The notes below the pieces were generated by a model, which was not told where the DNA came from, did no database searches, and saw only the letters and a list, made by a program, of their open reading frames with translations. A stretch of 64,000 bases of DNA, taken from assembly GCA_014526335.1 (NCBI GenBank), contig JACTAT010000156.1:218840-282839 (forward strand). The letters run 5' to 3'. This DNA comes from Chrysaora quinquecirrha (taxonomy: Eukaryota > Cnidaria > Scyphozoa > Semaeostomeae > Pelagiidae). The position numbers and the translations under genes are program-made. Below are positions 1 through 64,000 of the stretch, one piece after another (the first letter of the stretch is position 1; every line of letters starts with the position of its first letter).

Positions 1-398
1 TATATACATTCTCTTTTTCTAGAAAATTTATTGTTCGTTTGAAAAAATCCTGCCAGATCCACTTGAAAAGGTATTAGTTTTCTGATAGTAGATACAACTA
101 CCCAGCCCAAACAATTCTTTTTGGTATTCATACTGTATCATATGTTCCAGATTATAGTTTAACATTGTGCAAAAGATAACTTTATTTTCAAACCTTCAAA
201 TTTTAAGTTATATTTTGTATTTACAAATAGTGTAATGTTTTTTTGTAAATATGCCAAGTAGTTTAATTATAAATAATCCAGTCATACGAGTTTTGTTTTA
301 AGTTATGATAGATGATGAATCCGAAACATGTCTTGGAAACTAAAATCAGTTGTCGATTTTCTGAAAACTCTCACCTATAATTGCAACATTTTTTCAAG

Positions 399-436
399 AA
401 AAAGTCAATAGGACAGTCAATTCAACAGTAACTTTG
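399..436 (+). CDS. Possible short exon of an unrecognised gene
   Basis: This 38-bp open stretch lies between an AG acceptor preceded by a T-rich tract (TTTTTTCAAG) and a strong GTAAGT donor. Read with two leading bases it gives about 12 residues and ends in phase 0, which is the phase needed by the candidate exon at 541-588. It is too short to identify. The support is splice-site quality and phase agreement only, so it could be chance. Confidence 0.25.
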
Positions 437-540
437 GTAAGTCTTTCTCTTGGTTAATACCTTGTTTTACTTTATGTCCATCTTTTATGCTTTGTGTTTT
501 TTTCTTGATGGGATTAAGTTTTCAAAATATTGATCAGTAG

Positions 541-588
541 GCTACAGAAAGAATTCAATTGAGCACCAATGACAAGAAGAGACTTAAA
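541..588 (+). CDS. Possible short exon of an unrecognised gene
   Basis: A 48-bp open stretch after a CAGTAG acceptor encodes about 16 mostly polar and basic residues (ending NDKKRLK) and stops at a GTGATG donor in phase 0. That phase matches both the preceding candidate exon and the exon at 936. No domain is recognisable. It is proposed because the three pieces join without a stop codon; a transcript would be needed to confirm it. Confidence 0.25.
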
Positions 589-935
589 GTGATGTGGTAA
601 AATTTGTTATTATGTCTATGGCAATTTACATTCATATTTCTTTTTAAAAATGTGCCCTGTTTCATAAGCGGTAAGGATCATATTGTATCAAATTATAAGA
701 ATCAGAATCATAACACCAAAAATGTTAAATCAAATTTTCAAACTCCTTCTTTTGGATGAGTCAAATTTTGTGCAAACTCCCAACTTTACTTATTGGTTTC
801 TGATGATGCATATTCAAAGAGGGTTTTAAAATTACAATATTAGGGTTGCACACACTTACTGCAAAGGGGAGGCAAATTTGATTTTATTTGATTGAAGGTA
901 TTTTGTATTTTTTAATGTTTGTTGCTATTTTTTAG

Positions 936-1339
936 TTGGGTGATGATATTTTAGATCCCCAATTGATCAATGGAAGGCCGTCATACACAGCATGGAAGGG
1001 CATCAGCAATCAACCATTCAACCCATCATTAAACCAATCATTAAATTCATTACCATCCTTAATGTCCATTGATCAACCATCCTATCCAAATTTTCAGAAT
1101 TCAACGAATCCATCAACATTAAATTCATCCCTGACAAGTCATATATATCCATCATCCAATCTGCCAACATTACCATCAAATTCCTTTGTTCAATCCCTAG
1201 CCAACCCCTTCTTGAAAACAATAGGCCAACCAAATCAGCCGGCTGGTTGGCAAGAAAACGTATTCATGAGCTTGAACAAAAATTGGAGGTGGAAGTTGCC
1301 TTGAGAAGTCAGATGGAGGGGATCCTAAAACATCTGATG
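936..1339 (+). CDS. Candidate exon: Asn/Ser/Pro-rich stretch followed by a coiled coil
   Basis: The exon begins after a pyrimidine-rich acceptor ending TTTTTTAG and ends at an ATG|GTAAGC donor. The first part (GDDILDPQLINGRPSYTAW) runs into a low-complexity Asn/Ser/Pro/Leu stretch. The last part, in a different frame from about 1218 on, encodes a charged heptad-like helix (ARKRIHELEQKLEVEVALRS), typical of a coiled coil. The two frames join if one base is missing from the AAAA run near 1215, a defect also seen in other exons of this window. The product and family are not recognised. An alternative is that only one of the two frames is real. Confidence 0.4.
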
Positions 1340-1901
1340 GTAAGCTAAATTCCAGAAACCTTCCCTTTATTTTGTATGTCCGTCTGTGCAAGTAATCATT
1401 ATTGGTGAACAGCTTATAGCTTTTGAATAAGTGATAAGCTTAATCTATTAATTGGTTGTCAGAGTAAGTTGCATTACAAGTTTGAGATGCCTATATACTG
1501 ATTACCTATATGATGTATGTATTGTGTATATTTGTATAATAGTTGGATACATGAACCCGTAGAGCGAGTTATAAAGTTTTAGAGAGGACCTTTAGAGAGG
1601 TGCTTGAATGGGCACTGACTTCCTATTTCAAAACTGACAAGGCTTGCCCACAACTACATTCGTTTCAGTAGTTATTTCATGGAAATTATAAGAACTAATT
1701 AAAAGGCTAAATTTGGAATCTTGGTTTGGAGAAAACTATGCCGATAAAAACTCGGCAAACTGAAGTCTGAAACTGGCAACTTGCAACTTCGTCAGAATCA
1801 AACAAGTCTTTGTCTCTTAAAGCCTGTTTCGTGATATCACTCTCCAGGAGATCTTGATGCACTGGAGGTTAATCGTCGTCATTAATATAAATTGATAATA
1901 C
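1340..1901. other. No gene seen
   Basis: AT-rich non-coding sequence following a possible splice donor. No conserved reading frame, RNA gene or clear repeat was recognised. It may be intron of the gene at 399-1339. Confidence 0.5.
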
Positions 1902-2220
1902 CCCGTACCAAAAAAGCTGGGAAATTCCTAGGAAATCCTAGGAATTTTCTGGGTAATTACTGGGGATATTTCTCCCAGATTTCTGGGATTCCTAGGATTA
2001 AAAATGCTAGGAAAATGAGCAAAATTCCTAGGAAAGCTGGGTAAATTTCACAGCCTCAATTTCTGGGATTTTCCTAGGAAAGCTGGGAAAGCTAGGGAAG
2101 CTGGGAAAATGAGCAAAATTCCTAGGAAAGCTGGGTAAATTCTGCAGCTTCAATTTCTGGGATTTTCCTAGGAAAGCTGGAGAGGGAGAAAACTAAAGCT
2201 GGGAAAGCTAGGAAAGCTGG
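1902..2220 (+). repeat. AGCTGGG/CCTAGG-rich interspersed element, left copy
   Basis: The segment starts with CCCGTACCAAAAAAGCTGGG and continues as irregular short repeats of GCTGGGAAA and TTCCTAGGAA, including a longer internal duplication (the tract with GAGCAAAATTCCTAGGAAAG occurs near 2015 and 2110). The same 20-base terminus, in reverse complement, ends a similar element at 30821-31115. It may be a non-autonomous transposon or a minisatellite-like element. No coding capacity is visible. Confidence 0.6.
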
Positions 2221-2945
2221 TGACCTTGTGGTTTGTAGGTAAAAAACACTAAGAACCCTTGAATTAACAAAGGATTTTAAAAGGTAAAAAACTTCTATCA
2301 TAAAACCATCTAAATTCAACAAATGTCAAAAAGCATAAAATTTTAAAAACTAATACTGAGCTATGATTAACAAAACTTCATCAGCGAGCAATAAGAAGAA
2401 TACACAACAGGATCAAAATTTGACAATTATATTTAACAAAAACAAAAACTCCTCTTATCTAGAAAAGTCTTAGCTCATCATCTGTTTATTCATTTAAAGT
2501 GCAGCAAAGTATGCAATGTTCTATTTCTTATCCAGTGTTAGCGACTGAAAGTGGAGGTAAAAAGCTGTAAAGGTGTCAATAATTAAAACAAGAGCAGCAG
2601 AAGTAGTCAGGCTCTCTTAATCTCTCTTAATTAGATCCTACCAAAAATGTCTGCATTTTGCATGGTTTCGCCATCTGCATAAATAATGAATGTTTAGCAA
2701 CATCATGAGTCTTTTTAGAGATGAAGTTGAATATTCTGTAAGTTCATTTCTTCATTTACCTATAAAGAAAAGGACTTAAATAATACCAAAAATTTGTTCT
2801 AGCCAAATTGAAACTCATTTTACAAGCAAAGCCCAAAGTTTAAGAATGCTCTTAGATTACTAAAACGAAAATTACAAAACGAAAAGAAATGTTTGAAGAC
2901 CTAAGTCAAAAAGTTGCGACAGAAAACAATGGAGGATTTATTTAT
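2221..2945. other. No gene seen
   Basis: AT-rich sequence with no convincing exon, RNA gene or repeat structure beyond short A/T runs. Confidence 0.5.
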
Positions 2946-3160
2946 ATGACAGATAAGGCACAGACTTGATCTGAGGTTAATCCACCCAAGAGGGACTGGG
3001 TTCGATTGTCATGCATTGCGGCCCTAGCAAGCAAGGCCATGGTGTGGGCGTAACCTCATGAAGGAAGTATGTGAATTCTTTCAATCATGAAGTCTTCGCA
3101 TGTAGCATGCTCAGATTAGCTTTGATTTGATTTCATCAATTTGAGCTATTTATTTAAACG
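2946..3160 (+). repeat. SINE-like dispersed repeat, copy 1
   Basis: About 215 bp running from ATGACAGATAAGGCACAG to TATTTAAACG. It recurs almost unchanged at 8340-8556, and the match stops sharply at both ends. It contains GGGTTCGATTG, resembling the Pol III B box of tRNA genes, but no complete tRNA cloverleaf or convincing A box was found. A short tRNA-derived SINE is the best guess; a MITE is possible. Confidence 0.55.
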
Positions 3161-3984
3161 TTAAATGCCTGATCGCTATTTTGATGGCACTGGTCTTCGC
3201 CGTTACGTGTCTGTCGCTATCTAACAGTCTCCGAGTTGGATACAATGGTTCCTCAAGTTGCTGTTCTTCATAGCGGGAATGTTCTTCTTGCGTCGCCAGC
3301 GCCTCTTGGGCCTAAAATGTGGTTATGATCCCACTGGCGCCCTTGTTTTGCCGTATTGATAATTGGTGAGATCTTACCTTTTTGTTTTTCTTGTCGAAGA
3401 AGCATGCTAGAGGGGCCTAGATATTTGATACTCAATAAATGGCTGTGGCAAGTTTCAAGCTGCTTGTTACATGAGCTTGTTAGTTTTCTAAAGTTTCAAA
3501 CATCAAAGAGTGTAGCTACATACGAATTAAGGTCCCTCCGAGTTATTGCCTGTAACCTTCATTGGCTGGGTTCATGCCCTGAGTTTCAGGTACATGCGCA
3601 TGATGTACACCATAATTGTGTAGGTACCATTTTTGGAATTAATTCTCAATGTCTTGGTAGGGCAAAATCAGGGTTTTAAAATAACCTGCTGAAGCATCTT
3701 CCTCAAGGCAGGGCTTTAGCCACAAATTCAACAAGCAAAAAAAAAAAAAAAACAAATTAGCAACATGCGGCTTTGCGTATTAATATTGTTTGGCCACTAA
3801 ATCTTGAATTTTTGTTTATCCTGTTAGTATGACTATGACAGGGAAGTGGTCATTTAGATTTGCTATGGTCAAAAAGTTTTTATTACTGACAAGCACTGGT
3901 TGCATCATTACTTCGTTACTCAACAGACAAATTTCTTTGAGTACTGTATTTTGGATAGGGATCTGGTTTGGCACTAGCATTACT
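3161..3984. other. No gene seen
   Basis: Mixed-composition sequence with a poly-A run near 3728-3745. Open frames here are short and show no recognisable domain or splice context. Confidence 0.45.
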
Positions 3985-5085
3985 TGTTTTGTTCTTGTTG
4001 GCACCATGAGAAAGGACTAGATATCCTCGAACCGTATTGTTTACATCCTTATATCTTGTTACAGTTCTTGTTTAGTACTTGTCAGCACCACGTGAACTGG
4101 TTAAGTTCACTAAGCACCGTTTTGGGACTAGATATCCTCAAACCATACTGTTTATATACTTGTATATTGTCGCAGTACTCGTTTAGTACCTGTTGGCTCC
4201 AGTGAACTGGTTAAGTTCTCTAAGCTCGGGTCAAGGACAAGATATCCTCGTACCGTACTATTTACATACTTGTATCTCGTCGCAGTACTTGTTTGGTACT
4301 TGTTGGCACCAGAGAACTGGTTAAGTTCTCTAAGCACAGGTTAAGGACTAGATATCCTTGAACCGTACTGTTTACATACTTGTATATTGTCACAGTACTT
4401 GTTTAGTACTTGTTGGCACCAGAGAACTGGTTAAGTCCTCTAAGCACAGGTTAAGGACTAGATATCCTCGAACCGTACTGTTTACATACTTGTATATTGT
4501 CACAGTACTTGTTTAGTACTTGTTGGCACCAGAGAACTGGTTAAGTTCTCTAAGCACAGGTTAAGGACTAGATATCCTCGAACCGTACTGTTTACATACT
4601 TGTATATTGTCACAGTACTTGTTTAGTACTTGTTGGCACCATAGAACTGGTTAAGTTCTGTTAGCTTGGGTTAAGGACTGGATATCCTCATACCGTTTAC
4701 ATACTTGTATCTCGTCGCAGTACTTGTTTAGTACTTGTTAGCACCAGAGAACTGGTTAAGTTTCTAAGCACAGGTTAAGGACTAGATATCCTGGATCTGT
4801 ACTGTTTACATACTTGTATATTGTCACAGTACTTGTTTAGTACTTGTTGGCACCATGTGAACTGGTTAAGTTTCTCAACACGATCCTTTAACATTACTGT
4901 TTCTGTGATTTATCTTGTCGCAGTACTTGTTGACACCATGAAAACTGGTTAGTCCTCCAAGCACCGATTAAGAACTAGACATCCTCCAACCATACTCTGT
5001 ACATACTTATATCTTGTCAAACTACTTGTTAAGTACTTATTGGCAGCATGAGAACTGGTTAAGTTGTTTAAGCACAGGTTAAGGA
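3985..5085 (+). repeat. Minisatellite array, about 110-bp period (subfamily 1)
   Basis: Tandem copies are spaced 110 bp apart: the AACTGGTTAAG anchor recurs near 4094, 4205, 4315, 4425, 4535 and 4645. Each copy carries GGACTAGATATCCT, CTGTTTACATACTTGTAT and CAGTACTTGTTTAGTACTTG. Copies in the centre are nearly identical and diverge towards both edges, as expected for unequal exchange. No protein is encoded. Confidence 0.9.
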
Positions 5086-5940
5086 ATAAATCTACTTAAG
5101 AAATACTGTTTAAACATTTCTATCTTGTCACAGTACTTTGTTTAGTACTTGTTGGCATCATGAGAACCGGGAAAGTTCTCTCAGCACAGGTTAAGTAATA
5201 AATCTACTTAAGAAATACTGTTTAAACATTTCTATCTTGTCACAGTACTTTCTTTAGTACTTGTTGGCATCATGAGAACTGGGAAAGTTCTCTCAGCACA
5301 GGTTAAGTAATAAATCTACTTAAGAAATACTGTTTAAACATTTCTATCTTGTCAAAGTCCTTTGTTTAGTACTTTTGGCATCATGAGAACCGGGAAAGTT
5401 CTCTCAGCACAGGTTAAGTAATAAATCTACCTAAGAAATACTGTTTAAACATTTCTATCTTGTCACAGTACTTTCTTTAGTACTTGTTGGCATCATGAGA
5501 ACCGGGAAAGTTCTCTCAGCACAGGTTAAGTAATAAATCTACTTAAGAAATACTGTTTAAACATTTCTATCTTGTCACAGTACTTTCTTTAGTACTTGTT
5601 GGCATCATGAGAACTGGGAAAGTTCTCTCAGCACAGGTTAAGTAATAAATCTACTTAAGAAATACTGTTTAAACATTTCTATCTTGTCACAGTACTTTGT
5701 TTAGTACTTGTTGGCATCATGAGAACTGGGAAAGTTCTCTCAGCACTGGTTAAGTAATAAATCTACTTAAGAAATACTGTTTAAACATTTCTATCTTGTC
5801 ACAGTACTTTGTTTAGTACTTGTTGGCATCATGAGAACCGGAAATACTGTTTAAACATTTCTATCTTGTCACAGTACTTTGTTTAGTACTTGTTGGCATC
5901 ATGAGAACTGGGAAAGTTCTCTCAGCACAGGTTAAGGATT
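5086..5940 (+). repeat. Minisatellite array, about 112-bp period (subfamily 2)
   Basis: Tandem units have anchors near 5165, 5277 and 5388 and share the core AACTGGGAAAGTTCTCTCAGC followed by TAATAAATCTACTTAAG and CTGTTTAAACATTTC. The subfamily is clearly derived from the adjacent 110-bp one, because TTTAGTACTTGTTGGCA and the CTGTTTA block are conserved. One unit near 5840 is shortened. Confidence 0.9.
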
Positions 5941-6609
5941 AAATCTCCACAAACAAGACTGTTTACACACACTTATATCTTATCAAAGTACTTGTTTAGT
6001 ACTTGTTGGCACCATGAGAACTGTAAGTTCTTTAAGCACCGGTTGAGGACTAGATATCCTCAAACCCTACTGTTTACATACTTGTATCTTCCAAACGTAC
6101 TTGTTTAGTACTTATGGGGATCATGTGAACAGGTTAAGTTTCAAGAGCACCGCCTATGGACTCGTTTTTTCATTAAACTGTTGGGACTGAATACTGGTTA
6201 AGATCTCAAGTTCCACCTTAAGTCCTGGCTGAGTGCTTGGTGTTGCTTGAAAGCTGTTTAGGCTCTTCAAGTAATGTTCGGTACTCAAGTCTCGTCATAA
6301 GGACTGGTTAAGGACTTGTTTCGTTTGTTTAGTACACAAGTCTTGTCTTGAGTGTGAGTGAAGTTCTCTGAGTACTGGTTAATGTACTCAAGGATCGTCA
6401 TACTTACTGGTCAGTGATCTGATTTAATTTGAAGCGCTCACTTTAGGGACTCAATAAATAGACACTACCATTCCATACCCGATAGATACCATAAATAAGC
6501 TATTGTCGTTTCGTTTTTGAGCTATAACCTGAATTTACAATGCTCGTGGCTTGATTAACTTTCTTACAATTCAAAGTGATTGAATAGACTATTAAAAAAA
6601 AAAAACACT
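5941..6609 (+). repeat. Degenerate remnants of the CTGGTTAAG minisatellites
   Basis: Sequence between the clean arrays still carries scattered CTGGTTAAG, TTTAGTACTTGTTGGCACC and CTCAAGTCTCGTC pieces at irregular spacing. It appears to be decayed array sequence linking the 112-bp and 79-bp blocks, and ends in a poly-A run near 6594-6605. Confidence 0.6.
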
Positions 6610-7940
6610 GCCTTAGCTTGTTGGTTCCTTTTAAGCTCTCGTGTACTGGTTAAATACTCGAGCGTCGTCATAAGTACGGATTAAGAACCTGATTTCTTAG
6701 TGATGCTGGTTGAGCTCGCTGAGTACTGGTTAAGTACTCCAGTCTCTTCACAGGTACGGATTAAGGACCTGATTTCTTAGAGAAGCTAGTTAAGCTCTCA
6801 GATTACTGGTTAAGTATTCAAGTCTCTTCATAGGTACGGACTAAGGACCGATTTCTTTGAGAAGCTGGTTAAGCTCTCAGAATACTGGTTAAGTATTCAA
6901 GTCTCTTCATAGGTACGGACTAAGGACCAATTTCTTTGAGAAGCTGGTTAAGCTCTCAGAATACTGGTTAAGTATTCAAGTCTCTTCATAGGTACGGACT
7001 AAGGACCAATTTCTTTGAGTAGCTGGTTAAGCTCTCAGAATACTGGTTAAGTATTCAAGTCTCTTCATAGGTACGGACTAAGGACCGATTTCTTTGAGAA
7101 GCTGGTTAAGCTCTCAGAATACTGGTTAAGTATTCAAGTCTCTTCATAGGTACGGATTAGAACCTGATTTCTTAGAGAAGCTGGTTAAGCTCTCAGAATA
7201 CTGGTTAAGTATTTAAGTCCCTTCATAGGTCTGGACTAAGGACCAATTTCTTTGAGAAGCTGGTTAAGCTCTCAGAATACTGGTTAAGTATTCAAGTCCT
7301 TCATAGGTACGGATTAGAACCTGATTTCTTAGAGACGCTGGTTAAGCTCTCAGAATACTGGTTAAGTATTCAAGTCCCTTCATAGGTCTGGACAAAGGAC
7401 CGATTTCTTTGAGAAGCTGGTTAAGCTCTCAGAATACTGGTTAAGTATTCAAGTCCTTCATAGGTACGGATTAGAACCTGAGTTCTTAGAGAAGCTGGTT
7501 AAGCTCTCAGAATACTGGTTACCTCAGAATACTGGTTAAGTATTCAAGTCTCGTCATTTTTATTGATCAAGGACCTGATTTTCTTCGGGACGCTGGTTAA
7601 GCCTCGGAGTATTGCTTAAGTACTCAAGTCTCGTCATAAGTACGGATGATGGTCCTGATTTCTTAGAGACGCTGGTTAAGCTCTCTGACTACTAGTTAAG
7701 TACTGAGTCTCGTCCTACGTACAGATCAGGGATCTGATTCCATTGGAGACGCTGGTTAAGCTCTCTGAGTACTAGTTAGGTACTCAACTCTCGTCATAAG
7801 TACGGGTTCAGATGCTGGTTAAGCTCTCTGAGTATGGGTAACGTACAAAATCAAGTACTCAAGCCTTTTCATAATTACTGGTCAAGGACCTGATTTCTTA
7901 GAGATGCGGGTAAGCTCTCAGAGTACTGGTTAAGTACTGA
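6610..7940 (+). repeat. Minisatellite array, about 79-bp period (subfamily 3)
   Basis: Units of 79 bp (AATACTGGTTAAGTATTC anchors near 6881, 6960 and 7039) contain AGAAGCTGGTTAAGCTCTC, CTTCATAGGTACGGA and GATTTCTT. Two CTGGTTAAG cores occur per unit, one inside the near-palindrome AGTACTGGTTAAGTACT. Outer copies are more divergent. The shared core suggests common origin with the two longer-period arrays upstream. Confidence 0.9.
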
Positions 7941-8154
7941 ATCTGCTTTCCTTTGGCTGTCAGCTTCTGACACAATCTCACACTGCTTTCTTTATCTTTG
8001 CTTCTCTTTTCTTGTCTCCCCTGCTGGTTCCTGATTCTCTCCGGTTTGGTTTTCCCTTAGCCCTCCTTCAGGTAGGGGTTAGTGCCAGTTTTTAGGCCTA
8101 GCAAAGTGGTAGCAGTTTTTGTCAGCGCTGGGCGGACACCCATTGGGTGTCCCT

Positions 8155-8332
8155 TGGGCCGGAAATTCTTTCCCTGTTCCAGGCACTGACTATAAGGGCA
8201 GTTGATCCCTGTATCAGGCCAAGGGGCTGTAGCCAACAGGCTTAGCATGTGCTCGTTTGGCCCTTTGGAGGCTACTCGTTGTGGCTGATGCACTAATGCC
8301 CAACTTCCTGACATTCCATCACGAGTTGGAGG
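8155..8332 (+). repeat. Duplicated segment, copy 1
   Basis: About 178 bp from GGCCGGAAATTCTTTCCC to CATCACGAGTTGGAGG. It recurs at 8753-8930 with only a few substitutions. The SINE-like copy 2 begins 8 bp after this copy ends. The sequence is GC-richer than its surroundings and has no recognisable coding content. Confidence 0.75.
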
Positions 8333-8339
8333 GGATTAA

Positions 8340-8556
8340 ATGACAGATAAGGCACAGACTTCATCTGAGGTTAATCCACCCAAGAGGGACTGGGTTCGAT
8401 TGTCATGCATTGTGGCCCTAGCAAGCAAGGCCATGGTGTGGGCGTAACCTCATGAAGGAAGTATGTGTGAATTCTTTCAATCATGAAGTCTTCGCATGTA
8501 GCATGCTCAGATTAGCTTTGATTTGATTTCATCAATTTGAGCTATTTATTTAAACG
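8340..8556 (+). repeat. SINE-like dispersed repeat, copy 2
   Basis: Nearly identical to the copy at 2946-3160; the main difference is an added TG in the GTATGTG motif. It lies between the two copies of the 178-bp duplicated segment. It shares the B-box-like GGGTTCGATTG and the TATTTAAACG end with copy 1. Confidence 0.55.
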
Positions 8557-8752
8557 CCCTTCCCACCCTCCCTCTGCGCTGTTTTCCTTCTTTTCTAATT
8601 TCTTCTTTTACTCCTCTTTCTCACCGCCTCCTTCCGCGGTGGGACAGGTGCGTTAGCCATTGTTAGCCACCGACCTTAAAATCACTGTCTTAGTCAGGCA
8701 GTTCATGGGTTTGCAGAGGCTAGAGTGCCGGGGGGTATCCGTTTGAGCACAG
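8557..8752. other. C/T-rich spacer, no gene seen
   Basis: Pyrimidine-rich sequence between the SINE-like copy and the second duplicated segment. No coding or RNA features were recognised. Confidence 0.4.
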
Positions 8753-8930
8753 GGGCCGGAAATTCTTTCCCTGTTCCAGGCACTGACTATAAGGGCAGTT
8801 GATCCCTGTATCAGGCTAAGGGGCTGTAGCCAACAGGCTTAGCATGTGCTCGTTCGGCCCCTTGGAGGCTACTCGTTGTGGCTGATGCACTAACGCCCAA
8901 CTTCCTGACATTCCATCACGAGTTGGAGGA
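8753..8930 (+). repeat. Duplicated segment, copy 2
   Basis: Second copy of the 178-bp block at 8155. It ends at GAGTTGGAGGATTAATAG immediately before the first monomer of the large satellite array, so it marks the left edge of that array. Confidence 0.75.
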
Positions 8931-8935
8931 TTAAT

Positions 8936-11900
8936 AGAAGTCAATGTCTTCGTTTTAAAGAAAATGGCCAAAATCTGTAAAACGAAGACATCTCTATAAA
9001 ACCAAAATAAACCAATCTTTGGTCTAGATCATGAATACTTGCATTTATAACGTCCAGAGCACCCTATAAACCAAATATCAAAACTAACCAAGCCCGTGGG
9101 GATGAGTTAAGTCAATGTCTTCGTTTTAAAGAAAAATGGCCAAAATCTGTAAAACGAAGACATCTCTATAAAACCAAAATAACCGCAATCTTTGGTCTAG
9201 ATCATGAATACTTGCATTCATAACGTCCAGAGCACCCTATAAACCAAATATCACAACTAACTAAGCTCGTGGGGACGACTAAAGTCAATGTCTTCGTTTT
9301 AAAGAAAAATGGCCAAAATCTGTAAAACGAAGACATCACTATAAAACCAAAAATAAACCAATCCCTGGTCTAAATCATGAATACTTGCATTTATAACGTC
9401 CAGAGCACCCTATAAACCAAATATCAAAACTAACCAAGCTCGTGGGGATGAGTTAAGTCAATGTCTTCGTTTTAAAGAAAAATGGCAAAAATCTGTAAAA
9501 CGAAGACATCCCTATAAAACCAAAAAAACCGCAATCTTTGGTCTAGATCATGAATACTTGCATTTATAACGTCCAGAGCACCCTATAAACCAAATATCAC
9601 AACTAACCAAGCTCGTGGGGATGAGTTAAGTCAATGTCTTCGTTTTAAAGAAAAATGGCCAAAATCTGTAAAACGAAGACATCTCTATAAAACCAAAATA
9701 AACCAATCCCTGGTCTAAATCATGAATACTTGCATTTATAACGTCCAGAGCACCCTATAATCCAAATATCACAACTAACCAAGCTCGTGGGGATGACTAA
9801 AGTCAATGTCTTCGTTTTAAAGATAAATGGACAAAATCTGTAAAACGAAGACATCTCTATAAAACCAAAAAAAACCCAATCTTTAAACGATTTCTTTGGT
9901 CTAGGTCATGAATATTTGCACTTATAACGCTCAGAGGACTCTATAAACCAAATATCACAACTAACCAAGCTCGTAGGTATGACTAAAGTCAATGTCTTCG
10001 TTTTAAAGATAAATGGACAAAATCTGTAAAACGAAGACATCACTATAAAACCAAAATAAACCAATCCCTGGTCTAAATCATGAATACTTGCATTTATAAC
10101 GTCCAGAGCACCCTATAAACCAAATATCACAACTAACCAAGCTCGTGGGGATGAGTAAAGTCAATGTCTTCGTTTTAAAGAAAATGGCCAAAATCTGTAA
10201 AACGAAGACATCTCTATAAAACCAAAATAACCGCAATCTTTGGTCTAGATCATGAATACTTGCATTTATAACGTCCAGAGCACCCTATAAACCAAATATC
10301 ACAACTAACCAAGCTCGTGGGGATGAGTTAAGTCAATGTCTTCGTTTTAAAGAAAATGGCCAAAATCTGTAAAACGAAGACATCTCTATAAGACCAAAAA
10401 AAACCGCAATATTTGGTCTAGATCATGAATACTTGCATTTATAACGCCCAGAGCACCCTATAAACCAAATATCACAACTAACCAAGCTCATGGGGATGAG
10501 ATAAGTCAATGTCTTCGTTTTAAAGAAAAATGGCCAAAATCTGTAAAACGAAGACATCACTATAAAACCAAAAATAAACCAATCCCTGGTCTAAATCATG
10601 AATACTTGCATTTATAACGTCCAGAGCACCCCATAAACCAAATATCACAACTAACCAAGCTCGTGGGGATGACTAAAGTCAATGTCTTCGTTTTAAAGAA
10701 AAATGGCCAAAATCTGTAAAACGAAGACATCTCTATAAAACCAAAATAACCGCAATCTTTGGTCTAGATCATGAATACTTGCATTTATAACGTCCAGAGC
10801 ACCCTATAAACCAAATATCACAACTAACCAAGCTCGTGGGGATGAGTTAAGTCAATGTCTTCGTTTTAAAGAAAAATGGCCAAAATCTGTAAAACGAAGA
10901 CATCACTATAAAACCAAAAATAAACCAATCCCTGGTCTAAATCATGAATACTTGCATTTATAACGTCCAGAGCACCCTATAAACCAAATATCACAACTAA
11001 CCAAGCTCGTGGGGATGACTAAAGTCAATGTCTTCGTTTTAAAGAAAATGGCCAAAATCTGTAAAACGAAGACATCTCTATAAAACCAAAATAACCAAAA
11101 TCATGAATACCGCAATATTTGGTCTAGATCATGAATACTTGCATTGAATACTTGCATAACGTCCAGAGCACCCTATAAACCAAATATCACAACTAACCAA
11201 GCTCGTGGGGATGACTAAAGTCAATGTCTTCGTTTTAAAGATAAATGGACAAAATCTGTAAAACGAAGACATCACTATAAAACCAAAAAACCCAATCTTT
11301 AAACGATTTCTGGTCTAGGTCATGAATATTTGCACTTATAACGCTCAGAGGACTCTATAAACCAAATATCACAACTAACCAAGCTCGTAGGTATGACTAA
11401 AGTCAATGTCTTCGTTTTAAAGATAAATGGACAAAATCTGTAAAACGAAGACATCACTATAAAACCAAGAATAAACCAATCCCTGGTCTAGATCATGAAT
11501 ACTTGCATTTATAACGTCCAGAGCACCCTATAAACCAAATATCACAACTAACCAAGCTCGTGGGGATGAGTTAAGTCAATGTCTTCGTTTTAAAGAAAAA
11601 TGGCCAAAATCTGTAAAACGAAGACATCACTATAAAACCAAAAATAAACCAATCCCTGGTCTAAATCATGAATACTTGCATTTATAACGTCCAGAGCACC
11701 CTATAATCCAAATATCACAACTAACCAAGCTCGTGGGGATGACTAAAGTCAATGTCTTCGTTTTAAAGATAAATGGACAAAATCTGTAAAACGAAGACAT
11801 CTCTAAAAACCAAAAAACCCAATCTTTAAACGATTTCTTTGGTCTAGGTCATGAATATTTGCACTTATAACGCTCAGAGGACTCTATAAACCAAATATCA

Positions 11901-14900
11901 CAACTAACCAAGCTCGTAGGTATGACTAAAGTCAATGTCTTCGTTTTAAAGATAAATGGACAAAATCTGTAAAACGAAGACATCACTATAAAACCAAAAA
12001 TAAACCAATCCCTGGTCTAGATCATGAATACTTGCATTTATAACGTCCAGAGCACCCTATAAACCAAATATCACAACTAACCAAGCTCGTGGGGATGAGT
12101 TAAGTCAATGTCTTCGTTTTAAAGAAAATGGCCAAAATCTGTAAAACGAAGACATCACTATAAAACCAAAATAAACCAATCCCTGGTCTAAATCATGAAT
12201 ACTTGCATTTATAACGTCCAGAGCACCCTATAATCCAAATATCACAACTAACCAAGCTCGTGGGATGAAAGTCAATGTCTTCGTTTTAAAGATAAATGGA
12301 CAAAATCTGTAAAACGAAGACATCTCTATAAAACCAAAAAACCCAATCAATATTTGGTCTAGGTCATGAATACTTGCATTTATAACGCTCAGAGCACCCT
12401 ATAAACCAAATATCACAACTAACCAAGCTCGTGGGGATGACAAAAGTCAATGTCTTTGTTTTAAAGAAAAATGGCCAAAATCTGTAAAACGAAGACATCA
12501 CTATAAAACCAAAAATAAACCAATCCCTGGTCTAAATCATGAATACTTGCATTTATAACGTCCAGAGCACCCTATAAACCAAATATCACAACTAACCAAG
12601 CTCGTGGGGATGACTAAAGTCAATGTCTTCGTTTTAAAGAAAATGGCCAAAATCTGTAAAACGAAGACATCTCTATAAAACCAAAATAACCGCAATCTTT
12701 GGTCTAGATCATGAATACTTGCATTTATAACGTCCAGAGCACCCTATAAACCAAATATCACAACTAACCAAGCTCGTGGGGATGAGTTAAGTCAATGTCT
12801 TCGTTTTAAAGAAAAATGGCCAAAATCTGTAAAACGAAGACATCTCTATAAAACCAAAAAAAACCGCAATATTTGGTCTAGATCATGAATACTTGCATTT
12901 ATAACGCCCAGAGCACCCTATAAACCAAATATCACAACTAACCAAGCTCATGGGGATGAGATAAGTCAATGTCTTCGTTTTAAAGAAAAATGGCCAAAAT
13001 CTGTAAAACGAAGACATCACTATAAAACCAAAAAAACCAATCCCTGGTCTAAATCATGAATACTTGCATTTATAACGTCCAGAGCACCCCATAAACCAAA
13101 TATCACAACTAACCAAGCTCGTGGGATGACTAAAGTCAATGTCTTCGTTTTAAAGAAAATGGCCAAAATCTGTAAAACGAAGACATCTGTAAAACGAAGA
13201 CATCCCTATAAAACCAAAATAACCGCAATCTTTGGTCTAGATCATGAATACTTGCATTTATAACGTCCAGAGCACCCTATAAACCAAATATCACAACTAA
13301 CCAAGCTCGTGGGGATGAGTAAAGTCAATGTCTTCGTTTTAAAGAAAAATGGCCAAAATCTGTAAAACGAAGACATCACTATAAAACCAAAAATAAACCA
13401 ATCCCTGGTCTAAATAAACCAATCCCTGGTCTAAATCATGAATACTTGCATTTATAACGTCCAGAGCACCCTATAAACCAAATATCACAACTAACCAAGC
13501 TCGTGGGGATGAGTTAAGTCAATGTCTTCGTTTTAAAGAAAAAAAATGGCAAAAATCTGTAAAACGAAGACATCCCTATAAAACCAAAAAATGGACAAAA
13601 TCCGCAATATTTGGTCTAGATCATGAATACTTGCATTCATAACGTCCAGAGCACCCTATAAACCAAATATCACAACTAACCAAGCTCGTGGGGATGAGTT
13701 AAGTCAATGTCTTCGTTTTAAAGAAAAATGGCCAAAATCTGTAAAACGAAGACATCACTATAAAACCAAAAATAAACCAATCCCTGGTCTAAATCATGAA
13801 TACTTGCATTTATAACGTCCAGAGCACCCTATAATCCAAATATCACAACTAACCAAGCTCGTGGGGATGACTAAAGTCAATGTCTTCGTTTTAAAGATAA
13901 ATGGACAAAATCTGTAAAACGAAGACATCTCTATAAAACCAAAAAAAACCCAATCTTTAAACGATTTCTTTGGTCTAGGTCATGAATATTTGCACTTATA
14001 ACGCTCAGAGGACTCTATAAACCAAATATCACAACTAACCAAGCTCGTAGGTATGACTAAAGTCAATGTCTTCGTTTTAAAGAAAAATGGACAAAATCTG
14101 TAAAACGAAGACATCACTATAAAACCAAAATAAACCAATCCCTGGTCTAGATCATGAATACTTGCATTTATAACGTCCAGAGCACCCTATAAACCAAATA
14201 TCACAACTAACCAAGCTCGTGGGGATGAGTTAAGTCAATGTCTTCGTTTTAAAGAAAATGGCCAAAATCTGTAAAACGAAGACAACACTATAAAACCAAA
14301 AATAAACCAATCCCTGGTCTAAATCATGAATACTTGCATTTATAACGTCCAGAGCACCCTATAAACCAAATATCACAACTAACCAAGCTCGTGGGGATGA
14401 GTTAAGTCAATGTCTTCGTTTTAAAGATAAATGGACAAAATCTGTAAAACGAAGACATCTCTATAAAACCAAAAACCCAATCTTTAAACGATTTCTTTGG
14501 TCTAGGTCATGAATATTTGCACTTATAACGCTCAGAGGACTCTATAAACCAAATATCACAACTAACCAAGCTCGTAGGTATGACTAAAGTCAATGTCTTC
14601 GTTTTAAAGATAAATGGACAAAATCTGTAAAACGAAGACATCACTATAAAACCAAAAATAAACCAATCCCTGGTCTAAATCATGAATACTTGCATTTATA
14701 ACGTCCAGAGCACCCTATAAACCAAATATCACAACTAACCAAGCTCGTGGGGATGAGTTAAGTCAATGTCTTCGTTTTAAAGAAAATGGCCAAAATCTGT
14801 AAAACGAAGACATCTCTATAAAACCAAAAAAACCGCAATATTTGGTCTAGATCATGAATACTTGCATTTATAACGTCCAGAGCACCCTATAAACCAAATA

Positions 14901-17900
14901 TCACAACTAACCAAGCTCGTGGGGATGAGATAAGTCAATGTCTTCGTTTTAAAGAAAATGGCCAAAATCTGTAAAACGAAGACATCACTATAAAACCAAA
15001 AATAAACCAATCCCTGGTCTAAATCATGAATACTTGCATTTATAACGTCCAGAGCACCCCATAAACCAAATATCACAACTAACCAAGCTCGTGGGATGAC
15101 TAAAGTCAATGTCTTCGTTTTAAAGAAAATGGCCAAAATCTGTAAAACGAAGACATCTCTATAAAACCAAAATAACCGCAATCTTTGGTCTAGATCATGA
15201 ATACTTGCATTTATAACGTCCAGAGCACCCTATAAACCAAATATCACAACTAACCAAGCTCGTGGGGATGAGTTAAGTCAATGTCTTCGTTTTAAAGAAA
15301 ATGGCCAAAATCTGTAAAACGAAGACATCACTATAAAACCAAAATAAACCAATCCCTGGTCTAAATCATGAATACTTGCATTTATAACGTCCAGAGCACC
15401 CTATAAACCAAATATCACAACTAACCAAGCTCGTGGGGATGACTAAAGTCAATGTCTTCGTTTTAAAGAAAATGGCCAAAATCTGTAAAACGAAGACATC
15501 TCTATAAAACCAAAATAACCGCAATCTTTGGTCTAGATCATGAATACTTGCATTTATAACGTCCAGAGCACCCTATAAACCAAATATCACAACTAACCAA
15601 GCTCGTGGGGATGAGTTAAGTCAATGTCTTCGTTTTAAAGAAAATGGCCAAAATCTGTAAAACGAAGACATCTCTATAAAACCAAAATAACCGCAATCTT
15701 TGGTCTAGATCATGAATACTTGCATTTATAACGTCCAGAGCACCCTATAATCCAAATATCACAACTAACCAAGCTCGTGGGATGACTAAAGTCAATGTCT
15801 TCGTTTTAAAGATAAATGGACAAAATCTGTAAAACGAAGACATCTCTATAAAACCAAAAAACCCAATCTTTAAACGATTTCTTTGGTCTAGGTCATGAAT
15901 ATTTGCACTTATAACGCTCAGAGGACTCTATAAACCAAATATCACAACTAACCAAGCTCGTAGGTATGACTAAAGTCAATGTCTTCGTTTTAAAGATAAA
16001 TGGACAAAATCTGTAAAACGAAGACATCACTATAAAACCAAAAATAAACCAATCCCTGGTCTAGATCATGAATACTTGCATTTATAACGTCCAGAGCACC
16101 CTATAAACCAAATATCACAACTAACCAAGCTCGTGGGGATGAGTTAAGTCAATGTCTTCGTTTTAAAGAAAAATGGCCAAAATCTGTAAAACGAAGACAA
16201 CACTATAAAACCAAAAATAAACCAATCCCTGGTCTAAATCATGAATACTTGCATTTATAACGTCCAGAGCACCCTATAATCCAAATATCACAACTAACCA
16301 AGCTCGTGGGATGACTAAAGTCAATGTCTTCGTTTTAAAGATAAATGGACAAAATCTGTAAAACGAAGACATCTCTATAAAACCAAAAAACCCAATCTTT
16401 AAACGATTTCTTTGGTCTAGGTCATGAATATTTGCACTTATAACGCTCAGAGGACTCTATAAACCAAATATCACAACTAACCAAGCTCGTAGGTATGACT
16501 AAAGTCAATGTCTTCGTTTTAAAGATAAATGGACAAAATCTGTAAAACGAAGACATCACTATAAAACCAAAAATAAACCAATCCCTGGTCTAAATCATGA
16601 ATACTTGCATTTATAACGTCCAGAGCACCCTATAAACCAAATATCACAACTAACCAAGCTCGTGGGGACTAAAGTCAATGTCTTCGTTTTAAAGAAAATG
16701 GCCAAAATCTGTAAAACGAAGACATCTCTATAAAACCAAAATAACCGCAATCTTTGGTCTAGATCATGAATACTTGCATTTATAACGTCCAGAGCACCCT
16801 ATAAACCAAATATCACAACTAACCAAGCTCGTGGAATGAGTTAAGTCAATGTCTTCGTTTTAAAGAAAAATGGCCAAAATCTGTAAAACGAAGACATCTC
16901 TATAAAACCAAAAAACCGCAATATTTGGTCTAGATCATGAATACTTGCATTTATAACGTCCAGAGCACAGTATCACAACTAACGGAGCTCGTGGGGAGTG
17001 ACGTAAAGTCAATGTCTTCGTTTTAAAGAAAAATGGCCAAAATCTGTAAAACGAAGACATCACTATAAAACCAAAAATAAACCAATCCCTGGTCTAAATC
17101 ATGAATACTTGTATTTATAACGTCCAGAGCACCCTATAAACCAAATATCACAACTAACCAAGCTCGTGGGGATGACAAAAGTCAATGTCTTCGTTTTAAA
17201 GAAAATGGCCAAAATCTGTAAAACGAAGACATCTCTATAAAACCAAAATAACCGCAATCTTTGGTCTAGATCATGAATACTTGCATTTATAACGTCCAGA
17301 GCACCCTATAAACCAAATATCACAACTAACCAAGCTCGTGGGGATGAGTTAAGTCAATGTCTTCGTTTTAAAGAAAATGGCCAAAATCTGTAAAACGAAG
17401 ACATCACTATAAAACCAAAATAAACCAATCCCTGGTCTAAATCATGAATACTTGCATTTATAACGTCCAGAGCACCCTATAAACCAAATATCACAACTAA
17501 CCAAGCTCGTGGGGATGACTAAAGTCAATGTCTTCGTTTTAAAGAAAATGGCCAAAATCTGTAAAACGAAGACATCTCTATAAAACCAAAATAAAACAAT
17601 CCCTGGTCTAGATCATGAATACTTGCATTTATAACGTCCAGAGCACCCTATAAACCAAATATCACAACTAACCAAGCTCGTGGGGATGACTAAAGTCAAT
17701 GTCTTCGTTTTAAAGAAAAATGGCCAAAATCTGTAAAACGAAGACATCACTATAAAACCAAAATAAACCAATCCCTGGTCTAAATCATGAATACTTGCAT
17801 TTATAACGTCCAGAGCACCCTATAAACCAAATATCACAACTAACCAAGCTCGTGGGATGACTAAAGTCAATGTCTTCGTTTTAAAGAAAAATGGCCAAAA

Positions 17901-20900
17901 TCTGTAAAACGAAGACATCTCTATAAAACCAAAATAACCGCAATCTTTGGTCTAGATCATGAATACTTGCATTTATAACGTCCAGAGCACCCTATAAACC
18001 AAATATCACAACTAACCAAGCTCGTGGGGATGAATGTCTTCGTTTTAAGTCAATGTCTTCGTTTTAAAGAAAAATGGCACAAAATCTGTAAAACGAAGAC
18101 ATCACTATAAAACCAAAATAAACCAATCCCTGGTCTAGAATCATGAATACTTGCATTTATAACGTCCAGAGCACCCTATAAACCAAATATCACAACTAAC
18201 CAAGCTCGTGGGGATGAGTTAAGTCAATGTCTTCGTTTTAAAGAAAAATGGCCAAAATCTGTAAAACGAAGACATCACTATAAAACCAAAAAAACCAATC
18301 CGCAATCCCTGGTCTAGATCATGAATACTTGCATTTATAACGTCCAGAGCACCCTATAAACCAAATATCACAACTAACCAAGCTCGTGGGGATGACTAAA
18401 GTCAATGTCTTCGTTTTAAAGATAAATGGACAAAATCTGTAAAACGAAGACATCTCTATAAAACCAAAATAACCCAATCTTTGGTCTAGATCATGAATAC
18501 TTGCATTTATAACGTCCAGAGCACCCTATAAACCAAATATCACAACTAACCAAGCTCGTGGGGATGAGTTAAGTCAATGTCTTCGTTTTAAAGAAAATGG
18601 CCAAAATCTGTAAAACGAAGACAACACTATAAAACCAAAATAAACCAATCCCTGGTCTAAATCATGAATACTTGCATTTATAACGTCCAGAGCACCCTAT
18701 AATCCAAATATCACAACTAACCAAGCTCGTGGGATGACTAAAGTCAATGTCTTCGTTTTAAAGATAAATGGACAAAATCTGTAAAACGAAGACATCTCTA
18801 TAAAACCAAAAAACCCAATCTTTAAACGATTTCTTTGGTCTAGGTCATGAATATTTGCACTTATAACGCTCAGAGGACTCTATAAACCAAATATCACAAC
18901 TAACCAAGCTCGTAGGTATGACTAAAGTCAATGTCTTCGTTTTAAAGATAAATGGACAAAATCTGTAAAACGAAGACATCACTATAAAACCAAAAATAAA
19001 CCAATCCCTGGTCTAAATCATGAATACTTGCATTTATAACGTCCAGAGCACCCTATAAACCAAATATCACAACTAACCAAGCTCGTGGGATGACTAAAGT
19101 CAATGTCTTCGTTTTAAAGAAAATGGCCAAAATCTGTAAAACGAAGACATCTCTATAAAACCAAAATAACCGCAATCTTTGGTCTAGATCATGAATACTT
19201 GCATTTATAACGTCCAGAGCACCCTATAAACCAAATATCACAACTAACCAAGCTCGTGGGAATGAGTTAAGTCAATGTCTTCGTTTTAAAGAAAAATGGC
19301 CAAAATCTGTAAAACGAAGACATCTCTATAAAACCAAAAAACCGCAATATTTGGTCTAGATCATGAATACTTGCATTTATAACGTCCAGAGCACCCTATA
19401 AACCAAATATCACAACTAACCAAGCTCATGGGGATGAGATAAGTCAATGTCTTCGTTTTAAAGAAAATGGCCAAAATCTGTAAAACGAAGACATCACTAT
19501 AAAACCAAAATAAACCAATCCCTGGTCTAAATCATGAATACTTGTATTTATAACGTCCAGAGCACCCTATAAACCAAATATCACAACTAACCAAGCTCGT
19601 GGGGATGACTAAAGTCAATGTCTTCGTTTTAAAGAAAATGGCCAAAATCTGTAAAACGAAGACATCTCTATAAAACCAAAATAACCGCAATCTTTGGTCT
19701 AGATCATGAATACTTGCATTTATAACGTCCAGAGCACCCTATAAACCAAATATCACAACTAACCAAGCTCGTGGGGATGAGTTAAGTCAATGTCTTCGTT
19801 TTAAAGAAAATGGCCAAAATCTGTAAAACGAAGACATCACTATAAAACCAAAATAAACCAATCCCTGGTCTAAATCATGAATACTTGCATTTATAACGTC
19901 CAGAGCACCCTATAAACCAAATATCACAACTAACCAAGCTCGTGGGGACTAAAGTCAATGTCTTCGTTTTAAAGAAAATGGCCAAAATCTGTAAAACGAA
20001 GACATCTCTATAAACCAAAATAACCGCAATCTTTGGTCTAGATCATGAATACTTGCATTTATAACGTCCAGAGCACCCTATAAACCAAATATCACAACTA
20101 ACCAAGCTCGTGGGGATGAGTTAAGTCAATGTCTTCGTTTTAAAGAAAATGGCCAAAATCTGTAAAACGAAGACATCTCTATAAAACCAAAATAACCGCA
20201 ATCTTTGGTCTAGATCATGAATACTTGCATTTATAACGTCCAGAGCACCCTATAATCCAAATATCACAACTAACCAAGCTCGTGGGATGACTAAAGTCAA
20301 TGTCTTCGTTTTAAAGATAAATGGACAAAATCTGTAAAACGAAGACATCTCTATAAAACCAAAAAACCCAATCTTTAAACGATTTCTTTGGTCTAGGTCA
20401 TGAATATTTGCACTTATAACGCTCAGAGGACTCTATAAACCAAATATCACAACTAACCAAGCTCGTAGGTATGACTAAAGTCAATGTCTTCGTTTTAAAG
20501 ATAAATGGACAAAATCTGTAAAACGAAGACATCACTATAAAACCAAGAATAAACCAATCCCTGGTCTAGATCATGAATACTTGCATTTATAACGTCCAGA
20601 GCACCCTATAAACCAAATATCACAACTAACCAAGCTCGTGGGGATGAGTTAAGTCAATGTCTTCGTTTTAAAGAAAATGGCCAAAATCTGTAAAACGAAG
20701 ACATCACTATAAAACCAAAATAAACCAATCCCTGGTCTAAATCATGAATACTTGCATTTATAACGTCCAGAGCACCCTATAATCCAAATATCACAACTAA
20801 CCAAGCTCGTGGGGATGACTAAAGTCAATGTCTTCGTTTTAAAGATAAATGGACAAAATCTGTAAAACGAAGACATCTCTATAAAACCAAAATACCCAAT

Positions 20901-21134
20901 CTTTAAACGATTTCTTTGGTCTAGGTCATGAATATTTGCACTTATAACGCTCAGAGGACTCTATAAACCAAATATCACAACTAACCAAGCTCGTAGGTAT
21001 GACTTAAGTCAATGTCTTCGTTTTAAAGATAAATGGACAAAATCTGTAAAACGAAGACATCACTATAAAACCAAGAATAAACCAATCCCTGGTCTAGATC
21101 ATGAATATTTGCACTTATAACGTCCAGAGCACCC
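8936..21134 (+). repeat. Large satellite array, about 172-bp monomer, about 71 copies
   Basis: Head-to-tail monomers start near 8940, 9111, 9284 and 9457, giving periods of 171-173 bp, and continue for 12.2 kb. Each monomer holds GTCAATGTCTTCGTTTTAAAG, then CTGTAAAACGAAGACATC (an inverted repeat of its start), CATGAATACTTGCATTTATA, GTCCAGAGCACCCTATAAAC and CTAACCAAGCTCGTGGGG. Two main variants alternate; the rarer one carries TTTAAACGATTTC and AACGCTCAGAGGACTC. Short internal indels and partial duplications occur, for example near 11101, 13190, 13410 and 18035. The same monomer appears inverted at 27232-30312. Confidence 0.97.
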
Positions 21135-21136
21135 TA

Positions 21137-21458
21137 CTCTTAGGTGCCTAATTGCCGTCCCCCCGCTTATTAATTTTTGAAAATTTTTCCAACCCCCAAT
21201 CTTATTAGGACCCCCACTTATTAAATTTTTCAACTTCGCGTAAGTGACGCGTTTTGAAAATTCATATCAGAGTATTCAAAATCACAAATTAAATAGATAC
21301 CAGTCTTGCATGGACAAAATAAGATAAAACTTTGGTCTGAGTCTTGAGTCATTTTAACAAAATCCAACCCCCCGCTAATTGGGACCCCCCGGCAATTAAT
21401 TTTCAACAAAAATCCAACCCCCGCTAATTGGGACCCCCGGCAATTAGGCACCTAAGAG
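21137..21458. mobile_element. TA-flanked MITE inserted in the satellite array
   Basis: A 322-bp insertion with perfect terminal inverted repeats of about 21 bp (starting CTCTTAGGTGCC, ending GGCACCTAAGAG). It interrupts a monomer exactly at its CCCTATAAACC site and is flanked by a TA duplication at 21135-21136 and 21459-21460. The interior has several GGGACCCCC/AATTAATTTT-like blocks in both orientations and no transposase. TA duplications and short inverted repeats fit a non-autonomous Tc1/mariner-type element; that class is inferred. Confidence 0.85.
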
Positions 21459-21508
21459 TATAAACCAAATATCACAAGTAACCAAGCTCGTGGGGATGAG
21501 ATAAGTCA
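21459..21508 (+). repeat. Remainder of the MITE-interrupted satellite monomer (inner edge of left array)
   Basis: TATAAACCAAATATCAC through GGGGATGAGATAAGTCAAT continues the monomer broken by the MITE. The array then ends abruptly about 115 bp downstream of the transposase stop codon. Confidence 0.8.
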
Positions 21509-21622
21509 ATAAAAGCCAAAACATATTTCATTTAACATAACAATATTTTAACATAACAATTCTCTGTTTGCGAAAGTTTAAGTATAGTGAAAATGTATTT
21601 TTTGAATTGGAAAACACAAATT

Positions 21623-24340
21623 TTAACGAAAGATTACTCCAAGTTCAGATTTTAAATAGTCCTTATGTGACTCTCGAAGCATATCTCTGACGTCAGTTGT
21701 AATCTCAACATAATCCGGTGTGAAATAAGGGAATCGTTCCATAATACATTTCTTTCTTGTGTGATAGAACCTTGTTGTTTCCTTTTTTGACGCACGCTTT
21801 TTGCTCCAGTCACCTTCTACTGGATAATACCACCTTTCATCATGTGCCCGTACAAGGTCAAAAGGCATAATACGTTGGCGATGGCAAAAGTCAACATCGC
21901 ATGTTTTGCATTTGCTTGCATTCTCAGGTAGAAAGAGGAGGCGAAACTGATTTTCATTGTGATGTATCAGAGTATAGGGATTTGTTGATTCACTTGTACC
22001 ACTTGAAACTTCTTTAGATTCACGAATCTTCAAAGCATCAACTCGAGGTACTTTCTTTGGGGGTCTGTATCTCCACTTGTTCCTTGATCCTTTCTTCCCA
22101 GCGACATTTTTGCACACATCATGTTCTGCTAGAGAGGTTTTGTTGCGTTTTTTGTTGAACTTCTTGTGAATGAACTCCAGATGTTGACTTAAAATTGACT
22201 TTAATTGAGCAACAGCAAGGGAGTGCTTGCATATGCCATCATGGCGAAATCTCCCACATATGCATGTGGCATGATCATGGTACAATGTCACAGAAACAGT
22301 GCCATGCTTGGTACTTTTGCTTGCAACTTCGAAGCAAACTTTGGCATGAACTTGTAAATCTGCTTTCCTCTGAATGGCGTGTGGATGGTTGATTAATAAA
22401 TTGACTTCTTCTTCAAGAGTGGTTGCGCCCTCTGTTGAGTAACCAAAATGATCCACTAGTTTCCCTTTCAAGTCAATATCAACAGCCTGATATTCCACAT
22501 TTTGATCGTCTGGTACATTGCATTGTGGCCAAGGGACATCTTTACACTGTATGATGTCCTCCATTGTCAATTTCTGAATTCTGGCAAGATATTCTTTTCT
22601 CATATTGGCCGTCCATTCATACCAGATTTCAGCTGGTACCTGAAAAGGCTTGCCAATTTCTTGCAATTCATATTCATCACTCAGTCCAGCAATTGCTGCT
22701 TGGTATTCCTCTTGTTCATGCCGATGTACTTCCTCAAACACATATTTCACAAACTGCATTTTGTTGAGATTGCTAACTCCTTGGTTTCTGCGAATATAAG
22801 CTTCTTTGGCTGATTTGAATACTTTGTTCATGGATTCAGAATTGTTGGTGTAACATCTAAGAATCTTGTTATCATCACCTTGCATCATTCCTCCCTTCTT
22901 TCGGACTTTTTCAACCATATGTTTTCGCATCATGTCGTAATGTTTATCAAGGTATGTCCAGTATTTTGGAACATAATTTTCTCTGGCTTGTTTCTGCAAT
23001 AGTGTTTCTTTCTTATCCATTTCATCTCGAATTGAGTCAAGGCGCTGACGCAAATCATTACTATCGAAAGCATCAAGAACGCCCTCCACTTTGCCTTTTA
23101 CACCAAATGTTTTCTCCAAAAAATATCTCTGGTCTTTTTTTTCTCGAATTCCTATTTGTCGTAGTTCGTCGGTGCAATTACCTTCGAAGTGTTTGAAACA
23201 TCTTAGTGCCTTGCCACTTTTTAACTCATCTTTAAAAGCCTTTTGAAGCTGCTCTTCTCCATCAGTAATAAATCCTCTCACCTTTTTAAACTTTGGTGAT
23301 ACTGTTGTGCATTTTGCAGCAAATATTCTATATGCCTCGTATGTTTTTCTGTGATGTATCATAGTAGGCCCTAAAAATATAGGGCTTTCGCCTGTCCTTT
23401 TTACCTTTAAAAGAAGATGCTTGTAAACGATCGGCGTAACCTCAAAAGAACCCATGTTGAATGTAGGGTCAACGCTTATAGGATGGGAGAATACCTCAGA
23501 CGTCGTGAAACGTTCAAGGTCTCGGCACATAATATTAGTTCCAAAAATCCAAAGGTCCTCTGGAAAGTCGGTATGATGCAATACCAGATCATCCTTGTCT
23601 CTGGCATATTTTAGGAGATCCGCGACATCATCGTTTGAATTTTCATCCAGCCTTGCTTTCAAATTGTACAATTGCTGCCTGCCACGGGGAATATCTGATG
23701 GATTGGGTACACCACTTATTCCGCCAGCACTTTGTCTTACTTCATTGTATACAGTGGCTGCTTGCTTATTCTGGAGTCCTGTTTTCATTGATGCTATCGT
23801 ACTTTTTTTGGTTGGAAAGTATGGCCGTTTTTCAATAGATTTGCTATTTCCGTGGCCTTGTACTGCAAATTCAACTCTTCCCTCGTCGTTTTCAACAATG
23901 TATTGCAATATGCAAACATTGTTTACATAATTTCCTTCATTATCTTTTAAAAGAAATATTGATCGCGTCAGAGAAGGAGCTGATTTGTTTCTTCTGGAAT
24001 TTTGGAGAAGATGGTACTCATTTAGGTTACTGATTGGAACTTCTTTACGCTGCATAACATACCATTTACTGTCAATCTCTTGCATTGTTGTGACACCACA
24101 TTTGATATATCCATCATATACCCCATTCATGTCGGCTTTGAGATCTTCCCAATGCATAAAACATCTTAAATCTATGAGAAATGATGCAGTCTCTCGAACT
24201 TTCAACGGCTGTTGCGTACATTTGAGGGTATTTGCCCCACTGCTTGTGATTATAGAGATTGCTTCTTTCGATGAATATCTACTTTGCCGTCCGGCCTCGT
24301 AAATAGGTATTTTCGTATCATTTTTCCAATACTCAACCTT
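21623..24340 (-). CDS. MULE-type transposase with SWIM zinc finger (last exon of a fused gene)
   Basis: The 906-codon exon starts after a TTTTATTTTAG acceptor at 24341 and ends at the stop at 21623. A DDE-like core is visible, numbering from the internal Met at 24205: Asp246 in SVDPTFNMG, Asp315 in GFITDGEEQLQKAF followed by CFKHFEGN, and Glu457 in TNNSESMNKVFK. A SWIM finger (CxCx8CxH, CICGRFRHDGICKH) lies at residues 648-661. This order, transposase core then SWIM, is characteristic of Mutator-like (MULE) transposases, which cut and paste DNA by recognising terminal inverted repeats. A further Cys/His cluster (CKTCDVDFCH) follows near the C terminus. The frame is uninterrupted over 2.7 kb, so this copy looks recently active. 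Inverted satellite arrays on both sides are the likely substrate. The exact MULE family and the DDE assignment need an alignment. Confidence 0.9.
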   Translation of the reverse strand, partial: KVEYWKNDTKIPIYEAGRQSRYSSKEAISIITSSGANTLKCTQQPLKVRETASFLIDLRCFMHWEDLKADMNGVYDGYIKCGVTTMQEIDSKWYVMQRKEVPISNLNEYHLLQNSRRNKSAPSLTRSIFLLKDNEGNYVNNVCILQYIVENDEGRVEFAVQGHGNSKSIEKRPYFPTKKSTIASMKTGLQNKQAATVYNEVRQSAGGISGVPNPSDIPRGRQQLYNLKARLDENSNDDVADLLKYARDKDDLVLHHTDFPEDLWIFGTNIMCRDLERFTTSEVFSHPISVDPTFNMGSFEVTPIVYKHLLLKVKRTGESPIFLGPTMIHHRKTYEAYRIFAAKCTTVSPKFKKVRGFITDGEEQLQKAFKDELKSGKALRCFKHFEGNCTDELRQIGIREKKDQRYFLEKTFGVKGKVEGVLDAFDSNDLRQRLDSIRDEMDKKETLLQKQARENYVPKYWTYLDKHYDMMRKHMVEKVRKKGGMMQGDDNKILRCYTNNSESMNKVFKSAKEAYIRRNQGVSNLNKMQFVKYVFEEVHRHEQEEYQAAIAGLSDEYELQEIGKPFQVPAEIWYEWTANMRKEYLARIQKLTMEDIIQCKDVPWPQCNVPDDQNVEYQAVDIDLKGKLVDHFGYSTEGATTLEEEVNLLINHPHAIQRKADLQVHAKVCFEVASKSTKHGTVSVTLYHDHATCICGRFRHDGICKHSLAVAQLKSILSQHLEFIHKKFNKKRNKTSLAEHDVCKNVAGKKGSRNKWRYRPPKKVPRVDALKIRESKEVSSGTSESTNPYTLIHHNENQFRLLFLPENASKCKTCDVDFCHRQRIMPFDLVRAHDERWYYPVEGDWSKKRASKKETTRFYHTRKKCIMERFPYFTPDYVEITTDVRDMLRESHKDYLKSELGVIFR

Positions 24341-24610
24341 CTAAAATAAAATGAATATCATGAGTTTTTAGAAATCAAACTGCATTTAGGAGGATTCCTA
24401 TTAATCTAAGCGATTTGGTAACCAGCAATTGTTCCCTTTTAAGAATTTTCAGTAGGCCTATTCAGGCCATTTCGAATTTTCTCACAAAGATCTGTTGAAA
24501 TTTGCGTTGTGCGTTGTGCGTTGTGCGATGTGCGTTATGCGAACCTTTTCAAGTAAATTTGAACGAAATTGTACCGTATTGAGGGTTACTAAAATCTTTA
24601 TAAACATTAC

Positions 24611-24869
24611 CTCTGTGATAATGAATGGTGATATATCTGCAAGAACTTCAATCTCATCAGTGCTGTTCTCTTGTTCAGTCTCACAAGAGCTGATTATGTC
24701 AATACGCTCGGAGAGGTCAATGCTTTGAATGGAATCCTTACTATTTCTGCTGCTAGGTGTACTTGAATCACAAATTTCAATGGCTTGAATTTCAGAATCT
24801 GCGTCTTCATCAGAAGTTTCACGACAGGAGTCCATAATCTCCGCTCCATATCTTTCCCCTATAAATGGC
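24611..24869 (-). CDS. Acidic Ser/Asp/Glu-rich linker exon of the fused gene
   Basis: This 259-bp exon runs from a TTTTAACAG acceptor to a GAG|GTAATG donor. It starts in phase 2, completing an Arg codon with the previous exon, and ends in phase 0, matching the transposase exon. It encodes a hydrophilic stretch (for example SCRETSDEDADSEIQAIEI) rich in acidic and Ser residues, probably a disordered linker between the peptidase-like and transposase regions. An internal ATG at 24835 could alternatively start a separate transposase protein of about 980 residues if a promoter lay upstream. Confidence 0.7.
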
Positions 24870-25045
24870 CTGTTAAAAGAATGAGAAAAGATGAATTTTT
24901 TGACCTGAAATTTGAAATGAAAAAAAAACTAGATTAATTACAGTTCAAACGATAATATTTCACTACCTCGCGTCACTTTCATACAATGCTGTCAGAAACC
25001 GCGCGGCACAATAATGCAAGGCATTAAACAATGAGTTTTACATAC

Positions 25046-25110
25046 CTAAAAGGTGACTTTTTATCATTCACGCCGACCATGTCTAAGTTATTTCCATTCA
25101 GATTCAGGTT
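25046..25110 (-). CDS. Short linker exon of the fused gene
   Basis: A 65-bp exon with a CTTTCGCAG acceptor and a TTTTAG|GTATGT donor. It gives 21 codons (starting NLNLNGNNLDMVG) plus two bases; phase 0 in and phase 2 out agree exactly with the exons on both sides. The agreement of two splice sites and two phases is the reason for calling so short an exon. Confidence 0.65.
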
Positions 25111-25233
25111 CTGCGAAAGAATTATCATCATCAGTATTATTATTGCAATTACTATCATCTCACGTTCACATTGTATAGCTATCTGCGCATCATTCAGACT
25201 GCATTGAATAAATTAATAACCAAAGAAACTTAC

Positions 25234-25959
25234 AATGCTGACTCTTTTTGAGCGATTTCCAATTGAGAAAGATTGTGTCATGTTCGGATCTACGCCTGAA
25301 TTAGTAAGTCTACACCATACCCAACGGCAAAGAGCTATGCAAGATGTTTTGTCGGAAGCATTGTATACCCTTACTTGACCATTTCCAATTCCTCCTGCAC
25401 TGCTAGGTACAGCATGAGTGTCTGTCAAGAATAAAGCGTTTCCAATTTTTCCAATAGACACTGCATATGGTTCGCAAATGTATATTCCTATTGAATCATC
25501 TTCTTTTGATACCATTTCCTCTAACCTCTCTCTGAAGCGATGACGACTAATGGGGTCAAATACTCCTTCATTATGAGGCAGCTCTTCTGTAAAGGTGTAG
25601 TCGTAGAATAGGTGATTGTGCTCTCGCATTAAGGCATTTGCTTCCAGCAGAGCGTACATTTTATCTTTGTCTCTAACTGAATTCAACTGTACAGGAAATC
25701 TGTTAATGATTCTCGTAGAAATATCGGCAAGCGTATCTGCAACAACATCTGTGCTAGCAATCATTTTCTCTTGGGGTACTTTGCAAATTATATCGTCACA
25801 TATTTTCAGTGAAAGAAATACGCATGCGTTTGTGCCATCATTTGAAACACCGTTGTTTGAATCGAAAACCAACTGCGTCTTTCCAGTAGCAATTTGCTTA
25901 GCCATCTCACAGTGTTTTCTTTCCAATGCACTTCCTTGGCTTACAGATAAATTTCTCAC
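25234..25959 (-). CDS. Cysteine-peptidase-like domain of the fused gene
   Basis: About 242 codons follow the kinase directly and end at an excellent ATT|GTAAGT donor. Numbered from the GTG at 25959, a conserved-looking block SNDGTNACVFLSLKI places Cys46 at the start of a helix, and LFLTDTHAVP places His182 (with Asp180) late in the domain. This Cys-early, His-late layout with D-x-H resembles papain-fold peptidases, including OTU-type and herpesvirus-tegument-type deubiquitinases. The family is not securely recognised. If active it might cut ubiquitin or process the fused protein; this is inference. There is no ATG at its start, and its frame is offset by one base from the kinase, whose stop overlaps it, so it is best read as the continuation of the kinase exon across a one-base defect. 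A programmed frameshift is an alternative. Confidence 0.6.
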
Positions 25960-27071
25960 CGCGCATGAACAATTTGACTGTAATTTTCAATTTCATTTTG
26001 AATAGCTGCAGTAGTGCGTACACGTTTAGATACATCAGTATTTGTTAAACGCTCATACAGTTCTGCAATCACCCACCACTTTGAAGCATGCATATGTTTG
26101 TACTTATGCGCACATCTTGGCCTCTGTTCATTTCTTAAGAGCTCTTCCAATTTCTGCCTGGGATCTAAAGTAGGTGATGCTAGAAGTTCTTCATCTATCT
26201 CTGTTGAGTAGGGGTATGGGAGGGAAGGATTAACAACAGCAAATAAAATCATTCCCAATGCCCAAATATCTGCAGCCTTTAAATCGTCCATTGTTGCATA
26301 TGCAGGTCTTCTTTCTTGCAGAATGATCTCGGGAGCCATATAGGCAGGGGTCCCTCTATTTAAGGAAGTAACTCTTGATGTTAAAATACTTTGTGTTTGT
26401 ACCATTTTCGATCTGCTTTCACCGAAATCAGTTACTTTACAAATAATAGGCGATTTTCCCACTTTCCACTGCCTGAGAAATGATTCCTGATCCTTGCCAC
26501 TTATCATGTGTTGGTTGCTAACAAGAACGTTTCCAGGTTTCAAATCTCGATGTACGACGTCTTGTTCGTGAAGATATGCCAAAGCAGCAACGAGATCGTT
26601 CATAATAGTGAGAGGCAGGTGTTCAAACCCTTTAAAATCATAATCCATGTCAATATGACTAAGAAGCTGCGACAATGTGCTGACTACAGATTCACCGCCA
26701 AATGGCGCAAAAGAAAAGCAAACATATTCTTGCATTATGGCAAACGATTTTCTACATATCCCATAAAATGATACGACGTTTTTGTGTTTGCTTACCCTAT
26801 CTAACAGTCTGGCCTCTTTGAGAAATTCTCGCTCCTGACCTTGGATATCATATGGTTGTTTAATGACAACAACCCTTGCAGGCTCACCAGTTTTTGGTTT
26901 GAATATGGCCTTGTCAACTGTTCCAAAACTGCCTCTCCCGACCTGTTCCTTGAACACAACGTCATCAAAAGAAAATATTGGAAAGTCAAACACATCTTCG
27001 AAAGCTTTCTTTCTCACAGGACAAGGAAGTTTAAACTCGTTCATCAGTTCAAAAATTTCCGTCAGCAATGG
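25956..27071 (-). CDS. Serine/threonine-type protein kinase domain (N-terminal part of the fused gene)
   Basis: An essentially complete protein kinase catalytic domain. Numbering from the TTG at 27068: Gly-rich loop VGRGSFGTV (43-51), ATP-binding Lys70 in VVVIKQP, catalytic loop VHRDLKPGN with Asp175, TDFGES with Asp214, activation-segment end YMAPE (243-247), and DIWALGMILF. The key catalytic residues are present, so it should phosphorylate Ser/Thr substrates; the sequence looks closest to TKL-type kinases. A possible acceptor (CTACAAG) lies just upstream at 27072, and ATG at 27044 is the first internal Met. The frame ends in a stop at 25956 that overlaps the next domain by one frame. Restoring one base in the preceding A-rich stretch would join kinase and peptidase. 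A kinase fused to a transposase is unusual. Confidence 0.9.
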   Translation of the reverse strand, partial: PLLTEIFELMNEFKLPCPVRKKAFEDVFDFPIFSFDDVVFKEQVGRGSFGTVDKAIFKPKTGEPARVVVIKQPYDIQGQEREFLKEARLLDRVSKHKNVVSFYGICRKSFAIMQEYVCFSFAPFGGESVVSTLSQLLSHIDMDYDFKGFEHLPLTIMNDLVAALAYLHEQDVVHRDLKPGNVLVSNQHMISGKDQESFLRQWKVGKSPIICKVTDFGESRSKMVQTQSILTSRVTSLNRGTPAYMAPEIILQERRPAYATMDDLKAADIWALGMILFAVVNPSLPYPYSTEIDEELLASPTLDPRQKLEELLRNEQRPRCAHKYKHMHASKWWVIAELYERLTNTDVSKRVRTTAAIQNEIENYSQIVHAR

Positions 27072-27125
27072 CTTGTAGTTGAATCAAGAAAGAACGAGGC
27101 AAGCTCAGCCACTGTGGTCTTAAAC

Positions 27126-27164
27126 CGCCTGCTGTGAGATCAAAGTTTGATTGGCACCATTCAT
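27126..27164 (-). CDS. Tentative first coding exon of the kinase-transposase gene
   Basis: ATG at 27164 opens 13 codons (MNGANQTLISQQA) ending in phase 0 at a weak donor (GTTTAA). A candidate acceptor at 27072 continues in phase 0 into the kinase exon. The intron would be only about 54 bp and the donor is poor, so translation may instead start at ATG 27044 or further upstream. The exon lies within 100 bp of the right satellite array, which would then contain or abut the promoter. Confidence 0.3.
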
Positions 27165-27231
27165 CCAAGCAAGCCCATCAACGTTGTTTGTAGACAAAAC
27201 AAGCTTTAATGGCTTATAATAATCCGCAACA

Positions 27232-30200
27232 GGAATTATTTAAAACGTTATAAATGCAAGTATTCATGATTTAGACCAGGGATTGGTTTATTTTTGGTTT
27301 TATAGTGATGTCTTCGTTTTACAGATTTTGGCCATTTTTCTTTAAAAAGAAGACATCGACTTTAGTCGTCCCCACGAGCTTAGTTAGTTGTGATATTTGG
27401 TTTATAGGGTGCTCTGGACGTTATAAATGCAAGTATTCATGATCTAGACCAGGGATTGTTTTATTTTTGGTTTTATAGGGATGTCTTCGTTTTACAGATT
27501 TTTGCCATTTTTCTTTAAAACGAAGACATTGACTTAACTCATCCCCACGGGCTTGGTTAGTTTTGATATTTGGTTTATAGGGTGCTCTGGACGTTATAAA
27601 TGCAAGTATTCATGATTTAGACCAAAGATTGCGGTTATTTTGGTTTTATAGAGATGTCTTCGTTTTACAGATTTTTGCCATTTTTCTTTAAAACGAAGAC
27701 ATTGACTTAACTCATCCCCACGAGCTTAGTTAGTTGTGATATTTGGTTTATAGGGTGCTCTGGACGTTATAAATGCAAGTATTCATGATCTAGACCAAAG
27801 ATTGCGGTTATTTTGGTTTTATAGAGATGTCTTCGTTTTACAGATTTTGGCCATTTTTCTTTAAAACGAAGACATTGACTTTAGTCATCCCCACGAGCTT
27901 GGTTAGTTGTGATATTTGGTTTATGGGGTGCTCTGGACGTTATAAATGCAAGTATTCATGATTTAGACCAGGGATTGGTTTATTTTTTGTTTTATAGTGA
28001 TGTCTTCGTTTTACAGATTTTGGCCATTTTTCTTTAAAACAAAGACATCGACTTTAGTCGTCCCCACGAGCTTAGTTAGTTGTGATATTTGGTTTATAGG
28101 GTGCTCTGGACGTTATAAATGCAAGTATTCATGATCTAGACCAGGGATTGTTTTATTTTTGGTTTTATAGGGATGTCTTCGTTTTACAGATTTTTGCCAT
28201 TTTTCTTTAAAACGAAGACATTGACTTAACTCATCCCCACGGGCTTGGTTAGTTTTGATATTTGGTTTATAGGGTGCTCTGGACGTTATAAATGCAAGTA
28301 TTCATGATTTAGACCAGGGATTGGTTTATTTTTGGTTTTATAGTGATGTCTTCGTTTTACAGATTTTGGCCATTTTTCTTTAAAACGAAGACATCGACTT
28401 TAGTCGTCCCCACGAGCTTAGTTAGTTGTGATATTTGGTTTATAGGGTGCTCTGGACGTTATAAATGCAAGTATTCATGATCTAGACCAGGGATTGTTTT
28501 ATTTTTGGTTTTATAGGGATGTCTTCGTTTTACAGATTTTTGAAATTTTTCTTTAAAACGAAGACATTGACTTAACTCATCCCCACGGGCTTGGTTAGTT
28601 TTGATATTTGGTTTATAGGGTGCTCTGGACGTTATAAATGCAAGTATTCATGATCTAGACCAAAGATTGCGGTTATTTTGGTTTTATAGGGATGTCTTCG
28701 TTTTACAGATTTTGGCCATTTTTCTTTAAAACGAAGACATTGACTTAACTCATCCCCACGAGCTTGGTTAGTTGTGATATTTGGTTTATAGGGTGCTCTG
28801 GACGTTATAAATGCAAGTATTCATGATCTAGACCAAAGATTGCGGTTATTTTGGTTTTATAGAGATGTCTTCGTTTTACAGATTTTGGCCATTTTTCTTT
28901 AAAACGAAGACATTGACTTTAGTCATCCCCACGAGCTTGGTTAGTTGTGATATTTGGTTTATGGGGTGCTCTGGACGTTATAAATGCAAGTATTCATGAT
29001 CTAGACCAAATATTGCGGTTTTTTTGGTTTTATAGGGATGTCTTCGTTTTACAGATTTTTGCCATTTTTCTTTAAAACGAAGACATTGACTTAACTCATC
29101 CCCACGGGCTTGGTTAGTTTTGATATTTGGTTTATAGGGTGCTCTGGACGTTATAAATGCAAGTATTCATGATCTAGACCAGGGATTGGTTTATTTTTAG
29201 TTTTATAGTGATGTCTTCGTTTTACAGATTTTGGCCATTTTTCTTTAAAACGAAGACATCGACTTTTGTCATCCCCACGAGCTTGGTTAGTTGTGATATT
29301 TGGTTTATAGGGTGCTCTGGACGTTATAAATGCAAGTATTCATGATTTAGACCAGGGATTGGTTTATTTTTGGTTTTATAGTGATGTCTTCGTTTTACAG
29401 ATTTTGGCCATTTTTCTTTAAAACGAAGACATTGACTTTAGTCGTCCCCACGAGCTTAGTTAGTTGTGATATTTGGTTTATAGGGTGCTCTGGACGTTAT
29501 GAATGCAAGTATTCATGATCTAGACCAAATATTGCGGTTTTTTTGGTTTTATAGGGATGTCTTCGTTTTACAGATTTTTGCCATTTTTCTTTAAAACGAA
29601 GACATCGACTTAACTCATCCCCACGAGCTTGGTTAGTTGTGATATTTGGTTTATAGGGTGCTCTGGGCGTTATAAATGCAAGTATTCATGATCTAGACCA
29701 GGGATTGGTTTATTTTTGGTTTTATAGTGATGTCTTCGTTTTACAGATTTTGGCCATTTTTCTTTAAAACGAAGACATCGACTTTTGTCATCCCCACGAG
29801 CTTGGTTAGTTGTGATATTTGGTTTATAGGGTGCTCTGGACGTTATAAATGCAAGTATTCATGATTTAGACCAGGGATTGGTTTATTTTTGGTTTTATAG
29901 TGATGTCTTCGTTTTACAGATTTTGGCCATTTTTCTTTAAAACGAAGACATTGACTTTAGTCGTCCCCACGAGCTTAGTTAGTTGTGATATTTGGTTTAT
30001 AGGGTGCTCTGGACGTTATGAATGCAAGTATTCATGATCTAGACCAAATATTGCGGTTTTTTTGGTTTTATAGGGATGTCTTCGTTTTACAGATTTTTGC
30101 CATTTTTCTTTAAAACGAAGACATCGACTTAACTCATCCCCACGAGCTTGGTTAGTTGTGATATTTGGTTTATAGGGTGCTCTGGGCGTTATAAATGCAA

Positions 30201-30312
30201 GTATTCATGATCTAGACCAGGGATTGGTTTATTTTTGGTTTTATAGTGATGTCTTCGTTTTACAGATTTTGGCCATTTTTCTTTAAAACGAAGACATCGA
30301 CTTTTGTCATCA
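27232..30312 (-). repeat. Satellite array, about 172-bp monomer, inverted orientation, about 18 copies
   Basis: The same monomer as at 8936-21134 but in reverse complement: blocks now read GTTATAAATGCAAGTATTCATG, ATGTCTTCGTTTTACAGATT and AAAACGAAGACATTGAC. About 18 head-to-tail copies form the right flank of the kinase-transposase gene. Blocks of several monomers repeat nearly identically within the array (for example 29100-29640 and 29640-30190). The outermost copy stops near 30312 within the GACTTTTGTCATC part of the monomer, close to the monomer position at which the left array begins. Confidence 0.97.
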
Positions 30313-30820
30313 TCGCGGTTTAATCTATTTCTTTTGCTTGTTGTCTTGATCGTTGATTAGATTTCGTAAAAGCGTATTTCATTGTATTCTATTTGGATAT
30401 TGTCTTCGGTCTTCGGTCTTCGGTCTTCGGTCTTCGTTTTGTTGTTCTTCGTTCTTCGGTTTTCGTTTTGTAGACTCCCGCGATTAATGTGCTGAAATCG
30501 ATTTTCGCCCAGACTTCATTTCTCGGAAAACAATGGGCCGTAACAGCCGTGTGTCGTGTCAGTCGCGGCCTAGGCCTGTGAAAACTTGAAGCAAAAATTG
30601 GAAAGGAGCTATTCAAGGGCCCATAAATGACAAGAATTTGATAACTAAATTTAAAGAAATCACCAGAAATAAAATTCTAAATGAATTAATTCGTCCACTT
30701 ACCACCATTTCCTGCAGAAAACGTCGAAATGAACTTTCACTTCACGATCCACGCCATCAGCTAATTTTGATTTCGCGCCAAAATGATTTCAGTACAGACC
30801 TCTCGACGCCCTGTGCAGTT
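30313..30820. other. Right flank of the satellite array, with a short TCTTCGG microsatellite
   Basis: No gene was recognised. At about 30402-30475 there is a (GGTCTTC)n run grading into TTCGTTTTG-type repeats. They resemble the GTCTTCGTTTT arm of the neighbouring satellite monomer. Open frames in this stretch are driven by the repeat. Confidence 0.5.
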
Positions 30821-31115
30821 CCCAGCTTTTCAAAAAATGCTGGGTAAATCCAAGACGTGGACATTTTCATTTGATATCACTGCTCAAATTCCAAGCTTCC
30901 CCGAAAAGCTGGGAAAAGTCACCGCTAGATTTCTGCAAGTCTGATGAGCCTCCCAGTTTTCCTAGAAAGCTGGGCAAATAATTCCTAGCTTTCCCACAAA
31001 GCTGGGTTAAAATATTTGTCATCAAAAATTGAGCTAGGAAAAAAGCTGGGCAAACTGGGAAAATCCTAGGAAATCCTAGCTTTCCCAGTTCTAGTCCCAG
31101 CTTTTTTGGTACGGG
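30821..31115 (-). repeat. AGCTGGG/CCTAGG-rich interspersed element, right copy (inverted)
   Basis: Reverse-oriented relative of the element at 1902-2220. It ends with CCCAGCTTTTTTGGTACGGG, the exact reverse complement of that element's first 20 bases, and has the same TTTCCCAGCTTTCC/AATCCTAGG texture inside. Together the two copies enclose the satellites and the kinase-transposase cassette. Confidence 0.6.
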
Positions 31116-31260
31116 ACATCTATACATGTGTATGTATATATGTATATGTACATGTATATCTGTCTTAAATTCTTTGACAGAAGTAAAACGTTGTCAGTGT
31201 AAACGAATTAAAAACAAGTTTTATAAGTTAAAGTCGATTTAATGACGAGATTTGTATTAC

Positions 31261-31487
31261 AATCTTGGACAAAATATATTGGAACGGCCTAAATAGTTTT
31301 GCTATTATCTATTGATCCCCCCTTCTCCCCCGTTACAATGTTGTTTCGTATAAAAGTTTTCTTGCTCTACTACCAACATTGTTTTGGGGGTAAAAGGGGG
31401 AAGAATTGGAGCTATGGAAGTAGAAAATCAATGGAATAGGCCACATTCTTTGGAGAAAATGCGTTGTTCCAAATATTTTGTCCAAGA
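31261..31487. mobile_element. Foldback MITE-like element
   Basis: The ends form an inverted repeat of about 24 bases (CAATCTTGGACAAAATAT on the left, ATATTTTGTCCAAGATT on the right). A second inverted pair lies inside (CAATGTTG / CAACATTG with flanking C- and G-runs). No coding sequence is present. The left end follows TA, but the right duplication is degraded. The interior resembles that of the MITE at 34320. Confidence 0.6.
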
Positions 31488-31499
31488 TTTTTTCTAATT

Positions 31500-31700
31500 T
31501 CACTCTGGGTGAAAAACCCTTTGAGGAAGTTAACGACTTCCAGCAAAACCCGATAGGGTTTTTTCACTGTCTTAAAAACCCCTTAAGATCTCAAACAACC
31601 CTTTGAAAAACCCCTTTAAAGAGGGACGTCACAAAGGTTTTTAAAAACCCTAGCTGTGCGAAAAACCCTTGCCGATTTGAAAACCCTGTCAAGCACCCTT
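31500..31700. repeat. Degenerate AAAACCCTT-rich repeat
   Basis: Irregular AAAAACCC(TT) motifs and their GGGTTTTT complements recur about ten times in 200 bp, without a fixed period. It looks like a decayed short tandem repeat. Confidence 0.4.
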
Positions 31701-32963
31701 ATTTTTTGAGTATTATCATCATCATCAGCGTCCTTCGGACATTGCTACAGCGTTGCTATTTTTAAAAACTCTTACAATTCCCTGCTCTAATTTCGTTGGA
31801 TGCCTGACGAGACCAGGAACACTTCAATGCGAATCAACACTTTTCTGACTCAAATAAAGTGAAATTTCCGAGTTTTCTTCATTTTCCCACCCTGTTTTAT
31901 GGGGTTTTGAATAAATCGAACCCATTTTTAGATCATTTCAGGCACAAAGTCCATCCATATGGGCGACACACACCCATAAACAAATAATATCATTACGTAC
32001 CCATCGGCAAAAGCCTGTACTGTACTTTTGGTAGACTCTTACTTCAGTAGATGCGTTCCTACGTCTATTTCACGTCGACTTTGAAGAACTATATCGAATC
32101 TTTGAACCCACATGAAAAAAAAACTGTTTTTACCAAAACAGAAAGCAGCAGTCTCATCAATGGATCCTTGCTTGCCGGACGTCCCCTCTGACATTTTCCA
32201 TCAGCAACATCTTCTCGCAGATGATCGCCGCCTCTAGAAACGGTCATGTAGCCCCTTTCCACTTGCTACCCAGCGCACATTCATTGAAGGTTTTGGCTTA
32301 TTTATTTTGAATTGTAATAACTACATGTTTGCCTCTTGTGACTTTGGAGTGGATTAGAAGTAGTCTAAAAGCTCGCCATCATGGTCTCTAGCTGTATCAC
32401 GACAATTCTGCAGCACAGGGAGCAGGGTCTACGGGAGCGATTCTGCTTGCGTAAAAGAGTCTGAAACCTTGAGAATCCACCTAAAAGATGCTTTATGCTA
32501 TTTTTGTCAAGTAGACGCACTGTGAAATACGCCCCGGGGGGAGGGGGGGACTCCCTAATGTAGGCTGACAGGTATGTGCCCCTCATAAGGGGGAGGTTTC
32601 TTCGAAAATTCCTTACAACTGGGCCCGATTTATTCCTAAAATACCTTTAAAGTGGGTATAGAATAAAATTTCCATAACATTTGGTACACAAATTCATTCA
32701 AAAATCATAAAACTGGCTGGCAGAATGTGTAAAACAATACCTTAAAGGTGGGTTGGTTAGTAAAGTTCGGAGGCACAACCCTGTACATCTCAGGGTCAAG
32801 TATACCCCCCGAGCAATACGATATTGCAGTGGGAGCATTTTAGGAATGCACGCCTAAAATTAACTGTTCTGACTATACAGTATTGAAGAGTACCTTGAGA
32901 AGATATGGAAAGCTTTTAACGCATCTATTTTTCAAATCTAGAAACTAAAACGCCCCCGTACAC
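31701..32963. other. No gene seen
   Basis: Mixed sequence with a short G-run near 32535. Small frames on either strand show no recognisable domain or splice context. Confidence 0.45.
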
Positions 32964-33443
32964 ATGAAATGTGAAGAGATGAGAACAGATCTTGGTATTT
33001 TTCATCTTTTCTTCAGTCAAATCCGTTCAACTGATGTTAAGGACACACATTTACGTCTTCTTTCTTCTGATAGATATCATGGTACGCGTCATTTTCCTAA
33101 TGCGATATACTACATAACTTTTGGCAAACGAAAACACGGCTTTCCCTTCATTGTCCCTCTCATCCCGTTGGAAGACCCAACAGACAACAATTGCACAAAA
33201 GTTATCCATATTTCACCCGTCAACCGAATTCAGAATGTGTGTGATGAGCTGAATTACCAAGATAATTATACCAAATCAGAAAAGATAATTGGAAGATTTT
33301 TAAGAAAACTGTTCCCAAAGCGAAATTTTACAAAATTCAAGACAAACTTGAAAATTTATTGGAATAGAGAGCTTCAGCGAGTTTCTAAGTCGAACGGCAG
33401 CGATAAATTCAATAGAAACGTGTGCGTTGCTACGCGTCGCTAA
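32964..33443 (+). CDS. Open reading frame of unknown function (159 codons)
   Basis: An uninterrupted ATG-to-stop frame encoding a basic protein of 159 residues with scattered aromatic residues (for example YHGTRHFPNAIYYITFGKRK) and a Lys/Arg-rich C-terminal third. There is no signal peptide, membrane segment or recognised motif. It lies on the opposite strand just beyond the last exon found of the discoidin-domain gene. Its composition is more protein-like than the other short frames nearby, but it may be a transposon remnant or chance. Confidence 0.25.
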   Translation: MKCEEMRTDLGIFHLFFSQIRSTDVKDTHLRLLSSDRYHGTRHFPNAIYYITFGKRKHGFPFIVPLIPLEDPTDNNCTKVIHISPVNRIQNVCDELNYQDNYTKSEKIIGRFLRKLFPKRNFTKFKTNLKIYWNRELQRVSKSNGSDKFNRNVCVATRR

Positions 33444-33767
33444 GATTAGGTTGTGATCCAACATGGTGGAAATCAATTTGTCACGTGATTAATGGGATTA
33501 ATGAATTCTCTAATTCCGTCTGAGAAAACGTCGTAAATGAGATTGACTTTAAGCCATCTTAAAAAATATGAAGAAATTCACCCCCGTTACATTACACTGC
33601 TTTCTTACTTAACGATTCCTCTTTAGTTGATTATTACCTATATAGATATGATCCTATAGTAATAACACGATATAAGATGCAAAGACATGATTATTATTTA
33701 TGATAAATGATGATTTCACTTTTTTCTAACGAAACTAATGTAGTACGTAGATTGTAAAGCTTTTTAC

Positions 33768-33984
33768 CTGGAAATTATATTCCGTGAAAATATCTAAATT
33801 TTCAAAATTCGCTGATGAGTTTTTCCAGCGTTGACAACGGGTAAAAACGTTGAATCTGTTGATCTTTTATATTTGATGAGATATTGATCAAGATTTCCAT
33901 TTAATGATTTTGGTTGTTTCCATTCTAATGAGATCCTTGTATCAGTGATTAATGTAGCTGTAACATCAATCGGTGCAGTTGCAG
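33768..33984 (-). CDS. Exon 14: fibronectin type III domain (second)
   Basis: It follows a long-T acceptor (TTTTTTTGCAG) and ends CAG|GTAAAA. The FN3 signature is clear: TAPIDVTATL, then ISLEWKQP (strand B-C Trp), QYLIKYK and, in a shifted frame, NLDIFTEYNFQ (the conserved Tyr-containing F strand). The frame shift falls in an AAAAA run near 33818; one more A would keep the domain open. The entry phase does not clearly match the end of exon 13, so an intervening exon may be missed. Confidence 0.75.
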
Positions 33985-36900
33985 CTGCAAAAAAACAAAC
34001 AGTAAGTAATAATAAGCAAAACATTATCGTTTAAATAGTATAGAACACAACTTCTCAACTCCTTGAGGTTGTTTTAATTAATCCCTAACCTGAACGTTCT
34101 CCACTCGTTTAAGCCAAGTATCCCTCTAAACTTTTGCATGATCCTACTAATTCATCCTTGAGCATTTTCGAAAATGGGAAATGACCTGGAGAATTTCCAC
34201 GTTAAAATCTGTTGCTTTTTCACTGCAGAGCAGAGAAAGCCCGTCATCAACCCGACCTATGATATAATTCGATTGAGCCGTTGGAAGCCTACTGTTGCTT
34301 CTATTGATGCGCTTACTTACAATGCCTGCCAGACGTCCTTGGAACACCCCCGTAGCTTACAAAAATCTCCTCTTCCCCTCCTTGCTGGGAAATACAGAAA
34401 GTCGACCCCCTCCCCCCAAACAATGTTGTTCAACCCAAGTACAGTTTGAGCCTTTATAAGATGCATTGCGCGTTCTCGTGGGATATTCCGGACCGTAGAA
34501 AATCAACATTGTTTGAGGGGGGAGGGGTTTTTCTGCTGCCACTTCAGTAAAAAATAGTTCGAGTGTTCGAAGATTTTTGGCAGGCATTGTAGGCCCTGGC
34601 CAAACCATTAAACATTTGCTTAACTCTGTTCAACCATTTTGCCACGTGACAAAACATTGCTCAAAAATCAAGAATAAGCTAAATTTGTTGCAAAATGTTT
34701 TTTATATAGTTAAACCTTACTCTTTGCTTAATTCAAGCGAAATTGTTGGAGTTGGACATACATTGTTTTGCGTCGGGGCCAAAGGGTCAAATTTTTGCCG
34801 AAAAATATATTTCGAATGTATTTTCCAGGCCTCCAGGGCTTTGTAACCAACGGTAACTTTCATACCCCTATTTAAATTCGGTTCCTCTACTATTTTAATA
34901 CTAGATCATCCCTATCTTACCTATTATTTTCTCGTTTTCAACCCCTCACTCTATTGAGGACCCTGGAGTATTCAGGATTTAAAAAGATTTTGCCTCGAGG
35001 CCAATCAAATTTCATTATTTCCATTCCCACAGTGGAAACGCAACTGGCCAGGCGTTCAATTGATAGAATGTAAACAATCAAAAACAGAGTGGTGATTTTA
35101 ACATCAGTAGCTGTTGAGATGAGGAGCCCAACTAGATGCAGGCTTGTCCATCAAACATTTGCTTCTTTTTATTATGGCAGCGAGTTAAACATGTGTAACT
35201 GAGGTAAAACATTTTCTTCAAACTTTTTAAATAACAAACTAGCCTTTCTGTCCGGTTAACGCCTCATGGCAACAAGAGATAGATGTTATTTGGCCTAGTC
35301 AAGTTTTCTTAAGTGACATATTTGTTTTCATTTCTATAAAGCAACTGAGAGAAAATCTGTGGAATCTGTCCATTTGCAAGTACTATATTGCAAAAAGTCT
35401 CTGTTATTAACGACCTGTCAATTCATGAGCAATTCAGATAATTGTGTAGCAAGTCTACAGAGTTAATTTCATGGAAGTTCACGGCCTTCAATTCAAAGGT
35501 TAAAGTAACGAGAAATTTGATATCTCAAAACTTAAATTATAAGAAAAACATATCAACCATCAAAATGGATCCAAGTTGTCAACCTCCGTTTTTCTAATAA
35601 GGAGCAATAAGTTTTTAATTTTCAGCAAGAAAAAGCGCAAGCTTCTGTTTCAGCGAAATTTACTATTAAATTCTAGCTGGAACCGATTTTTACTTTTAGA
35701 TATAAATACGGCCTGTTTTACCGATATCCTTCTAAGATAACTCCAATTCTCCATCTTTTACTGTATTGATGGGGGGCAAGAGAACGTTTTTCGAAACAAC
35801 ATAGGAAGTGAGGAGAAGGATAGATACATAGAAATCGCAAAACCAACAATTTTAGGTATTTCTGCTGTTCTAATATATTTTGTCCATTATTTTGGTTATA
35901 GCTAAAATGAGCACTAAGTCAGATTTTGATTAACGAGTTGCCAATCGAGCTTCAGACACACTTGTTTTCTTGCCGTTTTTGTACAAAAGACGTAAAAATA
36001 GGTTCCTTCCTTGGCGGCAGGTTCTTGTATAAAGAATATAATGTTACCCGAAAAAATGACATTTCATTAGAAATGGATTAGATATATATAATACATGATA
36101 AATCACAACCTCCTTCATCAGTTGTAAATGATGTGCTGCAACTGCAGAATAAACATTTAAGGTAACAGCTTTTGCGGAAATTTCACTGTGTATTCAGTGC
36201 CGTCAAATTGCTCAAAGTTAATTCATATGCTGCAGTCTTTTGATCCGGTCTGGCAATCAAACCATCGCTTTTCTTCTTTATTGAAACTTTATAATTTTGA
36301 ACTTTAAAATCGCCAGGAATAGATGTATTCCAAGTAAGTTTAGCACTAGTGTGGGTAATGTTGCTTGTCTGTATGCCGTTTGGTGCTTGAGGTTTCCCTA
36401 TAAGGAAATTGATTGTCTGCTTATTGCAATGGAAAGAGTAGGCAATCAGTCAAAAGTGCTATGGTTTAAAGCTTTGAACTTTTCCGTTTTACAGTTCAAA
36501 CTTCAAAGAGAATGTGTAGAAAATTAAAGCAAGGATCATTTAAAGAATAATTTGAAAAGAAAAGAAAGATCAATGTTTTATTATCTCGGCACGTGGCATA
36601 TTTTGAAACAATTTCACATGGGGGCGTTATTTCGCACCCCATATCATCTCAATGTAAACAGAGACATCGACTAATTCTACTCTTCAACTCAGAAGGATCA
36701 ATTCTATTGGTCATTCTGCTATATTCCAAAAGCTATTTGGTGTTCAAATTCAAAACATAATGCCATGTCAGTCTAGTTTCAAATTTCTTGTTGGCACATG
36801 TCGATCAGCATCTAGGTTTGTATATAGCTAAGTCGATTGTTTCGATCCGCATCGAACGTTGGACGATTATACGTAATTATATGTAAGGAGTGTCTGACCA

Positions 36901-39900
36901 AAAAAGCTTATAAGTGTGCTGGAGGATGTTTCCACTTTGATTTGTAATTCTCAATATTAGATACCTTGACTGCCTTCTATAGCTATTCAAGGAAAGAAGT
37001 CTAGAATAGACTTGTCTGAGAATGCACCTCATGAGAAAACAAGTAAAGATAGTCATGTCTGACGCTGTTAAAGCTGTTAGCCAGTTAACAGTTTCATAGA
37101 AGATTTCTCTGCAAAACCTCCAAAACGCAAGAAGGACCAAATACGAAAAGAAATGGATTAACTCTGTTCACATTGTCATTGGAACAGATTGCTGCTGCGA
37201 TCATCATGAATGGAAAGAAAATGGGCATTTTCTATGGGTGAACAAGAAAACTTACACTCATAAATCAAGTAAGTCAAAGTTATCCTGTTAGTTTAAGCAA
37301 CCCTTGAATATTTGCAAAGGTTGCTGTACTGCAAAATAATTTAACAGAAGTTTATGAGGGAAGACCCTATCATTTATCACTTATCACTTTATACTTCTCT
37401 CGAAAATTCTTCCTCGTTTATATTCGAAAAAGAAGTGTTATGTACGTTGAATAGCGATGATCAAAAAGTCAAGAAAACACGTTTTACGAAATAGCCGAAA
37501 AAATTGAAACGCAGAAGGAAAGCTGAGCAAGTGTGGTGACAATCTTTATCTAAGTCACTTGAAAATTTCTTCAGTCTAAGATTTTCCGATCTAAAGTTTT
37601 TTTAGGAAAGAAAAGTATTTGCATTGTACGGAAGCTATAAGAGGAATTAGAAAGTTAACGATAATAATGTTATCGCTGGAATTTTCATAGAACAGCAAGT
37701 ATAAATTTTATGGACTTCTACCTTCTTCCGTCTGAAAATCAACGACGCAACAAACTATATAAAATTCAGGAACTCACCGAAAAAATCGACTAAGGCGGAA
37801 TTGCTACCCAGATGCCAATCGAAATGCACCAGTCAGAAAATTGAAGCTGGATTGGAATGGTTTTTTAAATGCATATCAGCTTATGGGAAACAGGGGATAA
37901 CCAAAGTAATAAGTTGAAGATTCGAAGTGATAAAAGCAAATTTTTCTGTCTTCACAAAACCAAAAGATTTCTTTTGGTTTTTTATGTGGACCAATTCACG
38001 TGAAACAACGATCTTGCCCTTCTAGTTATCCGAAAGACATTCTCGCTATAATGTCCGTGGAAACTGGAACATTAAATAAGTACTGTCCTGTGGCATAATC
38101 ATGTTTAACGGTTTGTGCTGTTTTGAATAAAAATTTGTTCAATATCGCTTTTCAGCACATGTGCAGTTCTGCAGTTCATTTGAATAAAATTCAATTCAAT
38201 ACCATTGCGTTTTTGGAAATTTTGAAAATGAAACAACATGTTCAATCAAAATTGAACGGCCCTTTCAGAATAAAAAAATAGGCAGAAGGACTATGCACAT
38301 TTCTTCTCGATGATTCGCTTTTTTTATTAGGCATAAGTGTTTTTAATTCAAAGTATATGTTGCTCAGATATCCCGTGATGAATTACTTATTTCCGCCCCC
38401 AGGTTATTTTCCTCCATCGATATTCTTTCCCAGCCTTATTGACAGCTATTTGAGTCTTTTATTTAAGGTAAAAACATGCCTCAAGCACTTACCTATTAAA
38501 TCAACCACAGTAACATTAAAGCTCTTTGAATTTCCTAATGCTGGAATATCAGCATAAACTAACGAGCATTCTATAGTCTGTTGGCATTGTGCAAGACCTC
38601 GAACAGCATCTATAACTGAACATGATGAATATGAATTTGCGATCGAAGGTCCTTTTGCAGTTATTTCTATTTGTCTTCGCATCTCACCATTTATATCTAA
38701 GCTACTTTGCAAAATGTAACCTATTTTGTAGACATCAGAATTCACCAATGCTGTACCAGATGTCTTAAATGAAATGATCCCACCTTCTTGCCCACGGCCA
38801 GAACATGTAACAGCTGAGCTATTGCCTCGTTTTATCGTAACCGATGATGATGAGAGTGAGAGAGACACCTTTTTCACTGGAAAACGATACATAATTTCAT
38901 AGATAGAATTAAACGCCAGACAGGATAGCAAAACGACATTTGGTTGGAATAGTCAAGATCACCAAAAGGGTTTCCTGTGCATACTTCGGATTATGCAAAG
39001 TACTGTCCGAGGAAGGCTGTCAAATTTTGATCATGGTAGTAAGGGGTGTCGAGTTTCCGAATTTATGTACATATAAGGAACGGTACTGACTTTCGGCATG
39101 TTGGAACAGGAATAATTGTTTTCGTTATCATCGATATTATCCAGATTGTGAAACTTTTGCCATAATTTTTCTCTTTAATTATTGTTTTATAGTATGGTTT
39201 ATTTTTTTTGATTTGGGAATTGGGATCTCATGAAATTGTGAGAAACTTCACGTTTTTTTAAATCGACTAAAAATCTAAAAAACATGTTGTAGTCTAAGGC
39301 TATTAGTTCTAAGTTTTTTAAATATATATTTTACATTTATTCTTACAGCCTTCTTCGAAAGGTGGGTTTTCGCAATTCTAGCAATATCTTTGTCTTGTCT
39401 TCCTATTCATTAACAAAAACGACCATTATGTGGAATCCATGACAGTCTTTCTAAGAAAGCACAATTTATTTTAATACAAAACATTCTCATTTCACGGAAT
39501 CCCTCGTCACCTTTTATATTAACTGAACAACACTGAGAATTAAAGGAAGTGAGAGCTTGTTGTATATCAATACCTGTATTGCAACCAAGTACTTCCCATC
39601 TCAGTCCAACATTAAAACCTCCATCCAATTGAAAATTAATGTTGATCCTTATACATTTTGCAACAATGGCTATTGGAAAATTTACTTGATGTGATCCATA
39701 GCGATCAGTTGGAGTGACAAAAAACTGTTAAAAAATGCATTTTGGCAGATTCAAATTGCGAAAATTATAGTAAATAAAGCGAAATATGTGTAGAATAGAC
39801 CTTGTTTCTTTAAGAAAGAGACTTTGTTTCAGGTATTTTGTCCAACATTGAAGACGAAAACAAATTGCCCCTACTTTGCATATAGCACAAAGGATGTAAT

Positions 39901-42900
39901 AAATGGGTTTTCTGTGATCACTACCTATGCAAAATGTTTTGACACGCACCAAAACCTGAAGATTCCTTCCCAGCCATCTCACATGCGATAATGACGTGTT
40001 ACATTTTCCGCTAGCGTTACTTTGCTTTATTTTACTTCACTTTTCGCTCTATACTTTTCTTTACTTTATTTTACTTAAATTTTCTTTGAAAAATTTTATG
40101 AGTCGTAATTTCAGCTGGGTTGCAATTCTTGGTAATTTTTTTAGTGCAGATAAGCGAAAATTAATTACTGATGAAACCACATTTATCACTTTCTATGATT
40201 TGAAAGGCATCTGTTTCACCGCAGCAAAGTTCATAAATGTGGTTTGAATGAAGTAACAGACGTTGAACTGAAATTTTATGAGTCGAGTAGCGCTGAAACG
40301 ACAATGAAGGTAACAAGTCTAGGTCTAGCACAGAACTCTACATAATAGAAATAATTTATAGTTCAACTTACCCACAATGCTCCACGATATTTGTAATTAT
40401 ATAGAATACCAGAAGAGGTATAACTATATTGCACAGCAAATGTTGTTGCATCTGTTAAATTATCTTGATCACCATGTCCTTGAATGATGAAAGCTGAGAT
40501 TGTATTAGCTGAAGTAAGGCATAACTGAATCCATGGTTTACTATTTGAAGATTCTTTAGGGCTACAAGATCCAACTTGACAAGCTGCCCATGTTGTATAT
40601 GAATTGAAACGACCTTTGTATGCTTCATTGCCATTATTAAAAGTTGAAAAAGTAAGGAGAGAATTTGCTATCTTTGCTGATGACTCAATGTCAATGCGTT
40701 TGAAGCAACCTTAACAAAAAATGCTAAAATGATAAGGAGCAGTATAATGTGGAAGAGAGAAATTTACGTGTGTTAGGTTTTGTAGGCCTACGTCAGATAT
40801 ATAAATATGTCTTAGAACCAGCTGACTGTCAAAAACACTGTGTGCATTATGTCAGTCTAATTATCATCGATAAGGTAAAGCAGGAAAACTGTAAATCAAT
40901 TTTTGGTTAATGAAATGCAGCAATAAATGCATCTTAGGCCCTGAACAAACGATCAAAAACTGTTTGTCAACCATTTGATATTTGCTTACAGGCAATGTTT
41001 CGCTTTTTGGCAAGGTAAGAAAACATGTTTTGACTAGCAAATTTCCTCAACAATGTAAAACAGTTTTTTCTTGTTGTTAGTCTGCCTGCAGACTCAACTC
41101 TTTCTCAACTCAACTCTTTTCTCATCTCAGAAAGAGTCTGCACGCGGGCTACTCGTTGTGAGCAAAATTGCTTGAACAGCAATTTTCAATGATGTGCCTG
41201 CCGAAGATCAAACTTTTCTTTCGACAGGAATATTACAGATATTTAAGAATGATGCTGTCTTGGTGTAAAAGAAGAAAATTCGCGTACATCATGCAAAAAT
41301 TGCAAGATCTCTCTAGATTATGCTCAACTTACCTTTGTTCTGCAAACAACAGCGAAAACACTCAGAAAGGCTATATTAGTCAGAAAGGACATAACCAATG
41401 TCTTAGTGCTTGATAATTAACAGGCCATAAACATCAAAATTCATACAATACCTGACCATGGACATCCAAAGACATTAAGTCTTAAGCAGGCCTCTGTTTG
41501 TGACGTTATTGGAATAATTTTGAGATATCTTATCGTGATTTCAGCTGGAAACCAGTTGTAGACAACCAAATATCTTGAGCTACATCCGAGAAATTCCTTT
41601 ATGAAAAAGCAGCCACTTATTGTCACTTCTAAGTCTACCCTTAGATAACACAATAAAATTTTATCAAATAGATGGGACCCATCACTTTTTACATTTTGAC
41701 TTAATTAGCGAAAGAATGGTTTATACCAATTAAAGGCAGCCTCGTATTCTTAGGGCTCACTTTCTACCACTTGTTCGCCTTTAACAAAAGAATACAATTA
41801 TATTTCGTTGTGTTTTTAATTGAGAGAAGTGGCATTTGCAGGGAGTCTCTTTTTCATGTCATCATCATGCAGTTTTCATAACTTTGATCTCTTTCTCTAC
41901 TGTTAGAGTTGTTCTCGTTTGTTGTTTTAAGCTATTAAGGTTTACAAATGAAATGTTTTTAAATATCGAATAATAAAAGTCATTTAAATAGTAAACACCT
42001 CTCGATTAAGCACCCTTTTCAACGGGCGCTAAATCACGCATTAACGGGAATTAAACATTATGCTCACAGCGTGCTTACCTTTACGCCACTTCCATTAGAG
42101 AAAGTTGTCAAAGAAGACAATGTTGAACCATATTGAACTTGGAATGTTTTTACCCATTTATCTTCGGATGGATTTCCTTGAATAGCAATACCATTAATTT
42201 GTTTATCCTCACCCAGATCATACATGAAGAAATTATCTGTCGTATTGCTTCCAGCGCACCATGCTTCTTGAGAATTTATTTTGGCTTTTGTGGAAGGCAC
42301 TGTACCCCCTGAAACACTGATCATTGGTTCGTATGCAGAAGATTCACCAGCGACCATTCCAAAACTTGCTGAGCATACTATTATAAAAAACGCAAAGACA
42401 AACAATATAAGGAGATGGAGGCTCGGCTAACTAACCAATAATAACGGTTTAAAATTAACTATTTTGTTACATTGAAGAGCTAACGTTCCCTTCTCTCACT
42501 GGGTGAATACCGCTACAATGGCACATCTTTATAGACGGACAGGTGAGGAAGAAGTAATATTAAAACAAAGTAAATCAGTTTTTCAGCGATGACTCGGATA
42601 CACAAATAGCATTTGGGAAATCCGGTTTAAAATCAAATTGCTGGAATCCCGCAAATGTTGTTTTTGCTTAAGCGTGAACATTAATTCCATCTGAAACTTC
42701 TCATATTACCTTGTTCACAAAACTTATTTTTTTAAAAATTATGCATTTGTTTCCTAGTCGTGAAAGCTTCTTCCAGCCAATGTGTCTTCAATTTGATTAA
42801 TTTGAATAATTCATTATCAGTAAACAGGAACTGTCCGTCTCGAGAAACTTTCCACACCGCATAAACATTAAAAAGTAAAAAGTTAATGCATATTTCAAAC

Positions 42901-45900
42901 ATTTTCATCAGTCCCAATTTCTTATCCTCCCAAAGATAACCTAGAACAACATAATCAAAATCATATGGCAGGAAGGCTATGTCCATACCGTGTCAATTAC
43001 CTTCAAACCACTTGCACATAGTCAGAACTTTTTCTATTTATGTACAAAGTCGACCTTGTCAATGTCAAACCTTTCCAGCGCATCTATTCACGACTCACAG
43101 AATCCAGTACATAAAGATTAGTTTCATATAGACGTTGAAAAAGTCTGGGATTAACAATAATATCCAATCTTATCGGCCATGGACAGAGGGGTTTATTGTA
43201 CAAAAGCTAAGCTGCGACTTTATGGAAACTATTAACTAGACACGGATTTCTTTGCAAATTTGAAACCTTGCTTTTAATAAGGATAACTGAATTACGGAAA
43301 AAAGAAATTTTAGAAAGTAAGGCCCTCGGCAAATAAATTGAACATTTCATTGAACATGCCACTGAACATTTTATGCATGTTAAGTGTCGATTGCTCAAAC
43401 GAACTGAACCTTTCAATGAGCATTTGCTGAAAATATTCAGCCTCTTATTCATGCAGTCATTTTGGCATATTCGCATGTGTATATCGGAAAAATGTTCAGT
43501 TTTTGTTCAGTTGCGAAATGAATTGAACATACCATAGAACAAATTTTATTTACCAAACATTTTGTAATCCGATCAAACATTCATTGAACAATGTTCAGCG
43601 ACCGCATAAGGCAGCCAAATGAACTGTACTTTTCACTGAACGTTCAACTCCTTTTTCTAGGTTCTTATACAAAATAAATTTGCCATACCTTGTGGGCGTC
43701 CATATATTTCTACTCTCATTGTATAATCACTATGCGGTGGTTTTGTATACTCCAAGAACTGTATATATCTTGCTGATATTGGACTATCCTTTAACAGATT
43801 AAATTTCACGCCCATGTTGTTTGTGTTTCCAGGAACACCTTAGAAGGATACGTTACTTTAGAACTTCACAAAGTTTCTAAGCAATTACAAGTGGGATTAC
43901 AAATTGCTTTTACGTGATGCAACTATTCCAAAAAGCACTATTAGGCCTATTTAATAATTCGCTAAACTCAAACGAGAAAACTATATTAATCTATAGCTTA
44001 ATTCAACATTAACTACAACTACGAACGGTAAGTAAGGTTAGAATAGTTAATATGTATGTGAAATGAAATGCCCACTAAAGAATGTAAGCTTGGATAAATT
44101 TTTAAAAGACAACTTACAAACAATGCTTCGAATGCCTTACCTTTACGGCAGAAGATCCCTCGTTCTTAACAGTGACGTTATTAGTACCAGAGCCTTCTAG
44201 AATAAACTCTAATTTATAATCAGGGAAGAAATTCGCTCCGTAAATTGGATCCCCTTGTGTTGCTATTCCATTAACAAGCATGATACGGCCAAGATCAACT
44301 TTGAACCAAAACTGACCAGGATTGGTGCTGCTGCTGCCCCATGGTCTGTCATTGTGTAACCTGCCATCTTTAGGGTAATATCTCCCAGAAGCCCATTCAG
44401 TAGAAGCGTAGGCATGAAATCTACTGTCATCTAATACTCTGTTCTCTGCTCCTACTTCTGCTATGAAGTCTGAAAAAGAGTTAGATTTCATTTCGTTTCA
44501 TTGGATTGAATAAAATGAAATTTCAAAACAAATTTAGTCTAGCACCCCATTTCCACTACATAGATTTAGGATGAGAGAGCAATTTTTTGAACTTGTTTGT
44601 TGAAGATCAAATAAGGGTGCATTCTTTTGCGTCTGCGTCTTCCTTCTTCGACCTTCTTCTGCGTCTTCCTTACGTCGGAGATTCGTCCAGTGGAAACTTG
44701 CCTTAATATTGACGCTCAGCAGCTTCAAAGTTTGAAATGTGATTTTAGCCAAAGGCTTTCTATTTATACATCCTGGCTCAAAAGGCCTATTTATCCACAT
44801 GTTTCCTTCACCCTTTTCAACTTATAATTATTCCTTAGCCTTATCCTATAATCATCCAGCCACCACAAAGTACTTGGCCTGCAAACAAGATGGGTCTTCC
44901 CTAATGTGAGGAAGTGAGTTTAGGAGGTCTCGAACGAGACTTGAATGGCTGATAGAAAAACGTGGTTTTACGAGAGTAAGTCAGTAAGATAGTTTTTAGC
45001 ATGGAACTGATTTTTGTTGTCGATTTAAAGTAAGAAGTTTATGGTTACGAAAGATAGAAAATTGGAGTTTCTTGTGTATTTCTGTTATTTTATTTTACGT
45101 CTTTACACTAACAAGGGACGGGGCAAAGTTACGTTAAAGGGGAACGCTTTTCAAGACTGATGTTTGAAATAGCTACATGAAACTACAGGAAATATTGATT
45201 GTTATTTTTTATTCCATTGCAAGAGAAAGAAAAGTTACGGAACAACCAGACGATAGATACTGCAGAGCTTACGGCCAGGTAGCTTTGTTTTAGAGCATAG
45301 TTGTTGGTGTAGTAGCTAAAGCCCCTGGTTAAGGATCATACACTAATTCTTTCTGGGTACGATCTTTTGGATCCGTATCTTGTTCTTTCGTGTGAGCGGT
45401 GTCTTATTAGGGATCGTAATTTGTGTATTTAATTGTGATTGAATAAAAGAACGAATAAAAAACTGGTTGAATATGTCTCGGTAAGAATGAGTGAATAATT
45501 CAACAATGGACTGACAATGTAGGCAAGTGAATTAAAAATAATAATGTTACCGGAATTGCATCCAATGATCTCGATTCTCATGCATTTATCTCCATGATAA
45601 GTTTTTGGCTTTACTCTAACAAATTTTGCTCTTAATCTGTTTTTAAACCAATTAACAACAGTTGCATTTTGATTGTTATTGCCATTGAAGAGCTATGGAA
45701 GAATAATGACAAAAATAATTAAATTACAATGAAATAAATGTTACAAACAAACGCAATTTAATACACATTAATATTTGCCAAGCAAACTTGTATAAATTAG
45801 GCGACAAGAGAAAATCTGGGGCGACTGCGACTTTGCTGTGCTGGATCATTAAACTGTTACTTGCGTCAAATAATAAAAATACCACAGTATTAAAGAATAA

Positions 45901-48900
45901 TTTAGGTATCAAAGTAATTATAGTTTTTGTTCATGAAAACTATAACAATATCGATGGTTGGAAGAGATAAATTAATTTTTAAAAATCTAGTTGCTGACAT
46001 GCTTTAATAAAGCGAAAGCAACTTGTCTTGTGCTTTAAAAACTGACCCAGATGAAATAATGCCATGCCACTATGGCAGAGAATATAAAAGGACTAGAAGA
46101 ACAGGAAGGCAAAAGCAAGCAATAGTAGAGAGGGGGTGGCAATGTGAACAACGCAGCTATTTGAAACTTCTTAAACTCATGATTCATGATCAGTTCTAAG
46201 TGATAAGAACCGGTCGCATGGCAAAACCCTAGTCTCAAAATTAAGGCATAATTTAGAATGTTCCCAAATTATATCCGCCACTCTTATCAATAAGATCAAC
46301 TACTTTGGAAATGGCCGCAAACAAGCACGAGAAAACGAGTAACACGCTCACTCTAGTGCATGAATGGAGTGTGACCTGTTTGTTAAGAATTTGGCAAATA
46401 AGCTTGCGACAAAACAAAACGAACAGTATTCTGTTGTCATGTCATGGTTAAGGACACGGCTGTCATTTGAAATCATGAAGTCAGCTCTCTTATGTGTTCG
46501 GGGATCAAGGGCACCATTCCGAACAAATAGTGACATTGACAGCTTTTGGTTAAGCATTATTGAAGCAGACTTGTAGTGACTTAGGATTTTCAGGGATTAC
46601 GAGGTATTTTGGGGATTTTATTAATTTTTTATTATCTCCTTTTTATTCTTATCCTTTTAATTAAAAATTTAATAGACTTTACTTTATCATAATTTTTAGT
46701 GTGAATTAAATTTAAATTTATTTTTTATATTAGCAGTTATTTTAATTTTCTAATTATATACTTGTATTTGGTATTATTTTATTAAAAGAATAGGGATCAG
46801 TGGTAAAATATTATACATCTGATAATGCTCTAGTGCATGATAAAATATGATAACAAGCCTATATAAATTATTAGACCCATTAAAATCGCATTTGAAATGT
46901 GGGTGTACAGGCGAATAAGAGTGTCATGGACAGACGAAGGATCGATCCATGGGTGTTTGATAAGCTACGAATTAAAATGACACTTCGGAAGGACATCGCT
47001 CTAAGAAAGATGCAATACTTTGGTCACACTTCAAGAAGAGCTGGATTGGAAAAGACCTTTATAACAGGAGCATCAGAAGATAGAAAGAGAAGAGGCAGAC
47101 ATTAGAAATTACAGATATTAGAGCTGAGCAAAGACTCACGAAAGGCGCACACAGCAGTGCAACTAGGGCCACCTGGCTGAACAACAAGAAGAAATCGCAC
47201 TGAATTATACTTAAAATCAACATAAACGTTTGGTCGACATTTGATTTCAGCTACCTTTGAGACGCCTTTTTCTGTATATGTTGTAATAGATGACACAGTC
47301 AATCCGTAATCCATGTAGAAATCATTCACCCATGATTGTGTAGTTGGACTTCCTTGAACGGCAATACCGGTTATTGTAACAATTGCACCAAAATTAAGTT
47401 GAATATATTCACTGGCCGCATTTGTGTTTGCACACCAACATGACGGGCCTGATAATCTTCCTTCTATAGCTTCATAGCCAGGTTTTGATGACGATGCACT
47501 CAATAAGACAAAAGGTGGTAGCGAAGCACCGTATTCGATTCCAAGGCCTTGATTGCAAACTAGAATCAAAACATTATAATACAGGTGTGTTTGCTTATTT
47601 ATATTTCCTGAATGAATTTGATGCAAGAGGCACGGGATAAGACTAAAGTTGGTGTAACTTTTCGAGCTCAGATACGATAGAGAAAGCTACGTGCAAGGGA
47701 GACGGGACAAACCAGACCAAAACCAACATTCAAATGTCAATAGATTACAGCCTCGTCGGTTGTTAATTTTATCGAGGCTTTTGGAACTTGCTAAGTTAGA
47801 GGTTGAAATCATTTCCCATGTAGTGGAAATTTTGCTTAACGAACTAAATATTCAATCAGCGGAAAACGTCATCAATCTTCATGAACTTCATTTAATCAGT
47901 TCATTATCTGGTACTAAATGCATCTTTAAAGTGTATTTTTGTAACATTGTTGACCCATGTTATCTTTAACTGGGTGCACTAGTTATAGTTGTTTCAGCAC
48001 TAGTTATTTTATTTGGCTATAAAAATGGAATTCATATCTAATACAAAACTCACCATATGAACATCCATAAAGTTCAAATCTTACACAGGTTAAGCCAAGA
48101 GGAGCGCGTTGAGTAGCCTGAAACTCAACATATCTTGCAGCAAACGGCTTGCTTTCAAATGATCTTTTTATCAGTTGGTTCTGACCAGTAGCTCCGATGT
48201 ATTCCTAGAAATCAAATATTTAAATTAATTCGTTCAAATTTATTTTTTCAAATTAAATAGAACTGGTCGAAGACAACCATCATTTTTAAAAAAATCCCAA
48301 ATAAAAGATACGACAGCTGGACAGCGAAGAGTCGAGAACACTATAAGGAGTCCCCGTGTACACTATGCCGGTATGAAATGAATACAATGAGCAAGGTCAT
48401 CGGTGTTTGTCTAAAATCTATTGTTTCATGTCAACGAGAACAAAGAGTAACTGTTTTTTCTCTCATTCATTCAGCAAAGCGGCATCAAACTGTACCGTGT
48501 TCAACCGTTAACACATTTCGTACCATATCAGTTCACTGCATTCTTTCCTTATAGTGTTGATGTTCTTTCCTTATAGTGTTGATGTTGATGTGTCTTAAGA
48601 TATGGCCTAAGGCCTGCCCAAACGATTATTGTTGTCGAGTTATTTAATTTGAAATTTAATCTCTAGATTCTTAAATATATAATGAAAAGAAACTAATCGT
48701 ATTCGTATGTTTATAATAATATGAAATTGTTACATACACTACGACAAAAAACAAACGATCAAACATTGTTTGTCAAAATTTGAAATTTGTTTGTCAAACT
48801 ATGCTTGACCGTTTGGGAAGGTCCAATTGAGAATCACACTCTGAAGATTACACTCTGAAGAAGCACACTCTGAAGAAGAAGCCCTGCTTGGCAGGGCGAA

Positions 48901-51900
48901 ATATTAGCAAACTAAAAACATAGTTGTCTTTTGTGTTTTGCGCCGCGGTGTTTCTGTCTACTGTACCGATTGAGAAGGTCCGATTGAGAGACAGAAATAG
49001 CCAGAAATTTTTTAACCATTTTCTGCTTTTCATAACCAAAAGAGTCAAACATTGTGTTTGAGAGGCAAATCTCGAATTTTGAAACAACATTTGATCGATT
49101 AGCCAGGGCCTAAAAGATACAGGTGGACACAATTAACTAGGCGAAATGCATACCCGTGTAACTAGGTTTATTGCTACAACTTATTGCTAAGTCCTATGTA
49201 GATGTATTTCTTGTTCTGCTTCAAACGAAGCAGTTAATAATCAACTGCAACGGTGTCTCATTTTGGCACCAAGAAGTTGCCACATCATTAAAAGCCTTGA
49301 ATGCCAAACGATCGGGAAAGGCAATAAATTAAGAACGTCAAAAATACCAATTTTGGTTACCTTATGTTTGGAGGTGTTCTTTAAACCCCTTGTTTACCGA
49401 CGGGACTTATAAGTCCCGGCATGGGAAAAGAGCTGTGAAAAACTCCAGCTCCAAGGTACAGATTCCATTCGTAGACAGAGTAATACTTGGTCAAGACTTT
49501 CTCCCAGCTTTTCTTTTTCATAATGGCTGAATATTTCAACATTTTGTTCGGCCTAAATTGCTAATTTTCAGCCAGAAAAAATTTCGGCCAAATTATAAAG
49601 TAAAAAAGTGTTATTTTTCTGAAAGTAAACAACATAGTGAGGAAATTAAGTACTTTTTCTGCAGCTTTTTGAGTGCACTTTTATTTTATAATATGAAATG
49701 ATGGCAAGAATTAAGGTGGTAGCCATTATCAAGCCTAGGGCTTTTTGGGAAAAAATTCATAAAAAATCGCCCCTTCCCTCCTGAACATTTTTTCACCGAT
49801 TTTGTCTTATCTTCACACATATCTACCTTGCTGAGCGATTTCAGTAATGTTATCTTGAATATTTCTTATGGTGGTAACAAAGGGTTAAAAATCTCACTAA
49901 ATGCACCCCCGTGACTTAGTTAAGGAGGCATTGCAGCACCCTTAAAACAGAAACTTAAAAATTCGGAGTTTGGTAAAAGATAATTACTCAGCATTAGCAG
50001 TTGTGCAATTTAGAGTAGCACCAAAACAGAGCGACAACGTAAATCCATGCTTTTTGCCCATTCAGCGCATTTTAAAACGCTCAAGTGAAAAAAAACATCC
50101 AGGCCGAATGTTGTTCTTTTGCTTCTTTGCAAAACTTTTTTAAGCAAAAGTTAATCGTGATGAAAATACGGCCATATTACTTAGGCGTTATTGATTATAA
50201 ATGCTTCTTGCAAAGTCTTCTATTTATCGCTACAAACCTTGTCAGCCGCCAAGACATCTCTTGTGAATGAGTAAATGTTACCATTAGTACTGTATCTGAG
50301 TTTGAACTTGGCAATATAATTAACTGGGTAATTTGGATCTCCTTGTATGGCAATCCCAGTAATTTGTAAAGGCTTTCCCAAATCAACTTTTAGCCATTGA
50401 TTAAATTGTGCACTTGCTGCGGAACACCAACATCTGTTGTTGTTCAAGCGTGCTTCCTTTCCACTATGAGTGGCTGCATTAAAAGTTGTCGAATGTGTTA
50501 TTTGTTCATCCTCTATTATTCTTCTTTCCATTCCCAATGGGTTAAGACAAACTGAAAAAAGAACATGAATGGAATTGTTTTATCATTCTGGAACTAGGGA
50601 GTTAATCCAGCAAACTACATAGTTTTTAACCCCACCTGGACCGGGCTTTTAGTATCGTAGAACCGCAGGGGGGCTAAATTACCCGCCCTCCCATATATCT
50701 CACATATGGTAGAAGAAAAGGAAACTTGTCGAAAATATTATTGTACTCTTATTTTGTGGAGCGTTGATATCCAATGCATTATGACGTCATAGCGACAAAA
50801 TAATAATTTTTTCACTTGTGCCTTTCACTTGAATTTTTTTACTGATAATCACTAATAGACCAGCGTAAAACTCTTTTTCTCTGATAAAATTCAAAGCCGT
50901 TTTGCCACATTTAAAAAAGTTTCTAAGTATTCTAGTATGGAAAGTCTCGAATGCGCGGTAGAAAAGTGTCATTATTTTCCTTCACATAGGTTTCTTGCAG
51001 CAGTATCTAATGGCAAAGTATAACATAGTCAACATTACACTGATAAATAGAAAGAGAAATGAAATTAACATTGCTAGAACGTCGTACATTATGAATTGTG
51101 CTGATATCAACAAATTCTTAAAATAGATTCCTAATACATTTGAGAAAAAGGGTCCATTTTCTGGTCTAATCTTGAGTTGAGAATCTCTCTTGAGTTTCGG
51201 AAGATGAAAAAAGGTTACTCTTGGACAGTAAAGAAACTCTTAAAGAAAACTTAAGCTTTGTAAAAGCACCCAAAATTACGAAAAACTCCACGTTTTTCAT
51301 AAGAAAGTGGTTGATAAGAAAGAAATAGCTACTTGGCTCCTGAAAAAGTTAATTCATATCCACGAATGAATGTTGTGAATAGATTATTTCAGAAATTACT
51401 TTATCATGTTACATTACGTAATTACGTTATATAGATATGATACAGTAATCTTATTTTTGTCAATGTCATTTTTTTTGGCTTCAAGAATTTCTTTTTGTTT
51501 TAATCAAGACTCAAACCTGGGATTCCTTTCAAGGACAATCCGCGAGTCCGTTCAAGACAGGTTTTCACTTGTCGCAATTCACGTAAGATTCAGGGAAGTC
51601 AGAGACAATCCTGCTTCTTATGTTTCTGCATTCATTGTGTTCACACTTGTCGTGAGAGTCAGCGACTAACTTGTAGTACGCCAGCTGAAGATCAGATAAT
51701 GGCACCAATGAAGTGCAGTGTTTCGATTCTTTCAAATACTGTATGCGCAGTTTTCACAATCTTAGCAAGAAACTGGCTATCCGATTGATGCATTAAATCC
51801 TGTTCACCCTTGTCGTAATTCACGGACGAATCAGGGACGTTGGGGACATGATTTTTATGTTCGAACACATTGGAGTGTGGGGAGTGTCATTAGAGCCCTA

Positions 51901-53358
51901 GTCGGGGCCATTTGAGCCCATTTTGCAGTTGGTTTTTTTATTATTAAGTGAGAGATTATCATCATCATCGTCATGGTCGTGATTATTGTGATAATCATGA
52001 TAATCATGATCATAATCACTTTTGCTGCAGCTGTTGCACTGCTGGACATGGATTCATTTGTGAAATCATTGTTCCATTGTTGCAAATTCTTGCAAACACT
52101 CTTTGGTCAGCGTTGTACCGCCATCCTTCGCACATTGCGACAGCATTGCTATGTTTCACAATGGCGGCCTGCAAACGCCTTTGTCAATCTTGGGTCATGT
52201 GACAATGGTTCTTCTCAATCATAATAGCTCGCTTTCAGGATTATCATTGTTTACGTTAATAACGATGGCAACTTGCAACATTTGGTTTAGTTAATATCGA
52301 TAATATAGTCTGGGCGAAAGCGGCAATTTCAATACAGTTTTCAAAGCAAACCGTCATCATTATCATCGTCATCATTATCATCATCATCGTCGTCGTTATC
52401 ATAATTGTCATCATCTACATCGGAAGAAATGGGATCATTAGGGCCACCACCACAACCAACAAGCCTTATCACCACTACCACTAGACTACGATCACCACCA
52501 TCGCCATCATCAAGCAAGATCATCATCATCATTTCCAATCATCATCATCATCGTCATCAACAATATTGCTGGTGTGATGAGGTCTAGGGAATAGAGTAAG
52601 ATAACCACAACTACAACAAGCGTCATGATCGTCATTATCATCATGGTCATCATTGCCACCATCATCGTAACCACCATTATCGTCATTACCGTTATCATCG
52701 CTTCGTTGTGCATAAAACAAGTCTCTTATCATTTGACCGAAATAGCTGTAATTGAGCAGAGTCGTCCTTCGAACATTCCCATAGGGCCCCTATATTTCAA
52801 GTCGAACTCCTTTCTATTTGATGGACATGTCGGCGATGTCGGGGATGGCTTATGGAAAGACATCCATACTTTTCCTAACAAAAATAAGAAAGATTGTCAC
52901 CGATTTCCCTAATTCGTACTTGAATCACCGTAGGTACTGTTGTGGTGAGGTACAAAACCAAGGATACTAAAGAAATCAATCTGCTAATCTGGTTAACTTA
53001 TTTATAAGAAAGTGTTAAAAGAGTCTGAGCACCGCAATTTTGTCTTTGCTGAGAAAGCAAGACCGTTTGAGTATTGGGGTAGTTATGAAATTTCTTTTAA
53101 AACTTTCTTAAAAACAGCCTACTCCCTACATGCTTGGCCGCCAAAAATTTCTCATACAGTAGAACAATGAGTAACCTGTATAAGGAACACAAATAGCTTT
53201 TATTTACCAATAAATCTAAATAAATTAAGACGCAAAAGAGATCTACTTTTCTTTCAGGCATTGTGAAGCATCTACTCACAGTTTGTTGCAGCCTGGCTTT
53301 CCCAGTTGAACTTCAGCATGAACAATATAAGAATCCATGAAAATACGCCAGCAGCCAT
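33768..53358 (-). CDS. Secreted multi-domain protein: signal peptide, five F5/8 type C domains, Ig-like, FN3, FN3 (whole gene span)
   Basis: Fourteen exons on the - strand were assembled from splice sites and domain content. They encode a signal peptide, five discoidin (F5/8 type C) domains, one Ig-like domain and at least two fibronectin type III domains. Such combinations belong to extracellular adhesion, matrix or recognition proteins; F5/8C domains bind carbohydrate or lipid at cell surfaces. Each F5/8C domain is split in the same way: a long exon (about 300-340 bp) entered in phase 1 and left in phase 0, then a short one (about 145 bp) left in phase 1, so the gene grew by duplicating a two-exon cassette. 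No membrane segment or stop was found after the second FN3, so the 3' end may be missing. Three exons need single-base corrections in homopolymer runs. Introns carry several MITE-like elements. Confidence 0.85.
34320..34589. mobile_element. TA-flanked MITE in an intron
   Basis: A 270-bp element with terminal repeats CAATGCCTGCCA ... TGGCAGGCATTG flanked by TA on both sides (34318-34319 and 34590-34591). It also has an internal inverted pair with C- and G-runs (CCCCCCAAACAATGTTG / CAACATTGTTTGAGGGGGG). There is no coding capacity. TA duplication suggests a Tc1/mariner-related non-autonomous element. Confidence 0.75.
34592..36170. other. Intronic sequence, no exon identified
   Basis: AT-rich DNA between the two FN3 exons. 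It starts with a GGCCCTGGCCAAACCATTAAAC motif seen at the ends of other repeats in this gene. A missed small exon is possible because the phases of the two FN3 exons do not join cleanly. Confidence 0.4.
36170..36397 (-). CDS. Exon 13: fibronectin type III domain (first)
   Basis: It begins after a CCTTATAG acceptor and completes a Gly codon with the previous exon. FN3 features: KPQAPNGIQTSNITHTSAKL, then LTWNTS (B-strand Trp), VQNYKVSIKKK, and in other frames DGTEYTVK and ISAKAV (F and G strands). Two frame changes occur in the last 60 bp, each repaired by one more A in an A run (near 36229 and 36190). The exact 3' splice boundary is uncertain; the low coordinate is the end of recognisable domain sequence. 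Confidence 0.7.
36398..38492. other. Intron, nothing recognised
   Basis: AT-rich intron between the Ig-like and first FN3 exons. Short frames on both strands have no domain or splice support. Confidence 0.5.
38493..38876 (-). CDS. Exon 12: immunoglobulin-like domain
   Basis: A 384-bp exon (acceptor TTTTCCAG, donor ATAG|GTAAGT) joined in phase 1 on both sides. It encodes a beta-sandwich-like sequence: VSLSLSSSSVTIKRGNSSAV, then TCSGRGQEG (first Cys) and CSLVYADIPALGNSKSFNVT (later Cys) ending in VTVVDL. Extra cysteines (SCSVIDAV, AQCQQTIEC) suggest additional disulphides. No close family is recognised beyond an Ig-like fold, which is inferred from strand pattern and cysteine placement. Confidence 0.65.
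39574..40709 (-). CDS. Exons 10-11: fifth F5/8 type C domain (divergent)
   Basis: The long exon 40709-40372 (acceptor TTGTTAAG, donor TGG|GTAAGT) starts with GCFKRIDIESSAKIANSL and contains PWIQLCLTSANTISAFIIQG, the usual WIQ.DL...I..I..QG core of discoidin domains, although the conserved Asp is replaced. The short exon 39724-39574 (acceptor AACAG, donor ACAG|GTATTG) supplies FFVTPTDRYG, FPIAIVAKCIRINI and LRWEVLGC, the closing strand and Cys. It is the most divergent of the five, lacking the CW.A-type stretch of domains 1 and 2. Confidence 0.8.
41452..42377 (-). CDS. Exons 8-9: fourth F5/8 type C domain
   Basis: The long exon 42377-42079 (acceptor TATAATAG, donor AAG|GTAAGC) reads CSASFGMVAGESSAYEPMIS, then FFMYDLGEDKQINGIAIQGN and VQYGSTLSSLTTF. 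The short exon 41596-41452 (acceptor TTCATAAAG, donor TCAG|GTATTG) gives EFLGCSSRYLVVYNWFPAEI, TIRYLKIIPI and CLRLNVFGC. Phases 1-0-1 are kept. Its start resembles a signal peptide if read from an upstream Met, but the splice acceptor and the conserved Cys-x(n)-GM start argue for an internal exon. Confidence 0.85.
43689..44469 (-). CDS. Exons 6-7: third F5/8 type C domain
   Basis: The long exon 44469-44141 (acceptor CTTTTTCAG, donor AAG|GTAAGG) contains DDSRFHAYASTEWASGRYYP, FWFKVDLGRIMLVNGIATQG and FPDYKLEFI. The short exon 43838-43689 (donor CAAG|GTATGG) contains GNTNNMGVKFNLL, SARYIQFLEYTKPPHSDYTM and RVEIYGRP. Starting in the required phase 0, the short exon shifts frame after five bases; one extra C in the CC pair at about 43832 restores it. 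The opening and final Cys typical of this fold are not evident. Confidence 0.82.
45551..47559 (-). CDS. Exons 4-5: second F5/8 type C domain
   Basis: The long exon 47559-47255 (acceptor ATTCTAG, donor AAG|GTAGCT) reads VCNQGLGIEYGASLPPFVLL, SCWCANTNAASEYIQLNFGA, TITGIAVQGSPTTQSWVNDF. The short exon 45692-45551 (acceptor TTCCATAG, donor TCCG|GTAACA) reads LFNGNNNQNATVVNWFKN, LRAKFVRVKPKTYHGDKCM and RIEIIGCN. It is a textbook discoidin domain bounded by Cys at both ends, with phases 1-0-1. Confidence 0.87.
46364..46576 (+). pseudogene. Retroelement polyprotein C-terminal fragment
   Basis: A 70-codon frame, ending in a stop, encodes ECDLFVKNLANKLATK, then VVMSWLRTRLSFEIMKSALL and CVRGSRAPF. The same tail, on the other strand, lies at 57445-57720. 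I recognise this motif series (LA.K....Y..V..W.R..LSF...K.ALLC.RGSR) as the end of reverse-transcriptase-type polyproteins common in cnidarian genomes; that identification is from memory. Only the 3' end is present, inside intron 4 of the discoidin gene in antisense orientation. Confidence 0.6.
46899..47105 (+). pseudogene. LINE-type reverse transcriptase C-terminal remnant
   Basis: The frame encodes MDRRRID followed by DIALRKMQYFGHTSRRAGLE and DRKRRGRH. This matches the well-known tail of non-LTR retrotransposon proteins, where R.LQYFGH..RR.GLE is followed by a basic RRGR stretch. The upstream catalytic part is absent, so it is a 5'-truncated dead copy. It is antisense to the discoidin gene and ends just before its exon 4. 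Confidence 0.6.
48054..50551 (-). CDS. Exons 2-3: first F5/8 type C domain
   Basis: The long exon 50551-50238 (acceptor TTTTTTCAG, donor AAG|GTTTGT) begins CLNPLGMERRIIEDEQITHS, followed by RCWCSAASAQFNQWLKVDLG, QITGIAIQGDPNYPVNYIAK and KLRYS. The short exon 48204-48054 (acceptor TTTCTAG, donor TATG|GTGAGT) gives EYIGATGQNQLIKRSFESK, FAARYVEFQATQRAPLGLT and VRFELYGCS. It is a canonical discoidin domain, joined to the signal-peptide exon by a matching phase-1 junction. Confidence 0.88.
48600..49115. mobile_element. Intronic repeat with inverted GGCCCTG/CAGGGCC ends
   Basis: The left end reads GGCCTGCCCAAACGATTATTG and the right end reads TTTGATCGATTAGCCAGGGCC, roughly inverted copies. Inside are several AAACATTGTTTGTCAAA and AAGGTCC(A/G)ATTGAGA pieces in both orientations. 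Similar termini occur near 40937 and 34592 in other introns of the same gene. It is probably a non-autonomous DNA transposon family; the boundaries are approximate. Confidence 0.45.
49116..50237. other. Intron, nothing recognised
   Basis: AT-rich intronic DNA. It contains a perfect GGGACTTATAAGTCCC palindrome near 49403 but no exon or complete repeat element that I could identify. Confidence 0.4.
50552..53279. other. First intron, no exon found
   Basis: A 2.7-kb intron separating the signal-peptide exon from the first discoidin exon. It holds the ATC/ATG-rich low-complexity tract listed separately; otherwise no gene-like content was seen. Confidence 0.5.
51950..52715. repeat. (CAT/ATG)n-rich low-complexity tract
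   Basis: Long interrupted runs of ATCATC, GTCATC and their complements, densest at 51955-52020, 52350-52420 and 52500-52700. They create artificial Asp-rich or His-rich open frames on both strands. The tract is a trinucleotide-type simple repeat within the first intron of the discoidin gene. Confidence 0.85.
53280..53358 (-). CDS. Exon 1: signal peptide of the discoidin-domain protein
   Basis: ATG at 53358 in a good context (CGAGATGG) opens 26 codons, MAAGVFSWILILFMLKFNWE and onward, with a hydrophobic core at residues 5-16, followed by SQA near the likely cleavage site. The exon ends T|GTGAGT in phase 1 and completes a Phe codon with exon 2, leading straight into the first discoidin Cys. 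This fixes the start of the secreted protein. Confidence 0.8.
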
Positions 53359-55859
53359 CTCGATGAATGTTCGGAATCTTCGTACTTAAATCAATTACAA
53401 GTTTCCTTTACAACTTTTCCTTTACAAGTTTTCTTAGCGGATACGTTTCTATAGCATAACATCAGATACAACTAAAACTCAAGCAAGCAACCGACTGACA
53501 ACTTTCGACTGCAGCAAACAGGGAAGTTATTGCTAGAATCCAGAAGGCGCGCGTAGCCGTGCACGTCGCGTTAAGAAGTTTTTGTTTCAGAAAATCCTTT
53601 CATTTGCAAGACCCTATTGTGCTGAAATATTGCATCTATGCTATTCTTTATCTATTTCTCATTTTGCTATCATAAAACATGGAATTTGAAATATTGGAAT
53701 GGTCTATTGGAATGCAAGAACTTTGAAAAACAACAACAATTTCTTGTATCGAGGCTTTTTGTATGTAAGTATGAAGTTTCTGCTTTCAAATGCTGTAATT
53801 TTGTGAATGCTCTACTATTGGAGCATTCGTATACTCCTGAAACAATAAAAGAAGTAAAGAAAGGAGCAAAAATCACGAATTTAAATGGGTTTCTTATTGC
53901 TTCTACGCATTAAATCTTAATGTTGTGACAGTGGACTTCGTAAGAACATGTATTTTGGTATTTTAAAGATTACTTTCTATCTCAACAAGCATGATGATGT
54001 CCATGTACAGCTCTGAGTTTTTGAATAATCAAGCATTTTAGAGCCTAGGGCGTTAAAGCCATCTGGAAGATAAATAAAAAACCATGGTGTTGAAATAAAC
54101 GAGGGGTTGCTCTTGAATATTTTTGCAATCATTTAAAACTTTTTTAGTCCTTTAGTCGCTGACAAGCGAGATGCCCAAATCCTGCGATGGGTAATCCTAT
54201 GGCAGCTAATTCCATCTGACTTCCTCGCGTCACAGGTCAACTCAGCCTTCCATCCCTCCCTCCTCTGGTAGATAAATGAACACCGGATACTTCCAGGACA
54301 ATTGTTGAGCAGCCGACGATACGGGTTCCTCCCATCGCTTTTGTATGTGTGTGCCTATGGCAATACTGAATAATCGCCACTCCCCGCTTGTTAATTTTTT
54401 GAAAATTGTTACAGCCCCCCTCCTCTCTTATTCCAACCCCCATTTATCATTTGAGCGCTATTTGCTGAAATAGATAAATGTTTGGGTAACCTTACCCCCG
54501 TCTAAGTTGTTACGTAATATAGATCGTATCCAAGTAACCACAAGAAGTGTTCTCTTTTGAGTTTCGACTCTGGCTACATAAATTCATATTTCCATAAATG
54601 TTCGTTTTGATGACCCCTTTTATTCCACAACACCTCCCGTTTATTAAATTTCCAAACTTTTTTCAAGCCCCATCCTCCTGTTATTCGGTACTCCAGAGTA
54701 GAATAGGTCATAAGGATGGATTATGTTATAAGAAATTCCCTGTCTATACTGATCAAAGTCAAGTACACCCTCGGGCCTATGAAAGATTCATGTATAAGGT
54801 TTGATTGTTGTTAGGACCAATGAGATGGTTACTTTCTTCATCGCAAATTCTGACGGATACTAGTAGGACAGTGCTGTTTTTTAACAACTCAACCTTATCC
54901 GATCTCCTATGAAAAAACCCAACCTGAAACATGATTTTGAAATAGTACAACCTTACTTGATAATATTAAAATATTAACTCGAGTTATTAATGTTTTGACA
55001 AGAGGCATTACAACCCCCCCCCCCAACTAAATGTGTGTAGTAGGAACAGCTACTTCGTGTACATGTAACGCATTCTATCGCATTCATTCTAACGTATTCT
55101 ATCGAGTTATGATCTTTCTTTGCCTTCTATCTATTACGCAAGTACTTGTACGTCATAGTGACTAGAACTTTCTGTTACAACATAGTTGCATGTAAAGTTC
55201 CTATCTGCGCAATAAATCATGTGACTTGTAAATACTTTAACTAGAAACCTTATACCTAGCCAGTCAATCAACTTGAATAAGAAAATGGAGAGTCGTCTCT
55301 GGCAAAGTATGAACTAAGGAACTAAATATATAGGAGGAAATACATGTAAATCTCGTTATATAAAATTAAATTTTTCGAAATTTTAAAACAAATCACAATG
55401 TCTAAATTGTTGGCCATCGTCGACATCGATATTCGTTTTTCGCTAGGAAGACACCGAAATCAGATAAACTGAGTTTGCCACAGTTCATTAGTTTTGTTAT
55501 GATTAAAGGACTGTGTTCTATAGATATTAGTTGATGAGAATTCCCGGAACATCCCCCACCCAGGTTAGTTTAAGCCCCCCCACCTCTTACTGTAAGTACC
55601 TAGGAGTAACACTTTGAATTTATAATACGATTTATACATCAATAAAAGAAGAATACAATTGACCCTGTTCCACAAGGGGGGGGGGCAAATTTGCCTCCCA
55701 CTGAAAGTTTTTCTCAAATTAATCTTGTAATATTAACTTTGATGAACCAAAACTATCTGACAATTAATTTTTATATTTAAGAAACCTGGAAAAAAATTGA
55801 GAACAATAGTCAAGACCGGGGGTCACCACCGTAATTTTGTTGACTCTTTGTTGACGGTA
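53359..55859. other. Intergenic/upstream region, no gene seen
   Basis: Probably contains the 5' UTR and promoter of the discoidin gene near its lower end. AT-rich, with a C-run near 55017 and scattered C-rich repeat remnants. No coding exon was recognised. Confidence 0.45.
54370..54705. repeat. Diverged relative of the 21137 MITE (tentative)
   Basis: Two stretches (CCCCGCTTGTTAATTTTTTG near 54382, and CCCGTTTATTAAATTTCC with TTTTTTCAAGCCCC near 54636) match the interior pattern of the MITE at 21137-21458 (CCCCGCTTATTAATTTTTG and ACTTATTAAATTTTTCAA). Terminal repeats are no longer recognisable, so the borders are approximate. Confidence 0.35.
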
Positions 55860-56087
55860 TCACCACCTCCAGCATCGAAAGGCAGTTGCACAATGAATCC
55901 CCCCTGGAATTGTAGCTCCTATAAGCTTCTTGCATCTCTCCTTTCTTCTATCTGCAATTTCTTGCTTTTGTCCATTTGGTTCAAGTGAAAAGTCGTCGGA
56001 CAAGCCCAGGAACATGTCATGCACTGTATCTTTTACTTGGTCTGCACTTAGGTGGATTGAAATGCTCATTGCTTTTGAACGGTTTAT
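55860..56087 (-). CDS. Unassigned open frame, possible exon
   Basis: From just after a stop at about 56090, a frame of about 75 codons reads HLSADQVKDTVHDMFLGLSD, then QEIADRRKERCKKLIGATIP, and ends at a stop by a possible donor (AG|GTGGTG). Amphipathic, protein-like composition and a TTTTCAG acceptor about 20 bp upstream are mildly supportive. The product is not recognised, and a transposon fragment or chance are equally possible. Confidence 0.2.
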   Translation of the reverse strand: MNRSKAMSISIHLSADQVKDTVHDMFLGLSDDFSLEPNGQKQEIADRRKERCKKLIGATIPGGIHCATAFRCWRW

Positions 56088-56109
56088 CTGGGCATTGAAA
56101 CACTATGTG

Positions 56110-57440
56110 TGAATCCTGAAAATTAATGATGTAGGCAAATCAATGAAATGTGGATAAGGAATGAGCACTGAGCAATGAATAAGGAATAATGTGCAATTAA
56201 GAACAAGGCATCTATTCCAGCGATTTTCTAATTGGACAACTCTAGTGCTTTCATTTTTACTCCGAAAACAATCTCTGTACACGTTTTTTTCCATAAGAAA
56301 CTCTTTCCCATTCTTATCTTCATCGAGTTTCTCCTTCTTATAATTCTTTTTGCATCAAGTTTGGCTCTTGAGTCTTGGACAATCTAATTCTGGGTGTGCA
56401 CAGGGCGTTCCTTTTCCCAATTGTCACTCGCATTTTTAAAATCTCGCTTCTCGGTGACACCCCAATTTCTTTCTTTTGAGGACTGATACACCACAATTTA
56501 TTTTCCACATTTCTTAACCCATGGAAATTACCCCCTGGGTTTATTATTGTTTTGTCTCACTTGCAATGCTTTGGAAAGATACTATTTTCTCTTTCATTTT
56601 TTCTTACTCCTGGAATGGAAGCTACATTGTGTAGCAGAAGATTGGATTCTTCTATTCATTACACGTAATTCAGATTTCAGAGTTTCTTAAATATCAATAC
56701 TCCTGATATATTTGATGTTTTGAATGTTTTTTCAAATTTTTGGCCACTCGGCTTTGAAAGTCGGGGTTTCTTATAACAAGTTTGTGACAAAAATGTATTA
56801 TTATAAATAAATCTATGTATCAGAATGTGTTGTTTTACTAGACCACGCATAGTTATTACACGCATGTTAATCTGGTTGAATAACATCAAAAGTTGCACTG
56901 AACGCAATTTTGGCACCACAAATTTTAGAAATTGAGCGCCAAAAAATTCCGAGCTTCCTCGCAGGTCCGGTTAATTTCACACCTTTCGATCCGACCTTTG
57001 CAATAAATAGGCAAAAAACCCGCATTTCTCATTGCCCGATGATGGGAGACGGATCTCTCCCGAAACGTTGCCCAACTAAATACCAAATGCTTGTCATGAT
57101 AAGTGGTGACTATCATGTCTAATTCGGTGTCCTGTCTTTCTTCGAATTAATCTTGTCGGTTCTCCTTCTTGCTCTTCTTGGTAAGGGTTCCAATTGTAGT
57201 CTGTGCAAGGGAACAGCTGTAGCTAGTAGAGCTAGTTACAAAGTATCACCAATACCACAAAATATTGTAGTTTAAAACGTTAGTATTTCGATTAAAAAAA
57301 AACTGTAACAAATATAATAAATATAAACACTAAAAACAAGAGACAAGTAAAAGAATAGTAAGTAAAAATTATGAAACCGGGGGGATATGCTTGGTACCTC
57401 CTATTGAGGGCGAGACAAACAAAACATTCATTTTAGGGTA
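56110..57440. other. No gene seen
   Basis: AT-rich sequence with no convincing exon. A GATGATGGGAGACGG...CTCCCGAAACG stretch near 57040 resembles tails commonly seen next to invertebrate retroelements, but it is too short to classify. Confidence 0.4.
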
Positions 57441-57444
57441 AAAA

Positions 57445-57720
57445 TTAAAGTCCAGCTTCAATGCAAGCAACAGTAAAGTCTTCAACGATGTTAGTGGAAT
57501 GTGTATTTATAGCTCGACTGCCTCTCAAACAGAGAAGTGCAGCTTTCACAATAATAAAAGATAGTCTACAACGTATCCAAGTTAACACTTTTTCGTATCT
57601 ATCATTCGTTTTCGATGCTATTTTACTTGCTAAATGTTTATAAAAAACTTTGCATTCGTTTCCTAAGCCACCCGATGTAGAATATACTAGGGGAGTAAAC
57701 GTTCCGTGTTCGATGTTCAT
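57445..57720 (-). pseudogene. Retroelement polyprotein C-terminal fragment
   Basis: A 91-codon frame reads IEHGTFTPLVYSTSGGLGNE, CKVFYKHLASKIASK, VLTWIRCRLSFIIVKAALLC, LRGSRA and ends at a stop. It is a longer version of the fragment at 46364-46576 and the typical terminus of reverse-transcriptase-type retroelement polyproteins in cnidarians (recognised from memory). No catalytic domain is present upstream, so it is a truncated copy. Confidence 0.65.
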
Positions 57721-57835
57721 GATTCTCTCGTTATATTTTCGTTTCTTTTCCTGTTCATGTCTTCGATAAAGTTACAAATGGGAGATAAAGACTGAAATTA
57801 AGCAAGTCATTGCACGAATCTGCCATCAATACAAA

Positions 57836-58014
57836 CTAGCCCATGCCCGTCTCTGACCACCGCCTCAGAGGACCTCCGCCTCAAGGACCTCACCTAAACA
57901 AACTCTGCCTCTCTACTTAGCTCCTATTTTATAAAATTTAGTATTTGTCCTTGGTCCTAGTGCCAATTCAAGTTCTGTTCCTCTGCTTTAGTCCAAGGTC
58001 CTTAGTCCACAATA
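57836..58014 (+). repeat. Leader of the 51-bp repeat block, copy 1
   Basis: Starts with GCCCATGCCCGTCTCTGACC and short CCTC(A)AGGACCTC repeats, then CCTTGGTCCTAGTGCCAATT. The same leader precedes each later block at about 59370, 60977 and 62380. It is the first element of a higher-order repeat. Confidence 0.8.
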
Positions 58015-58803
58015 ATGTTCCTAAGTTTCAAATTAGTCAGCGTACAGTCCCATTCCTTTGTCCTGTTCCTTAGTCCTGAAATTACTCATGGTCTTCAGTC
58101 CCGTTCCTTAGTCCTCTTCCTCAGTCCTAAAATTACCCACGGTCTACAGTCCCTTTCCTTAGTCCTGTTCCTCAGTCCTGAAATTACCCATGGTTCCTTA
58201 GTCCTCTTCCTTAGTCCTGAAATTACCCATGGTCTTCAGTCCCGTTCCTTAGTCCTCTTCCTCAGTCCTGAAATTACCCATGGTCTTCAGTCCCGTTCCT
58301 TAGTCCTCTTCCTCAGTCCTGAAATTACCCATGGTCTTCAGTCCCGTTCCTTAGTCCTCTTCCTTACTCCTGAAATTACCCATGGTCTTCAATCCCAATC
58401 CTTAGTCCTCTTCCTCAGTCCTGAAATTACCCATGGTCTTCAGTCCCGTTCCTTAGTCCTCTTCCTTACTCCTGAAATTACCCATGGTCTTCAATCCCAA
58501 TCCTTAGTCCTCTTCGTCAGTCCTGAAATTACCCATGGTCTTCAGTCCCGTTCCTTAGTCCTCTTCCTCAGTCCTGAAATTACCCATGGTCTTCAGTCCC
58601 GTTCCTTTGTCCTCTTCCTCAGTCCTGAAATTACCAATGACCTTCAGTCCCGTTCCTTAGTCCTGCTCCTCAGTCCTGAAATTACCCATGGTCTTCAGTC
58701 CCGTTCCTTAGTCCTGTTCCTCAGTCCTGAAATTACCCATGGTCTTCAGTCCTGTTCCTTAGTCCTGTTCCACAGTCCTGAAATTACTCATGGTTTTCAG
58801 TAA
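58015..58803 (+). repeat. 51-bp minisatellite array, block 1
   Basis: About 15 tandem copies of a 51-bp unit containing CTTAGTCCTCTTCCTCAGTC, CTGAAATTACCCATGG and TCTTCAGTCCCGTTC. Because 51 is a multiple of three, one frame stays open for 262 codons as a 17-residue repeat (SLVLFLSPEITHGLQSR). Other frames and related blocks are also partly open and there is no codon-level conservation, so this is scored as repeat DNA, not as a gene. Confidence 0.9.
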
Positions 58804-59663
58804 TGCACTCTTCACAAATGTTTTCAAAAGGGTTTTTGTTTTGCTTTGAACGAAACGCAATTCTGAATAAGCTTTTGAAATCAGGTAATGGCATTTTGTT
58901 TTCAATTGAAAGGGGTAGAAGCATTCACACAATGCGATTCAAGCCGGTTGACTGAATTTTCCTGTAAACATTAACCTCAAATCGTTTTAAATCTACAGAA
59001 GTTGTTATTTCCCAGTAAATAATGCAGGTATACATAAAATTTAGTCGATATATTCAGTCAGCTTCGTTACTTGTAGTCATCGTCAAGAAGTAAGAAGAAT
59101 TTAGCATACAGTAAGCCAGTAATCCACCTCTGGGGTGCAGACAAAAGATTCTAATTGGGCAAGACAATGCCTTGTGACAAAAGAGGGGGTGTTTTCCCCG
59201 TTTACCCCAGGAACGGTAGCAGTTAGTAAAGATTTGGCAAGCGATGGCTTAACTTCAGAACGGGTTGCAGAGAAGGGTGCAGGTTTCAGAAGCGTAACGT
59301 AAACGGCAAAAAAGTTGATACTCGGACAAAAATATCGCCATGACTACTACGATATTAGTATATAAGACTAGCCCATGCCCGTCTCTGACCACCGCCTCGT
59401 AGAACCTCCGCCTCAAGGAGCTCTGCCTCAAAGACGTCTGCCTCAAGGACCTCTGCCCTAAGGACCTCTGCCTCAAGGACCTCTGCCTCAACAAACTCTG
59501 CTTCTCGACTTAGCTCCTAGTTTCTAATATTGAGTATTTTTCCTTGGTCCTAGTTCAGGGTCCCTTTTCCTAGTGCCAATCACAGTTCTGTTCCTCTGCT
59601 TTAGTCCAAGGTCCTTAGTCCACAATGATGTTCTTAAGTTTCAAATTAGTTAGTGAAAGCAGT
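58804..59663 (+). repeat. Higher-order unit spacer and leader, copy 2
   Basis: Unique-looking spacer (TGCACTCTTCACAAATG, GTTGTTATTTCCCAGTAAAT, TCTGGGGTGCAGACAAAAG) followed by the CCTCAAGGACCTCTG leader. It recurs at 60411-61270 and in part at 62009-62680. No coding content was recognised. Confidence 0.85.
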
Positions 59664-60410
59664 TCTCCTTGTCTATGGTCTGTTCCTTAAATAGTCCTGA
59701 AGTAATTAAGGGTCTTCCGTCTCATTCCTTGGTCCCCTTCCTCAGTCTTGTTATTGTTCAGATCTTCTATCCTATTCCTTGGTCCTGTTCCTCAGACTTG
59801 TTATTGTTCATGTTCCTTAATCCTGAAATTATTCATGGGGTCCTGTCCCATTTAATTGTCTTGTGTCTTATTCCTGAAATCTATCGAAGATCTTCAGTCC
59901 TGTTCCTTTAGCCTTTTCCTTTGTCCTGAAATTATTCATGGTCTTCAGTCCCGTTCCTTAGTCCTGGTCCTCAGTCCTGAAATTACTCATGATCTTCAGT
60001 CCCATTCCTTAGTCCTGTTCCTCAGTCCTGACGTTACTCATGGTCTTCAGTCCCATTCCTTAGTCCTGTTCCTCAGTCCTGAAATTACTCATGGTCTTCA
60101 GTCCCATTCCTTAGTCCTGTTCCTCAGTCCTGAAATTACTCATGGTCTTCAGTCCCGTTCCTTAGTCCTCTTCCTCAGTCCTGAAATTACCCATGGTCTT
60201 CAGTCCCGTTCCTTAGTCCTGTTCCTCAGTCCTGAAATTACCCATGGTCTTCAGTCCTATTCCTTAGTCCTGTTCCTCAGTCCTGAAATTACTCATGGTC
60301 TTCAGTCCCATTCCTTAGTCCTGTTCCTCAGTCCTGAAATTACCCATGGTCTTCAGTCCTGTTCCTTAGTCCTGTTCCACAGTCCTGAAATTACTCATGG
60401 TTTTCAGTAA
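59664..60410 (+). repeat. 51-bp minisatellite array, block 2
   Basis: Diverged 51-bp units at first, then about nine near-identical copies (CAGTCCCATTCCTTAGTCCT, CTGAAATTACTCATGG). It gives a 184-codon open frame of the same 17-residue pattern, judged artificial. The last unit and the following spacer are almost identical to the end of block 1. Confidence 0.9.
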
Positions 60411-60605
60411 TGCACTCTTCACAAATGTTTTCAAAAGGGTTTTCGTTTTGCTTTGAACGAAACGCAATTCTGAATAAGCTTTTGAAATCAAGTAATGGCA
60501 CTTTGTTTTCAATTGAAAGGGGTAGAAGCATTAACACAATGCGATTCAAGCCGGTTGACTGAATTTTCCTGTAAACATTAACCTCAAATCGTTTTAAATC
60601 TACAG

Positions 60606-62008
60606 AAGTTGTTATTTCCCAGTAAATAATGCAGGTATACATAAAATTTAGCCGATATATTCAGTCAGCTTCGTTACTTGTAGTCATCGTCAAGAAGTAA
60701 GAAGAATTTAGCATACAGTAAGCCAGTAATCCACCTCTGGGGTGCAGACAAAAGATTCTAATTGGGCAAGACAATGCCTTGTGACAAAAGAGGGGGTGTT
60801 TTCCCCGTTTACCCCAGGAACGGTAGCAGTTAGTAAAGATTTGGCAAGCGATGGCTTAACTTCAGAACGGGTTGCAGAGAAGGGTGCAGGTTTCAGAAGC
60901 GTAACGTAAACGGCAAAAAAGTTGATACTCGGACAAAAATATCCCCATGACTACTACGAAATTAGTATATAAGACTAGCTCATGCCCGTCTCTGACCACC
61001 GCCTCATAGAACCACCGCCAGAGAACCACCGCCTCAAGGACCTCTGCCTCAAGGACCTCTGCCTTAAGAACCTGCGCTTGAACAAACTTTGCTTCTCGAC
61101 TTAGCTCCTAGTTTCTAATATTATTTCTCCTTGGTCATAGTCCAGGGTCCTTTTTCCTAGTGCCAATCACAGTTCTGTTCCTCTGTTTTAGTCCAAGGTC
61201 CTTAGTCCGCAATGATGTTCCTAGTTTCAAATTAGTTAGTGTACAGCAGTTCTCTTTGTCTATGGTCTGTTCCGTCAATAGTCCTGAAATAATTGATGGT
61301 CTTCTGTCCCGTTCCTTGGTCCTGTTCATCAGTCTTGATATTGTTCAGATTTTCTATCCCATTCCTTGGTCCTGTTCCTCAGATTTGTTACTGTTCATGT
61401 TCCTTAGTCCTGAAATTATTCATGGGGTCCTGTCCCATTTCTTTGTCCTGTGTCTTATTCCTAAATCTATTGAAGATCTTCACCCCTTAGTCTAGTTCGT
61501 AAACTTTGTTATTTTTCACATTACTTAGTCCTGATATTATTCATTTTCTTCAGTCCCATTCCTTAGTCCTGTTCCTCAGTCCTGAAATTACTCAGTGTCT
61601 TGAGTCCCATTCCTTAGTCCTGTTCCTTAGTTCTGAAATGACTCACAGTTTTCAGACTCATTCCTTATTCCTGTTTCTCAGTCCTGAAATTATTCATGGT
61701 CTTCAGTCCCATTCCTTAATCCTGTTCCTCAGTCCTGAAATTAATCACATTCTTCAGTCCTGTTCCTAATTCCTGTTTCTCAGTCCTGAAATTATTCATG
61801 GTCTTCAGTTCCATTCCTTAGTCCTGTTCCTCAGTCCTGTAATTACTCATGGCCTTCAGTCCTGTTCCTAATTCCTGTTCCTCAGTCCTGAAATTACTCA
61901 TGGTCTTTAGTCCCATTCTTAAGTCCTGTTCGTCAGTCCTGAAATGTCTCATGGTCTTCAGACGCATTCCTTATTCCTGTTTCTCAGTCCTGAAATTATT
62001 CATGGTAA
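60606..62008 (+). repeat. Recent tandem duplication, unit 1 (about 1,403 bp)
   Basis: Spacer, leader and a diverged 51-bp block running from GTTGTTATTTCCCAGTAAAT to the start of the next identical stretch at 62009. Corresponding positions in unit 2 are offset by about 1,401-1,403 bp and look nearly identical throughout, including three open frames of the same sequence. The visible difference is a few bases near 61019 versus 62421. Confidence 0.9.
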
Positions 62009-63411
62009 GTTGTTATTTCCCAGTAAATAATGCAGGTATACATAAAATTTAGCCGATATATTCAGTCAGCTTCGTTACTTGTAGTCATCGTCAAGAAGTA
62101 AGAAGAATTTAGCATACAGTAAGCCAGTAATCCACCTCTGGGGTGCAGACAAAAGATTCTAATTGGGCAAGACAATGCCTTGTGACAAAAGAGGGGGTGT
62201 TTTCCCCGTTTACCCCAGGAACGGTAGCAGTTAGTAAAGATTTGGCAAGCGATGGCTTAACTTCAGAACGGGTTGCAGAGAAGGGTGCAGGTTTCAGAAG
62301 CGTAACGTAAACGGCAAAAAAGTTGATACTCGGACAAAAATATCCCCATGACTACTACGAAATTAGTATATAAGACTAGCTCATGCCCGTCTCTGACCAC
62401 CGCCTCATAGAACCACCGCCGCGTAGAACCACCGCCTCAAGGACCTCTGCCTCAAGGACCTCTGCCTTAAGAACCTGCGCTTGAACAAACTTTGCTTCTC
62501 GACTTAGCTCCTAGTTTCTAATATTATTTCTCCTTGGTCATAGTCCAGGGTCCTTTTTCCTAGTGCCAATCACAGTTCTGTTCCTCTGTTTTAGTCCAAG
62601 GTCCTTAGTCCGCAATGATGTTCCTAGTTTCAAATTAGTTAGTGTACAGCAGTTCTCTTTGTCTATGGTCTGTTCCGTCAATAGTCCTGAAATAATTGAT
62701 GGTCTTCTGTCCCGTTCCTTGGTCCTGTTCATCAGTCTTGATATTGTTCAGATTTTCTATCCCATTCCTTGGTCCTGTTCCTCAGATTTGTTACTGTTCA
62801 TGTTCCTTAGTCCTGAAATTATTCATGGGGTCCTGTCCCATTTCTTTGTCCTGTGTCTTATTCCTAAATCTATTGAAGATCTTCACCCCTTAGTCTAGTT
62901 CGTAAACTTTGTTATTTTTCACATTACTTAGTCCTGATATTATTCATTTTCTTCAGTCCCATTCCTTAGTCCTGTTCCTCAGTCCTGAAATTACTCAGTG
63001 TCTTGAGTCCCATTCCTTAGTCCTGTTCCTTAGTTCTGAAATGACTCACAGTTTTCAGACTCATTCCTTATTCCTGTTTCTCAGTCCTGAAATTATTCAT
63101 GGTCTTCAGTCCCATTCCTTAATCCTGTTCCTCAGTCCTGAAATTAATCACATTCTTCAGTCCTGTTCCTAATTCCTGTTTCTCAGTCCTGAAATTATTC
63201 ATGGTCTTCAGTTCCATTCCTTAGTCCTGTTCCTCAGTCCTGTAATTACTCATGGCCTTCAGTCCTGTTCCTAATTCCTGTTCCTCAGTCCTGAAATTAC
63301 TCATGGTCTTTAGTCCCATTCTTAAGTCCTGTTCGTCAGTCCTGAAATGTCTCATGGTCTTCAGACGCATTCCTTATTCCTGTTTCTCAGTCCTGAAATT
63401 ATTCATGGTCT
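62009..63411 (+). repeat. Recent tandem duplication, unit 2
   Basis: Second copy of the 1.4-kb unit. It departs from unit 1 after TTATTCATGGT near 63411, where unit 1 jumps back to the spacer. This marks the crossover point of an unequal exchange inside the 51-bp repeats. Confidence 0.9.
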
Positions 63412-63530
63412 GCTGTTCCATTCTTTAGTCCTGTTCCTCAGTCCTGAAATTATTCGTGGCCTTCAGTCCCATACTGTGGTCCCGTTCCTCAGTCTTGTTA
63501 TTATTCATTCTCTGCAGTTCTGTTCCACAT
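63412..63530 (+). repeat. Terminal diverged copies of the 51-bp repeat
   Basis: Two or three degraded units (CAGTCCTGAAATTATTCGTGG, CAGTCTTGTTATTATTCATTC) close the minisatellite region on the right. Confidence 0.7.
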
Positions 63531-64000
63531 CGTTTTCCTTAGCCAAGTTCGTTGGTCAAGTTTTTATGTTGCGAAGAAAATGTTACCTTTCTAGCTGTCC
63601 TTGGCTTGTTTTCTTCCCGTTGAAAGGATCCCCCAAAGATCATGGTGGAAAATGTAGCAATATAATAAATTGAGCGCATTCTCCGTCTGATCGTGGAGAA
63701 CTCGGGTTTACTGCAGTATCCTCTTTCTTGGTCTTGCTGTAGTTTATCTTGCTCAGTCCTGTATAGTCAGATACTGCTATCAAGGCAGCTTCAACTTCGT
63801 GATTGCATTTGAAAATTCGATCAAATGTTTTTATCTGGATGACTATTCTACATTCTTTTTCTACATGTTTAACGCCAGACAACAACTATAAACAATAACA
63901 ACTGAAGTTGAACACAAAATGGATTCAAAATTATCGACAGCATAAATCATTTTCCTTCATTTCTTGTAGAAATTAAGCATGAATTCACAGTCTCAAGTCT
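63531..64000. other. No gene seen
   Basis: Unique-looking sequence at the window edge without a recognisable exon or repeat. Confidence 0.4.

What the first reader, a model, noticed from the sequence alone, without database searches (positions are those of the whole stretch)
21623..27164. A protein kinase, a cysteine-peptidase-like domain and a MULE transposase appear to be one fused gene
On the - strand, the kinase exon runs into a peptidase-like region, then a GTAAGT donor, a 65-bp exon, a 259-bp exon and the transposase exon. Acceptor and donor motifs are good, and phases 0, 2, 0 agree at every junction from the peptidase onward. A transposase carrying its own kinase and protease-like domain is not an arrangement I know of; it could control transposase activity by phosphorylation or deubiquitination, or process the polyprotein. 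The function is inference.
Basis: partly seen in the sequence, partly recalled or inferred. Interest (0 to 1): 0.92.

Follow-up and report, generated by a model that had tools for sequence, protein, structure and literature searches.

The report
Kinase–deubiquitinase–transposase fusion in jumping gene
A jumping gene in what is probably a cnidarian genome encodes one long protein that joins a protein kinase, a herpesvirus-like ubiquitin-removing enzyme and a Mutator-type transposase, which suggests a transposon that carries its own protein-modification toolkit.

Summary
The finding is real and larger than claimed. The window gene (21623-27044, minus strand) combines a complete protein kinase (K), a cysteine peptidase (P) and a MULE transposase (T). 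P has the predicted fold and Cys plus Asp-x-His active site of viral tegument-like deubiquitinases (VTD). In the window copy a one-base length difference puts K and P in different frames, but two 99.5-99.8% identical copies read from K into P. Elsewhere in the genome natural stop-free frames of 1206 and 1215 codons contain K, P and more than half of T. At least twenty loci carry K-P-T in this order and strand, and six public proteins have all three. A near-identical copy lies in a 10,969-bp unit with terminal inverted repeats and a perfect 10-bp target duplication, so K and P lie inside the mobile unit. The window copy is larger because 173-bp tandem arrays form its inverted arms; it has lost its left terminus and sits inside a second transposon. 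Most likely mechanism (inferred): P removes ubiquitin from transposase or host factors; K phosphorylates transposase or host proteins. Self-processing by P is disfavoured. Novelty: new variant of a known kind.

The parts
25998..26954 (-). Protein kinase domain; probable start codon at 27044 (MNEFKLP..., like MFKFPKL/MFPLPKI in relatives; inference)
   Evidence: Pfam Pkinase residues 44-362 of ORF 25956-27083; catalytic residues conserved
25956..25990 (-). Kinase-peptidase junction; the window copy is one base shorter than L029/L030 near 25988, so the two domains lie in different frames here
   Evidence: alignment; L029 ORF of 623 codons spans the junction
25240..25968 (-). VTD-type cysteine peptidase (deubiquitinase-like) domain; exon ends at 25234
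25111..25233 (-). predicted intron 1 (GTAAGT...CAG)
25046..25110 (-). predicted 65-bp linker exon
24870..25045 (-). predicted intron 2 (GTATGT...CAG)
24611..24869 (-). predicted 259-bp linker exon
   Evidence: L031 and L045 have a linker in the same place
24341..24610 (-). predicted intron 3 (GTAATG...TAG)
21623..24340 (-). MULE transposase exon (905 codons): RNase H-like DDE core and weak SWIM finger (about 22205-22291)
   Evidence: D/D/E columns conserved
27245..30311 (.). right inverted arm: 17.7 tandem copies of a 173-bp unit
   Evidence: TRF
8938..21136 (.). left inverted arm: about 70 tandem copies of the same unit in the opposite orientation
   Evidence: TRF and inverted repeats
30454..30479 (-). 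right terminal inverted repeat of the K-P-T transposon; no left counterpart in the window
21137..21458 (.). about 320-bp segment present in the window and L029, absent from L030

Best explanation
The locus is a copy of a Mutator-like (MULE) cut-and-paste transposon whose transposase gene encodes a single polypeptide, kinase - VTD deubiquitinase - linker - DDE transposase with SWIM-like finger. Shown by sequence: the fusion, the mobile unit (terminal inverted repeats, 10-bp target duplication), short derivatives sharing its ends, parallel divergence of the three domains, and conserved catalytic residues. Inferred: the VTD domain removes ubiquitin (perhaps K48 chains) from the transposase or from host factors at the transposition complex and so protects them from degradation; the kinase phosphorylates the transposase itself or host chromatin, repair or ubiquitin-system proteins and so sets when and where the transposase acts. 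My estimates: fused gene on a mobile MULE 0.95; P is an active deubiquitinase 0.75; K is an active kinase 0.8; stabilising/licensing role as described 0.45.
Against: No transcript, protein or activity data. Each of the three near-identical copies is interrupted somewhere in the gene, so none is shown to be active now. T loci with no K or P detected within about 6 kb upstream (3 of 4 examined) and a K-T frame without P exist, so neither extra domain seems strictly required for this transposase type. Within subfamilies dN/dS is 0.39-1.57, as for decaying copies; low values (0.17-0.19) appear only between subfamilies, with dS near 2. One P row lacks the Cys and one lacks the Asp and/or His. The T model is only moderate (pLDDT 67.9). 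Substrates of K and P are unknown.
Confidence: 0.65

Rival explanations
1. Polyprotein: P cuts the chain into separate kinase, peptidase and transposase proteins, as viral proteases do.
For: P has a papain-like cysteine peptidase fold and lies between the two other domains, with a linker on the T side.
Against: Its best fold matches are tegument-type deubiquitinases; no LxGG ubiquitin-tail-like motif in 8 of 8 proteins (other cleavage motifs were not tested); L044 joins K to T without P, and L085 joins the end of K to T.
Confidence: 0.12
2. Chance neighbours or a captured host gene: kinase and peptidase are host genes that lie beside or were recently captured by the transposon and are not part of its own protein.
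For: MULEs often acquire host gene fragments (abstract of PMC6446971); the window copy has K and P out of frame.
Against: Same order and strand in 20 triples, single frames over all three, correlated divergence, and relatives in other sources.
Confidence: 0.03
3. Selfish cargo: K and P serve the element by acting on host defence or ubiquitin signalling in trans and have no direct role on the transposase; fusion only guarantees co-expression.
For: K and P may move as a module between element lineages: the window family's K and P group with L032/L033 while its T groups with the L031 set (AU p 0.037 for K, 0.106 for P, 0.006 for T; groups chosen after seeing the trees, long branches present). T occurs in relatives with no K or P detected within about 6 kb.
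Against: No direct data either way; fusion to a DNA-binding transposase would be an odd way to deliver an effector (inference).
Confidence: 0.25
4. Assembly artefact joining unrelated genes.
For: One-base differences among copies may include sequencing errors.
Against: Many loci and public proteins from other sources.
Confidence: 0.01

Closest known systems
Mutator-like elements (MULEs) of animals, e.g. cnidarian Ghost subgroup and MuDR-6_HM of Hydra (PMC6446971, outline, section 6 and passages seen; Hydra recalled from the suffix HM)
   Same: MULE-type transposase, SWIM finger in many groups, long TIRs, 8-11-bp duplications in its table (10 bp here); MuDR-6_HM is listed with an ovarian-tumour (OTU) domain, recalled as another deubiquitinase class
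   Different: The words kinase, peptidase and protease occur 0 times in its main text; arms here are long tandem arrays, while its text gives TIRs of 14-500 bp
VTD deubiquitinases in Helitron transposons (Erven 2022, PMC9741609, outline and passages seen)
   Same: Same peptidase fold and Asp-x-His active site inside a transposon protein; that paper also notes cnidarian genes with VTD fused to several transposon-associated domains
   Different: The carriers named in the passages are Helitrons; kinase 0 and MULE 0 occurrences in its main text
IS3EU transposons of fungi with TET/JBP and alpha-kinase genes (PMC12730594, passages seen)
   Same: A DNA transposon that carries a kinase gene beside its transposase
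   Different: Alpha-kinase (a different kinase class, recalled), a separate gene in the opposite orientation, not fused; protease 0 occurrences
MULE with SET domain in Phytophthora (PMC6446971 table; PMC12730594 introduction)
   Same: MULE carrying a protein-modifying enzyme
   Different: Histone methyltransferase; no kinase or deubiquitinase mentioned there

Membership tests
MULE (Mutator) transposon superfamily | MULE transposase domain by profile | tested here: met
   Pfam MULE E<=0.01 in 6 of 13 rows, best 4.1e-8; the window protein alone only E 0.1, below the curated cut-off
MULE (Mutator) transposon superfamily | D-D-E catalytic residues on an RNase H-like core | tested here: met
MULE (Mutator) transposon superfamily | terminal inverted repeats | tested here: met
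   identical over the 301 bp compared at both ends of C324:5111833-5122801; window copy has the right end only
MULE (Mutator) transposon superfamily | 8-11-bp target-site duplication | tested here: met
   10 bp, perfect in 16 of 19 end pairs, 0 of 342 mispaired; not testable for the window copy itself
VTD (viral tegument-like deubiquitinase) family | papain-like VTD fold | tested here: met
VTD (viral tegument-like deubiquitinase) family | Cys and Asp-x-His catalytic triad | tested here: met
   Cys 28/29, Asp 30/31, His 30/31 rows with a letter; motif described in passages of PMC9741609
VTD (viral tegument-like deubiquitinase) family | activity on ubiquitin | not testable with these tools
   needs ubiquitin probe assays
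Eukaryotic protein kinase | Pkinase profile with Lys, HRD and DFG residues | tested here: met
Eukaryotic protein kinase | phosphotransfer activity | not testable with these tools
   needs kinase assay
Helitron with VTD | Rep/helicase protein and no classical transposase | tested here: not met
   no Rep or helicase family among the Pfam rows of the K-P-T proteins, apart from ResIII at E 0.42 in the window T; a MULE transposase, TIRs and 10-bp duplications instead

The most novel reading that the evidence does not exclude
An animal DNA transposon family has built a private post-translational control system into its transposase: an active kinase and an active deubiquitinase in cis, both needed for efficient transposition, with the kinase-deubiquitinase pair exchanged as a module between transposon lineages.
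Probability: 0.4. Interest if true: 0.93.

Novelty: new variant of a known kind. Interest (0 to 1): 0.86.

Why it matters
To my knowledge it is poorly known how eukaryotic transposases avoid degradation and are timed within the cell. A transposase covalently carrying a kinase and a deubiquitinase makes this testable: each activity can be removed singly. It also links herpesvirus-type tegument deubiquitinases to a second, named transposon class besides Helitrons, and warns that gene catalogues may count transposons as kinases: P0005 and P0007 are labelled as Ser/Thr and mitogen-activated protein kinases by their source (names cut short there).

Tried and rejected
Recent host-gene capture: rejected, see triples and correlated divergence. 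The ends of the 172/173-bp arrays as transposon ends with a duplication at 8938/30311: no matching 8-10 bp there by eye; the right end is 30479. The 29-kb segment 1902-31115 first looked like the K-P-T element because allele C141 lacks exactly it; its ends and 2-bp duplication differ, and near-identical K-P-T copies end elsewhere, so I read it as a second transposon that contains the first. Window copy as an allele of a C324 copy: the window's right flank (30320-34320) is not listed beside either C324 copy (40 of 2684 candidates scored), and the right flanks of the three copies differ; left flanks were not compared. Pfam for the peptidase alone: uninformative; 4 of 19 members hit Herpes_teg_N. 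PDB sequence search with the peptidase profile: one row at E 1. Rfam and tRNA: none in the window. Terminal repeats of the single-frame elements L031, L044, L045 were not found within the fetched stretches. Two of the three imperfect end pairs (L077/L078, L081/L082) may be wrong pairings; L081/L082 resembles the site of L057/L058. A plain Foldseek PDB search with the transposase model did not run; VIA-align only. Families absent are not excluded. Passages of the Oxytricha genome paper were of no use here.

Full report
Observation. Searches give three ORFs on the minus strand: kinase 25956-27083, peptidase-like 25213-25986, transposase 21623-24340. Pfam finds Pkinase (E 3.8e-34) in the first, nothing significant in the second, and only weak SWIM and MULE in the third. 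The weak point is the kinase-peptidase join: the window copy is one base shorter than its two closest copies near 25988, so K and P are in different frames here. Copy L029 reads K and P as one 623-codon frame; copy L030 reads K and the first part of P in one 417-codon frame.

Own genome. The window lies in an unnamed 328-Mb genome. Searches with T, P and K gave 51, 105 and 111 matches (the T search scored 50 of 350 candidates, the K search 109 of 294, the P search 124 of 124, so T and K counts are lower bounds). Clustered to 46 T, 88 P and 97 K places: P has K upstream on the same strand within 5 kb in 62 of 88, on the opposite strand in 0 of 88, and K downstream in 1; P has T downstream within 6 kb in 21 of 88 and T upstream in 1; T has P or K upstream in 30 of 46; K has P or T downstream in 71 of 97; 20 complete K-P-T triples. 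So 26 P, 16 T and 26 K clusters lack the neighbour asked for; some are fragments or have capped partners, others may be true singles (not resolved). Among 24 distinct loci whose fetched DNA holds both K and P, 17 carry at least part of both in one stop-free frame; the window is one of the 7 that do not. L045 and L031 hold K, P and more than half of T (profile positions 7-507 and 2-572 of 888) in single frames of 1206 and 1215 codons. L044 holds K and nearly all of T (2-883 of 888) in 1423 codons, with no P found. In L085 the last part of K and the first half of T share a 727-codon frame with no P found. L083, L084 and L086 have T with no K or P detected within about 6 kb upstream.

Other sources. 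Three protein searches returned P0002-P0009. By our profiles P0002, P0003, P0004, P0005, P0006 and P0007 have K, P and T (some truncated or rearranged), and P0008 has K and P; P0009 is a 140-residue peptidase piece. P0008 is labelled Dendronephthya gigantea by its source; the labels of P0005 and P0007 (Seg..., GoldUCD) I recall as the Aurelia jellyfish project, which no call confirms. Hence the guess that the host is a cnidarian; the host was not identified.

The mobile unit. The window gene is flanked by arrays of one 172/173-bp unit in opposite orientation, 8938-21136 and 27245-30311. Copies L029 and L030 are 99.83% and 99.53% identical to the window over 5.75 kb, gaps aside, have the same inverted arrays, and lie elsewhere: the window's right flank is not listed beside them. 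Comparing the three right flanks shows homology ending at one sequence, which in the window is the terminal repeat 30454-30479. A genome scan with this 26-base pattern (up to 3 mismatches) found 31 forward and 42 reverse matches against 0 and 0 for the reversed control. Two bracket the L030 copy at C324:5111833-5122801, 10,969 bp; the ends are identical over the 301 bp compared. I fetched 19 end pairs (not all possible ones): 16 have a perfect 10-bp duplication and 17 at least 9 of 10, against 0 of 342 mispaired combinations at 9 or more. The three that are not perfect are L056 (9/10), L077/L078 (7/10) and L081/L082 (1/10). Five short derivatives (607-1362 bp) carry the 173-bp unit. So K, P and T lie within a mobile unit of MULE type that has shorter relatives.

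A second transposon around it. Allele C141 (L047) lacks exactly window 1902-31115. That segment has a perfect 21-bp terminal inverted repeat (1902-1922, 31095-31115; 0 expected by shuffling) and a 2-bp duplication AC. The K-P-T element sits inside it and has no left terminus in the window.

What K is. Kinase residues: Lys 29 of 29, HRD Asp 32 of 32, DFG Asp 30 of 32. The best PDB sequence matches are TRAF2 and NCK-interacting kinase and similar, but weak (best E 5.3e-13), so the kinase group is left open, and no host donor was sought beyond.

Evolution. Pairwise distances of K, P and T in 10 representatives correlate (r 0.910, 0.903, 0.855; 0 of 5000 permutations each). Between subfamilies dN/dS of P is 0.17-0.19 with dS near 2; for K dS is saturated except one pair (0.19); within subfamilies values of 0.39-1.57 (K), 0.41-0.77 (P) and 0.40-1.01 (T) fit partly decayed copies. 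The window family's K and P group with L032/L033 (support 96.3 and 99.7) while its T groups with the L031 set (support 98.7); AU p 0.037 (K), 0.106 (P), 0.006 (T), with groups chosen after seeing the trees and long branches present. This hints at module exchange.

Mechanism. Shown by sequence: fusion, mobility of the unit, conserved catalytic residues. Inferred: P strips ubiquitin from the transposase or its partners, K phosphorylates the transposase or host factors. Against self-processing: no LxGG in 8 of 8 proteins examined (one of them, L044, lacks P) and the K-T frame without P.

Known work. Dupeyron 2019 (PMC6446971; outline, section 6 and passages) surveys MULEs: kinase 0 occurrences in the main text; an ovarian-tumour domain in MuDR-6_HM; SET in Phytophthora. 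Fungal IS3EU elements carry an alpha-kinase gene beside the transposase (PMC12730594, passages). No paper describing a transposase fused to a protein kinase appeared among the rows listed by searches of an open-access library (some listed only the first rows of many, e.g. 15 of 1,654); subscription papers and Repbase entries were not searchable.

Noticed in passing
window 1902-31115: A second transposon with 21-bp terminal repeat CCCGTACCAAAAAAGCTGGGA and 2-bp duplication, absent in an allele on contig C141 (L047); among ORFs of 120 codons or more it holds only the K-P-T gene, one array translation and antisense frames.
   Followed up: partly
window 58045-63508: Arrays of a 51-bp coding-like minisatellite (SLVLFLSPEITHGLQSR repeats); ORFs 61112-61495 and 62515-62898 have identical translations.
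   Followed up: no
window 42064-42426, 44114-44497, 47102-47686 (-): ORFs with F5/8 type C (discoidin) domains, perhaps exons of host genes.
   Followed up: no
window 4012-7805: Further tandem arrays with 79-bp and 110-bp units inside the outer transposon.
   Followed up: no
fold search: Uncharacterized proteins of Catovirus CTV1 (E 2.0e-3) and Indivirus ILV1 (E 8.6e-3) resemble the VTD fold, so giant viruses may carry such deubiquitinases.
   Followed up: no
L044:1058-5329 and L085:5525-7705: Kinase-transposase frames without a detected peptidase (L085 holds only the last part of the kinase in that frame).
   Followed up: partly
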